From: Clytia hemisphaerica
Taxonomy: Eukaryota; Cnidaria; Hydrozoa; Leptothecata; Clytiidae
DNA: 64,000 bases
Direction of reading: 5' to 3'
Assembly: GCA_902728285.1 (NCBI GenBank)
Contig: CACVBU010001140.1
Coordinates: 358,953 to 422,952, forward strand
Part shown: one piece after another, positions 1-64,000 of the stretch
How positions within the stretch are numbered: the first letter of the stretch is position 1
How the letters are laid out: every line of letters starts with the position of its first letter
Translations under genes and position numbers: made by a program
The notes under the pieces: generated by a model
Seen by the model: the letters and a program-made list of their open reading frames with translations, nothing else
What the model was told of the DNA's origin: nothing
Database searches by the model: none

Positions 1-56
1 GGAATCCTTGCATTGAGACGCTGACGTCTTTGACCACTTGGCCATCGCTCCATAAT
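1..56 (-). other. tRNA-like sequence (A-box), cut by window edge
   Basis: Read on the minus strand from base 55 down, this stretch begins like a tRNA acceptor stem and contains TGGCCAAGTGGTC, a good match to the RNA polymerase III A-box and D-arm. The B-box half would lie left of base 1 and is not in the window. It could be a real tRNA (class II, Leu- or Ser-like start) or the head of a tRNA-derived SINE. I could not fold a convincing anticodon arm, so no amino acid is assigned. Confidence 0.45.
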
Positions 57-1613
57 GAGTACTTGCTCTGATGTTCTTACAAAATTGTTCTTTTGAAAAA
101 TGTGTACACTTAAAAAAAGCAATAAAGTAAAGTTTACCTCGACATTGACAGATGATGAACCACTCCCAGCGTTGAATAATGCAACCGTGGTCACGCATAA
201 AAGAAATAACATTGTCCCAACGAATTCCGCCAAGACAGCTCTCCATAATTTCCATTTACTGAGCTCGTCTGCTCCAAACTTAAGTTGGACTCTCCGATTG
301 TTGCACATTTTTCCAATACAGAATGCTTTCTAAAAATGTATTCTTAACCTGAGATTGAGACTTAGAAATTATATAACATAAATGTAACGTGGAGTAATCT
401 CGAAAAGATTCGATAGTCGTTTAGTTTTCATTTTTCAAAGTTTCAGTTTTCATGTTTAGAAAGCATCTTAGTGTCAAATTGAAAAGTAAAAAATTACAAA
501 TACTCAGCGGTCCCAGCACGTTGTCAAAGACTACCGATAGTTTTGTGTGGGTGGTTAACCTGTTCTTGTGTATACTTTGAGCCCATAAATGGTGTCCTAT
601 ATAAATTCCCCAAAGTTGAATTGATTACAGGTTAAAGGAATACTCTATGAGAATAAAAGAAAACAATTTGAGCTTCTAAATCACCAAACACCAAAACATT
701 TTATTAACAACATCTGATGTCTACTACTAAAAAGAAAAAGAGAATCCCATACAACATAAAAATTATAGAAATAGAACTAAGCTATTATTGCTGTTAAAAC
801 CTAATCTGAATACCATTCCTCTCTTTTAATCTAATATGTCGACCTATCCACCACATCGTATCAAAGATTATTTTTACTTAATTCGTCACTTTCACATTTT
901 TAGTTTGTTGACTAATTTAATTAAAGCATTTGCACCATTACAATTCTATAATACCTGTCTGATTGTCAGGCATGGTGTCTAAATTCGACTCGACAGGTAA
1001 TTTTTTTGCTTTTATATAATGTTAATGTTAATGTTAATGTTAATGTGTATATTCTTTAAAGTCGAAAAAAAGTGTACAAAAATGTACTAGCTTTAAAGCT
1101 AATAGAGTTCGACTGCCTATTTTACAAAATGAATCATTCATCACCATCTGTTGATGCCCAATCGCTGACGATTTCTTCTGTAGAGTATTTTGGTTTATAA
1201 TTTGAAGATATTTTTGTTTGGTTTTGTAATTTTTTAACGATTCGTAGTTTTGTTCTTGGGCTTCCTCTAACGCGCCAGTTGAAGTCTTTATTCCTATTGT
1301 CTTTGTTAAGTTTCTTTGCTTGTTCGTGCATCTCCTTTATGTAGTACATAGAATATAAAAACCCATATACTTAAGTCTTAGATACTGTTGACTCGATTTT
1401 AAAACAAAAATGGGCTTTATATAAGGGGAGATAAACCTGCTATCATCGGTTGTTATAGGCATGGAAAGCTATAGACAGTATTATACTACGACACATCCTT
1501 GTATAAGCATGAAGCCTGGAGGACAAGAGGAGGAATAAAAGCCTTATGATTTAAATGTAAGCGGAATTTTTCTTTTTGTACCTTCTTTGAGGAACTTTTG
1601 AGCATGTGAAAAA
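57..1613. other. no gene recognised
   Basis: AT-rich DNA with only short, unsupported open frames. The only clear pattern is a short hexanucleotide repeat near 1,018-1,046. Confidence 0.6.
1018..1046 (+). repeat. (GTTAAT)n microsatellite
   Basis: Four perfect tandem copies of GTTAAT with partial copies at each end. It has no visible relation to a gene. Confidence 0.9.
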
Positions 1614-1882
1614 GGAGCACCCCCCCCCCAGCGTTAACTCTGATCATCGTGATCACGCAATTTTTGTCTTCAATCATGATCACGCATATCATTAAAAAAC
1701 TTGGATAATCACGCATCCCTTTGAAAAAGTCCAAATCACGCATCACGGCTCAAAAATCTTTCAAATCACGATATCGCGCTTCGACCTCTGATCAGGCAAT
1801 TACGAAGAAAAATTTCCAAATCACGTAATCACGCAAGAAAAAGATCTCTATCACGTCATAACGAAATCCGCTTGGCAGGGGA
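1614..1882 (-). mobile_element. MITE-like element packed with ATCACG motifs
   Basis: The interior holds about a dozen degenerate ATCACGC/ATCACG motifs. The ends carry a C-run followed by CCAGCG on the left and CGCTTGGCAGGGG on the right, which is a degenerate inverted repeat. The same motif in opposite orientation fills the better-preserved element at 55,081-55,357, so I read this as an older relative in reverse orientation. No TSD could be placed. Confidence 0.5.
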
Positions 1883-4157
1883 CTCAAAAAGGGCCCGCTT
1901 ATCGATTGTACATAACACTCACTTTTCCTAAGTGTATCCCTCGGATCCTTACGTTATTATGGGAATTGGTTATGTCAGGATCAAATTTATTTTGTTTTTT
2001 TATATCTTTTGTCCTTGTCATCCCCATAAATCCAGACAATTACACGTTATTATCGAACTCGGTAAAACTCTTTCATAGAGGTTTGGCACGAGGGTTGATA
2101 CCTTAATTACATTAATTTTCACACGTCTTTTGTTTTCGCGTTTTTTATTATTTGGCGCCTCTTATTTTCAAGCACCTCGTAAAATAGGTATTCGCGCTGA
2201 TTTTCGCGCATCTAGTAATTTCTAGAATATTTTCTGAGCGGTATTACGATAAATAGAGGCAAAAGGAGCAAAAATAAACACAAAGTCTTACTCATTTTAG
2301 TATGTATTTTATTTTACATCCCAAGAGACATATTTAACATGAATCGAAGTCCCTTTTTATTAAAAGAGCCCATGGATGAGATCTCTGATTCACACATCAT
2401 TTAATTTTCAGGCGGTCAAGTGCTGTAAAATAGGCCTATTTCGCGCCTCTTTTATTTTCGCGCTCTTTTTCTGTGCGAAAATAAAAGACGCGCCAAAATT
2501 AACTCTCGCAATAAACTTTCGGAATAAAATTTCACAAAACATCACAAAATGGATCATAGACATTATTTTCAATGGATCAAAGAAGAATTTCACACGAATT
2601 TTATACCCTGATTAACCCAAAATGTCCCACTCACGGTTTATTTCTATGAAAAAAACATGTCTGTTGATACTCCATCCATTTCCAAACCATATTACGAACA
2701 TCACGTAAAATTAAGTTGATTTAAACTGTGTTTTTGTAATGTAAATCTTCGCACTACTCTGCGAAAAAATATTTTTGTTTTTGTTTGAAAGACTTTAATT
2801 TTTAAAAATCTTTTCCTCTTTTTCTAGAATGTGATAGATAAGAACCACTATTTTGTGTAAGAGGGATAATATGTTATTTGAATAGTAGGAAAATCAATGT
2901 TTTTTAAATAATGGTGAAAAATGGTCTTTATAACAAGAGTCTGAATTCTAAGCTTTAAATCAACAGAGAAAGAAAGAAAGAACCATGAAGTCATTGGAGA
3001 AAGTAAACGTACTAAAGTCTGTGTCAAAAAGATATTAAACAAAGTGTTCAACTTATTGACGCCTAAAATGCGTGTGTTTTGCTGTTTTTTGTAGTAAAAG
3101 CAGAGAAAACTTTAATGTCTTTCGACAGAATTAATATTTTTGAGCACTTTTTCTAGTCTTCTTTCAGTTTTTTCCGCCTTCATTGTTGTGAAAATGGTAA
3201 TTATGACGCTAATCTACAAGAATTCTTTTTGTCATGTTTCTTCATTTTCTTTGATGAATTTTGAATAGCAAATTCGTAGAAAAAATATGCACATTAAATA
3301 TCTTTCCAACCATGCCAACGTGTTATCATTACGACAAATACTCGGAGATTTATGGTAAAAAAAAGGTTCTGATTTTCTTTTTGACCCAGACTTTAAATCG
3401 AGTTTTCCTCGTGATCCAGTCAGATCAGTTGGAAACCTTCCTTGATGTCCTTAAAATTAGGGGCGTCCTTAAAAGTAGAGTACATACCATATTGCTTATG
3501 AAATTTGGGAAAACTTTCAAAAAATTAATCAAGGTGAAATATTCGGTAAAATACAGATAACTCTATATACATCCAATCTAATTTATCCTGATAGAGATTC
3601 TATTCATTCTTTTATGCTTACTTGTTCCTGATCACCTCGGTCCAGTGCACAAGGGGTTTAAAAGTAGCCATAACTTTAAGAAATCCATTATAACTATGAT
3701 GTTATGAAATGACTACTGACAATAACTTTAACTCTGATGAATGTTCAAGCAATTCAAACCCTTACCCCTTCTACAAAGCTGAGAGGCGACCAAATTTTTA
3801 TAAAAAACTTTAGTACAGCTTTGCAAAATAAAGCGTGAAGGATTTGATTACAAAAAGTAACATTTTGTACATTTTGATGATTACTCGATTTAATTTCTTT
3901 TAATCGACTTTATATCCTAAAATGTCAAAATGGAATTCATCAGTTGAAATTGTGAAAAGGTGGAGGGTCCTAAATAGGACCGTTACATGATCAATGTTAG
4001 GTTTTCGCTCTTTAACACAGATCTTTATTCAAGTTTTTGTCTACGACTTTGTTTATGTCTATAGGTAAAGCTACAAAGACTTTTTCTCATTTTAGTAATG
4101 ACGATTATGTTTGTATCGTAAGGCGAGACACATCTTTGGTTAAAGTTTGAAGGAAAT
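1883..4157. other. no gene recognised
   Basis: AT-rich DNA with no coding frame I can support. The part from about 2,120 to 2,500 is rich in scattered TTTTCGCGC-type motifs and includes a strong hairpin at 2,443-2,494, which suggests remnants of non-autonomous elements. Confidence 0.55.
2443..2494. repeat. near-perfect hairpin, ~20-bp arms
   Basis: The left arm (GCGCCTCTTTTATTTTCGCG) pairs with the right arm (about 2,475-2,494) with few mismatches around a loop of about 12 nt. It may be the core of a small foldback element. Confidence 0.75.
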
Positions 4158-4266
4158 TGAATGAACGGGAGTTTCTAAACGTCAATCAGAAATGACGACC
4201 ACGACCACGACCAGCGACCACGACCAGCGACCAGATAAATTTGTGTTATCGAGTTTTTTCTCTTTC

Positions 4267-5637
4267 TCCAACGTAGAGTGTCTCTCCCAATCATTTGAAT
4301 ATACTAGCAAGTTGCTGTCGCTATGAATGCCCCGCTGATAGCAGATATTAGCCCAGAGGAACTTAGCCATGAAGAGAGCAAGGGAATCATAACCAGACTA
4401 TAAATTGGTGAAATGAGTCTTCATAGAAAGTGCTCAATGTTACTAGAGCTGTTTAAAGTTAAGAAACACGAGCCGATGGTTTAAAATTTCCTCAATAAGA
4501 TCCATACATAACGAAAGTGTCAATCCAAAAAAAAAACATGTTAAATCTACACTTTCTGATGCAAAGTGACCTGAATTAAAACCATTACTGTACAGGTTTC
4601 GCAACATGGGGCAATTACATATTGAAGAGTAAGCTCGCCCCTGTCTCATCTAATTAAAGCCACGTGTCAAATACAACCAAAAAAACAACCATTTCGACGC
4701 TCTTGGAGCTTGATTATGGTGTCAATTTCTATCCTTTTGTATTATCAGCATCACAATAATTAGCGGCACAAAATTTTTTGAAAATGGTTTGAGAAGCTTT
4801 GTATTTCATCATCAGATTGATATTTCTGTCGAAATTAGTCATTTTGTCAGCATAAAGACAATAGAATAATTGATTAGATTCATATCTCTTAAACTGCCCT
4901 TCCCAATCTTACTTTTATACTGACAAGTTCTATCTATTCATACTAAAGGCATCTTATTCAGCATAATTAGAATATTTGGTTTAACAAAGCTTACAAACAT
5001 CATACTTAATGACCCTGTCAATATTTTTGTCAAGAAAATGACTGGTTACTCAAAGGTCACTTTTTAGTATTCTCAGGACTTGATTTATGGACATCCATCT
5101 CTTTTGTCTTTTTGAAGATAACACAGGTAGCTTCGTTGCCACCTCGTTAAAAGTATAAAATGAAACAATAGATTTTGATAATATACCACGTGGGAATAGC
5201 TTGCTAACAACGTCAAAACTTCGACAAAAGTCTCTGTTGTTCTACTCTTCTCAAGTCTTTTATCTATAACAAAGATAACAGAGGCAAAATCATCGTCAGC
5301 TTGTCAAAACTCCGACTAATATTTCTAAATTTTGACTTAAAAGTGTCTAATAATTTTAGAGAGTGTCACATTCTAATTTCCATATTATTATTACTCTCAA
5401 CTTTGGAAAGCTATTTTTTTCAAGTCATAAAAAAAATTATTGGAGTGACAAAAGGGATTCAAAAGTATACACGCAGTTGAAATTCTGCATTTCAGAGTTG
5501 AAAATGTTGATAAAATATATTACAAACTTGTAAAAAAAATTCGAAAATAATTTCTTCGTGCATTAGGAGTAATGTTCAAGCTCTATTAATCTTTTTAGCT
5601 AAATAATTCAAAGAAATAAAATTATGACGGAATATAA
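4267..5637. other. interior of the 9-bp-TSD element, no gene seen
   Basis: AT-rich non-coding DNA between the left inverted repeat and the insertion site of the two-gene transposon. No domain-bearing open frame was found on either strand. Confidence 0.6.
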
Positions 5638-6001
5638 TACGCCTTTCCCGATATCGATTGCGCAATCACAAATTCACGGAAATACAACACGAAAGCGAGG
5701 CTGGGTAGGGTACATTTTCAAAACATCATGGCGGCGAGCAGTAGCAGATTGACTGAGAAAGAATTTATCTTCACAGAACTTGTAAATAATGTAAATAAAG
5801 AAATTCCTATTGAAATTATATACAATGAAGAAGATGTTGATATGTTTATAAGTGATTGTCCACGTTCTGTTCCTGTAAATACTGTAAATACTTCAAAAAA
5901 CCAGCCCATAACAACACCACTCTCAACAACAACAACACAAACAAGTCGACGGAAGCACCCTCCTCGTTGGGGACTTGTATACCTGCGACAAGCAGAAACG
6001 A

Positions 6002-9000
6002 ATGCTTCCCTCATATCGGGACCGGCGAAGCAAACCTTTGGTTTCAAGTCGATGTCTCGATATACCCCCCAAATCAATGCCACGACAAGCACGCTTCGTT
6101 TTTTGGCTGAGCGAGGGCCATAACCCGGCGTTTGACCCTCGCAATATACATATGCAAGCCGGGGACATTGAACCAAATCCAGGACCAACACCTACGATTT
6201 GCGGCTCCTGCAACAACCCAATTAAGGTTAATTCATCACACCTGATGTGCTCCATATGTAAACAACGGATCCACAAACAGATGAAATGCTCAGGCACCAA
6301 ACGCACACTCTTAGACAGGATCGTCAAAGATGGCACCCCTTGGCAATGCAAAACCTGCAGAGAAGAACCCCCACAACAGAATACAGAAAACCACTGCACC
6401 AACTGTGGGAAAACGCTCACAGCAAGATCAGCTCCACTCACTTTTCAAGAACAGAACTGCAACAAAAAGTGCCATTCCTCACAAAAGTGTAGCAACATCA
6501 GCAGATATATGAAGCAGAAGTCATGGAAATGCTATCTTCACGGTGGTCGAAGACCAGACGTACAGGAACCACAAGAGGGAACAGTCAACCAAATGACTAC
6601 CGACACAGTCACCAATGATGATAAGCTGAAATGCTGCGGATGCTCCAAACGGATGAAAAAACCAGCGGATAATAGTATACCATTAAAATGTGATGTGTGC
6701 AAAATGCACTGTCACAAAATCATCAAATGTTCCGGCCTATCACGGGATGCAGTTACGGCTATAACTTCACAAAATGGTTCGTGGACATGCAAGAAATGCT
6801 CATCTGTAGAGGAAAGAGAATTCACCAAAAACTATCCACAAGGGGAAACAGTGTCAGAAACCATCAAGGGTGAAACATGCGAATACCTAAAGATACTTCA
6901 ATGGAACGCCGATGGTCTGAACACCAAAACAACAGAGCTTCGAGAAAGATTAATCAAAGAAGATATCGATCTTTGTATGATCCAAGAATCAAAGCTCCAA
7001 CCTCACATGGAAAATCCAAAACTCAAAGACTATGTACCTATCTTCAGATCAGATAGAAAGGGAACAATAAAAGGAGGCGGACTAATAACATATGCAAAGA
7101 AGAGTATAGTCTTTGAGAAGATAGGAGAATCCTCAAACTCGGGAACAAATTCCACAACCCTTCGTGTCAAAATGGGCCCAAAGAAATGGTTGACACTCAC
7201 AAACGTCTACACTCCACCTGAGAACAGCATAGGCCAAGAGATCAAATTCAACCCTACTGAAATCAAGATCGACAAAGATAGCATTATCCTTGGAGACCTT
7301 AATGGACACTCGCCACTCTGGGACTTTACATACACACCAGACGAAAGAGGCGAGGTGATAGAAGACTGGATTTTGACCAATAACCTATCCATCCTCAATG
7401 ACGGTTCACCTACACGAATGAACCCTACAACAGGCAATGAGAGTACACCAGACGTATCCCTGGTCGGTGAGCTTTGGAGGAACAAATGTGAATGGCAAAC
7501 CGGTACCCAAATGGGTAGCTCTGATCATTTACCAATCAAAGTCACAATCAACGCAAAGGTGACACACCAATCTGTCTTCGGTAAACCAGGAAGATGGAGA
7601 CGAAACGGTGTCAACTGGAACAACTTCAGAAACGAAGTAGAAGACCATTGTCAAAATCTCTTAGAAGAAAATAACCTCACCAGAAGAGTTGCAAGATTCA
7701 ACCAAATCCTGACACAGGCTGCAAAAAAACACGTGGGAAAATCCAAACCTGGAAGGAAGATCAGCTCCTTCATGACCCCCACCGTTAAAGCTGCCCTAAA
7801 AAGACGGAACAACCTGAGAAAGAAAGTCTCCACGCACCGCAAAGAGTGGCTTGAATCATGCAAACAAGCACAAGAAGAAATCACCAAAGCTAAGGAACAA
7901 AGCTGGAAGGACCTACTTGAATCTTCAGCGATGGAAATCGACGACACCAGGATGTGGAAGATAATAAAAAGCCTAAACGGGTGCCCTGAGACAAATTCTC
8001 CAAATGAGGCGATGAGACACAAAGGAAAACTCATCACATCAAACAAACGTAAGGCAAATATATTCGCAAAACACTACGCAAACGTCAGTAGACACAAGTT
8101 TACCAAGGAGGAAAGGAACATAAATCGAGAGGCCAAGAGGAGAATTCACTCAACTACGGTAAACAACGAATATTGTCAAGACTTTACCAAAGACGAGTTG
8201 AAAAAGGCGATAAAAGAAATGAAGAGAAAAGGGGCACAAGGCCCTGATGAAATACCACCAACTTTTCTGAAAGAATTGGGAGACAAAGGTCTTGACGAAC
8301 TACTGGGAATCTTCAACAACTCAATGGTGTCCGCACACTGCCCACAGATATGGAGAAATGCAATCATAATCCCGCTACTGAAGTCTGGAAAGATTGCGAG
8401 CGAATTAGCATCATATCGCCCAATCAGTCTTACATCGTGTGTAGTGAAACTGCTAGAACGCATGATAGCAAATAGACTGTATCACTTTGCAGAAACCAGG
8501 AACATCTTAAACCCAAAACAAGCAGGGTTTAGGAAAGGACGCTGTTGTGACGACCAAATAGCCAGGATTACCCAAGCAATCGAGAATGGTTTTCAAGCCA
8601 AAAAGATGCAAAGATCAATCCTGGTTCTACTCGACTTCTCGAAGGCATACGATATGGTCTGGCGAGAAAGACTCCTTCTATCTATGATAGAAAAAGGAGT
8701 CCCAATGATTTTCATCAAATGGCTCCACGGATTTCTCCAAAACAGACAGGCAAAGGTAAAATTCTGGGGCACAGAGAGTAACAGCCACAACATCAAACAA
8801 GGTTTGCCACAAGGCTCGGTACTATCACCCATCTTATTTCTGTTTTACATCGACAATCTCGCGCAACTCCTCCCAGAATCTGTCATCACAGCCATGTTTG
8901 CTGATGATGTCAGCATCCTAGCAACAGCCGAGAACCGAGAAGAAGCACAAGAGAAGGCCCAGGAAGCAGTTTCCATTGTCTCAAACTGGGCAAAGGAATG

Positions 9001-9574
9001 GAAACTTCTATTAAACGCTGGGAAAAGTGAAACAAGTTTTTTTAGCACATGGTCTAAAGAAGCAAATTGGTCTCCAACCATCATCATCGACGACAAGCCA
9101 ATAAAACACGAAAAGACACCACGCCTACTTGGGGTGATTTTGGATCGCCTGCTAAACTTTGGACCCCACGTAGAAAAGCTCACAAAACAACTGACACCAA
9201 AGCTACGAATGCTAAAAGCAGTTTCAAACTCCAAGTGGGGATGGCGAAAAGATTCCTTGGTGAAAATCTATCTAACCCACTTTGATAGTGCCATCCACTA
9301 CGCCGGGTTCACATGGCAACCCGGAACATCAACCACCCACTTGGCCAGCCTTCAAAGACTGCAAAACAGAGCGTTACGAATAATCACTGGTCAATACTCA
9401 TCCACCCCGGTTGAAGCATTACGCGCGGAAGTTAACCAACCGAGCCTCAACACTAGAGTAAAGAGAAATGCAATGATTGCAGCTGAAAAAAATGTCATCG
9501 TCAACCCGAAAACCATCCAAGAAGACTGGCCTACGAAACGGCAGTTAAACCAAAACCACAAAGCAAAAGAGTGA
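6002..9574 (+). CDS. non-LTR polyprotein: 2A-like, PHD fingers, endonuclease, RT
   Basis: The open frame runs from the first in-frame ATG at 6,002 (about 1,190 codons). Residues about 50-61 form a 2A-like motif. Three PHD-like Cys/His clusters follow (about nt 6,190-6,360, 6,390-6,540 and 6,640-6,800). The APE endonuclease starts at about nt 6,885 with LQWNADGLN and keeps the catalytic landmarks IQESKL, LGDLNGHSPLWD and SSDHLP. The RT carries GFRKGRCC, DFSKAYD, QGLPQGSVLSP and the FADD box at about 8,897-8,908. The frame ends at 9,574 by a frameshift, since coding resemblance continues in another frame towards RNase H. The product would bind its RNA, nick target DNA and prime reverse transcription. 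Confidence 0.88.
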   Translation: MLPSYRDRRSKPLVSSRCLDIPPKSMPRQARFVFWLSEGHNPAFDPRNIHMQAGDIEPNPGPTPTICGSCNNPIKVNSSHLMCSICKQRIHKQMKCSGTKRTLLDRIVKDGTPWQCKTCREEPPQQNTENHCTNCGKTLTARSAPLTFQEQNCNKKCHSSQKCSNISRYMKQKSWKCYLHGGRRPDVQEPQEGTVNQMTTDTVTNDDKLKCCGCSKRMKKPADNSIPLKCDVCKMHCHKIIKCSGLSRDAVTAITSQNGSWTCKKCSSVEEREFTKNYPQGETVSETIKGETCEYLKILQWNADGLNTKTTELRERLIKEDIDLCMIQESKLQPHMENPKLKDYVPIFRSDRKGTIKGGGLITYAKKSIVFEKIGESSNSGTNSTTLRVKMGPKKWLTLTNVYTPPENSIGQEIKFNPTEIKIDKDSIILGDLNGHSPLWDFTYTPDERGEVIEDWILTNNLSILNDGSPTRMNPTTGNESTPDVSLVGELWRNKCEWQTGTQMGSSDHLPIKVTINAKVTHQSVFGKPGRWRRNGVNWNNFRNEVEDHCQNLLEENNLTRRVARFNQILTQAAKKHVGKSKPGRKISSFMTPTVKAALKRRNNLRKKVSTHRKEWLESCKQAQEEITKAKEQSWKDLLESSAMEIDDTRMWKIIKSLNGCPETNSPNEAMRHKGKLITSNKRKANIFAKHYANVSRHKFTKEERNINREAKRRIHSTTVNNEYCQDFTKDELKKAIKEMKRKGAQGPDEIPPTFLKELGDKGLDELLGIFNNSMVSAHCPQIWRNAIIIPLLKSGKIASELASYRPISLTSCVVKLLERMIANRLYHFAETRNILNPKQAGFRKGRCCDDQIARITQAIENGFQAKKMQRSILVLLDFSKAYDMVWRERLLLSMIEKGVPMIFIKWLHGFLQNRQAKVKFWGTESNSHNIKQGLPQGSVLSPILFLFYIDNLAQLLPESVITAMFADDVSILATAENREEAQEKAQEAVSIVSNWAKEWKLLLNAGKSETSFFSTWSKEANWSPTIIIDDKPIKHEKTPRLLGVILDRLLNFGPHVEKLTKQLTPKLRMLKAVSNSKWGWRKDSLVKIYLTHFDSAIHYAGFTWQPGTSTTHLASLQRLQNRALRIITGQYSSTPVEALRAEVNQPSLNTRVKRNAMIAAEKNVIVNPKTIQEDWPTKRQLNQNHKAKE
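6152..6187 (+). other. 2A-like ribosome-skipping motif (GDIEPNPGP)
   Basis: The codons at 6,161-6,187 spell GDIEPNPGP, matching the D(V/I)ExNPGP consensus of 2A peptides. Skipping would occur between the G at 6,182-6,184 and the P at 6,185-6,187, releasing a leader of about 61 residues from the PHD-EN-RT protein. 2A-like sequences at the N-terminus of APE-type non-LTR polyproteins have been described in several invertebrates. Activity here is not shown by the sequence. Confidence 0.75.
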
Positions 9575-9608
9575 GCTGGGTATCATACTGTCAAGAACTG
9601 AAGAATGA

Positions 9609-10604
9609 ATTACCAGAAATGATGGAACAAAGAAAAGAAAGCCGATTGTCTTCTTTGAATCTCCACCTTGGACTACAACTCCAAATTTAAAGATCTTCTC
9701 CAATCTGTACGACATCAAAAGAACTGACCCGGAAGAAACGAAAAGAACCGCTGCAATACGAAGAATCCACGAACTTGATGCACAATTGGTAATCTACACA
9801 GATGGATCAGCAGACGCGGGAACCTTTAAAGGAGGAGCAGCTGTGGTCATTACGCAAGGTGATCCAGAGGATCCTACTGTCCTCCAAAACATCCAAAGAA
9901 AAGGAGCCGAATATACGTGCTCGTACGAAGAAGAAGTCGACGCAATGAGAACGGCAACAACATGGATCAAAAGCAACATCACTGACAACATCCACACACT
10001 GATTTGCACAGACAGCCAGTCACTATGCCTGGCACTGACAAATTTCAACGAAGAAACATTAAAAATAAGAGAAGACGCGTCAGAATGCCCCGGCAAAATC
10101 ACCATCCAATGGGTCCCTGGTCATTCCAACATTCCAGGGAATGAGTTGGCTGACGCACAAGCCAAGGCAGCTACAGAGTCCAATTCGGATAAAAGGCCAA
10201 ACTCGTTCCGGAGCGCATCAATGATGATTAGAAAAACCTTCAAAGACGAAGCAATCTCCCATCAACGAATCGCAAAGGTTTACAGCAAGTATTCGAAAGA
10301 AAAGAAAGAAAAGGAGAAAGAAGTCAAAAATAGAGCTGACCAAGTCATGTTGGCCCAACTACGATCAGGACACTCAAAGAACCTTAAAGCATATGCCAAC
10401 AGGATCGACGAAAATATCGATGCTCTATGTCCCGACTGTGGCGAGGAACCCCAAACCATCGAACACTGGTTCACAAATTGTCCAGCAACACTCGCCACCC
10501 GAAGGCAACATTTTGGGGAACACATCACGGACATCGACTTGTTGACAAAGGAACCTGGCAAGTCGGTCGCCCTGGCGAAGAGTTACTTCGGGGCCGACCT
10601 GTAA
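9609..10604 (+). pseudogene. RNase H and C-terminal zinc cluster of the non-LTR element, out of frame
   Basis: This continues the polyprotein in a different frame. An RNase H domain starts at about 9,789 with VIYTDGSAD and carries YEEEVDAM, CTDSQSL and the late VPGHSNIPGNELAD motif, so the acidic residues are present. A CPDCG...EHWFTNC cluster follows at about 10,430-10,485, typical of I/R1-group elements. Two frameshifts (near 9,520 and 9,610-9,660) separate it from RT. There is no ATG of its own at a sensible place, so it was part of one long ORF. Stop at 10,602-10,604. Confidence 0.85.
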
Positions 10605-12260
10605 ACAAGTCACCGATAAACACACACACACACAACAACACAAACACAATCTGATGTTCAAAAGACTGAGGTAAAATGGGGAAAATCTTTTGCTTCACTA
10701 CCTGCATTTGGGATGAAGGAGATCGACACTCATAGAAAGAACAGTGGTAAAACACCTGGAAGTGCCATCATAAAAACAAGAGATAGAGGACACAAGTTTC
10801 AAGCAGAAAGATATATCTCATCGAACAATATATATTCTATGGAGAAGGATGGACACATACTTTTTAAAGCCATCAGCAAAGCCAGTATGAAAGACAATAA
10901 ATGGAGCTTAACAGTTAGTATAAATAAAATTACAAGCCAGGTAGTATCTGCCAATTGTACTTGTGTGGCAGGGAACTCTGGCTATTGTAATCATGTGATG
11001 GGGCTGCTTATGGAGATTGCTTTATACTCACTCAAAGGACTCACAGAAATCCCTGAAGAAGTAGCCTGCACCAGTAGGTCACAACAATGGGGTGTACCAG
11101 GGAAATCTAGACAAGCCCAAGCACCAAAACTCCCTGTCAAGGATACGACCATCCAACAGTTGCCAAGCAAGAAAGGGGTATCTTCCACGTTGTACGACCC
11201 CAGAAAGGAGCAGCATGCAATAAATACCTATAATGCTATAGAAACCTTCAAACAAAGACTGTCAAATGTTGACAAGAGGATTGGTTTTGTTTGTGCTATT
11301 CCACCACAGGATGATTGGGTAGAATTGCGTGATACGCCACATGGGAGTTTCATTGTAGGTTCACCATTGGCTTGTCACTTGTATCCTAAAGGATTTGATG
11401 TTGCTGTTGAAACTAATTTACTTGAATTTTATGAATGCTCTGTCATGCACCCAACCTTGGTTGAAAATGTTCCTTTACCTTTTAAGGTGATTTCAAAGGA
11501 AAGCCCATGCATTCCTGCATTTACAATAAATGAAAGAGAGAGGAAATATTTGTATAGCATAATGAAAACCAAGTTAGAAGCCAGGAAACTTGAACGCGAA
11601 ACAACAAGTCAGGCTTCTTGTGAATTGTGGCACTTAACAAGAAAACATAAAATTACATCCAGCAAGGCTCACAAAGTTCTTATTCGTCAGAGAAATTTTG
11701 AAAATTTGATCACTGAATTTACCTCACAGAAGAAGAATCATGAATTGCCAAAAAGCATGAAAGATAATTTTGAACATGGTAAACGGTATGAGCCGATTGC
11801 GAGAAAGCTTTATGAAAATGTAATGAATTACCATCTTAAACATGTATGTAGTGTGCGAGAAACCGGTTGTGTGGTGCAACCAAATTTACCCTGGCTATTG
11901 GCCAGTCCTGATGGCCTTGTTATAGATTGTGAGGAAATTGGGTTGATTGAAATAAAATGCCCTAAGACAAAGGCCAACCATACTGTTGACCAGTTGCTAG
12001 CTGATGAAAAATTTTATGTTGGGAAGTTGAAAGATGGGACATTATACTTAAAAAAGGCCCACAGTTATGGATACTACACTCAAATTCAAATGGCAATGGG
12101 AATGTGTGGTCTTTCATTTTGTGACTTTATTGTCTATACTTTCAAAACAATTATAATCATTAGAACAGCTTTTGATAAAGAATATTTTACAAATCTTGTT
12201 TCAAAAATAAACAAATTTTATGAGAAATATTTGTTAAAGCATATTTTGAACAACAAATAA

Positions 12261-12598
12261 GTGTTTATATTATTAAAATATGAACTTTCAGGAAAACTGG
12301 GTGCTAATATTCGATTGACTTAGCAATTTAAGGAAAATGTCAATTGCAATGTCAATGACAGTTGCAGTTTATTCAAAATTCATTTAGTCTCTTTGAAATC
12401 TAAAAGCTGAATTCAAAATATTTTGCATCTATCGCTTAAAATGTTAAAAAGATGATATTTTTACAGCACTGTTGAATTATCCAATATTTCTATATATTCT
12501 GAGGTAACAAAAGATTTATGAAAAGCACTCAGTTTTGGTTTTAAATATCAAAAGTTTTTAGTATTTTACGATAAATTTGAACAAAATTCTTAGTGTTT
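12261..12598. other. spacer between convergent transposon genes
   Basis: AT-rich, non-coding. It must hold the 3' ends of both transposon genes, and no clear shared terminator structure was noted. Confidence 0.6.
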
Positions 12599-14246
12599 TT
12601 ACTCCTCAGTATCTTTTTGAATGAGAGGAGGCATACTATTAGTGAGTAAGCAGCAAACTGTCCATATTTGATTAATAGAGCCATGTAAAGTCAATGGTAT
12701 CTCATTTCTCAAAATTCGAAATTTTTTGATTCTTTGGATAGCCCTCTCAACGTGGATTCTTACTGAAGCAATAGTTTGGCTTTCTTTCACCTCAGCAGCT
12801 GTTAGCTGGTCCCTTCCTTCTAAAAAGCATGGTATGTTTAATGATACTCCCAAAGGTGATAGGTCGTCTGCAACTGTAAAGCCTCTATCAGCCATGACAC
12901 TATCCTTACCAGAGTCCCATTGATTTTGTAAAAATCCTGAACGACGTACAATCTGTTGATCAGAAATTGACCCATCAAACAATTCACTTACAAATGTTAT
13001 TGCCCCTGATGGGTCAATTCCGACCAGACCTTTGTAAGTGACATGAGATTTGTAGGATGAATATAAGGCACTCTGAATAGCTAATGATGAAGGCCTTTGA
13101 CAGAATAATTCTGTACAATCGATTATACACCTTGTAGTTGGATAAACTCTTTTGAAACTCTCTGGCATAGTCTTATTCACTTGTTCTCTAGTTGGCCAAA
13201 TGGGTAAAGACCCAAGTGTAAAGTAACAAAAATTTGACCAAGTTATGATGTATCTCGAAACAGTTGTTTTTGATAACTTGAATAACCATCCTAAATGGGA
13301 CAATGTGAAGCCATTCCTGAGCCAAGACAAATATAAAAAAAACTGTTCTTCGTTATCTAAAGGGTGCTCTTCCACGTTTAAGATAAGAAATATCTTCTTG
13401 AGAATGTTTTTCATTTGACATTCGCCTAGATGTGTCATAGAACTTGATATTTGATGACTTCTCTCCTGGATTTAGCAATTCTAACAGTGCTTTGAAAGAT
13501 TCAACAGATATACCAGTAGCTTTTATAAATAATTTTTCATCTTTACTTATATTTTTATAGGAATACTTTTGATCTTGTAATAGTTCAATTTCTTTCTTAA
13601 GATTCTCATTTTCATTATGCAACAATTGCTGATTTTCCCTCAATGCTACATTTTCTAATTTTAGCTCTTCGACTTTAAGTTTAAGGATTTCCACCTCAGT
13701 GAGTTCAGGTTCAGGGTCAGGGGTAATAAAGTTTTCATATGAAAAATCATCTTCCCAGTTCATTGAAAGGTCCTCCTCCTCTTGGGTTTCAGAAGAATTA
13801 TCATCATCAGTTTCGATTATGCTTTCAGACGAGTAATCAATTGGGGGTGGTCTTTTTCGTGGTGATTTACGTTTTGGTTTTTCTTTCGGTTTCACATGCT
13901 CAAAAATCGTTGGTATGGCACCACTCTTGACTGTTTTTCGACCAATTCCAAGGGAAACCTTTATGTCTTGACTATCAAAATGAAATTCGCAAATACGAAC
14001 GTTTTTGTGATTGATATCAAAGTTATCTTTGCCTCCTTTTCGTCTGAATTTTGAAATAGTTGCTACCCAGTCTTGTCTGATTTTGAAAAGTGATATATTC
14101 GTTTTATTTCCTTTAGAATCTGCAGTTGCACTTTTACATCCTGGAATGCAACAGTATTTCCCATGTCCACCAGATAGATTTTTAGCTGGACGAGTCTTTT
14201 TTGATTGGAAGTATTTTTCTTCATTAGCAGTGTTTTCTTCACTCAT
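12599..14246 (-). pseudogene. THAP + coiled coil + HTH + DDE_4 transposase, one frameshift
   Basis: Starts at the ATG at 14,246. Near the N-terminus a THAP zinc finger (CCIPGC ... CEFHF) would bind the inverted repeats. A basic and acidic linker and a leucine-rich coiled coil (about 13,540-13,700) follow. A frame change near 13,360-13,370 leads into a helix-turn-helix (LFKLSKTTVSRYI) and a DDE_Tnp_4 core with IIDCTE, MADRGF and HVERAI as the presumed D, D and E. The family is related to bacterial IS5/ISL2 transposases. All catalytic residues are retained, so the single frameshift is the main defect. A sequencing error cannot be excluded. Confidence 0.85.
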
Positions 14247-14806
14247 CTTATAAACGAAGTCAACGTTGAAGTGATACACACTACACAGTATCTCATTGCT
14301 TCACACAATCATTTTCCTTGTGTAAGGTGTGTGTGTGCCTTTCTCACTATAAATCAGTCTCAAAAATATTTCTTTTTCTTTTTGATAAAAGGTGAGAAAC
14401 ACTCGAAACAAAAGGAAAGAGCAAATAAACAGGTCTCTTCTTTTTATTCATGTTTATAAAGATAAATAAAGTGCTTTTCTTTGGATGGGAGTAATTTTTG
14501 TAGCAAAAAACAGTGATTTACGTGGTTTGTTTACAAAATTCACCCTACCCAGCCTCGCTTTCATGTTAAATTCCCGTGAATTTGTGATTGCGCAATCGAT
14601 ATCGGGAAAGGCGTATTTCGAAAAACAGGCGGCAACGAAGCTCGCTTCAAAGAGACAATAAAAGATAGATTTCCAGTCGTTTATATGTTCATGATTTAAA
14701 CATTCTCTGCGGTGGAGAGAGCAGATAAACTCGATAATCCAAATTTATCTGGTTGCCGGTCGTGGTCGCCATTTCTGGTCGATGTTTAGAAACTCCCTGA
14801 ATGAAC

Positions 14807-15218
14807 CATTCTTGAGAGTTGAGAAATTTAATTTTTAGTTTGTGACGTCATCGTCGATAATGACGTCAAAATCAGTTTTTGCAGTTTTTTGCAAAAATGA
14901 GCGAAAAAAAATTAGGTTTCATGTCAGGTTAGAAACTACATCACAGAATCCCTTCATGTTCTAGTCATTCTCTTGGTCATTTTCTGTCGACTAATGCGAT
15001 CTAAAATCTATGGTAATTTTTTGAGACATGCCATACTTACCCGAGTATCATAAATAGCATAGTCATTCAGTGATTTATAAGAGAATTTAATTAGAAAAAA
15101 TATTTCTCGAAAATGATTTGGGGTGAGGCAAAACCCCCTTTCTCCCCGGTATCTTCAGCACTGTAAAGTAATATTATAAAGATGATTTCTAGTACGTTCA
15201 AACGTAGTATACCCAATT
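14807..15218. other. no gene recognised
   Basis: Non-coding flank between the 9-bp-TSD element and the short open frame at 15,219. Nothing supportable seen. Confidence 0.55.
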
Positions 15219-15404
15219 ATGCTTCATTCACCCCATTTCTTTTCCAAGCAAATGGCGCCCGATACTTCCATTTTATCGTCATCCGCGAAAAAAATGAAAT
15301 CCAAGCAAATGGCGCCCGATACTTCCGCTTCATCGTCATCCGCGAAAAAAATGAAATCGTACCCAGGTGCTGCAATCAAAGCTTCAACCATTGGTGCATA
15401 CTAA
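15219..15404 (+). CDS. short unrecognised ORF with duplicated 19-residue segment
   Basis: An open frame of about 60 codons containing two tandem copies of KQMAPDTS plus a Ser-rich tract plus KKMKS, then SYPGAAIKASTIGAY. The ATG in the first copy (15,251) is a plausible start. The composition (Ser- and Lys-rich) looks like a disordered N-terminus. A Pro/Phe-rich frame FTPPDFEIDIFSNG follows at about 15,450-15,520 in another frame, so this may be the broken start of a larger protein. I do not recognise it. Confidence 0.3.
   Translation: MLHSPHFFSKQMAPDTSILSSSAKKMKSKQMAPDTSASSSSAKKMKSYPGAAIKASTIGAY
15244..15357 (+). repeat. 57-bp tandem duplication
   Basis: Positions 15,244-15,300 and 15,301-15,357 are near-identical 57-bp copies with a few substitutions. 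57 is a multiple of three, so the reading frame is kept across the junction. Confidence 0.9.
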
Positions 15405-15530
15405 AAAATCTAAAAAAAAACCAAGATGATGTGATTCAAAAGCAATCACGTTTCACCCCGCCCGATTTTGAGATTGACATTTTTTCTAATGGGTTGTATA
15501 CGTGCATTAGTAGTAGTTGGTAAGAAAATT

Positions 15531-15670
15531 TATGAGTAGCCTGAAAAGCTATACAGTCGTACCCAGTGCTCATCCTGCGCGTTCCATTCACTGATAACAA
15601 TAGTTGGTCCAAATAAGGATCCCGGGTAAGGATCTTGCTGGGTTAAAATCCAATTTGTGTAGGGAATCTG
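15531..15670 (-). CDS. possible terminal exon, product unknown
   Basis: On the minus strand TTTTCATTTCAG is a good splice acceptor directly before ATTCCC at about 15,670. From it a frame runs to a stop at 15,531 with ordinary protein composition (rich in W, Y, P, with SEWNAQDEHWVRLYSF). No family is recognised. It could be the last exon of a host gene whose other exons lie to the right beyond the DIRS insertion, or a chance frame. Confidence 0.3.
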
Positions 15671-16127
15671 AAATGAAAATACATGCATTAAACAGAAAAA
15701 AAATTTTATTCTCAAAGAGATAAGGTACCGGTTATAAGCTGAGCATTTGTATTATTTTAAGCGTAAGTGCAGTGTATCAAAAATGAAATGTTAACTGAGA
15801 TTACTTTAGGGGCCTATGTCAGAGGTTGAGTTTTGAAAGAGCATATCAACCTCTGAAGAACAATCATAGAAATTTTATCGCGCATGTGTCAATCTCATCA
15901 CTGTAGAAAGAATCAAAGATGAAGAGCAAATATTACTTGGAGCTAAACCTTAGCTTAGGTTGATTCCAAGTCGAATGAAGTACTTCCCACCACTGTGCTG
16001 GGGCGGTTAAGAAACAGTGTATTTCGGCTGCTGGTTGTTCTTCCCTCGCCTATATATATTCTAGCGTCAAGCCCTCTTCAAGCTGAGCCTGTATTGATTG
16101 CGACTTCAATCTTTATTGTCAAAATCA
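15671..16127. other. no gene recognised
   Basis: Non-coding DNA between the possible exon and the DIRS-like gag remnants. The left end of the DIRS-like element must lie in or near here, but I could not identify its terminal repeat. Confidence 0.5.
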
Positions 16128-17781
16128 TGAACAATGACGATCAGCCACCGCCTTTTCTGCCGTTATACGCATCGTCAATACAGCTAGTGCTGTACCTCAC
16201 GGTTCAACAGCATTACTCAAACCCCTCAAACCTCCGCTTCCACATCAACATCACCAGTCTCCTCAACAGGCGACGTAACCGATATCTTGACAACGCTGAA
16301 TTCATTAATCGACAACCGACTTAGTGCGTTGTTGCCTACTGCTTCAAGTCCTGTCCTTCCAGGTAACTTAATTCTTCCCCAATAACTACGAGTTTCACGC
16401 CTGTTACCGTCAACACCAACGCCTCTAACGCCCTCAAGGGAGCAATCAACATCAACAATAATATGAATGGTAACCCGGCTACAAGTACGGCTGAAAACGT
16501 CTTGCTTTCGTTGCCACTCCTCCAACAACAACTTGGACATGCTTTGCAACAGCAACAGCAACATCAACCTCAATATTAACAATAATAATGGTAACCCGGC
16601 TCGTTGCCACTCCTCCAACCACGACTTGGACATGCGTTGCAACAGCAACAACAACATCAACCTCAACATCAACCGTGTACAAACAAGCTGCCTGCTATCC
16701 CAGCAAAGATTATTAAACAAATAAAAAATGGTGAATTCATTGACTTTATCCTCTTGTTGCCTAGCAATATTGGTAAGCCTGCCAATAATTCGGTATCATT
16801 TGCTTTTGACGGAGATGGAACTATCTCCCTCCAACAACGTAGTGACTCCTCCTCTAATCTGTTAACAAAAAAAGCAAAGGTTATCGATCTAAATTCATGG
16901 CTGATGGCGTCGTCCAGGTTTTTTCAAGCCGTCTTGGTTTTTCGCCCTTTTCTCTTCCACCAGATGATTGCCTATCAAATGTATATTACACAACTAGCTA
17001 ACGACTACTTTTTTAATGGGTTAACGACAAAGCGTTCAGAACTTTCATTGCCAACAACCCCACTGCTAGATGGGATATCAGTAACACAACGTTATTTAAC
17101 AAGCACCTCCAGGGTCAAAGGGAGCCTAACAAATGTTACCTTTGCCAGAGCAAGGACCACGTTGCCCCTCGATGCCCTGTGTCTTCTGCTTCCCCTTCTG
17201 GTCGCTCACCCTTGAATCTTGGCTTAGCTCCTCAGCTTGCACACCACAACCCTCGGTTGCCTTCCCATCCTGGTCGTCACCCTCGGCCCCCTTCTTTTCC
17301 TCGCGCACAGTACTTCCAACCCTATCCTTCCCTCCGCCAGCCCTTTCTTAACCCCAAGCAAGCTTCCTGCCAATACAACGAAGCACTGCCATCTTTTCAA
17401 CACCAACCTCCCTTGTCGGCCTGGCTTCAGGTACATCCACTCCTGCCTCATCTGCAACGACAACCGCCCAGTCCTCCAGTGCCCCTACCGTTAGCGATTT
17501 CAAACCCTATTTGACCTTCCCTCTTTTTCCTATCTCCCCTCTAAGTCAGCCAGCCACCTCTGTGAAACCTGAAGTGCTCCATGAATTGCTCTCAGGGTAT
17601 GATCCTGAAATAAGGGATTTTTTAGTGTCTGGGTTTTTCTATGGATTCCACATTGGATTTCAAGGGCCCCCTCCCTCAGGACCTGAACGCAACAACCTTT
17701 CGGCCGATTCCAATGGTGAGGCTGTGTCTACGACCATTATGAAAGAGTTGAAGCGGGACATACCTCTACCTTCCTTCTTCT
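16128..17781 (+). pseudogene. DIRS-like gag and N-terminal RT, frameshifted
   Basis: Several frames together resemble a DIRS/Ngaro-type gag: a Q-rich region, the block PAKIIKQIKNGEFIDF, a Trp/Leu-rich helix block (DLNSWLMASSRFFQAV), then a CCHC knuckle (CYLCQSKDHVAPRC, about 17,136-17,180) and a second Cys cluster (SCLICNDNRPVLQC, about 17,440-17,480). From 17,511 a frame matches the start of DIRS-type RT (LLSGYDPEIRDFLVSGF, GFQGPPP). Frames change at least three times. The coding sequence stops abruptly at 17,781 where the BEL/Pao LTR begins. Confidence 0.7.
16468..16671 (+). repeat. imperfect tandem duplication in gag (CAACAG-rich)
   Basis: Two copies of a block starting GGTAACCCGGCT (16,468 and 16,588), containing CCACTCCTCCAAC, CTTGGACATGC and CAACAGCAACA runs, lie head to tail. 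The first copy has an extra stretch of about 30 bp. They encode the Q-rich gag segment. Confidence 0.7.
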
Positions 17782-18390
17782 TGTTGCGGTGCCGGACTGC
17801 ACACTAACAGGAAATGTTTGTAACTCGAAGATCATTTCATAGATATCTTTTGCTTCACAAGAGATGAGTTCAAACTGTAAATAGAAATTAAGACAAAAAT
17901 AAGTAACTAGAAAAAAATAAATAAAAAGAACTAAGCCTTAAGGCTAGAATAAGACAAATGACAAAGTCCAAAACATGAAAAAATGACTAAGTCTAAAACA
18001 TGACAAAATGTCCAGATCCCATAAGAAGGCATCTGGGAAATATGTATGGCTATATCAAGCTATCAAAATATATTTAAGAAAAATTATCAAAAACTTATCC
18101 TAACTTAACCTAAGTCCAGGTGTTGTTCCTCAACACTGGACTGATGAGCTGACGAGGCAAACAAAAAAATATGTGGCCATGCAAACAGAAAAGAAGGAGT
18201 GGCTGAAAAAACTTACCAAATTGGCCACATGTGTGAGCTGGTGAAATAAGGCCAAAAACACAAACCAACATGAGACAAGTCAGAGTGTGTGTAAGTGTGT
18301 GCAAACAAATTCTAAATCTTAAAATTTGTATCTTCTTCTCATGCTTGACATGTTGACACATTCATGTCTCACATAAGAGTGACTCAAAAG
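17782..18390 (-). repeat. BEL/Pao 3' LTR, distal part
   Basis: Nearly identical over about 600 bp to 48,867-49,480 in the 5' LTR, starting TGTTGCGGTGCC. It stops at AGTGACTCAAAAG (18,378-18,390), the first TSD copy of the large insertion. Confidence 0.9.
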
Positions 18391-18983
18391 GTTTGATTTG
18401 TTTGTTTTGAGTGGTTGACCTGACTAGGCCCTTTTCCACTATATACTTGATTAAAGGTGTGTACCTCAAGTACGTGAAAGAAGATTATCTATAGATGTTT
18501 GTGAGCAATGGAGTATGTCTTTTTGTGGTGGAGGAATATGTAGTAGTTATTAAATGTGATTATTTGATAAGTACTTTCAGAGAGAATTACAATATTTTTA
18601 TTTGGTTTGGTTTATGTATCAGAGATAGAGTGTTAAAAATAGTTAAAAAGATATTATGACAGAGATGTAGACCCAGAGGGGAGAAGTCAGAGAAGTGGTG
18701 TGTGTGCATGAAATGAAGATTTTTTTGTGTCATAAGATATCCACGAATGTTAGAATAGATACTATGTCGAAGGTGAGGTTCCCAATAAGGGTAAGAGAAA
18801 AGGTTGGAGGTGTGTGTGTATTAAATGAAGATTTTTTTGTGACATAGTATCTAGGTATGGTTAGAAATAGGCTCATGAGGAGTTAGTAGATTGTCAAAAC
18901 CATTGAAGTAGACTTCACGAATCAGAGAAACACTGTTTTTATCGTTGGACTTAGCTTGGGTCAACCAAGATTTGGCAAGATCT

Positions 18984-21900
18984 TTAATCCTTTTGCATAA
19001 TGGATTCGTCCTGGAGTGTTTGGATTCTAGTGTACTTGGAGGAGTTTATGACTAATGTCAAACACTTGTTCTGGAAGATCTCAAGTTTGGATTCGTTGAC
19101 TTTTGAAAGAGTGCACAGCATTGCTGATCCATATTCTAGAATGGGTCTGATAAGTTGGATATATGCCTTTCTTTTAGCCTTCATACTAAAGTTGAGGTTA
19201 TTCATCTTGATCAGATAATCTAGTTTAGAGTGAGCTTGAGCTATCTTCTTGGATAAATGAGAGTCCAAGCTTAGAGTGGAGTCGAGGGTCATACCTAAGA
19301 ATTTACATTCCAGTTTAGATGTGATGGGTTGATTGTCTATTGTGTAGTTGGTAATAATAGGTATGCCCTTGGATATGTAGGAAGATGTTTTTGACGTTGA
19401 TCTTCATTCTCCACTTTAAACACCACTTGTTGATGTCGCTGAGAAGTTTTTGGAGATCTTTGTTAGCTGTGTTAATGTTCTTTCGTCTTTTTCCTTTGCT
19501 GACCTGTGCCATGAGTGCCAGATCATCAGCAAACTTGATTTGTTTGACTTTGTTATGGGTTGGAATGTCAACAACAAACAAAATGAAAAGGAGTGGGCTA
19601 AGACAGCTACCTTGAGGAACACAGTTTTCAGGTGTGAATGTATCACTTTTCTCTTTGCCATTTTGGATGTAACAACTTCTGTCTTCAAGGAAGCTTTTTA
19701 TGATAAATAGGTCTTCATCAGGCATTCCCAGAGCTTTAAGTTTGTACAAGAGTCCTTTGGCCACACCTTGTCAAAGGCTTTTTCAAAGTCTATGAAGATT
19801 GTGTCTGTTTGCTTTTTCCTATGACCCTTCAAAACAGAATTGGGAGACAGTGTACAGTTGGTCGTTGGTGGATCTTTTGTTTCTGAATCCTGCTTGTATT
19901 AGATCTAATTTGTATATTTCTGCCAGAATCTATAATTTCAGCAATATAAGTGATTCAAAGATTTTCCCAAATTGGTTTAGGAGAGATATTGGGCGGTAGT
20001 TGGAAGGATCGAGCTTATTCTCTTTCTTGTGAAGCATTTTGATTTTGGCTATTTTCCAGTTGTCTGGAAAAAAGCCATAGTTATAGCAGGCGTTGAAGAT
20101 AATGTATTAGTAGATCAGTAATAGATGGTTCAAGATATTTGATTATGATGTTTGTGACTCCATCAGGACCAGGTGCTTTTGTGTTCTTGAGTTTGGTAAT
20201 TTTTTTCTTGATTTCAGCTTTTTCAATATATATCTGGATGGGTCTATGGTTGTTTCTGAGTGAGTCAAACCATCTATTGACTCTGTCTTCATGGATTTGA
20301 TCAGAGACAGGATTTCCTTTAAAGATGTTGGATTGACTTGTTTTGAAAACTTCAGCTATATCTTTTTCAGAAGTTTTTGTTGAATTGTCAGATGGATCTA
20401 AGATTTCACTTATTAGAGGTGTTTTCTTCTTCTTGAAGATGTTGTTGAAGTTCTTCCATGTTTTTTTTGGGTCTCCAGACTCTACTTCGTTTATTTGTTT
20501 TTGAAGTTTTCTTTTTTCTGATTGTTTGATGTCCTTTTTTATTTCTTTTGTCAGTCTATTAACATTCCTTTTGTCTGATGGGTTTCTTGTTTGTTTATGG
20601 ATCTTGATCAATCTACGTTTTTCTTTAATCTTTTCTCTAATTGCTTTAGATATACCTTGATTACTGGTTGTGATTTTTTTGAAAGGAATTTTATTTTGGA
20701 TATTGATTATTGTGCTTTCAAGAGTGTTGATGAGGTTTAAGATTCCTTGTCTTGAGAGGTCTGTTCTATCAATATCAGATATTTTCTGATTTGCTTCTGG
20801 CCAGTTAACTTGATGATACATGATTGGCATCGATATTGAACAGAAGAGGTAGGTGATCACTACCTATGTCATCCAAAATTAGAGCTGTGACAGATTTGAT
20901 GTACAGTATCTGTGTTGAGATCTCCACAGAGCTATGTCAATGACACTATCTGTATGGGGAGCACAGTGGGCCCAGAGGTGGAAATAGGGAAAAAACGAAA
21001 GTTAAAATTTTGCTTTATTAATATAATTTATGGAATCTTGAATAAATTTCTGATCAGATGCCAAAGTTTCAGGTCTGTATCTGATTTGTAACTCAAGTTA
21101 TGTGGCTCCAAAGTTGACTGAAAACCAGATTTTGATGAAAAATCAAAAAAAGTGAAAAATTCATATTTTTGAAGATTCTGAACTAAATTCAGCTTCTAAA
21201 TCAGTTCATTTTGTGTGATTACCTTAGAGACATTATATTCTAAAGAGAAATTGCTTAAAAGTATGTATAAATGTCCAAGAGCGAGAAAAAACTCAAATTT
21301 TCAATCGAAATTTTCATCACGAAAATGCTTAAGGTAACCACAAATGTCCAAATATCTCGAAAACCGCTAAGTGTCACATATCAAACCATATATGTTTTGA
21401 AAACTACAGACACTAACCTTTCTAAAAATGCTGGAGTTTTGATGTGACACTTAGCGGTTTAAAAGTTCAAATTTTGCCTGCATTTTCCAAGCTAAAAATC
21501 TCAATTTTCACGATAAATCTCAAAAGAAAGTCAAAAGTTGAAGTCTACTATTTTCTATCTCATGTAATGTGACCCTAGAGCTCTATGAAAGCCTTTATAA
21601 TACAAAAATTGTAAGAAATAGTTTTTTGTTGCTCTCCCTCTCCCTATTTCCAAACTTTTGCCATCTGGGCCCAGTGTGGGGAGGAGTGTGGCTTCTGTAA
21701 GTTGGCTTGTCATGAAAGGTGTGAGAGATGTTTTCGTTCTGTATAAGGTTGTGAAGTTTTATTCCTCCAGCGTTATGTGGTTGATCTCCCCAAGTTTGAT
21801 GCTTGCAATTCAAATCTTCAACTATGATGGAGGTGTCTGTTAGGAGTTTGGAGATTTCTAGAATATCAATATTATTGGAGCTTGGGTTATATAATGAGAT

Positions 21901-22215
21901 TAGCTCAAGTGGTTTATCATCGTGTATGAATTTAGAGATGATATATTCCTTGTTCTTTTTGGTGACAATTTTCTCAGATTTGGAATGTTTGATGCTATCT
22001 CTGTAGGCTAGGATGATGCCTCCATGGCATTTAAGAGGTCTACGAAAGTCTTTTAAGGTGCAGCCTTTGAAGTTTATTTTTGGAGGTCTGTTTTTTGAGA
22101 GGAAGGTTTCCTGGATAGAGATAAAGTCTGGATTTTTGGTTTGTATCAGATCCTGTAGTTGATGTAATTTGGATTGGATTCCTTGTATATTTAGATGAAG
22201 TATTGTAATAATCAT
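18984..22215 (-). pseudogene. non-LTR element A ORF2: APE endonuclease + RT, decayed
   Basis: On the minus strand from 22,215 the frame starts with ILHLNIQGI and the endonuclease landmark FISIQETFLSKN. The SDHLP endonuclease block is near 20,850-20,870 in a shifted frame. RT motifs follow: KAPGPDG (about 20,160), VPQGSCLSP (about 19,610) and FADD (about 19,530). The rightmost endonuclease part is separated from the rest by a 714-bp hAT-like MITE (20,963-21,676), and at least three frameshifts break the frame. The 3' UTR runs to 18,391. No RNase H is seen. The clade is not assigned. Confidence 0.8.
20963..21676. mobile_element. hAT-like MITE inserted in non-LTR A
   Basis: The ends are ACAGTGGGCCCAGAGGTGG and the inverted CCATCTGGGCCCAGTG, with a subterminal GGAAATAGGG repeat on each side. 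The flanks TGGGGAGC (20,955-20,962) and TGGGGAGG (21,677-21,684) are an 8-bp TSD with one mismatch. CAGTG...CACTG-type ends and an 8-bp TSD fit hAT. No coding capacity. Removal brings the two endonuclease halves together. Confidence 0.75.
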
Positions 22216-22414
22216 ATTGTTGGTTGGCCGTTAAGAGATAGTTCTGTTTTCAGGTTGACATGGTTCTGGTCTTAGATGGTTTTTTTGTGAAACCACAACT
22301 AGCCATCAGCTGGTCTAGTTTTGGGATGTCAATGTTTCTGTTGAATAAGGTTGAGAGGTATGTTTTTAGTTTATTAGATGTTTTGGTTTCGTCGTTGCAG
22401 TTTCTCGAGAGACT

Positions 22415-23529
22415 CTACAAAGCTATTGATAGGGTCATTAGAGTTTCAGGTAGGTCATTCACTGGTGATTCTTGGATTTTTGTTTCTGCTAGGAAAAGCC
22501 TGTTGTCAAGGATGTTGATTTTATTTACTTGGTCCTGTAGCCCTTTGTTTTTTTCCTTGAGAGATTTATTTTCTTCTTCTAACATTTTGATTTTTTCCTC
22601 AAGACTTGTTAAAGTTTGAGAATTTTTGGTGATGTTGGTCTCGTTTGTTTGGGTGATCTTTGTAATGTTAGCATAGGAAGTTTTGCTTGTTTCTGAGGAT
22701 ATTTCGTTAATGGCTAAGGATAATTCTTTGATTTTTTTGTTTTGTTTTGATTCTTTACGTTCGACATAGGCCTTTTCCATTTCTTCCCTATACGTTGGGC
22801 AACCTCTATAGTACGTGCTGTGGTTGCCTTGGCAGTTAAGACATTTTTTGTTCTTGTCGTTAGGGCAGTTTAATCTGATGCAATCTTTTTTGTGGCATCC
22901 AGTGCAGATTTTCTCTTCACAGGTGTTATGTTTGAAGGAGTGGCAGCTTTTGCAACGAAAGATGTAGTTCGATAAAGGATCGTATTGTTTAACGTAGGTG
23001 ATCTGGTTGTTAATAGGAATTTTTTTGTCTGAGTGTTGTTTGTTTTCCAGGTCTGAGGTGGTGAAGACGATTGTGCCGTTATAGGTACGTTCTATGTGGA
23101 TAATTTCAGTGTTTAGGGTGTTGTTTATGGTGTTTGAGATGTCTGCGAGATCGGTTTCTTTGCTAACTTTCATGAGGCAATAAGAGTAATGGTCGATGAA
23201 GTTTTTGGTGAGGGAGCATTCCATATGATTGGTCTGCCAGTTTTCTTTAGATAGTACCTTAGAGATGTCCTTACGATAGATCTTGAGGGGGGTTCCACTT
23301 TTTAGTTCCCTTGCATTAAGGATGAGGGCGTTTTTGGAAAGTTCGTTGAATAGTTCAGTGGTGTCTTTACGAGCGTTGTCATTAGTGTATTTGGAATAAA
23401 TAAACATTGTAGGTTCGGTGTTTTTGTTGGGTTTTTTATTTGGCTCATTTGCTGTTGGGATGCAAGTGGTCGTTTTTTTTGCGTTGATTTGGTAGCGGTT
23501 GGGGTTTCAGGTAAGGAGGTTTCAGACAT
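22415..23529 (-). pseudogene. non-LTR element A ORF1: gag-like protein with zinc knuckles
   Basis: Starts at the ATG at 23,529. A frame change in an A-run near 23,470 leads into a frame of about 330 residues. A cysteine-rich centre (about 22,780-22,960) has CKSCHSF, CTGCHKKDC and CLNCQGNHS...GC clusters typical of the retroviral-type knuckles of Jockey/CR1/I-like ORF1 proteins. A coiled-coil segment (LEEKIKMLEEENKSLKEK) follows. The role would be RNA binding in the transposition particle. ORF2 begins 199 bp downstream. Confidence 0.78.
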
Positions 23530-23809
23530 TTTTAAAGATAAAATATAAAGTGGAAATAAGTGTGGATAGATAGATAATTATAATATAAATAATATATGAT
23601 AAGTTAATGATAATATATAAATTTCCAGACGTGAGACAAGTGAGTCAACGTATCACTTTTTAGGTGAGTTAGTTGATGTCACTTTGATCAAACTTTCAGA
23701 AAAAGACGAGTTAAGCTATTGCCGCTTTCAACACTTAAGTGATTAACGCAGCTGAGATCACGCTAATCGTGTCTCGAAGTGAAAAAGGTTTCCAGACAGT
23801 AGCTTGAGT

Positions 23810-23995
23810 AGATTTCCTAGAGGTAAACTCTAGAGGGGAGGTCAAATGAATGACCTTCCCTTTAGCTTTACTAATTTTCCTAGAGATAGAACTCTAGAGG
23901 GATAGTCAAGTTAATGGCTTACTCTTTCTTTTCTTTAACTAAGAGTTAAACTCTTAGAGGGGGAGTCAAATGAATGACTCCACCTAAGAGGTTTT
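23810..23995 (-). repeat. three tandem ~63-bp units in 5' region of non-LTR A
   Basis: Degenerate units starting near 23,810, 23,875 and 23,937 share TAGAG/CTCTAGAGG, GTCAA(A/G)T and AATGA blocks. They lie upstream of ORF1 on the minus strand, where some non-LTR elements keep tandem promoter monomers. Promoter function is inference. Confidence 0.6.
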
Positions 23996-25827
23996 CCGAA
24001 CTAAAATAACAGTGATTGCTCACTGCTAGGTATACAATTGTCCGCTACTTACGATGTCCGCAAGAACGTTTTTCCGCACAGGAATTGATTTCTGACTTGG
24101 AGAGATGTTTACCCCCACCCTCGACTCCATGGCTTATCTAACCCCCTTACGCTATTGATGATTCTGATGGACGCGTTGACGGGGGATATAAGCCCTGGTG
24201 CACTTTAAAAACGAAAGTACTTTTAGGCATGTACGCGAAACGTATGTCGATTAGCATAATCCCGCCATTTTACAAATTCCGAGAATTTGAAAAGATCAAA
24301 ACAAGCTAAATATGTAATGAATGGCTGGAAGATGTAAATAGTAAATTTAAAAGTCAAAGACAGATTCTCAACATGAAGAAGTTGAAGTATGAAGAACTCT
24401 TGGCAAACCAATCAATTGACAAGATTGCAAAATGTCATTTAAATGAAACTTGATTGGCAGAGAAAGATACTACAAGACCTTGATAAGCAGTCTATCCTGG
24501 TCTATCCCTGCACTGAGCGAACTGGAACTGCTTGTAAAACGATTTTTTACAGAAAGACAAAATGACTATGGAAAATAGTTTAAAGATTCACTCGAGAAGA
24601 CCCTCTGCTGTCCACATATAATTGTTTTGCTTGAACTGATTTCCAACAGCAATCTTGCATGTTTCTTTATAATCTGATCACTCGTGATGAATGACTGATG
24701 TTTATACATTTTGGCATCTATCTTGTCCATGACCATGGGCATCAGGAGTATGAAAAAGAAAAAAGCATACATCTCCAGTGATTGCTTGACTGGTAGTCAA
24801 AATGAACTGATCGGTGAAGAAGCTTTTTCAGAAAAACTTGAGACTTTACGTACAATACAAACTCACTGCAATGTTCACAAAAATGTTCTGGTTATGGTTT
24901 ATACAATTATGTGAACAATTCTAATCAATTGATGAATGTGTAAAAGCAAGAAACTTCAAGTATTGAAAAAGAAATAAATCTGTTTCTTTAATGTTTACCA
25001 TGAAACAATTCTTTAAACATATCCTATTACCAGACTGAAAATTTATTTATATTGACCGTAAATGTCAAAAAGTATACAAACTAGTATGGTACAGTGTGTA
25101 TATTGGACTGAATTTGACAAAAAATGTTGAAGCTGGAAGTAGTTTTTTTATCGGATTAAAATTTATGCAAACATATAAATAACAAATCTGTCATCTAGAT
25201 TTTCAATATCAATTATGACATGTTAGACTTTTTTGGATTTCAGTTGAATTTATTCTGACCTAAAGATTATGTTTCACTGTCGTCATCATGTGCTGATTTG
25301 CTACATAACAAAATTTTTAGAAAGTTTTCCATAGAGTCTTCAGTTTTTAACCTATTTTGAGGATAAAATCAAATAGGAATACAGTCTAAAGTAACATTGA
25401 CAGATTTTTTTCATAAGCTGTATTAAGTGTCAAATTTTATTATGTTATAGATGAATATTTTTGGACATTGTTTCAAAAGATAGCAATCAACTACATTTTG
25501 GTCAAAATTCCTGAATAGAACTTTAAGATTATATATGTCTTTTCAGTTCAAGTTCTGTTATTTTGATACAAAATGATTGAGAAATTTACTACAAAAAATT
25601 GAATATATATCTCTGTTTTTTTTTGTAAATGTCACATTTTCTTTGGAGCAAAGCTGTTTCATTTTAAAGCATCTGATACTTTGAAGCTGAAAGGACTGAT
25701 AAAACAAGATTAATTTTTGGAACTTTTTTCAATCAAAAATTAGGAACCATTAAAGGCAAAAATAAAATTTGGAATTATTGTACTTTACCTTCACTGTTCT
25801 CGAGACTTGACAAAATTGATAATAATA
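23996..25827. other. no gene recognised
   Basis: AT-rich DNA inside the composite insertion. I see no coding frame with protein-like composition. The 5' end of non-LTR A is probably somewhere near 24,000-24,250 but is not marked by a clear boundary. Confidence 0.5.
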
Positions 25828-26143
25828 CCTTGAAGGAAGGAAGAAATTTTGGCAGGAAGGAATTCAATTTGGCGGGTGGTTGAAAAAGTTTTTTCAGAGG
25901 AATTTAATTTGACGGATTGCTAGAAAAAAGAAATTAGGCGAGAATTTAATTTGGCGGTTGAAGGAAATTTTTGGCCAAAAATTGTTACCAAATAAGCAAA
26001 AACCTGTTTTTAAGGCCTGAAATAGCACAAATTTGGAGAATACACGAGATAAATTAAATTTGGCGGGAATTTAATTTGACGTATGGCGGAATTCCTGGTA
26101 AATCCGCCAAATTTTATTTCCGTCATAATTTATTCCTTTAAGG
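25828..26143. mobile_element. TA-flanked MITE with GGCGGAATTTAATTTGGCGG motifs
   Basis: The ends CCTTGAAGGAA and TTCCTTTAAGG are inverted and flanked by TA (25,826-25,827 and 26,144-26,145). The interior repeats AATTTAATTTGGCGG in both orientations. It is a relative of the element at 45,835-46,061. Confidence 0.75.
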
Positions 26144-26770
26144 TAGTCCTTGATTACAACCGACCTATTTTTAATATTGAAATTCAACAAAATCTAATAT
26201 TATTTTCAAGCCTTTCCCATGAACATTTTTCATTGGACCAGTAAATATTTCTAACTTTTTTTGTTAATTGAATAAAACGAAATGTTCCAAGTTTATTAAA
26301 GTTTCATGTAAAATGTATTCCTGCAGATTTCTTTTGATCATCTGCCAAATCTCTAAAAAACTTATTACGCCATGTTTTTATTATCAAAACCCTGAGTTGA
26401 AAATCGTTTAAAGATTCACAAGAAAAATCTTAAAAATGGCACGTATAAAGATTCACACAAGAATATCAAATTCATTTTACTAGTCAGAAAACTCATATTA
26501 CTGTAATTAGAATTTAACTCCAAACTCTATACAATGATTCATAGCTAGCATTAAAATTTTCATAAAATTTCAAATGGGTATTTTACATAATTCAATGTGT
26601 TCTCTAAATAAATAAATAAATTCTTAATGAATGATGATATAGTAACAGAACAAAATTCACCAAAATTAGTTATCGCCAAAATTGAAAGAATTGCTTCCTC
26701 ACCTTGCCTCACCATAATAAGGGCCCCTAATAAGTTCTTGCCAGAATTAAAATTTCCAGTGATTTTCCCA
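26144..26770. other. no gene recognised
   Basis: AT-rich DNA between two MITEs. Nothing supportable seen. Confidence 0.5.
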
Positions 26771-27180
26771 AGGGGCCGTCCACATAGTACGTACACACTA
26801 AGGGGGAGAGAGGGTGTCTTCTCAAAAGCATATGCTTGCGTACAGAGGGGAAGGGGTCGAAAGAAAAAGTAAGTACGCAGAAAAAAAAAATTCACAGCCC
26901 TTTTTTTGCTTGTAAAATTGGTTGAAAGAGAATAAAAAGAGAATTATTATTCGCTTGTTCCTTACAAAATATCAGCTGTTTCTCTCTCATAGAAAAAGGG
27001 GAAAACCCAAGCCTTTTGAATTGGATTTTTTTTTCAGCCAGGGGGGGGGGGGGTGTGAATGAAAAAAGTACGTACTCACCAGGGGGTATAGCTATTTGCA
27101 TCTGCTTGCCTATAGGGGGAGGGGTATATATACTCAATTTTTGATATTTTAGTGGGTACGTACTATATGGACGGCCCCTA
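26771..27180. mobile_element. MITE with AGGGGCCGTCCACATAGTAC ends
   Basis: The left end AGGGGCCGTCCACATAGTAC and the matching inverted right end (TACTATATGGACGGCCCCT) define inverted repeats of about 30 bp including a GTACGTAC block. The interior is G-rich on the plus strand and non-coding. No convincing TSD was found. Confidence 0.75.
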
Positions 27181-28363
27181 GTAACAACAAAGTTCTATTT
27201 GAAACACTAATTTTTTAGCATAAAAGAACCACTTTATATACTATGTGCTATTTTCCCAAATTAGTTTTTGCCATAAATTAAAAATTGGATTTCTCTTCAA
27301 AACCACATTTATAAAAAATTCTATTTTATTTAGCTCCTTGCCAAAATAAGTAAAATAAGTTCTCTCCAAAGTAATTGTATTCCCCAAATTCTTATTTTTT
27401 CGCAATTTTTGCCTCTTGCTGATTTCACCATTTTATCTCCAATTGTCCCTTTTCGTTAAATAATTGTTTTTCAGTGAAGTGAAAGTAACAAAGATCAAGC
27501 ATTTTCACTCTTAATTGTTACACAGTCCATAAAGTGTCCATCAATCTTTTCTTTCTTATTATTTAAACCAGTTAAACATCATACAGTGGCCAAATGTTTA
27601 AAATTAACTTCAACTGACACTGATGACTGAGCAATGCATTTAGTTATTTAGCATCCTGGAAAACCAGGGCTAACAAATAGTGCAATCTCTCAAAGTTTTT
27701 ATAGCTCATGCTTATTCCAATCAGCCAATTAGTCACAAAAGCAAGATGCAATGATGATTTTGAGGACATGATACTTTTCATGTTTTTACACACAAAAACA
27801 TTATGTTGTTGTACAAAAATCTGATTGAATTCATCCTACTGCTACTGTCACTGTCGTTCATCGTTCCCAGCTGTGGTGACATGATATGGGTGGATAATTG
27901 GAGTTTACGTTCTTGAGGCTGGATATAAAAATTCTATCAGCATCAGCTACTTTTTGGATGAGCAGCATCAGCCAGAGTCAGCAGCAAAGCATTAGAGCTG
28001 TTGAAAATGTTTTATTTATTTTTCACATATCTAAAAGTGAGAAAGAAAGCAATAATTTCAAGGTTGAAATTTCTACCAACCCTAAAACTTCACCACAAAA
28101 AAATATCCATATAAGAGAGCCAAATTTAAAAAACAGTAATTGGAAGTTGAGACTTATTGCAAGGCTACTAATTTATTTTGAGCCAGTAAAAAACCATTAA
28201 AAGACAGAGGAAAGCCATTCTCATTTCAAAACAACAAACACAGTCATTTTCTACTTGCATTTCGCTTCCAAATGTCCAAATCAACATTATTTTCTTTTCC
28301 CATGCCAAATGGTCATACGGAGAAGAACTATTTACAGCATTTTGATATAAATTATTTTAGTAA
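27181..28363. other. no gene recognised
   Basis: AT-rich DNA up to the start of non-LTR element B. A frame at 27,898-28,200 has no recognisable motif and I do not call it. Confidence 0.5.
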
Positions 28364-28429
28364 GTGTGCTCGCAGCTCGGCTGTACTTGTCTTCGCAACA
28401 TTCGCAACAAGACGCATTACGAAAACAAG

Positions 28430-29569
28430 ATGGCGGATGAAGTTGCAGCACCACGAGAAATCGGAGATATTATTCAAGATGTTGCTGATAACACTGAAGA
28501 GCCATCGACTACCTATCAAGGAAACCTGAACGACATTTACAGAGCACCCAAACAAGAAGTAATTGAAACCATCGCCAATCAGCTCGACAAAACTGTTATT
28601 CTTAAACTGAGAGAACAATTATTCGAAATGTTTCTTGAGGCATTCAACGAGGTGACTCTAGCAGAACATGGTTTCAACGGAGTCATAAACAGTCAGGAAG
28701 TTCCCTTACACCACCTGAGAGGCAGAAAACAGATACCTTACGCCATCAACGACATATATGATATTGGACTGAGTATTTTCGAAAAAGAAATCGTCACTGG
28801 TCTCCATAAAAGCATCCTGAAATATACCAGTATCACACCCCAAAAAAACTCACAAGGCTTCCAATCTACTATAAATGAAGATAACGCCCTGCTGATTGAA
28901 AAGATAAACGTACTATCCCAAAAAGTAGACAGCATTACAGAAGAGAATAGAGCCCTCAAAAACCACGTCAATGCTCTCGAGAGAAAACTGAATTCCCACA
29001 TCACAAGATGCCAACAACAACAACAACAAGTCCAAGAAAACAGACCCCATCTAGATCCACCAGATGTAACTCACCCACCACCAGAAGCTCCTCAACCCCA
29101 GGTTTCATTCAACACTCCTAATACATCCAATTCCTCTCTACCGAAAGCACCATCCCAAACTACCTCAAATTCATCAAGAGCCCCCACCTTCGGAAAAAGG
29201 ACCACTGCCATTCCCGGAATCATTGGTAACCGTAAACCGTTCTCCCTATTCGTTGGAGGTTTCAACCTTGATCTTTCAACGCAAGATGCAAAGGAGCTCA
29301 TACACCAGGAAATTGGTCTTGAAGTACTGGATATAAGTCAAATCAAAAGGAACAGTCACAACCAATCCTTCAGAGTTGACATTGCTTCCTCAAGCAGAGA
29401 GCTTGCCCTTGACCCAAACAGCTGGTTTGAAGGTCTCATTGTTAAGCCTTACAGACCTGCAAACTCCAAACCGTATTTAAATTATCATACCACTAATCAG
29501 AACCGATATCAACAGCATCATTCCAGAGATAGCCATCGTTACCAAGACCGACCCCAAAAAAACCACTAG
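28430..29569 (+). CDS. non-LTR B ORF1: coiled-coil protein
   Basis: 379 residues from the ATG at 28,430. The N-terminal half is alpha-helical by composition. A coiled coil at about residues 155-200 (LIEKINVLSQKVDSI, EENRALKNHVNALERKL) is followed by a Q-run, a Pro/Ser/Thr-rich linker and a C-terminal domain with LFVGGFNLDL and IKRNSHNQSFRVDI, which resembles the RRM/CTD-like nucleic-acid-binding part of some non-LTR ORF1 proteins. It has no zinc knuckle. The frame is intact. Likely an RNA-binding nucleoprotein component. Confidence 0.75.
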   Translation: MADEVAAPREIGDIIQDVADNTEEPSTTYQGNLNDIYRAPKQEVIETIANQLDKTVILKLREQLFEMFLEAFNEVTLAEHGFNGVINSQEVPLHHLRGRKQIPYAINDIYDIGLSIFEKEIVTGLHKSILKYTSITPQKNSQGFQSTINEDNALLIEKINVLSQKVDSITEENRALKNHVNALERKLNSHITRCQQQQQQVQENRPHLDPPDVTHPPPEAPQPQVSFNTPNTSNSSLPKAPSQTTSNSSRAPTFGKRTTAIPGIIGNRKPFSLFVGGFNLDLSTQDAKELIHQEIGLEVLDISQIKRNSHNQSFRVDIASSSRELALDPNSWFEGLIVKPYRPANSKPYLNYHTTNQNRYQQHHSRDSHRYQDRPQKNH

Positions 29570-29663
29570 AACCGTAACCGACACTCTAAACCCTTTGATG
29601 ATAACAACCGCCTTTACAGACCGACACCCAATTTTGCCCATCCCAATAGATACGAATACCTAG

Positions 29664-32600
29664 ATGAACAATACGCCAACAATTACAGCCATGGAGGAGA
29701 CCAGTACTAAATTTATCACACTCAACTGTCACGGCTATAAATCAAACTCATCATACATTACCAAACTATCCCAATTATATGACATTATTTATCTTTCTGA
29801 ACTATGGATCACGGAAGCAGAAAAACACTTAATCCACAACTACAATCACTACTTTCACGTTTTCTTCCAACCAGCAATTCAAGGAGCCTCCGGCCGTCCT
29901 TTCGGAGGAACAGCTCTTCTAATAAAGAAAACCCTACCAAAACCTGATCTCATTCTAAAAAATGACTTTTCTACTATTGTGAAATTGAACTTAAAGAAAC
30001 ACAACTTGCTCATTATGGGAGTCTACCTCCAATCAACATCCAAAGATCCAAACTGTAAGGAGACATACTTTTCACAACTAGCTATCGTCGGTGGCATCAT
30101 AAAACAATTTATCGACAGCACAGAACCAATTATTCTTGGAGACTTTCAATCTTGTCCAAGCACTCATCAGACAGAAAGGGTCAGTAACCGAAACACCCTG
30201 ACAGAAATTTTAAACAACTTTATTACTGAACACCAACTAACACCAATAGACATAACAAATGGATCAGGCCCAACCTTCACCTACCACCATCTCCCCTTCA
30301 GAACATCTCCCTATATATAGATCACATCCTCCCACACATCACAACAAACAACATCATAAATGACATTTTAGATATCAGGGTACTACCACACCACTACCTG
30401 AATACAAGTGACAACCTCCCTGTTGTCTGTGAATTGATTACCGAACTATCAGATCATCATCATCAATATCGTACCAACGAATCTCACCATATCCCAAATT
30501 ACATGTGGAATAATGACATTTTTATTAAAAACTACAATTCTCTGGTATCCAAACACTTAATATCTTCAGACTTTGAAAACATTGATGAAGAACTATCCCA
30601 TCTACATGAAACCCTGAAAAAATGTGCAATTCAAGCTTTATAATGACCTTAAAAAACACTGATTTTCGTTTTTATAAACACTAAAAACTGGTGGAATTCT
30701 GACCTCAGCAAAAAGAGGAAGGTTCTCCAGCAGATGTTTAATATCTGGAGAGACAACCACTTTCCAAAGGATCCTAACAAATATCTCTTTCAACCGATAT
30801 CGCTACGCTAGAAAGGATTTCCGTTCATTTGCAAAAATGTGTAAAAAACCGATCTACCACCAATCACTACATTAATATTGAAAAAGTTAAAAAAACCAAA
30901 CCTCGTTCGTACTGGAAAGAGATTCGATTAGCTAAGTCTGACGACTCCAAACTGTATACCATTAATAACAAATCAAACATTTCCGATATCACAAACGATT
31001 TTAACGCTCATTTTGACAACCTTCTTAACACTCCAAGAACAAAAAACATTGATAATGACACTTCCAACAAACTCTTAACAGATTTGTTACACAATTTAGA
31101 GAAAAACAGGGAGAATGATTTTCACGTGACTGATCATGATGTTTTCAATGCAATTCAAAACCTTAACAAAAACAAGACTTCTGATCCTCTTGACATTAAA
31201 GCTGAACACTTTATCCACTGCTCAAATGACAAAGTATTAACCTATCTATCTAATCTCATCAATAAGATCCTGAGCTCTCCAAAACTTCCACCAATCCTCG
31301 CAACCTCACACATCATCCCAATCATAAAATCACACCGAAAGCCTATCAAAGACCCCAACAACTACCGTGGTATCAGCCTCATCCCTATCTTAACCAAACT
31401 TATTGAAAAGCTAATCCTTCAAAAGTGTCCACAATTGAAAAAAATCATAAAAGTACACAATTTGGGTTTACATTTGACGCTTCAACGATTCACGCTGAGC
31501 TCCTAATACGTGATACAATTTCTTTTTATAACTCTAATCATTCACCGGTATACATCTGTAGCTTAGATGCAGAAAAAGCTTTCGACAGCTGCAATTGGCA
31601 CCTTCTCTTTCAAAAATTGAAGCTAAAGAACATTCTACCTGACATAGTCCTTCGCTTTCTCATCAAACTGTATATGAACGGAGAAGCATCAACCAAATAC
31701 AAAAATGTCATCTCAACCCCTTTCAGTCTCGCCCAAGGAGTTCGCCAAGGATCCATACTCTCACCATACCTCTACAATCTATATACAGAGGACATTATCG
31801 ACCGAATCCAGAATCTCCAAATTGGGACTTACCTTCCAGGTTCAATCAACACCTCTATTATCGTGTTCGCAGATGATATCATCTTGCTGAGCCCTAATCT
31901 TAGACATTTACAGACAATGGTAGACGAATGTACATCCTTTGGTTTGAGAAATGGTCTTAAATTTAATGCTGCAAAAACTCAATTCCTCATCTCTGGCTCC
32001 TCGTCTTTGCACAATCCAAAAATTAATCTCAATGGTCAACATATGTCACCTCAACATACTCTCAAACATCTCGGTTTCAACTGGAAATTAGACAGAAACA
32101 TTCTTTCACTCAGAAACCATCGAGCTTCACGAATCTCTGAAATATGGGCCTCTACTGCTTCATTAACTTCTTGTGGAATCCGAAAAATGCATCCAAGTAC
32201 AGTAGCATCAGTCTTCCGCTCGGTTGTAGTTCCAAAACTACTCTATGGACTTGAAATTACTAGCATCTCGAAATCGGACTCAGAAAATATTGATAGACAG
32301 TGCCGTTGTGCCTTCAAACAACTTCTCGGGCTCTCCAAACATTGTAGCAATGACCTCAACCGTTTGCTCCTCACAGACTCTGTCGGAACCGAAATCAAAA
32401 ACAGGAAAATTAACTTTATACAACTCCTGATGAGAAATGAAACCACATCAAAATACCTCATTTCACTTCTCAGCAGCTCCTTCTCAGATCGGTCGTTCTC
32501 AATCCTGCAAGATATTTTTGATTTGTGCCTGAATGAAAACATTAGTTTCTATAACTTACTGCTTAACCGTAAATTCTCCAAACTATCACACTCACCAAAC

Positions 32601-32720
32601 TTGGACGATAACAAACGAAAATGGTTGCAAGAAATACTATCTAACTGGCATGTATACGATAACAGAGTCAAAATAAGACAAATACTTGAAGCCAAAATTC
32701 ATAAAAATTCTATCATATGA
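29664..32720 (+). pseudogene. non-LTR B ORF2: APE endonuclease + RT, frameshifted
   Basis: ATG at 29,664. The endonuclease begins with FITLNCHGYKS and keeps LSELWI and ILGDFQSCPS. Frame changes occur near 30,310, 30,650-30,800 and 31,430. The RT part has NNYRGISLIP, SLDAEKAFD, QGVRQGSILSP and the FADD box (about 31,868-31,880), then a C-terminal thumb-like region to the stop at 32,720. The closeness of the frames after each break indicates simple indels. Confidence 0.82.
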
Positions 32721-33436
32721 TTAATTTTAAAATTTAGCATATATACTGATCCTTTCGTTCTGCCCTAGATTCCATCAATTTCCTTGTGAGATTCTACCCA
32801 AATTTACTTAATTCTCTGCCCTAGCCTTGCACTCCTACACCTCCACAACAAAGTCCAGTTTCCATTTGTTTACCTTTTTGGAGATTCCCCTACAATTTCG
32901 GTTTTCTATTATTTCCATTTCCTATTTTTACGTCCAGGGGATTCCATGACAGGAAACCCCAGTCTCTAATCTCGCCTAGCCCTACTCCCTTTGATGTTGA
33001 TTCCTGGTGATTCCCTATCGAGGTATTACCGTATTGCGGTTTTCTTGCAGTCTTCGAGTCCAACTTTTTGTCACGGCCGGATATAAATTTTTTTTTTTTT
33101 TTCCATTTTTAAAAACAGTAAATTTTTATTTAAAAAAAAAAAAAAAAAGATTTTTAAATGTATATAGGATAGACAAAACATTTATATGTTATTTTATTTA
33201 TACCATCTTTATATGGTGATGAAAGAGATGTTAATAAAAAATAAAAAATATTGCCCACACTCAAGCTGCCAGAGTCCAAAGGTCGAAAAATATCAAGATT
33301 CTTGATATTTTCTCTTCTAAAGTACCAGGGCCCTAAACGATTCCTCCAATTATACGGTACTGGCCTCTTTAAGTCGCAGAATCGTTTATCGGCCCTGGCT
33401 CGCGAGGGTGGTTTACCCCTCGAAGGTCAGAAGCCA
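32721..33436. other. 3' region of non-LTR B, then hairpin-rich DNA
   Basis: Positions 32,721 to about 33,245 are the 3' untranslated region and tail of element B, with long T- and A-runs at 33,090-33,150. Positions 33,250-33,436 are non-coding with two hairpins: AAATATCAAGA and TCTTGATATTT at about 33,288-33,310, and a roughly 20-bp-arm hairpin with CCAGGGCC ends at about 33,328-33,406. By TSD logic this last piece should be the 5' end of the first insertion into the LTR. Confidence 0.55.
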
Positions 33437-33739
33437 AGTGACTCAAAAGAAAAATCAGCTCAATATATATGTGTCAAAAAAGTGAGAAAGAGAGAAACTA
33501 ATTAAATGATAATTAAAAAATATAAACGTTTTTTCTATAAGCATATTACTATGTTAAGAACATCATTTTTATAAGAAAATGTGCTTATATATAAAGTATA
33601 AATTGTATGTTTTTCATATTTTCTATAAGAACTATTATCAACTAGAAATATACAAATCTAACAAAAAATGTAAACAAAATTATTTTCTCTTTTCCATAAA
33701 GTGTGAGTTAATCTCATCATTAACTCAGTTCATTTTACA
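33437..33739 (-). repeat. BEL/Pao 3' LTR, proximal part
   Basis: Matches 49,468-49,763 of the 5' LTR closely and ends TTCATTTTACA (minus strand TGTAAAATGAA). It starts with the second copy of the 13-bp TSD of the 15-kb insertion. Confidence 0.9.
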
Positions 33740-33757
33740 CTCCCCCCAAAAGGGAAA
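33740..33757 (-). promoter_or_regulatory. BEL/Pao polypurine tract
   Basis: Directly next to the LTR, the minus strand reads CCCTTTTGGGGGGAG, a purine-rich run of the kind used to prime plus-strand DNA synthesis. Confidence 0.7.
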
Positions 33758-34682
33758 ATCATTTTAGTTGGAATTTAAATCAACTCCTTTAGCCATATTA
33801 CCAAGATCGGTCATTATGTCGGAATCGTCTGCTTGATGTATGATGATTAAACTGCGTAACGCACGATTTGTCGTTCGAAACACGTTCTCGTTAGGGTTTT
33901 GGTACCTAATCGTTGCTTTCCATCAGTTGAGTGTTCAAGTTTGACAACTTGACCATAGGTGTAGGTCCTGCAAATTACAGAATCTACTTTTTGAAAGATG
34001 ATTACGTCGCCAACGTTGATGGAATCACTTTTGAACCATTTCGTTTCGTGCATAAGTTTTGGGACATGGACCATGAGCCATGCTTCAAACCATGCTTCAT
34101 ATATCTTCTAATTTTCCTTCATTACTTTTGAAGGATTTTGAGTTGTGATCATGATGCCATCAGGGTTGCGATCGTTATTTCGTCCAAGCAGCAATCGGTT
34201 TGGCGTAATCAAATTCATCACTTCAAAGTCTCCGGTGATATTACCGACTGCCAGTGGAATGTTGTTGATTGTGTTTGCAATTGTTGTTGATAGGGTCTCC
34301 CACTGCATAAGTGATAATCTTTCATTGTGGGCGTTCTTTTGGATGGAGATGTCCACTTCTTTGATTTTGCGTTCAACCTTTCCATGCATATTGTGGCCTT
34401 GTACGGGGCACAGTAGACGATATCGGCTTTCCGTGAAATCTTTTGCGCAATGCATCTTGGGTAATCATTCGGGGAGGAATCAAAACAAACGCGAAAATGG
34501 TAGCTATTAAATGTGGTCTGGTGGTTTAGATGGTTGAGTTTTTCACTATTTTTATTATGAATATGGGGATCTAAATATAATATTTCTTTCTTTAGATAAA
34601 AATACAATAAACACGATAAAGCAATCTTAAAACAGTTATTTTTATAACTACAATAAAACAGTTATTTTCATAACTACATAGC

Positions 34683-37600
34683 ATGATGGCAGCAAACTTT
34701 GATGCAAAGTTTCTTTTGGAAAAACTGAATCAAACTTTTCCTGACAAGGGGTTCAAGATTGATGGCAAAGAATTTGTCTTTGGGAAATGGATATTGAATG
34801 ACTTGAGAGCTTTTTTGAAAGTAACAGGACACTACAAAGGAGAGTCAAAATCCAAAAAAGATGATGTTGCATCGAAAGTTGAACAGATATGGAATCAAAT
34901 CAGAGGAGAGGCTATGTTCTCAAGTGATGATATTTCAGACAGAGATCTTCTTGGCCTGCTGACACCCCCACCGACACCACAACCTGAAATTGTTCAACCT
35001 TTGTCAGATTCAGTTTCAAAGAATTCCAACCCAACAGAGACTAAACCGGGTATGACAAAAGATGATTTAAAAAAATGGACGGTCAATGACCTCCAGCAAT
35101 ATCTCTCGGACAGATGTATTAATAAATCTGGGAATAAAGATAAACTTATCGAGAATGTATTTGGTGCATACAAACAAAGGTTACCAATAACTTTCACAGA
35201 CCCACAACAGGAGCTTGAGCAGGTGAAAATAGAGACAAAGGCAAAACTTATTCTTGAAAATGGAATGTTAACTTTACCAAATCCCTTGACAATCCAAGAT
35301 GATTGGATTGTAGCACCTGCAAATCTTCCAGATACTACTTTCATCCAAGTAAATAAATATTTAATTGACAATAATGCCGGAAAGGCTTTCAAAGGAGGAA
35401 AAAGTTTACTGGATTCGAAACATTTGAAGTCTCCTGCAGTTCATATGCTCAGTCCCAATGTTCGTTATTGCTTTGTGCAAGCATTGTGTCATCCCAAGCA
35501 AAAAAAAACTGATAAACCATACACTGTTTGGGTTATCATCCACAAAGACAGAGGTGATGTGATCAATGGCAATTGCAGTTGTGCTGCAGGGTAAGAAAAT
35601 GTATATAAAAGTTTTTTTTCATCTTGACTGAGGTGGTATATAAAGGAAGTGTTTGAGTGAGTAAATCTTGACAGTTGTTTTCATAGATTTTATAACCAAT
35701 GGAAAAGTCCTTATGTTTGTTTGTTGCATGAATTTTTCAATGTCTTACAATAGAATTTGTCCCTCTTATTTAAAAAAATAGGTTAGTGTTCAACGGAAAA
35801 GGAAAAGAGGAAATTCTTTGTGTATATCTTTATATTTTTCTTTTATATTTTAGAGTCTCCGGATATTGCAAACATGTTGGGTGTTTACTATGGTACCGGG
35901 TGTGTCAAAAAAAACGCCCCTATTTTTCGATTTTCGACGTGCAAATTTCTATCCAACATAGGCAAGTGAAATTTTCAGGGAGGATTTGAAATTTAATTTT
36001 TAACCCTTGCTAAGAATTATACATTTGTATGTTCATTTAAAATGACTTTATGACGATTTGGTTGACTTACGTCAATTTTTCACTGTTCACAGATTTTGAT
36101 AGTTAAATTTTCCCGTATGGAACAAGAAACCAAAATACGCTTCGTTTTTACCTTCTTATTTTGTCTCACTACTTTTAAAACACCAAAATGGCATTATTTT
36201 TTTGTTTCATAGGTTAAATTCTGTTCTAAGGTCAATAATTGATAGATTCTAGCTAGTTCCAGTTAGACCATTTTTTAACGTCGATTGCGACGACAAAAAA
36301 AAGACTCTCAAATCGTCAATGATGCAGAAACGAACTGATGTTATTACTTTTTGTGCATAAAAATCATTAGGTTTTCAATTCAAGTGTTTTGCAAAAAGGT
36401 AAAGAAGCAGAACAGAGTTTGTAGAATATAATATGATCGATTAAATAATGGAAATGAAACGAATTGATGAAATTTTGTTTTGCTAAGAAATGCTTTACAT
36501 TGCCTTGAACACCTTGAGATGTTACCATAACACTGCGAAAAAAATCCAAAACCCCTTTAATTTGAAAAAAAAGATAAGTTTGACATAAAAAGATACATCT
36601 CGCTTCAATTTCAATTTTACTTTTACTTTTACTTTAAAACTGTTTTTACAGCTGATAGGAAAGCTAGAATGTAAAGGTTTAACGTCTTCTTTGACGTCAA
36701 TTAATTGCTTCTGTGAACAACACAAAAAGTAGTGATCTTGCGAGAATGTTCATAACTTTTAATTTATTTGAGGCAACTCTGCCAAACTTCTAGAAATGTT
36801 TGGAAATAAAATGTACAATACTCACAAAAAAAATCCAGGAGCCCAACTAAATAGAAAAATGTACGTCAAAAATCGAAAAATAGGGGCGTTTTTTTTTGAC
36901 ACACCCGGTATATTGAGCAGGAGGTCAGGCTTGGAAATAATAAAACGTGTACTTCGCAGAAACAAAAATGGGGTGGACCTTCCAAGAAACAACAAGGTAG
37001 GTGGATATCTTTTTAACCAAAAAAATATTATGATTTTTGTTTATTGTCTCTGACCCAGTTATTTTTTGAAGCCAAATTTTTTTTCTAGCATTACATCAAC
37101 CTGACACAATGGACAACATTGAGATGAGAAAACCGAAAGCCAAAAGAACACTTGGTCAACCTACTCAATCACCAGCTAAAAAGCAAAGAGTGAATACTCA
37201 TGCGGTACATGCACCTTTAACTGCACAGAACATTGATGAGCTGGCAGATATCACTAATGGAAATTGTGGGCTGGTTAAATTAATGAGGAAGCCAGTCCAA
37301 CAGAAAGAGGAGGTCCCAGAGGAGGTAGCATCTTATGTTAGCGTTGAAACAACAGAGACAAATTTGCCAAGAAATGTTCAAGAAGTTGTTGACAATTTGA
37401 AGTCAAATGAGACTTATGATGATTTTCTATTTAAGATTTCGATAACCGATAAAGAACAGGCTGCAGTCGTGTCAGCAACCGAAAATCAATCAAAAAATCA
37501 ATCAATTCCGCATTACCGCATCCAAATTTAAGGATGCTGTTAGAAAGATCGATGATGGAGGCAATGTACGAAACCCTGACAGGTGTAAAACTATTATTGA

Positions 37601-38246
37601 TAATGTAATGGGGACAAAAACATGACCAAGGGAAGGTTCAGTTGCCGCACAAGGATTAAATTGGGGTATTGATAATGAGTCAGTTGCAAGAAATCTGTAC
37701 TTCAAGAACAACAAATCAAAGCATCGTAGACTTGTTGTTAAAGAAACTGGATTTTTCATTGATGTACAGCATCCTTTTTTAGGTGCTAGCCCAGATGCAT
37801 TGGTTTCTTGTATTTGCCATGAAGAAGGATTATTAGAGATAAAATGTCCCTGGACATTACGAGGTAGTACCACTTCCGAGTATGCAGAGCAACCCCAAAC
37901 TTGTTTGAAGAAGTTAAGTTCAGGGAAAATAACAATTAATCGAGAACACGAGTATTATTACCAAATGCAACTTCAAATGAAGTGCACTAGTCGTTCATGG
38001 TGTGACTTTTATGTTGTCTTTTCGAAGGACACATTCTTGGAAAGACAATACTATGACGAGACTTTCATGGTGCATTGTATATTGAAAGCCAGTATGTGCT
38101 ATGAAAAAATTATTTTTCCTGAGCTTTTACAAAAAAGGGAAAAAGAAACCAAGCAATGTGTTTCAGAACTACTGTCAGAACTACTGGATAAATGTGAAAT
38201 TGCCAACTATGATAGTGATATTGATTTTCAAATTTTTGCTATTTAG
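34683..38246 (+). pseudogene. SAP + SWIM + YqaJ nuclease gene with introns, interrupted by a MITE
   Basis: Exons are 34,683-35,590, 35,854-36,996 (including the MITE at 35,896-36,908) and 37,089-38,246. Introns at 35,591-35,853 and 36,997-37,088 have GT..AG ends. The N-terminus has a SAP-like fold signal (KWILNDLRAFLKVTG) and a second SAP motif (KWTVNDLQQYLSDR, about residues 125-155). The SWIM finger is split by intron 1 (CSC in exon 1, CKH in exon 2). The YqaJ core has RITASKF, ESVARNLYF, GASPDAL and LEIKCPW. A frame change near 37,500 and an in-frame TGA at 37,623-37,625 disable it. Compared with copy 1 it adds SAP motifs and introns. Confidence 0.82.
35896..36908. mobile_element. mariner-like MITE (TA TSD) in the nuclease exon
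   Basis: The left end is CCGGGTGTGTCAAAAAAAAC and the right end is its inverse. The inverted repeats are about 45-50 bp including GCCCCTATTTTTCGATTTT. TA flanks lie at 35,894-35,895 and 36,909-36,910. Excision with one TA restores the nuclease reading frame. No transposase. TA TSD and end sequence fit the Tc1/mariner group. Confidence 0.82.
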
Positions 38247-39438
38247 ACTTAGACACTTTTAAAGGTTTGCAAAATATTACATTAGAAGACTTTCGATAGA
38301 AAAGATTGGTTTTCTTTAGCATTTTGTCAATATTATGAGCATCTTGAGAGCTTTTAATTTTCAGGTAATAAAAGACTAATGTAAATTATGTACTTTTTTT
38401 ATCAACAACCTTTTTGTTACCATTTCAAAAAAACTATTGCAAGAAACTCCAAAGCATTTAGTCCCCAACTTTCTTTTTAATTTTCTCTTTAAAGTGATAC
38501 CTAAGATACTAGTTTGTAGAGAACTTTTGCTCATAGAATAGCAATCTCATCATACAACTTTAATCTAAATCAAAAATCTTGAATTGTTTCATGTTTTCTT
38601 GGTTGTTTTTCTCATATTTTTGAAAATATCTTGTTGCCTCTCCACAAGTGTTTCTTTCGAATTGACTTTGAACAAAATTTTAGTGAAAGCTTTTATCGTT
38701 TTAAGACACCAATTTGATAGTTGGTTCGAGACCAACCTCTTTTCTTAAAAAAAGGGAAGCTACTGGAGCATCTGACCGGTGTTTTAACAAATAAAAGCTG
38801 ACACACTTCGTAAAAATCTGTCCACTTGAACCACAATCATAGTACGCTTTAGGAATTTGAAATTCAGACTTGTATCATAGAATTTTGAAAACGATTTTTG
38901 TAGAAAATTAATTCCCCAAAAACATTCATCAATAAAAATGATATTGATTTTCAAATTTTTGCTATTTAGACTTAGACACTTTTAATGGTTTGAAAAATGT
39001 TACATTATAGTAGGACTTTTGATAGAAATTCTAAATTTGGCCAAAAACAGATCCTTTAAAATTTCTGAAAGTTTTAAGATTGATCAGTATTTTAAGCACA
39101 GGTTAGATGCTCCAGTAGCATCTCTTTGTTAAAAGAGGCTGGACTTGAACCAACTGTCAATTTTGTGTTCAAAATAATGATCTGACAAAAGTGAACCTTG
39201 GTACATGCTCCAACCCTTTCATGTACTTTTTATAACTTTTTCTAGATGAAAAGTTCAACTTTTTTGAGCAACTATAACCATAAACTTTACAAGCTTTACT
39301 CTACAAACAGTAATACTAAGGGAAATGTTAGATAGGCTGTTTTAAAAAGGTTAGTTTGTTAAGGGTTAAGAAATAACAAGTTTGTTTGAATTTTACACGG
39401 AGGCTGTCCCGGCATGCCATACAGTTTTTAAAAACAAT
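38247..39438. other. downstream of nuclease gene: foldback and duplicated gene end
   Basis: No further gene. The last coding bases and 3' flank of the nuclease (38,215-38,300) are repeated directly at 38,937-39,020. Between and after them, AAGCTACTGGAGCATCTGACC (38,757 on) and its inverse (about 39,100-39,125) are parts of arms of about 70 bp of an inverted repeat spanning roughly 38,700-39,175, so a foldback element probably caused the duplication. Confidence 0.6.
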
Positions 39439-39447
39439 TTCTACTAC

Positions 39448-40609
39448 GGGTTGGTCTAAAAAGCAGGGTAGCCAATACACGGGTTTCGAATTAAATTTTT
39501 GCTTAGCTTTAGCTTTGATCCCATGTAAATTTGCACGAAAAATATCAAGTAAACAGAACGAAAATTGGCCGTGTATCAAGCAATTTTAGCTCATTTTTCC
39601 ATTTTGACAGACTTTATGGGTCATTATGAAAACAAAAAACATTAAAATAAAAAGTCAATCGTTTAATCATATTTCTTTTATCGAATTTAAAATAGAAAAA
39701 CATCTTTTGAATGAACACCTGGCTTTCAAAAGAGAAGAAAGGAAATCTATCAACCTTTTATAAGGCATTTCCCCTTATCGCTCCTTTTATCTACTTGATT
39801 TTTTCTCTCGCGCCAGATTTAATTCGAAACCCGTGTATTGGGGTAGCCAATTGGGCTAGGTTGTGGGGTACCTAAATATTTTACAGACCAGAATAGAAAT
39901 ACCGAAAATGAATGCATAGAACCACATTTTACTGACCAGGGAGCACGAATCTGATTGATACTTAGATTGATCATGTATGATTACAAAGATAAACAAAGAA
40001 AAAATTAACACGTGTTAATGCACGAGGAGTAAGGAATAGAGCTTCATTATAATAGAGCTATTTCAAAAGACTTTTTGTACCTATTATAAGCTGCCATATT
40101 AAAAAGTTTTGAAAGGAATTAATTGTTTGAAACATCTAAACATGATATAAATTAAACAATAGATTCAATAACAAAGGATTGTTAAGATATGACAAGATTA
40201 GAGATCATATGGCCCAAAGGCGATTCCAAAGCTATTATCATCGAATTACAGCTTCACGGAAATAACAATTTAAAACATAAATAAAATCTAAATCTAAAAT
40301 ATTAAAAACTGTTTTGTATATATTTTTTATTCGGGTCTGTAAATTTTCAAACGAAGCCAAGAAGGAAGACAAAATGGCGCCAGGTCTCTTGAGAAGTAAC
40401 AAAGTTCAGTACCTTTGTAAAAAAGGCTATTGTGGCTGAAGTTCGAAAGGAATCTTAAATTTTATTACATGGAATCATTAACAAGATGTTGTGTAGTTAT
40501 TTCCACATGAAAACAGGTTTCAGATTTCAAAAGTTTAGGCAAAAAGAGGTACCCCATAACCTAGCCCAATTGGCTACCCCATTGGCTACCCTGCTTTTTA
40601 GACCAACCC
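39448..40609. mobile_element. 9-bp-TSD MITE, itself split in its left inverted repeat
   Basis: The ends GGGTTGGTC and GACCAACCC belong to inverted repeats of about 62 bp including AAAAAGCAGGGTAGCCAA and a GGGCTAGG block. The flanks carry TTCTACTAC (39,439-39,447 and 40,610-40,618), a perfect 9-bp TSD. The left repeat is interrupted by the smaller MITE 39,478-39,835. About 800 bp without it, and non-coding. Confidence 0.85.
39478..39835. mobile_element. small TA-flanked MITE nested in the 9-bp-TSD MITE
   Basis: Inverted ends CACGGGTTTCGAATTAAAT, 358 bp, flanked by TA (39,476-39,477 and 39,836-39,837). It lies inside the left inverted repeat of the enclosing MITE, whose right repeat shows the uninterrupted form apart from about 3 bp. 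Confidence 0.82.
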
Positions 40610-40740
40610 TTCTACTACTATATACAATATAACACATAAGTTTATTCATGACTTGGGTTATATACCTTTTCTGTTTCACTTTTTTGGGTATTCTCTAGCT
40701 AGCAAGTAAAATGATTAAAAACAATACTACAATAAATAAT

Positions 40741-42566
40741 CTACAATAATGGAGTAGCTAAATTATTTAAAGCAGAAATAATAATAAAAATATCATCAAG
40801 TTTGTTTTTTATTGTCACAGGTATGGCACCTTGAAGTATCTTAAAGTCTTTAATTCTGGCAATGGCTCTTTCGACGTGTATTCTTGCTTTTGCTATATCA
40901 GATCCTTCATCACAATGTTTCTTTGAAAACCGTACTTTATCTTTCAAAAATGAAGGTATAATCAGTTTTGCACCTTTCCCAACAACCAAATCCCCTATAT
41001 TGAATCCTTTGTCAGCCATGATTGCATCCCCAGGTAGAAGCTTTTCCAGAATTCCACATTGCTCAGTTATGTGCCGATCTGAAGCAGATCCACCATAGGC
41101 TTTCGATAAAAAAGTTATGGTTCCAGATGGGGCGACACAAATAAGCTTTTTCCATGTGTTTTTTGATTTATAAGTAGAATAAGTTTGTGCCTGTGCTTTG
41201 GCCATAGTAGGCTTTTCAATTTGACCTTCAGTACAGTCAATGACACCAATTGTGCTAGGGTACATTTCAAAACAATCAGGTAACGATGCCTTTGCTTCCT
41301 CCTTTGTTGGCCAATGTATGAAGACTGCAAACTCTTTGGCAAGAAAAGGTATCCACGCTTTCAGGATGCTTGACACAGTACTTTGAGCAATTTTAAAACG
41401 AAAAGCCAAATCAACTTCTGTTAGCCCCATTCGAAGTCTCACAAGTGTTAGGAAAAACTTTCTCTTGTCAATTTACAAGTTCGTGCCCTTCCTAGGGGTA
41501 TTCCTTTGTTCCAACCAACCCTAAGGGCAGATGCTTTGACACTTATGCGTTTAAACAACCATGTAAACAATTTGTAATTTTGAATGCCTGTATATACTGC
41601 CATTAGTTTAGGCTTTGATTTGATATCAGAAATGCTAAATCTTTCAAGTTTTTCCTTTTCAATTGTAAGCTTATCATTATCTTTGGAAAGCTTTAGTATC
41701 TTCTTTTCAAGAAGTTTTATCCTCTCCTTAAGCAATTTCTCAGTTTCTTGTAAACTGTCAATTTTTCGAATACAATCAGGTCGACAGCACAAAGATTTTG
41801 CTACAACAACATCTTCGGCAGGTATAAAATATGTGTGTTCATTTAAAGATGGTGTTATGGTTGGTGATTTGGGTTTACGTTGCGCACGTCTGGTTCGCTT
41901 CTTAAGTGGGAATATTGTAGACCGATCCATGCTGGTTTCCTCTTCTTAGATGGCTGAGAGATGACATAGCCTTTCATGTACAATGTTGGAACATTACATG
42001 CCAAGTGCGAATAATAGCCAGCAGTAAAATGGTTGGAGCAAACAACAGTTGATGACGTAACTTGGAAGGATTTACGACTGATCCTCTTTTCCCACATTTC
42101 CCGATCATCCTTGTGACAAGAATGCCAGCGTAGAGTTGCAACACGAGGCATCACTTTGAGTTTGCTGAAGAAAAAGAGGAAAGAAAAATTAGGTTGTTGG
42201 CTATATCTTGCTGTTATTTTTATATTGTTAAGTATGTAAATCATTGGTTTATTCTACTTCTAAAATTAGATAGCTAGTAGCCTAGGCTAGGTTTGGTCAA
42301 AGATTACTAAAAATTCCTTCCTAACTTAAGCTATTTCTTACCTTATTATATGAGATAACCCTCCCCCCCACAGCCCTGCCCTATCCTGTCGATCTGCCTG
42401 ATGCTTGGGGTAAGCTATAACAGACATGAGGAAGAAAGAGAATGATGCTCGCTAGTCTAAGACAAGCAAACATAACAATATAAACAACACAGACAGAATC
42501 TACATACTTTTTAGCACTTCTAGTGTTCCCACAGCCATATACTGCACAATGGTCATTTCCACCCAT
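40741..42566 (-). pseudogene. THAP + coiled coil + DDE_4 transposase with one intron, frameshifted
   Basis: Exon 1 (42,566-42,508) encodes the start of a THAP finger (MGGNDHCAVYGC). A 343-bp GT..AG intron (42,507-42,165) follows. Exon 2 continues with the rest of THAP (VCSNHF). A frame change near 41,930 leads to a coiled coil (LLKERIKLLEKKILKLSKDN) and another near 41,465 to the helix-turn-helix (FKIAQSTVSSILKAW) and the DDE_4 core with VIDCTE, MADKGF and HVERAI. The catalytic D, D and E are all present. Same architecture as the transposase of copy 1, but diverged and with an intron. Confidence 0.82.
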
Positions 42567-45500
42567 CTTTAAAGTATTCTTTTTTACAGAAAGATTAAGT
42601 TAAAGGTTTCTTCTAGGAATAATAATGAGGTAACAATAAGGTTTCTTCTAGGATCATCTATCACTTTGTTGCCTTCGAAAGAGTGAATTTCGCAAGATGG
42701 CTGCTATGTTTTGATTTCGTCTCCCCGAATAATTACCCACAATGCATTGCGCAAAAGATTTCACGGAAAGCCGATATCGTCTATTCAAAGTCAACGTTTC
42801 TTTTCCCCTTCAGTTGGAATTTGATGTCGCGGAAGTTCAGTTTCATGTCTTTACATCCTTTGACTAGTTGAGTACCCTCGTCACAAAGCAGTTTGGCAGG
42901 GAACCCATGGTTGTAAGCAAATCGAGTAAAGGCAAGAATAAACGCTGGTGCTGAATAGTTGTCCATTAGTTTGATTGAGATGGCAGATGTTGAGCAACAG
43001 CATAGAACCAATAGCCATACTTTGACGACTGTACGTTTGTAGTGCAGGTGATATGCTTCATATGGACCAGACAAATCAATCTGTATATGGTAAAATATTG
43101 GTGCTATTGTCAAGTTGAAGATGGAGACAGGGCCCATTGCCATGTCAACTGTACGTTTCATGAGGTAACGACATCTCTCACAAGATTCACGAACTTGCTT
43201 CACCAGTTGTCTTCCTTCAATGATGTAGGCTTTCATCATGCATGACAAAGCGATGTGTTGTCTCAATGCCAGAATGTTTTGCTGTGGGGTGATTCCAATG
43301 AACATCCATAACGATTGATAATGCAATTGGTGAATTTTTCTACAAGATGGGAACACAAAACGAAGTTTGACTCAAGTCTTTCATGGCATTTGTGTATTTT
43401 CCGATAATCGTCACTTCTTGCTGTGGAAGGATCCGACCAGTGTAGATAAGGATGCCATTATTTTCCTTTGATATCTTCTGGTATTGGGGTGGTTTGAGAA
43501 ACTTCTTGACTTCCAGAGTACCTTTACGAAAGAAGTACTCCTCTGCATCTGTTTCTTTGCGAGTATTTGATTTCCATATCTTCATGCAGATGAACTTCAG
43601 GACAATGTTGAGGATACGGATCACTCTTTGAAATCTGTGTCTGTTTGGGTCGACGATGTATTTGGAAGATTGATATCTCTTTTTGAGTTCGGAACATCAA
43701 ACTGGTTGATGGATAGTTCTTTCTTGGCTTCGACTATCTCCTGATTGTCCAATGTTATCTCATTTTCACGTTTTACTGGAAATTCAGAGATAGGTAGTTA
43801 CATCCAAGGTTGACCGTTTATCCATTGCGAGTGTTGATCAACGTCACTGATTGTTGCACCCTTTCTGGTGCCAACATCAGTAACCATCTGTTTCGATCCA
43901 ACATGGAGCCACCGATCCTTGTGCGTGAAGCGATGAATCTCAATGAGTCTGCTTCTAACCCATTGTTTCAACATCTTTTGCACGTTTGAAATCCAATGAA
44001 GAGATATCTGGCTATCTGTGAACTTTAAGGATGATTTAAATAAGGATCGGAATGAGCGGCGAACAATCTCTCCTGTGTGTGCATTGATTAGTGATGCAAG
44101 TAGTTCTGCACGTTGAAGAGTCAGATCCTTTGGAACCATCCTTGATTTGGCAAAAACCAATTGAGAAGAGTATGATCCATCTTTACGAAGAAAACGACCA
44201 TAGATGCAGATGCACATTGTTGTATTGCTAGCATCACCAAAGTCCAAGGTCTCCACATCGAGTGAGACAGCATCAGCAGGTACAACAAGTCATTGGAATC
44301 TTAACTGGTCGATTTTTGTGATTGTGTCAAAATGAGACAGTCAGATTGGTCTTAGCTCATCTGGTATTGGGTCATCCCAGTCAAGCTGTCTATCGCACAA
44401 GTCTCGTAGATCGATCTTCATGGCGGCCACCAATGGTGCGATTTTACCAAGAATGTAGAAAATTTCGGCTACTTTAGATGAGCAGTGTCGACGAGTTAAA
44501 ACATTTGGAATTACATTCATGGTTTGTATATTCTTCTTCCCTCTACGTTTCGGTGCAAATTTTAACTCTTGGATTGTTAGTGATAGCTCGTCACTTTTTG
44601 AAAACCACTTCATTCCTCCGACGCCAACAGAGACTCCGTCTTCAGTCAGATGCGATGGTGGGTCTTCTCCAGATATAGTGATGCCTTTCAAATTGAAAGC
44701 ACCTTTTGATGTCACAATCTGTAGTTGGTCAGCTCGTTTGTGTGCTGACTCAATGGTGTGGTCTCCTGTGATACAATCGTCTACATACACATCATGCCGG
44801 ATGATTTCATTGACTTCTGTATACTCTTCCTTGTTCATCTCAGCAATGCGTCTGAGGGTGCATTCTGATTGGTTCCCACTTGATTTGATCCCATAAATTA
44901 AAGTCTTTATTACTTTCTCTCTTGGAGTCTTGGTTGGATCTAATTTCTTGCCAAAGGTAGCGCTGAAGTGTCCAATGGTCAGAATGCAATTTAACTGTAT
45001 TGTACATCTTGCTCACATCACTATGAATTCCTATTGGACGAATTTGAAATCTGATCATGATCTCTTGAAGCTTGTTAAGATAGTTACTTCCTTTTGCCAG
45101 GATGTCGTTCAGACTCAGTCCTTGATGCTGTTGCTTGGGAGGCGTCGAAGATGATCCGGCATGAGTGCTGATAGAAGAAGGCTTCCAAACAGCTCGCCAA
45201 GGTATGAAATTCTGTACGGTACTTGATTGCAGCATTTCCTGTTGGGATGATGGAAGATTTTGAATGTAACAAACATACCCTAGTGAGTGGAGCTTCTTCT
45301 CAGATGCAAGTATCTCGAGCTTGTCCTGTTTGTTCTCAGGTTTTCCAAGTTTCCTGAGCTGTTGATTGTAGACTTTCATGACAATGTCCTTGTTTAGAGC
45401 CAGTCTTGATGGCTCTTTGATGAGCGGAAACATGGCAGTTACAGTCTGAGTGTCGGAATCGATTGTAATCGATGAATTGATGAGTTCTTCCTCAGCTTCC

Positions 45501-45834
45501 TCTTTGATGCTTATCATCTCGATGCGTTCTGATTCTTTTTGCATGATTTGCAATTCCTACACTTCATACAACGATAAGTAATTGTGCCTGATGATTCAAC
45601 TTCGTCAAAGCGTTTGAGTTTGTTGGTGAAGGATAATCTCTTGATGTCTGGATTTGTCTGGATACCCCATCTGTAGAGTTTAGTTTGAGTTGACCAGTGA
45701 AGAAATTGAAGGTTTTGTCCTCAGTGAAGTATGTTTGATGAATTGCAGTGAAGATTTCATGTGTTCCTCTGATCACACTCTTCCACCATCAAAGTTGTTG
45801 AAAACAGATTCGTAAATCCCCAGACCAGATGGTA

Positions 45835-46061
45835 CCTTAAAGGAAGAAATTTTGGCGGAAAGAAAATTTGGCGGATTTGGCGGATTTGACTGAAATCCGC
45901 CAAATTAAATTCCAGCCAAAATTTCTTTTTTCTGCCATCCGCCAAATTAAATTCCCGCCAAATTTAGTTTTTTCGTCCATCCGCCGAATTAAATTCCCTC
46001 TGAAAAAACTTTTTTGGCCATCCGCCAAATTAAATTCCCGCCAGAATTTCTTCCTTTAAGG
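45835..46061. mobile_element. TA-flanked MITE in BEL/Pao pol
   Basis: Inverted ends CCTTAAAGGAAGAAATT, 227 bp, TA at 45,833-45,834 and 46,062-46,063. The interior repeats (A)TCCGCCAAATTAAATTCC in both orientations. Taking it out with one TA rejoins the pol reading frame between protease and RT. Relative at 25,828-26,143. Confidence 0.88.
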
Positions 46062-47079
46062 TAGTTGGAAGATAAGCTTAGGATGATAACGAATGAATTT
46101 CATACCCACCATCAGGTGTACATCCCCACCAACTGTGGCTACTGGCTTTGGAAGCATTGATGTAGGTCCACTGGCGGTGTATACCTGCTGGATGTCTTTC
46201 ATGACTTCTGTCAATGGATATTGTGGGAATGTTTCTGTGATGGGTTCCATACAGATTCCTGAGACGAGGGCTTCTTCTCCATTGAACATTGGTAGTCGAA
46301 CATTGTATTCACCATGTGTTGTCATTGTTGATGTGCAGCCAACTCCTCCAATGCGTTTTGGTTGTGCTGAGAGTTGAGTTGCGTTGCCACCAAGAAGTGG
46401 GATTGCTGACTTCTTGACGATAAAGTCAGAACATCCATTGTCGAAGAATAGTGTCAAACGATTGTTGTTGATGTTGATTGATTGGAGAAGATAGATTCCT
46501 CTCTCATCCTTGTCTTCTGGAGTTGACTTCGTTGGGAAGGCTGAATAGTAGATGCTGATGTCCTTGGCAAATGTTGGAAGGTTGGCGTTCTTCATGTACC
46601 TGTCTTTGAAGCGTTGAAGCACTTCTTGATTTGCTGGTAGGCTTTTGTGTTCCTCACAGACAAGAACATGCTTGTGGATGGGATACTTCGCATGGGATTC
46701 ATGTGGGCAGTATGGGTATCTTGACACTTCCCTTCTCGATGTCACCCAGTTGAACTGTTGGCACCAGGAAACAAGCATTGATGACAAAATCCCTGCTTTC
46801 GGAGGAAGGAATATCGGTTTGCAGGTGTCATCTCAGCAAATTGCTTGCAGGTGAAGTATTGAATGAGTTGCATTTGTTGGGTCCAATGGTTGCCACGTGA
46901 TTATTGCTGCCAATGGAACTGTCGCATACAGGACATGTTGGATCTTGTGGTAGGCCATTCTGATAGGTGTTGCCTGATGATGAACCTTTGTTGCCACGAT
47001 TACCTTTTTGATCTTGTCGATGTGACTGTCGTTTCTTCTGAGGTGCTGAGCTGTAGATAAGAACTTTCTGCTGTTCAAG

Positions 47080-48845
47080 CTACAATTCCTTTTCGAGAAA
47101 TTGGATGAATCGTAACCAGGTGGTCTTTGGTGAAAGCGTGTCGTCGGAGATTGAAGTCAGCCATCTTGTCAATCTAGTTGAGCCAATGGTACAATAGATT
47201 TGATTCAGATCATCACCGTAGAATAGCTTTTCTTCGATTTGGTGCTGTTCAGCTAGTGAAATCAATTCCTTTAGTGTATTGATAAGGTTGTTCAGAGTGT
47301 TGATTAGATGTTCGGAGTCTTGTCTTCGACCAAGAGATTCATTTTCGATGATCATTTTCAGCTTCTTTGCAAGTAACAGTTTGGTGTCTCCGTAGGCAGA
47401 CTTCTGCTGGGCCCATATGACGTTGATGTCTTCGAGGGTCTTGACAAGAGATAAAGCACCTCCTTTTAGCAGATTGTTAATTAGAAGATCAGGTAGCATA
47501 TGATGTGGAGTTGTTCGTTTGTGTATCTTTTCGAAGGCTGTCTGAAATGTGTAGATGTCCATTGAACTTTCATACCCTGAGAATTTGTCCAGTTTCATGT
47601 TGAGTTTGGATTCATCGAATGTTCGTTGTTTGTAGACGTCTCTGGAAATGATTTCCTTGTCAAGGTCTCCTTGATATTTGGTCTCAGATTCGCAAAGGTT
47701 TTTCTGGGCTATGCCGATTTCATCAAGTTCAGTGAGAAGCGTTGGATCAGTGATATCTTGTTGAAGTAAACGTTCATACCTCTCTGAAATAGTGATGACA
47801 GTGTTGTTGATAGATGTTGATGCCTCCTTGACTTGAATGAGATTTGCGTCACTCAAATCCTTGAAGTCAGATATCAAGGATGGCTTGATGTTGTCAATCG
47901 TTTGCTTGATTGATTCAGTGATCAGCTTGGCGCGTTTTGCTTTGGCATCATCGGATATCTTTGTTGAATCCAGGGTTGATTTGATGAATGATAAGAGTTT
48001 GATTTCCTCTGGAGTGGGCTCTTCGGATGTCATATTGTTGATAACATCCAAACGATGCTGACGCAATAAAGCAAGTATCTCTTCCAATCTTTGAAGAATA
48101 TTGTTCAGTTCTGTTAGCGGACAGCCAACTACTTCTACTTCATCGACAATGTCGCCTACTTCCTCTGACATGAGGATAACTTTGCTCATGACAGATGCCA
48201 TTGTGAATAAGGGATTTGACGTTTCCGCTCTGATAGAGTCGATTGAAGAAATCAATTGTTCAAGTGATGAAGAATGAGTGTCGAGTGATTGTAGATTAGT
48301 TTCAAGCGTAAGTTTATTTACCTTAATTGATTTGATAATTGGTCGTAGAGTGATGTCGTCAAAGTTTAAGTCAGACGGCAAGTTATTTGAGTCAGTATAT
48401 TGTTGAGGAGATGAATCAAATACAGATTGTTGATGTGGGGGTTGATCGACTACGGATCGGAGTTGTGAAGATTGATCGGCTACGGATCGGAGTTGTGAAG
48501 ATTGATCGGCTACGGATCGGAGTTGTGAAGATTGATCGGCTACGGACCGGAGTTGTGAAGATTGATCAGCTACGGATCGGAGTTGTGAAGATTGTTCGGC
48601 TACGGATCTGTGTTGTGAAGATTGATCGGCTACGGATCTGTGTCGTGAAGATTGATCGGCTACGGATCTGTGCTGTGAAGATTGATTGGCTACGGATCGG
48701 TCTTGTGAAGGTTGATCGGCTACGGATCGGTTTTGTGAAGGTTGATCAGACAGGGATCGTAGGTGTTGGGAGGAACCTTCTTCCCAGTAGTACCATAAAC
48801 TGCAAAGTCGTATGGTTCGATGTGTCGGCGTGGTCTACCCGACAT
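47080..48845 (-). pseudogene. BEL/Pao gag with decapeptide repeats
   Basis: The ATG at 48,845 (MSGRPRRHIEPYDF) lies 21 bp after the 5' LTR. A frame change near 48,775 leads into ten SVADQSSQLR-like decapeptides (encoded by the 30-bp repeat), then an open region of about 430 residues to 47,080. The C-terminal half has LDKFSGYESSMDIYTFQTAF and DLLINNLLKGGA, resembling the DUF1759-type gag domain of BEL/Pao. It would form the particle shell. The repeat region is probably disordered and may have expanded recently. Confidence 0.75.
48441..48750 (-). repeat. 30-bp minisatellite, 10 copies, in gag
   Basis: Units with TACGGATCGG at 48,451 and every 30 bp to 48,721 differ by few substitutions and never change length. 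On the minus strand each codes ten residues of gag. Confidence 0.95.
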
Positions 48846-48866
48846 ACAGGTTGCACTTTGTTTGAA

Positions 48867-49763
48867 TGTTGCGGTGCCAGACTGCACACTAGCAGGAAAT
48901 GTTTGTAACTCAAAGATCATTTCATAGATATCTTTTGCTTCACAAGAGATGAGTTCAAACTGTAAATAGAAATTAAGACAAAAATAAGTACCTAGAAAAA
49001 ATAAATAAAAATAACTAAGCTCTAAGGCTAGAATAAGACAAATGACAAAGGCCAAAACATGAAAAAATGACTAAGTCTAAAACATGACAAAATGACCAGA
49101 TCCCATAAGAAGGCATCTGGGAAATATGTACGGCTATATCAAGCTATCAAAATATATTTAAGAAAAATTATCAAAAACTTATCCTAACTTAACCTACGTC
49201 CAGGTGTTGATGAGCTGATGAGGCAAACAAAACAAAATGTGGCCAAGCAAACAGAAAAAAAAGAAGGAGTGGCTGAAAAAACTTACCAAATTGGCCACAC
49301 ATGTGAGCTGGTGAAATAAGGCCAAAGAACACAAACCAACATGAGACAAGTAACAGTGTATGTAAGTGTGTGCAAACAAATTCTAAATCTTAAAATTTGT
49401 ATCTTCTTCTCATGCTTGACACGTTGACACATTCAAGTCACACATAGGTCAAGTCACACATAAGAGTGACTCAAAAGAGAAATCAGCTCAATATATATGT
49501 GTCAAAAAAGTGAGAAAGAGAGAAACTAATTAAATGGTAATTAAAAAATATAAACGTTTTTTCTATAAGCATATTACTATGTTAAGAACATAATTTTTAT
49601 AAGAAATTGTGCTTATAAATAAAGTATAAATTGTATGTTTTTCATATTTTCTATAAGAACTATTATCGACTAGAAATATACAAATCTAACAAAAAATGTA
49701 AACAAAATTATTTTCTCCTTTCCATAAAGTGTGAGTTAATCTCATCATTAAGTTCATTTTACA
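48867..49763 (-). repeat. BEL/Pao 5' LTR (complete)
   Basis: 897 bp, TGTTGCGGTGCC to TTCATTTTACA on the plus strand (TG...CA on either strand). Pairs with the split LTR at 17,782-18,390 and 33,437-33,739. The outer flank is CTTCT. Confidence 0.9.
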
Positions 49764-49768
49764 CTTCT

Positions 49769-50060
49769 GTTCCCCTCTTGGTGCTGCCCCAAAGAAGGAT
49801 GGAACCCAACGTATCATCCTTCCCACCTGGTTCCTCGGTCAATGATGGAACCCCTGTCAACCTGACTCACGTGGAATACACATCTTTTGATGAAGCCCTC
49901 AACATGATCCGCCTAGTTGGCCCAGGTTGTTTTATGGGGAAAATCGACATGAAGCATGCCTTTCGCCTATGTCCTGTTCACCCTGATGACTGGCCCCTTC
50001 TAGGTTACCATTGGCAAGGTAGGTATTATTTTGATCTTTGTCTCCCTTTTGCAATTCAAT
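49769..50060 (+). pseudogene. DIRS-like RT, right part
   Basis: Continues the RT frame of 17,781 with SPLGAAPKKDGTQRI. After a one-base frame change it shows SSVNDGTPVNL, MGKIDMKHAFRLCPV, DDWPLLGYHWQG and YFDLCLPF, all RT fingers/palm blocks typical of DIRS/Ngaro elements. The match ends soon after FAIQSS. Confidence 0.75.
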
Positions 50061-50471
50061 CCTCAAAAAGAAGTTCACCTTCTACTGAAGATTTGGTCCA
50101 GGTGAAGATCACTTATGCTGAAGCGAGAAATAATAAAATCAGCAAGAGTTTACATTATTCTAAAAACGACCGAGATGTTTTGAGTTGAACTTTTTAGATG
50201 CTTCCTTATCCTGGTTGTTTTTTTCTCAATTTTCTCAATGATTCCTTTTGACGTATGGCGGTAAATTTTACTTTCATTTCAATCCGGCTTAAAAACCACC
50301 TGGGCCACGCCAAGACGCACAACTTATGTAGAAGATAACTGACATCAAATCTTAGATAGAAGATTTGCTTCTTCAGCTGTTCAGGCTTTAACTTTATTGG
50401 TTTCAACTGTTTCTACAAAATAAAGGATCATAAGTCAGTATTTATCAATTCATAGCTTTTTTCTTTCTCAG
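50061..50471. other. no gene recognised
   Basis: AT-rich flank. Its right end is a polypyrimidine tract and AG that look like the acceptor of the RING gene exon. Confidence 0.5.
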
Positions 50472-51501
50472 GTAAACACCGTCGCGAGATGTATTTTAAT
50501 ATCGATGAGGAATCCGCTAATGTTGACTGAAAAAGCTCGCCAAGGCTTCCACAACGACACTTTGGTCACTTCATCACTAGTCAACAGTTCGTGCTTACCA
50601 ATGGAGGAATCCGACGCAACAAGAAGTAAGTATAACAGTCTGGGATATCCTGCATTTACGATATTCGTTCTTATACTGCAATTGCACTATTTTACGTCAC
50701 TTCGTTCTTTTGCTTATATACCGGTATATTTTTAAAAGCTCATGGTGAATTCGGGTTCCACATCAATTAACGATAATTTCGATACTATTTCGCAATACTT
50801 TGCAAAGTGATCTATTTCATTTGGAACAATAAAACTGACCTGACTGACCTATTATCATTTTGGAAGAAGAGTGTAAGAAAAATCTTCGCCATCAAACACG
50901 AAGATAACGTACAAGAAAGCAATAGAGAATTACTGAGTAAGTTCGTTGGAATTTTTATGTAAACTTTTATATTAGTGGATCGTGATTTAGCGAGATTGTC
51001 AACCAAAATTGTATTATTAAAATATTATACAAACATCTACATAGGTACATATGATGGTGGCTACTTTATAGAAATAATGTTATACAAATATCTATATACG
51101 ATGGTGAATACTTTATAGAAATGCTACATTGACTGGAAAAGTACTTTAGTAAGGATGAGAATCGATAAATAGATTATGTTAATAAAAAGCGAAATTTTAA
51201 TTCATTTTCAGGTCTGATCGATTCCAAACTTGACAACTTAAGTCGATCGATGGAAACTAACAAAAGTTTATTGGCCGTTGTAGACAAATTGAAAAAAGCT
51301 TTTAAATGTGTTATATGTCGTGAATTTGTTCGTGGTCCGGCTGTAGCTTTTTCAAAATGCTATAAGCAACAAATGGGAGATGCGACTTGCATGGATCAAC
51401 TGTTATCAACGTGCCCGCTATGCAGGAACAGCGATTTTGGATTCTATACTGTTACCTCATTCGAGAATCTTCTAACTGCAATGAGGAATCATGGTGATTG
51501 A
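50472..51501 (+). CDS. RING-type zinc-finger protein, 3' exons (three)
   Basis: Exons 50,472-50,625, 50,808-50,936 and 51,212-51,501 are joined by GT..AG introns with matching phase. GTAAGT donors follow exons 1 and 2, and a strong pyrimidine-AG precedes exons 1 and 3. The second acceptor is weak. The last exon has a helical lead-in and a RING-like cluster with CVICRE, a Cys-containing middle and CPLCR, ending at TGA 51,499-51,501. Such proteins are usually E3 ubiquitin ligases, but the middle of the ring is atypical. No start codon is visible before the first exon, so the 5' part lies upstream, possibly displaced by the retrotransposon pile. It has no frame damage, so it may be a functional host gene. 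Confidence 0.6.
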
Positions 51502-52296
51502 GAAAATTTGTAAATTTCTTTTGTTATGGAAAGTGAAGTGGTTGAGATTGAGATTGATTTGGTTTTTGAAAAATCCTCTATCAAAAAATCTTATCAAATC
51601 ATTAAAAATTAGGAATAGCGTTTTTGTAAGAATCATTTTTATCAGAATCAAAAGCCTCAAAATTTCATTTCTTTTTAGCATTTTTTCACTTCAAAATTGT
51701 TCTTATAAATAAAAAAGCGTGTATTTGAACAAGAATTTAGATGTAATTGTGAGGTCATTTTTTTGAGAAAGACGAGGGGGAAACCTTACTGATCTGTTGC
51801 ATCTTCTTGCTATTTATGCTGACGGAAAACCCTTTGTTGTTATGATTCGAATGTTTTCTCTTTCGTTCGGATTCGAAAAGTAAATATCATGTCTGGGGAA
51901 ATCCCCTGATTGGAATGTTTACTTAAGAAACTCTTCTAAAGAGGTCTTCGCGGTTTTAGCCTCTACAAAGGAGAGTTTTAGAAAATATAAAATCGTTCTG
52001 TAAATTACACAATACTATTATGCATTATGCAATATGGATTATGTTTTATGCATTTTGTACCTGCCAGTTTAAAAATCTTCTAAATAGCGTATTTTCTATA
52101 TGTTACGTTACGAGTGTGTTACAATTTTCCGGTCTGTAGTTTGTATGACCTGCGTCCTGTGTCCTGTCTCCTGCGTCCTGTGTCCTGCGTTTCGAACCAA
52201 CCGATAATTTCTTTTTCTGAAACTTATGTTTGATTCCACATATTCTTTATTATACTGTATTCCATTGATCTTTTGAAATAACAAAGTATCATAAGC
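51502..52296. other. no gene recognised
   Basis: AT-rich DNA. A short GTCCTG(T/C) heptamer repeat lies at about 52,149-52,190. Confidence 0.5.
52149..52190 (+). repeat. (CCTGYGT)n short tandem repeat
   Basis: Five to six copies of CCTGTGT/CCTGCGT in a row. Confidence 0.8.
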
Positions 52297-52548
52297 TTGT
52301 GTAGGCTTGTGTGTATGGACATTGGTGCTCTGACAAAAGTTTGGAGGGTGTGTGCAGGGAAAATCTCTTTGGAAGAGAAATTTGGTTACAAAGATGCAAA
52401 ATCTATCATTGACTTTGCTCGTATCCTTACGAGCAGTGGTATTGGTAACATTGATGGTGATGATGCACAGATTCACCCACGGCTATTGTGTAACAAATAC
52501 TATATGAAGCTATATCACTTGAAAAACCATCCAAAGGAAGTAAACTAG
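52297..52548 (+). CDS. unrecognised exon, zinc-finger-like composition
   Basis: An open frame of 83 codons with protein-like composition (WRVCAGKISLEEKFGYKDA, then IHPRLLCNKYYMKLYHLK). A possible acceptor (TGTGTAG) lies just before it and a GTAAAC that could be a donor lies near its end. The spacing of Cys, HP and Cys recalls the N-terminal zinc cluster of some invertebrate transposase-linked proteins, but one Cys pair is incomplete. I do not assign a family. Confidence 0.35.
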   Translation: MCRLVCMDIGALTKVWRVCAGKISLEEKFGYKDAKSIIDFARILTSSGIGNIDGDDAQIHPRLLCNKYYMKLYHLKNHPKEVN

Positions 52549-52992
52549 ACCTTGTTTCCCTTTTCTGGGCATACCTCAGATGGTTGGTATTACAAACTAA
52601 TGATTTAATATAAATTTATCTTTTACTCCAAACAATGCTTATAAAGTCGAAAACTTATATTCACTTTTCCTAATTCAGTATTTTTTATTCCATTGTTCCA
52701 TTACTTGATGCATAAAGACGAAAAAAATCTTTTAATAACTGTTCAAATAAAAAAAATAACCATTATTTGATGCATAATGACGAAGAATACTCTTTTAATA
52801 ATGTTCAAATAAAGATAAATGTAACAAAAACGTGTTACATAAACACGCTCATGAATCGTGAATTTATGTTTCACCCCCGTAAAGAGAATTCTTGAAATAA
52901 AAGATGATCTCCTCCGCTACAGCTTCAAAAACTCATACTCACGCAGACCTAAAGAGTTTAAAACTTTTTTTAATGAGCAATTGATGAAAATT
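52549..52992. other. no gene recognised
   Basis: AT-rich spacer. An ATAATGACGAA-type block is repeated at about 52,710 and 52,770. Confidence 0.5.
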
Positions 52993-53394
52993 CACAGCCA
53001 GACTCTCCCAATCGACCAGATGAGATGGAGTTTTTATAAGATACTTTAATAATTGGTCATTTGACGTAATAAAAATGACGCGTTCTTTAAAAAAAGTAAC
53101 AAAATTGTTTTATTACTGGTTAACGACCAACCAAATCAATTAAGAGCTTGTAAAAACTCCATCTCGTCCCCAATCGACACAATTGATATTTTTTTCATAC
53201 TGATCGATTGATTCCGATAATCGATAGGTAATCAAGCCTATTCTAAAATCTTGAGTATCGATTGATCATTGATTGTTTTTTCATCAATAGTACTATCAAT
53301 TTTGATCAATTGTTATTCAATTAGCGGAATCAATGGATTTTCAATCAATTGGTTGTATCTTATCAATGGATCGAGTGGGAGAGTCTAGTCACAG
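52993..53394. mobile_element. foldback/MITE with CACAGCCAGACTCTCCCAAT ends
   Basis: The left end CACAGCCAGACTCTCCCAAT and the right end (ATCGAGTGGGAGAGTCTAGT then CACAG) are inverted. A second inner pair (GAGATGGAGTTTTTATAAG and its inverse at about 53,145-53,165) lies inside. The centre is rich in ATCGATTGAT-like words. The TSD is not clear. Confidence 0.6.
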
Positions 53395-54241
53395 GTAAAA
53401 TCATGTGGATTTTCATTAATCTAAGTAATGTTTTTTGCGGTAGCTTATGCTAAGTTAGAAAACCTTTATTTAAATCCCAACTTCACTCTTCAGATTTGTA
53501 TGGTTGGTGGTGTATACAATAAAGGAACTAAATCTCTGAAAGAAACCTTGGATTTGAGTGTTTATAAATTTATATGTCTACAATTGTTATAGTTCCAGTA
53601 GTGAATCTTTTTAATTGAATCTCGTTTTTGTTTTCATATTTTTAATTTTTATGCTATATAGTTACTGTACTGTATGAGTTTTTTATTAGCAAAAGCTTAT
53701 ATATTTTAGACTGCTTTTGTTACATTTTAGCCTACAAGGGTTTTCGAACATAATTCAATTTGTGGTTTGTCATCACAACAGATGCTCAGCAGAATATTCA
53801 AGTATTTTAACATACTGTTTCTTGGCTACTTTTAGGGACACTATTTCTTTGAGAAATTTGCTTAAAAAATATTTGGCAAATTATTACTTTCAATAATATG
53901 ACAATTGTTCGATATTGGCAAGAATCAAATTTTAACTAATCTATATCCCAAAATTCTTCAATAGTTTCTTTAGAGTTGTAAAGGGCTATCTTATCTTATT
54001 TTTACCTTTGATATTATTTTAATTAGATACCCTATTTAATTGAAACAATTCAATCAGATTGCATAAGCCTGGAAAATTCTTAGATTTCTGAGCAGTAAGT
54101 CAATGCAACAATATGATGCATTATAATTTCTATAAAATATTGTTTTCAATGATTTTTAGGAGGTCAGGCAGAATGTTTATGGTTTTCATTCATCAGAGGT
54201 TACCAAAACATTGTTTGGCGATTCATGGCAAACCCATACTA
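53395..54241. other. no gene recognised
   Basis: AT-rich DNA, nothing supportable. Confidence 0.5.
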
Positions 54242-54507
54242 AGGGGGGGGGGTTTGTAGGGGTTCGGAATACCGTTTTCCCATCAAAATTTTTGCTGAAT
54301 CCCGGAATCCTGAAAATTGAAAAAAATAATAACACCGTCACACCGGTTTGTACAGTTTCAAATACCGGCAAATGACAAAAATAAGGCCAAATGCCGTCAC
54401 CGTCTGATTATAAAATACCGTTTTCCCGTCTTTTTTTTCGTCAAATCCCGTAATACCGTTCTAAAAAAGGGTCAATCCCGCCACACCGTAAAAGTACAAA
54501 CCCCCCT
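54242..54507. mobile_element. MITE-like element rich in TACCGT/CCCGT motifs
   Basis: The left end AGGGGGGGGGTTTGTA and the inverted right end TACAAACCCCCCT enclose many ATACCGT, CACCGT and CCCGT words. The design (G/C-run tips, interior made of one short degenerate word) parallels the element at 55,081. TSD not resolved. Confidence 0.6.
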
Positions 54508-55080
54508 GCTAAAGGAGACATTGAACAGTCTTATTTTCCAAATATTGCTACATTGAAAAATACGGATGAATTCTTTAAAGCATTACACCAATCTAGTTGT
54601 AAAGGGTTGGCAACCAAAATAATTTCAAAGTTCTGTCAGCAGATAAAAGTGTTACGAGTCAATTAGAAACCTCAGATGGCAAAACCTTTTTTGACATGAA
54701 AAAAATATGACATGAAAACTGTGATTTCATTATTGATCCTAGCAAAGGTTTTTTTTATATTTATGCTATTACCCTAACATAATATAGTTATTCCTATATG
54801 CTTGATGCTTGTATTAGGTTGCAAATGGAATTACAGTAGTAAAGATAATATGAATTTCAATTTGAATTTAGATAATTGTCATTTAACAAAATAGTTACTG
54901 GTGGACTAAATCTATTCATCTGTAGCGTAGTTTTCAATCATAATAACATGACCTATTTTCAAAACAATTTGATATTCTATTACGCAGGAGATAGATGTGA
55001 TACATGTTCAAAGTATCGGTCAACATTATTTGCAATGCGATCATGAAAGACAAAGTCTACCGAAGATGTTATCCTTCCCA
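54508..55080. other. no gene recognised
   Basis: AT-rich DNA between two MITEs. Confidence 0.5.
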
Positions 55081-55357
55081 GAGGCCCCCAGCGGTTTGCG
55101 CGATGGCGTGATTAGGACTTTTTTCTTGCGTGATTGCGTGATTAGAGATTTTTTGGCGTATGGCGTGATCAAGATTTTGGCGTGATGCGTGATAGGGCAA
55201 AGATTTGAGGCGTGATGCTTGATTTGAGCTATTTTTCGCTATTTTTTGCGTGATGATTATTTTTAGCGCGATGACAAATTTTAGCGATTTTCGTGATGCG
55301 TGATGGAGAAATTTTTTTTGCGTGATGGCGTGATTAGGGGTGCCGCTGGGGGGCCTC
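55081..55357 (+). mobile_element. MITE made of GCGTGAT motifs, 6-bp TSD
   Basis: The ends GAGGCCCCCAGCGG and CCGCTGGGGGGCCTC are inverted (14-15 bp). The flanks carry TTCCCA on both sides (55,075-55,080 and 55,358-55,363). The interior is about 20 degenerate GCGTGAT words in one orientation. Non-coding. Confidence 0.8.
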
Positions 55358-55363
55358 TTCCCA

Positions 55364-55755
55364 CTACAAATAACAGGTTTCCAATATCGAGTAACACACT
55401 ACTAACAAAATATTTTATTTCATGATCATTCATGAGAACTTCATGGTTTAATGTGTGATTGTGTAACTAAATCCTTAAAAAATAGCTTCTGAGTTAGAAA
55501 TGGCTGATCGTTTAACTGTTTTAATTTTAGATACTTGGATTATAAGCAATTGATAAAAAAGATTTAACTTTAACAGTTTGAAAAGGCGAATATTGTTCGT
55601 AATTACAATTCTATGAAGAAGTATGCCAGAAGAGAAGTTTTTTCAGTAGGTGTTGACCTTGACAAATCCACCCAAAGTCTTTGTAGTGCAGTTCTAAAAC
55701 AGAAGGACAACCCATTCAAGGAGGACAGTCCACAAAATTTGAGTATATATCTTAA
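55364..55755. other. upstream of P-like transposase remnant, no clear exon
   Basis: Frames here have some charged composition (about 55,600-55,740) and may be worn upstream exons of the transposase remnant, but I cannot support a call. Confidence 0.4.
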
Positions 55756-57285
55756 ATCACCAGCCACTTACAAACATATTTAAACCGGACCATTTATGTA
55801 TCTCCCCTGTAAAAGTACCTTTTTGAAATATATAAACTTTACTACCCCTGGTTGTGGTTTCAACCCAGATATTATTCAGCGCCTTTTGAAGAAAGTGAGG
55901 GAAACAGGTACAAAAGAGGCACAGTGTAATGTTGGATTGGTTTTTGATGAAATGAAGATTAAAGTAAGTTTGATGTAGCCTGAAGGAAGAAGTTGATATA
56001 GACATTGTTGGGATTGTTTATGCTGTTGTATTCTATTCCTGCGAACTTTAAAATCTAAATTTTGTTGTATCTATTGTTCTTAATCTTTCTGATTTCAAAA
56101 CTTAGGAACTAATTTCACTGTTTTCAGAGTGGCTTGGTTTTTGATAAGTTGACAGGAAAGTTGGTTGGGTTCACAGAAATGGGTGAGATAAACGATGACT
56201 TAGAACGCTTTGAAAGGTTTTGTTCAGAAGATGGTGTCAAAGAAAATCTGTTGCTAAATATTTCATGGTTTTCATGGCACGTGGGCTTTGTTCAGGACTG
56301 GAATATGTCTTTAGGCACTTCGCAAGTGAGGGTTTCTCTTCAGATCAATTATTTTACTGTGCCCATGAAACAACTGGTATTTTAGAAAGTCTTGGTTTGA
56401 AAGTTCGATGCATCACAGCAGATGGAGCAACTATAAACAGGAAATTCTTTGAATTAAACAAGTTTCGTTACGACATTTCCAACCTGTTCCATGGTCATGT
56501 ATACTGGGCATACAACCATTGGGCATACTCGACGATGAAAAAGATCTACTTATTTCAGACCCTCCGCATCTTTCGAAAACCACCAGAAATAACTTGGAGA
56601 ACTCATACGCCAACAAAGAGAACAGAACCCTTGTTGGAACTTGATTTTTGGTTTTCAGCTTTGCTTTTCCATAATTTTAAGTCGAAAACGTTTTGAAAGT
56701 TTGAAAATAGTGGCTCACATCGAAAATGTTCTACATATTTTAATATAAGCTTGATTTCAAGAGAAAGATCAAATTTTAAGAAGTTCAATCAGTACCCTTC
56801 TTTTCATTTTCAAACAAGCTCAAACATGTTAAGATTCTATTTGTTATTATATAGTTTGATGGAAAAGAAATGGGATGGCACGAAATAAGCAATGTATTCG
56901 ACTGCGATATTGGACCTTCTAGAGGAAGGAATTTCTGTGTTTAATATTTTGAGTAACTCATTTTAAAGTAGCTCATTTTTGAAACTGAAACTGTCGAAAG
57001 CCATCATTTACTCCTTTCTGGCTAATAAATCTTAATTCTCCATCATCTGATAATATGGAAAACTCATAAAGTTCATTTCTTTTTGCTAGGATTATCATTC
57101 AAAACTTTTAGGTTTTGAGTAGCACCGTTGCTTATATACTAGATGAACAAAGGGAAGCTGGTGAAAGTTCTGGAACAGAATCGCTTTCAAAGTTCATACG
57201 CTTAATGGACCAGTTTTTTGATTGCCTTAATGTTTCACAGCTCGTTAACAATACAGGAAAAAGAGCAAAAGACCAGTTCAAGTGA
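55756..57285 (+). pseudogene. THAP9/P-element-like transposase remnant, multi-exon
   Basis: An exon ending at 55,963 carries NVGLVFDEMKIK before a GTAAGT donor. The next exon starts at 56,128 in matching phase with SGLVFDKLTGKLVGF. A frame change near 56,250 leads to RHFASEGFSSDQLF and VRCITADGATINRKFF, typical of the RNase-H-like core of P-element/THAP9 transposases. Another shifted frame gives SDPPHLSKTTRNNLENSY. A last exon (57,112-57,285) has VLSSTVAYIL and MDQFFDCLNVSQLVN. A TAA near 55,780 and at least two frameshifts make it dead. The DNA-binding N-terminus is not visible. Confidence 0.7.
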
Positions 57286-57404
57286 TTGGCGGTTAGAGGT
57301 GAGCTTATAAATTTTTAGAAACTGTAATCCTTATAAGATGATTTTTTTTAGCAAAATACAAAATATCATATTAAAAAAACTACTCTAATTTTTCTTCATT
57401 ATTT

Positions 57405-58560
57405 AGTGTGCCCTAATTTTTGCCCGCCTTATAATTTTTTATGCGTTTCTGATTTAACAAGTGTCTTGAAAAGTTATGCCTGTATAATTTGTTGCAAATC
57501 CGTTGCTAAGTCAAAGAACCAAACACGCTGCTTTTTCTTGGTTATTTGATGTGCTAAATTTCCATTTAAAAAATCCAAACGAAATTACAATAATGGTTGG
57601 CTATGCAGGAGCAGGATGGCCAACCCCATTTTCGATTTGAAATCTTCATTTTATTTAGCCTAAGTTGATGGAAATGAAATACACTTTCAAAATCAACACA
57701 AAAAAGTTGGAAATTTGGTCTTTTTGGAGAGATTTTGGCCATTGAAGTGAAAAAATGCCAAAGTTTTCCAGAAATTCACTTTTTTGAGATTTTGACCGTT
57801 TGTTAGCCATATTTGGTCGTCGAGTGAATGAAAATCAAAAGAGGCGCACAAAGGGTTAAAAAGTTTTCAATTATTTAAATTCTGGCGCGCTTATAGATAA
57901 TGGTGCATGCAGTTTTGCATGTCAAAGTTCTAAATCAAAGAATAGAATCGAATTTGAACAAATAATAAAATGTTAACTCGTAAAGTCTCTGAATCAAAAG
58001 ATTTCTTCTTATGACATTTTACAAAATCATTAAGATCGAAATACAAAAGAAATGACAGCACCGAGGTGTACTTTAAAAATCAAAAATCAAAATGGCTAAT
58101 CGAAAAAATAACACAAGTTACTCGGAACCATTTAGTATGGTCAAAATATTTAGTATTCTACCGTTACAAAACCGATTTTCATACATAGTACCCTCTTGCT
58201 TCTGCATACCCAACCATTATTGTAATTTCGTTTGAATTTTTTAACCGAAAATTTAGCACATTATTTCGAATAATTTGGAGAAAAGTCTAAAATTTATCCA
58301 TGTCCAATTTTTTTCCATTCAAATAACCAAGAAAAAGCATTGTGTCTAGTAGGCTTCTGCTCATCCTCTAGCGAAAAAAGTTTCTTTTATATAGGAAGTA
58401 TATCTATAGAGGTCTGCAATTCAGACTATGTGAATTTGCAACGGGTTTGCAAAAAATTATACAGGCATTTAGAAACTTTTCAAGACATTTGTGAATTCAG
58501 AAACGCGTAAAAATTGTAAGGCGCGCAAAAAATAGAGTGCGCCAAAAATTAGGGCACACT
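57405..58560. mobile_element. long inverted-repeat element, ~200-bp imperfect arms
   Basis: AGTGTGCCCTAATTTTTG at 57,405 is mirrored by the sequence ending GGGCACACT at 58,560. Homology continues inward through GCCTGTATAAT, a CTTTTTCTTGGTTATTTGA block and CCATTATTGTAATTTCGTTT on the right. The right flank is rich in GGCGCGC words. No TSD was fixed and no coding frame lies between the arms. Confidence 0.7.
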
Positions 58561-58867
58561 GAAAATAAGGGCGCGCTAAAAATTAGAAGTCGCGCAAAGA
58601 AGATTAAGGCGTGCAAGGAGCACCTATTTTCGGTGTATCTTTGGTTTAATTGGTCATTAAGCCAAGAGAGCTATACCCCCTCTCTTGGAAAACAAAAGGT
58701 TTAATGCCCAATTTTCGACGTTAAATCTGGAATGTTAATATGAAGCGATCAAAATCTGATGTTCAGTACGAACCTTCATTGTATATTTTTTACAACTCTT
58801 AAAAATTCATGAAAAGGCCCGTTGATGAGAACCACTTATCTATCTTGCGTAGTGAAAAGGCACTACG
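58561..58867. other. no gene recognised
   Basis: Short flank with GCGCGCTAAAAATTAG words, probably part of or next to the inverted-repeat element. Confidence 0.5.
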
Positions 58868-59487
58868 TTGACTGTTGTCTGTCATCAGCAGCAATTTTCA
58901 TATCTTTTTTTAAAAACAATAGAGGTTGAATGGCAGTTCGGTCCTTCAGGTGCTGTAAACTATGTAAAAGTAATTACTGATTTCATAGATTTTCGAAAGG
59001 CAAGTGGTGTTTCTGATAACACCTTACGTCGTTTCGCCGTAGTTGAAGTATATCTAATGAGAGCAACTGAAAACCTTCGAAAAAAAAAATTTAGAATGCA
59101 ATCGTAATCTTGACCTGGAAACCCTTACTGCCAGGAATAGTTGGGCTACATTAGAAAAAATGGAGGAAGTCATTCCATTCCACATGAAACAGTTTAAAGC
59201 GGTCATTCAAAAGTGCTCATCGAGTGAAAAATTAAGACTTCTAACAAAAGGAGAGTTAGTTTTCTCTATTCGATTTATCACTACGTTGCTTTTTCTTCGA
59301 GTGAAATGCTCAAGACCTATGACCTTCCAATTCACCACCGTCGATATGGTCAACAAAGCAAGAAAAAATGGTGGATTTGTAGATCAAAAGAAGTTTAAAA
59401 CTGCTTCAAGGTACATGATTTACAAAGCTACTGTTCGAACACTTTTCAAAGATTTACCTTCGCTGTCTTTCTCTTTATTTTTCTCTT
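58868..59487 (+). pseudogene. decayed gene, possibly tyrosine-recombinase-like
   Basis: Two frames joined by a frame change in an A-run near 59,085 give a continuous protein-like stretch: FGPSGAVNYVKVITDFIDFRK, RRFAVVEVYLMRA, then LTARNSWATLEKM and EEVIPFHMKQF. It ends with KCSRPMTFQFTTVDMV and FVDQKKFKT. The SRPMT block resembles the first arginine region of tyrosine recombinases (Crypton-like), but the H-x-x-R and Tyr parts are missing, so this is tentative. With the Myb exon downstream it may be one gene. Confidence 0.4.
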
Positions 59488-59673
59488 AGCCCCACGGGTT
59501 CTCAACAATCATTTATATCAAATGTATGCATTACCATTTTGAAATGTTAAATTATCTTAAAATCTGGAGATTATAATTCAGACTTTCAGATATATCTTTG
59601 ATACACTGGTGCTAACGGATGACACAATCGAAATAATTGACTTGTACTTAAAATACATACGATATCACTTTCA

Positions 59674-59898
59674 AGAGAGAAATTGCTACACAACAGGCCA
59701 ACAAAAGAACAACGAAAAATGTAAAGTTTACTAGTGAAGAAGATCGTTACTTAAAGCAAGGCATCCAGAAATACGGACCAAAGCCCTGGGCTCTTATTTT
59801 GAAAGACACTTCTTTGAAGTTTCATTCAACAAGAACAAGAGACTCTTTAAGAGCCAGAGCTGACAGTGCTTGTTTCAAGAAACTTTTTTTATCAAAAT
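59674..59898 (+). pseudogene. Myb/SANT (telobox-like) exon
   Basis: The frame has KRTTKNVKFTSEEDRYLKQG, then a Trp, and FHSTRTRDSLRARADS, a one-repeat Myb/SANT helix pattern with the R-D-SLR-RA third helix of telobox-type domains. It ends at TAG 59,896-59,898. No start or intron border is certain. Likely the DNA-binding end of the decayed gene at 58,868-59,487. Confidence 0.55.
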
Positions 59899-59979
59899 AG
59901 TTGAATATTTTTAATGAATTATCTATGTGGTTCTATAAGTTAGGCAAAATTTATATTTCATTATTTCTTTTTTTAAGCT

Positions 59980-60266
59980 AAAGGAAAAATGTCAAAAAAC
60001 CTATCAATAACTATACCACCGCAAAAAGACTTTACTTTGAATTTGCCCTATTGTCCTCCTCGGACGATTCTGACTTTGACTTTGAGGCTTTCAATTCAGG
60101 CCAGAAAGAAAAGAAACCGACAGAACCATTGTTAAAACGTTCAAAAAGAGAAGGGATGTGCTTATGCTCAGGCGATAATAGTAAATTGGAGAGAGCTCTC
60201 AGACTGAAAAGATACCAAAATCTTAACCAAAAAATTGTCAGAAAGAATAGTGAAAAGCAACAATGA
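59980..60266 (+). CDS. acidic-basic exon, unrecognised
   Basis: After a T-rich AAG acceptor (about 59,979) a frame continues to TGA at 60,264-60,266 with SSSDDSDFDFEAFN, then KRSKREG and LERALRLKRYQNLNQK. The acidic cluster followed by a basic helix looks like a nuclear protein tail. It may be the last exon of the Myb-bearing gene. Confidence 0.35.
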
Positions 60267-60551
60267 TAATGAGAACTTAATACAAATCAAAGATGATTGA
60301 ATTGTGGACAATTTTGTGAAGATTTATCAATCAAAATAAACTTGTTTCTGATAGATTTATATAAATATATGCTCAATTTGATTAAACTTTGAAAATTTAT
60401 GATAAAACTATCGTGTTGAAATAAATTTCATCAAGCATTTACATCTTCTTACAACTATTGGTCGATCTTTTTACATATTGATACATATTAATACCTTTAG
60501 ATACACTTTGTTACATAATTTTATGGGATGAACTGTACTTTCCAAGAACAG
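60267..60551. other. no gene recognised
   Basis: AT-rich spacer before the tandem repeat. Confidence 0.5.
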
Positions 60552-60834
60552 CCTTGTTACAAGTTTTGGTCTGTTTGTCACATGTTGACACACCTACATA
60601 CACCTTGTTACAGGTTTTCATAGGAAAAGTTCGAAAATAGCTACAAGTTTTGGTCTATTTGTTACATGTTGTTACACCTTGTTACACCTTGATACACCTT
60701 GTTACAGGTTTCCATAGGAAAAGTTCGAAAATAGTCTTGTTACAAGTTTTGGTCTATTTATTACATGTTGATACACCTTGATACGCCTCGATACGCCTTG
60801 TTACAGGTATTCATAGGAAAAGTTTGAAAATAGC
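60552..60834 (+). repeat. three tandem units of ~84-98 bp with TTGTTACACC words
   Basis: Each unit runs TACAAGTTTTGGTCT (60,558, 60,642, 60,740), a variable number of TTGWTACACC decamers, then TTACAGGTTTTCATAGGAAA and GTTCGAAAATAG. Unit length differs by the number of inner decamers. Confidence 0.85.
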
Positions 60835-61000
60835 TATTTTTAAAAAAAAGGTTCTCTATCTTAATTTCGATGTTCAATTCAATTTGGTGATTTCAAATAA
60901 AGACGAGGAATTGAAGACATAACATCTTGAAATTTCAATGAATTATTTTTCGTTTTTAAAAGTTTAGTAAAATTTAACTTCAAGCACTGATGATTACGAC

Positions 61001-61500
61001 TTAATCAATAATGTTTTTCAGAATGTATCTCTTGATAGATCGTTTTGACTCCTTCGTTTGATTTGATGAATCTGAGTCTGTGTCAGAAAGGGAAGATTGG
61101 ATTTCGAACTTAATCGGGGCACAAACATCACTTGTTTTCTTTTTCTTCTCCGGAAAACTTTGAGTGGATTTCGACGCACCGTTCTCATCATCTGAGCTAG
61201 TATCAAGGTCTGTGACAGCTCGCTGCTTTTTCATAGAACGTTTACGAGTTTGTGTCTGTAATTTGTGTGCTGTCTTTTTCTGTTGTTCATCATCTTCGTC
61301 TGTAGTTGAAGCCTGTCGGTCGAACGTTCATCGATAATTGCGTCAATGATTGATTGGTAGTCATGATACTCTGCTTCAAAAACTTCATATGGGAACCAGC
61401 TTCGTTCTTTTTGCTTCCTTAATAAGAACATATCGTAAACGGTGTCTGCTCCTTGCCAATCAAATTCATAGCGCTGACGATATTTGCGGAACGTGCGTTT
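61001..61500 (-). pseudogene. unrecognised nuclear-type protein, frameshifted
   Basis: On the minus strand an open frame from about 61,500 (RYEFDWQGADTVYDMFLLRK, SWFPYEVFEAEYHDYQS, IDAIIDERS) breaks near 61,320 and continues in another frame as a Lys/Gln-rich and then Ser/Asp-rich tail (TDLDTSSDDENG, SLSDTDSDSSNQ). The composition suggests a nuclear regulator N-terminus. The break might be an exon border rather than damage. The family is not recognised. Confidence 0.4.
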
Positions 61501-61755
61501 GAGCGCGCGCGGGACGCGGGACGTAAATTTGTATATGTTCGAGAAATGCTGCCGATTTGGCTCACGAAAAATCCCCGAGCAAAGTAGACTTTTCTTTTTT
61601 TTTATATAAAATAAAAGTGTTTTTAAAATTATATCAAGTTTGACTATCCAATCAAGTGCGAGATGTTTGTTTTTGTGTCGTTGTTGCTACTTTCACTTTT
61701 GCACACTTGCGAAACAAAGATGGCGATTTTTGTCAAGGCAGGATTCTGCTGATTT
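61501..61755. other. no gene recognised
   Basis: Includes a GCGCGCGGGACGCGGGACG patch at about 61,505-61,525, unusual for this AT-rich window. It could be a promoter region of the minus-strand gene to its left, but that is speculation. Confidence 0.4.
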
Positions 61756-62137
61756 NNNNNNNNNNNNNNNNNNNNNNNNNNNNNNNNNNNNNNNNNNNNN
61801 NNNNNNNNNNNNNNNNNNNNNNNNNNNNNNNNNNNNNNNNNNNNNNNNNNNNNNNNNNNNNNNNNNNNNNNNNNNNNNNNNNNNNNNNNNNNNNNNNNNN
61901 NNNNNNNNNNNNNNNNNNNNNNNNNNNNNNNNNNNNNNNNNNNNNNNNNNNNNNNNNNNNNNNNNNNNNNNNNNNNNNNNNNNNNNNNNNNNNNNNNNNN
62001 NNNNNNNNNNNNNNNNNNNNNNNNNNNNNNNNNNNNNNNNNNNNNNNNNNNNNNNNNNNNNNNNNNNNNNNNNNNNNNNNNNNNNNNNNNNNNNNNNNNN
62101 NNNNNNNNNNNNNNNNNNNNNNNNNNNNNNNNNNNNN
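61756..62137. other. assembly gap (382 N)
   Basis: Unknown bases. The right edge resumes in a C/G-run, so the gap is probably a repeat the assembler could not cross. Confidence 0.98.
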
Positions 62138-62518
62138 GGGTAGTACCCCCCCCCCGGGGATTGTGGTCGCAGTAACATTTTGTTGAGAAGGTATGCTGCG
62201 AAGAACAGACACATTATTTTTTCATGGATCTTAATTTAATGGTCCATTATTCAACACAACATAAGAAAGACTTTGTTGTAGTTTGAGATCAAGCAAACGC
62301 AAATATTATATACCAGATTCCCATCAAGATTCAATATTAATATTATGTAGCTAAGTATAATATAACGCAACACAAGAGGGGGGACAAATTGTGATCATGT
62401 TTTGGTGGTACATGGGATGTTTTGTGTGTGACATGTGATGCTTAATGACATTAACTTTTACATGTTAAGGCAGCAATCAGAAAATACACTTCCATTTTAT
62501 TTTCAATCTATCTTTTTA
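62138..62518. other. no gene recognised
   Basis: AT-rich DNA after the gap. Confidence 0.5.
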
Positions 62519-63044
62519 CCGTCAACTGCTCCAACTTGGGACTATCTTACGCAACAACGAACATCCAAAGTCATTTGATTCGAGTTTAATGAACCGCGTA
62601 TTAAAAAATACACAATTTCTCTTTCGCACCGAGTATGCTTTTAAATCGAAATATGAAAAAAATCCGTAGTGGAACATGCGCAAGTGTCCGGAACAAATAA
62701 AACCAAATTAGTGGCAAAATGATGGAGGGTTCGACGTCACTCCCGCGGCAAGCTACACACTCACTATTTGTTAATCCCATTGGGCGGTAGGCGGTTAGGT
62801 GGCAGGGGTTCTCTAATTCTCCTTTCGGCGTCCGGTCATTTTGAATTAAAACAAAAGTTAAAAAGGCCGCGGTATCAGTGAATGTTATCGTGACATGTTA
62901 TGACAGAAAGTATGATTGATAAACTTGGTGGAGTTATCAAAACAAATTTGTTGTCAAAGAGATTTAACAGTAAGTGAAAATACAGGCCAGATATCAACAA
63001 GTCCCATGTTGCGGACACTCGTCCCAAGTTGGAGCAGTTCACTG
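62519..63044. mobile_element. TA-flanked MITE with CAACTGCTCCAACTTGGGAC ends
   Basis: CCGTCAACTGCTCCAACTTG at the left and its inverse (CAAGTTGGAGCAGTTCACTG) at the right, with a subterminal GCAACA block on both sides. TA lies at 62,517-62,518 and 63,045-63,046. 526 bp, non-coding. Confidence 0.75.
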
Positions 63045-63046
63045 TA

Positions 63047-63893
63047 AGTCAGTAGTAGAAAATTTCAAATTCACTGCTGCTGGTGGTCATTATTCAGTTC
63101 AAACACTTTAAATAATTTCCAAATAAAATAAGCTCTTTCACAGCATTTTCCTCAAAATTCTTAAAAAATGTCCTGGCAAAATGAAATGCATGGAAAGGTT
63201 CGTGATCGCTGTCTTATAATATTGGAATGTTTCAAGGGGTTTGAAGTCATTGATTGCATGATTTGCTTTTTTGATTGCATGAATGTATGAAAACTAGTAG
63301 TGAATTATAAATTAGTGATATTTTTGTAAAAATTGATTTTATTCTTTACCACCTTTAGTTATGACATCCGAACTTTCCAAAAGTCCATATTACAATGTCA
63401 CATTTACTGTAACTTTTTAAAACTAAAGAACCAAAAAAATGACAAGAAAGACTACATTATTACTAAAACTACACATCAATGTGTTATTGTTTTTATGACT
63501 TCATGATTGAAATAGGGTCTTTTTCACAGGATATGTTTGTTGAGAAATTCTAGAATGATCTTTTAAAACCCATGCTACAATGCTATATATACTCTTTAGA
63601 ATTTTAATTTTTTATTTTTGTTATTTACTTTTGTGGAAAGTTTTATTGAACAGATATTCTTGTACTTTTAATCAGGGAGATTTATTTAAAGCTACAAGTA
63701 TTACAAAATCGAGCACAATAAATGACTTTTTGTCTTCTAATTTTCCAACATTCCTCTTCTTTGGCATTATTGTTATGACTCACTAATAAATTCTAGGTGA
63801 AATATAAGGTTTTATTAGTTAGTTTTTTAAATTCTGCATTCGATTTCTTGTACATTTTGAGATTTCTTCGCTTTGCGAAAACAGAACGCTCGT
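63047..63893. other. no gene recognised
   Basis: AT-rich DNA, no protein-like frame. Confidence 0.5.
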
Positions 63894-64000
63894 TCAGCAA
63901 CCCCTTTTATGTTGATTCTTCAATATTTCATCCGGCATCGGAACTCTCACCTCTCGAGACTCTTTTAGCAACTTGTAAACTTTTTCTCTATATTGATGAT
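63894..64000 (-). CDS. possible terminal exon cut by window edge
   Basis: A frame open from the right edge (minus strand) down to TGA at 63,894-63,896, with REKVYKLLKESREVRVPMPD and EILKNQHKRGC. Charged, helical composition looks coding, but it is too short to recognise. Confidence 0.25.
   Translation of the reverse strand, partial: HQYREKVYKLLKESREVRVPMPDEILKNQHKRGC

Follow-up and report, generated by a model that had tools for sequence, protein, structure and literature searches.

Paired inheritance of a predicted SWIM-exonuclease gene and a THAP-DDE_4 transposase gene in ISL2EU transposons of Clytia hemisphaerica

Element 1 in the window, i.e., the whole 64-kb stretch of Clytia hemisphaerica DNA analysed here, is one copy, now dead, of a young ISL2EU cut-and-paste transposon of low copy number, in which the gene of a predicted SWIM zinc finger-YqaJ nuclease and that of a THAP/DDE_4 transposase lie between the same terminal inverted repeats (TIRs). 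Within this one genome, the two genes have been passed on together as a unit in many diverged families. The second ISL2EU gene joins a SWIM zinc finger to a PD-(D/E)XK nuclease of the lambda-exonuclease type, with nearly invariant active-site and 5′-phosphate-pocket residues, and its product would most likely be a working 5′-3′ exonuclease on transposition-made ends. The ISL2EU identity together with a competent nuclease is held with very high confidence, and the element identity combined with a nuclease that is catalytically used as part of the mobile unit with high confidence. The features of element 1 are as follows.

5637..5638, left target-site duplication AT (target A|AT|T; empty sites are AATT)
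5639..5725, plus strand, left TIR of 87 bp (inverted-repeat comparison; present in other genomic copies)
5728..5943, plus strand, first 72 codons of the SWIM-YqaJ gene with the start MAASSS, preceding the LINE
5944..10631, plus strand, nested LINE foreign to the transposon (Pfam Exo_endo_phos_2, RVT_1, RNase_H)
5975-9574, plus strand, LINE endonuclease-RT ORF (Pfam)
9786-10604, plus strand, LINE RNase H ORF (Pfam)
10647..12260, plus strand, rest of the SWIM-YqaJ gene to the stop codon (Pfam YqaJ, 5.5e-20)
10956..10994, plus strand, SWIM zinc-finger ligands CxC-x7-CxH
11628..12110, plus strand, YqaJ/lambda-exonuclease domain (catalytic D 11910, E 11949, K 11955)
12599..13438, minus strand, downstream transposase frame, split from the THAP frame by a frameshift near 13.36 kb
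12638..13123, minus strand, DDE_Tnp_4 catalytic domain (Pfam, 4.9e-47)
13214..13366, minus strand, HTH_Tnp_4 (Pfam, 7.8e-10)
13353..14246, minus strand, upstream transposase frame carrying the THAP domain, ATG at 14246
13902-14153, minus strand, THAP domain (Pfam, 5.9e-10)
14528..14614, minus strand, right TIR (inverted-repeat comparison)
14615..14616, right target-site duplication AT (read beside the TIR)

The inverted arms pair over 90 nt with 91% complementarity and, once refined, give an 87-bp TIR with 79/87 identical positions, starting with ACGCC and AGACG at the two ends. Its 19-base core occurs in the window at these two ends only when up to three mismatches are allowed (chance mean 0.01), and the TIRs are also seen in other Clytia hemisphaerica genomic copies. 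Inverted repeats around two convergent genes, the nuclease gene on the plus strand and the transposase gene on the minus strand, had been foreseen in the original prediction and were recovered. The span proposed there, 5640..14613, does hold a two-gene transposon, but its length of 8,974 bp does not stand: 4.7 kb of it is the LINE sitting inside the YqaJ gene and flanked by a 15-bp duplication (5929-5943 = 10632-10646), and the native length after its removal is 4,273 bp. With the LINE left out, 5728-5943 joins 10647-12260 as one open frame of 609 codons. The junction is exactly contiguous in five of seven other copies (L089, L090, L091, L092, and L095), while the remaining two (L093 and L094) lack the LINE and show a few-base difference at this position.

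The copy is dead because its transposase gene carries one frameshift. An intron between the two frames was ruled out, since P0040 spans both of them continuously and the transposase of L089, a near-identical copy, is a single open frame of 549 aa. DDE, HTH, and THAP domains share one frame in L089, L097, and L102 and are spread over two in the window, where Pfam matches to all three agree with the transposase architecture first proposed. The catalytic D, D, and E are intact in 24/24 transposase loci.

Further along the window lies a second ISL2EU element, decayed and carrying nested insertions, in which an intron-like stretch interrupts the SWIM motif (read by eye).

34415..42782, second, deeply diverged ISL2EU element (terminal repeat 59/63 identical)
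34686 to about 38.2 kb, plus strand, SAP-SWIM-YqaJ gene
40741 to about 42 kb, minus strand, convergent DDE_4 gene

Both elements inform on the target site. TA flanks had been proposed for element 1, but a TA duplication is ruled out by the empty sites, which read AATT: AT is duplicated on both sides of element 1, and an empty copy of its flanking repeat has AATT where the right junction would be, although 18 nt of the repeat are missing from the left flank. For the second element, whose target is CACAATTCAAAG, six empty paralogous sites are AATT, and its left AT copy is now GT. At the ends of derivatives, AT is in place at 17/19 left and 20/20 right positions. Elsewhere in the family, L093 has AA left and right, L095 a left GT, and C412 a right-end TT. 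Insertion duplicates 2 bp, AT, within the target A|AT|T.

Pairing of the two genes extends far beyond the window. Other genomic copies with both genes between the same repeats, whose absence would by the original prediction have made the pairing accidental, do exist: L089, L092, and L093, and likewise L090, which is truncated at one end; among these four, both frames are open in L089 only. When 84 of 206 YqaJ candidates and 139 of 229 DDE_4 candidates were scored, 58 of the 71 YqaJ loci found had a DDE_4 locus no more than 5 kb away, with 56 pairs convergent, two on the same strand, and none divergent; 13 of the 71 lacked a DDE_4 partner even at up to 20 kb, and 73 of the 131 DDE_4 loci found were without a YqaJ partner. 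Moreover, nuclease and transposase distances correlate with r 0.91 (24 pairs). An accidental pairing is ruled out by the 58/71 paired loci, and the originally predicted link between a YqaJ nuclease and a THAP/DDE_4 transposase finds support in both the Pfam matches and these loci.

As to the nuclease itself, the window protein displays the PD-(D/E)XK fold with its D, E, K active site, and both motifs named at the outset, SWIM and YqaJ (including SPDG and EIKC), are present, with a YqaJ match of 5.5e-20; a YqaJ Pfam domain is likewise found in L089, L097, L102, and L107. For SWIM, the window protein gave no Pfam match at E up to 1, while 23 of the 31 members of its alignment are matched, and 32/32 alignment rows with letters at the ligand positions show C-C-C-H. 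Alignments comprised the query plus 32 of 39 homologues, seven fragments being omitted (A1), and the window piece plus 30 homologues (A2). Residues were surveyed by alignment and profile search, as a regular-expression scan missed the EVKCS or TPDG families. The 25 loci surveyed were 10 of 20 fetched, 14 picked from paired loci, and the second element, leaving out six near-identical copies or derivatives of element 1 as well as L099, L101, L103, and L108; because of how they were picked, they lean to paired, better-kept copies. Across this set, the equivalents of D119, E129, K131, and Q157 are kept in 24-25 of the 25 loci, the median for the domain being 0.39. The equivalents of W24, R28, E85, D119, and K131 are kept as well, from which 5′-3′ exonuclease activity is predicted. 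In the predicted model of the nuclease, residues about 118-160 fall below pLDDT 50.

Conservation of the catalytic residues across copies, on which a nuclease role had been made to depend, has few exceptions. The catalytic D is missing from P0011 (586 aa), and both D and K are missing from P0013 (608 aa), whose frame is open; G replaces the catalytic D in L152, K replaces E85 in L154, and V replaces E129 in L108, which lies outside the 25 loci. Such sequences may stem from decayed copies or represent nuclease-free variants. Near-identical copies hold too few changes for dN/dS. Viral relatives are distant YqaJ matches of 23-38% identity (80/92 confirmed loci kept).

In the mechanism proposed here, the transposase would excise and insert the element, with THAP and HTH binding the ends and the DDE domain performing cleavage and strand transfer, while the nuclease would be recruited to the same ends and would digest 5′-phosphorylated strands 5′-3′ at the breaks left by transposition. 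Its likeliest site would be the donor gap, where 3′ tails could favour copying of the element back from the sister or homologue. Such resection fits the predicted 5′-3′ polarity, and specific action at the donor gap is put forward tentatively. The idea that the nuclease raises copy number finds no support in published figures: about 146 copies per family for ISL2EU versus about 242 for the one-ORF Spy (quotients of published numbers), and the ISL2EU family is low-copy in Clytia hemisphaerica. As Spy, a one-ORF sister group, transposes (PMC11304231), PHIS chemistry needs no such nuclease. More speculative, and rather doubtful, is the extension that ISL2EU would possess its own repair-choice switch, a transposase-delivered, SWIM-targeted exonuclease whose resection turns end joining to homology-directed copying. 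If true, a cut-and-paste ISL2EU transposon would effectively be copying, without an annealing protein of its own, and KolobokE would have arrived at this solution on its own.

Several other roles have to be weighed against exonuclease action on transposition-made ends. The second protein could be mainly a DNA-binding and nuclear-import partner of the transposase, similar to the Myb-like protein of Harbinger, with SWIM (in some families also SAP) as the functional module and the nuclease fold serving to clamp DNA; in the sister group Harbinger, the second ORF binds both transposase and TIRs and enables joint nuclear import, with both genes required (PMC9179366). The extra modules, SAP in the second element and L107 and PHD in 1/31 aligned members, and the existence of P0011 and P0013 with catalytic residues missing, are compatible with that role, but a DNA clamp would need none of D119, E129, K131, and Q157, the very positions conserved far above the domain median, which leaves it unlikely. 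Equally unlikely is a trimming role, in which the nuclease would process the ends of the element itself, or 5′ flaps during insertion or excision, instead of resecting the donor gap. The same polarity would serve, and Kolobok lineages carry lambda-exonuclease-like and DEDDh nucleases, one each, degradation of transposition intermediates having been proposed for the latter (PMC9587614); on the other hand, the derivatives' ends, as counted above, are regular, so that no end erosion is seen among them, and Spy and Harbinger manage without such an enzyme. The nuclease-side repeat is short by ~15 bp in L090 and ~17 bp in L091; end erosion in L090 was set aside as a nuclease trace, its short end looking like a later deletion because flanking host sequence is missing too.

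Some herpesvirus relatives of the YqaJ-type nuclease act on host nucleic acids, and a comparable function outside transposition is regarded as very improbable here. Least credible of all, to the point of being nearly discounted, is that the YqaJ gene is a passenger or endogenous viral sequence placed beside the transposase by chance: in a clam genome, expansions of the YqaJ and herpesvirus-exonuclease Pfam families have been described as endogenous viral elements (PMC7826175), but the paired and almost uniformly convergent loci, the same repeats enclosing both genes in several copies, and the co-divergence of nuclease and transposase all speak against it.

That the job of the second protein is not established, as the original prediction held, agrees with PMC4482050, whose available part poses this function as an explicit question. 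No experiments on the protein were found in the available parts of PMC4482050, PMC9179366, PMC12730594, PMC7826175, PMC10225492, and PMC9587614. The present analysis replaces a mere domain name by a constrained prediction, a working 5′-3′ exonuclease on 5′-phosphorylated ends whose gene is passed on together with that of the transposase, and since open-frame copies are present in Clytia hemisphaerica, a laboratory animal, nuclease function is directly testable. The results also show that counts of YqaJ and viral alkaline-exonuclease domains in animal genomes can stem from transposons instead of viruses.

By its sequence features, element 1 fits the ISL2EU group of the PHIS superfamily, the assignment originally made, and it is no new kind because the two-gene content has been in print since 2015. 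Shared with ISL2EU as described by Han et al. (PMC4482050) are two ORFs, one with DDE, HTH, and THAP and one with YqaJ, the AT duplication in A|AT|T, and an animal host; its 4.27 kb compares with an average of about 4.84 kb, and its 87-bp TIR lies inside the range of 6-259 bp. ISL2EU TIRs "usually" begin with GG, which is not defining, whereas those of element 1 begin with AC or AG, and ACGG or ACAC starts are found in L096, L097, L100, L102, L105, and L106. The word SWIM is absent from the main text of that paper, and its available part makes no mention of SAP or gene orientation.

PIF/Harbinger shares a related DDE_4 transposase and a second gene, but the latter is Myb/SANT and the duplication TWA, so that membership is ruled out by the AT duplication and the lack of a Myb/SANT second ORF. 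Spy likewise belongs to PHIS and uses an AT-rich target, but has no duplication, an AAATTT target, and one ORF; the AT duplication and two ORFs of the Clytia elements, together with the second element's target given above, rule it out. Kolobok duplicates TTAA and is excluded by the AT duplication. Phage SynExo (lambda Exo plus Red beta) has the nuclease superfamily, the active-site and the 5′-phosphate-pocket residues in common, but its partner is a single-strand annealing protein, no family of which appeared in Pfam scans of the element's ORFs, whereas the partner gene in element 1 is a transposase. KolobokE (Kojima and Bao 2022, PMC9587614) is likewise a DDD/E transposon with a PD-(D/E)XK lambda-exonuclease-like nuclease, but belongs to another transposase superfamily and encodes the nuclease downstream of its transposase domain, not in a gene convergent to it, and its nuclease is probably an independent acquisition.

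The transposase and a competent-looking nuclease travel as one mobile unit in element 1, the ISL2EU transposon at 5639-14614 of the window, and in its relatives. The inverted repeats, two genes and convergent layout given by the original prediction were all borne out by repeat alignment and Pfam matches. The repeats span 87 bp (identity 79/87), and their core has no further site in the window at three or fewer mismatches (chance mean 0.01). The plus-strand product carries a YqaJ domain (5.5e-20) and also matches viral alkaline exonuclease (7.1e-08), while the minus-strand gene encodes THAP, HTH_Tnp_4 and DDE_Tnp_4 (all Pfam). The original prediction did not describe a LINE nested in the nuclease gene, which is listed here with the other features of the window.

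Further features of the window
5944-10631: LINE with endonuclease, reverse transcriptase and RNase H (Pfam), the last in a separate frame; repeated CxxC zinc-finger-like motifs (by eye); terminal (AC)n tail
20081-23407, minus strand: LINE-like reading frames (by eye)
28364-32720, plus strand: LINE-like reading frames; reverse transcriptase in 31425-32720 (Pfam), remainder by eye
34415-42782: element 2, a deeply diverged ISL2EU element with a SAP-SWIM-YqaJ gene and a convergent DDE_4 gene
about 35894-36910: TA-flanked insertion with short inverted repeats, nested in element 2
39448-40609: insertion nested in element 2
42784-48381, minus strand: pieces of a Pao/BEL-type LTR retroelement (Peptidase_A17), with relatives on six other contigs, 96% identical at one stretch
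61756-62137: N run

A 15-bp duplication lies on both sides of the nested LINE; leaving the LINE out gives an uninterrupted nuclease frame of 609 codons and a native element of 4,273 bp. Among the copies examined, the LINE is private to the window, since seven other copies in the genome (417.4 Mb, 951 contigs) lack it, the junction being exactly contiguous at five loci (L089, L090, L091, L092 and L095) and differing by a few bases at L093 and L094. The transposase gene has one frameshift, at a position through which the database homologue P0040 reads, and the L089 transposase is a single frame of 549 aa. The window copy is thus doubly dead, by LINE and by frameshift; the family is young, as L089 is 99.5% identical across the whole element.

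Genome searches gave 89 nuclease and 143 transposase matches, merging into at least 71 and 131 loci, respectively; these are lower bounds, with 84 of 206 nuclease and 139 of 229 transposase candidates scored. A transposase locus lies within 5 kb in 58 of the 71 nuclease loci found (56 convergent, 2 same-strand, 0 divergent), and the chance expectation for pairing within 8 kb is 0.36. The remaining 13 have no partner even at 20 kb; among these are the internal-deletion derivative L095 and the C128 locus, at which a different query picks up a weak transposase remnant (L098). Because only part of the candidates was scored, the 73 unpaired transposase loci are not readable as nuclease-free. Across 9.5-kb stretches at 20 loci, 15 hold a convergent pair and five lack the transposase (L095, L099, L101, L103, L108), that of L103 lying just beyond. 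Nuclease and transposase protein distances correlate at 0.91 (24 pairs with enough sequence) and at 0.85 after near-duplicate removal (19 pairs), values matched by none of 5,000 label shuffles. Both frames are open in three diverged families (L089, L097, L102). Across 561 aa the L097 YqaJ frame is identical to P0017, a Clytia hemisphaerica protein at NCBI. The long database nuclease homologues P0011 (586 aa) and P0013 (608 aa) have replaced catalytic residues, which may reflect decay or a nuclease-free variant.

Element 2 is inserted in a Pao/BEL-like retroelement (Peptidase_A17), six relatives of which lack the insertion and are 96% identical over 203 flank bases. The target is A|AT|T, since all six empty sites carry CACAATTCAAAG; the left AT copy of element 2 at present reads GT. 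At the right junction of element 1, a third copy of the flanking repeat, within L090, gives CCAATTTTGAAA; the left flank misses 18 nt of this repeat, leaving only the right junction clean. The TA flanks of the original prediction combine the second letter of the AT duplication with the A/T at the element's end. Within the element-1 family, L093 (AA on both sides), L095 (GT at left) and the C412 copy (TT at right) depart from the AT duplication. Several occurrences of the flanking repeat lie in L090 (1-393, 5746-5830, 7440-7551), where its CTAAATAATTCAAAG site is taken by an element-1 copy and seemingly also by an L096-type element. Foldback derivatives of about 150 bp (L109-L128 and further places) each consist of two element-2-type terminal repeats with flanks as expected for AATT insertion; 20 show AATA at left in 17/19 (one left end unrecognised) and TATT at right in 19/20.

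Judging from its kept residues, the nuclease would digest 5'-3' from 5'-phosphorylated ends, and its context suggests transposition-made ends as substrates. The donor gap would be the most attractive, because homologous copying starts from 3' tails. Three joins in internal-deletion copies share 6, 2 and 2 bp, which is compatible with interrupted copying; such copies also arise in nuclease-free transposons. The small element-1 family (nine coding loci recognised, lone terminal repeats at six more places) and the copies per family, as quotients from the accessible part of Han et al. 2015 (ISL2EU ~146, Spy ~242, Harbinger ~193; PMC4482050), speak against the copy-number benefit originally proposed. 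The strongest rival is that the second protein may serve as a binding and import partner, by analogy with the Myb-like protein that has this role in Harbinger (PMC9179366, accessible part), but such a role leaves the nearly invariant nuclease active site unexplained.

In the accessible portions of the open-access literature on ISL2EU and its second protein, we found no description of the SWIM part, genome-wide pairing and orientation count, nuclease/transposase co-divergence, or near-invariance of the active site and phosphate pocket. The available part of Han et al. 2015 (PMC4482050) terms the role of the additional ORFs unknown and defines ISL2EU by exactly the gene content of element 1 together with an AT duplication in A|AT|T, as here; a 2022 fish study, in the part available, restates that gene content. 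ISL2EU is not alone among DDE transposons in carrying an exonuclease, since KolobokE has a lambda-exonuclease-like and KolobokD a DEDDh nuclease, according to the accessible text of Kojima and Bao 2022 (PMC9587614).
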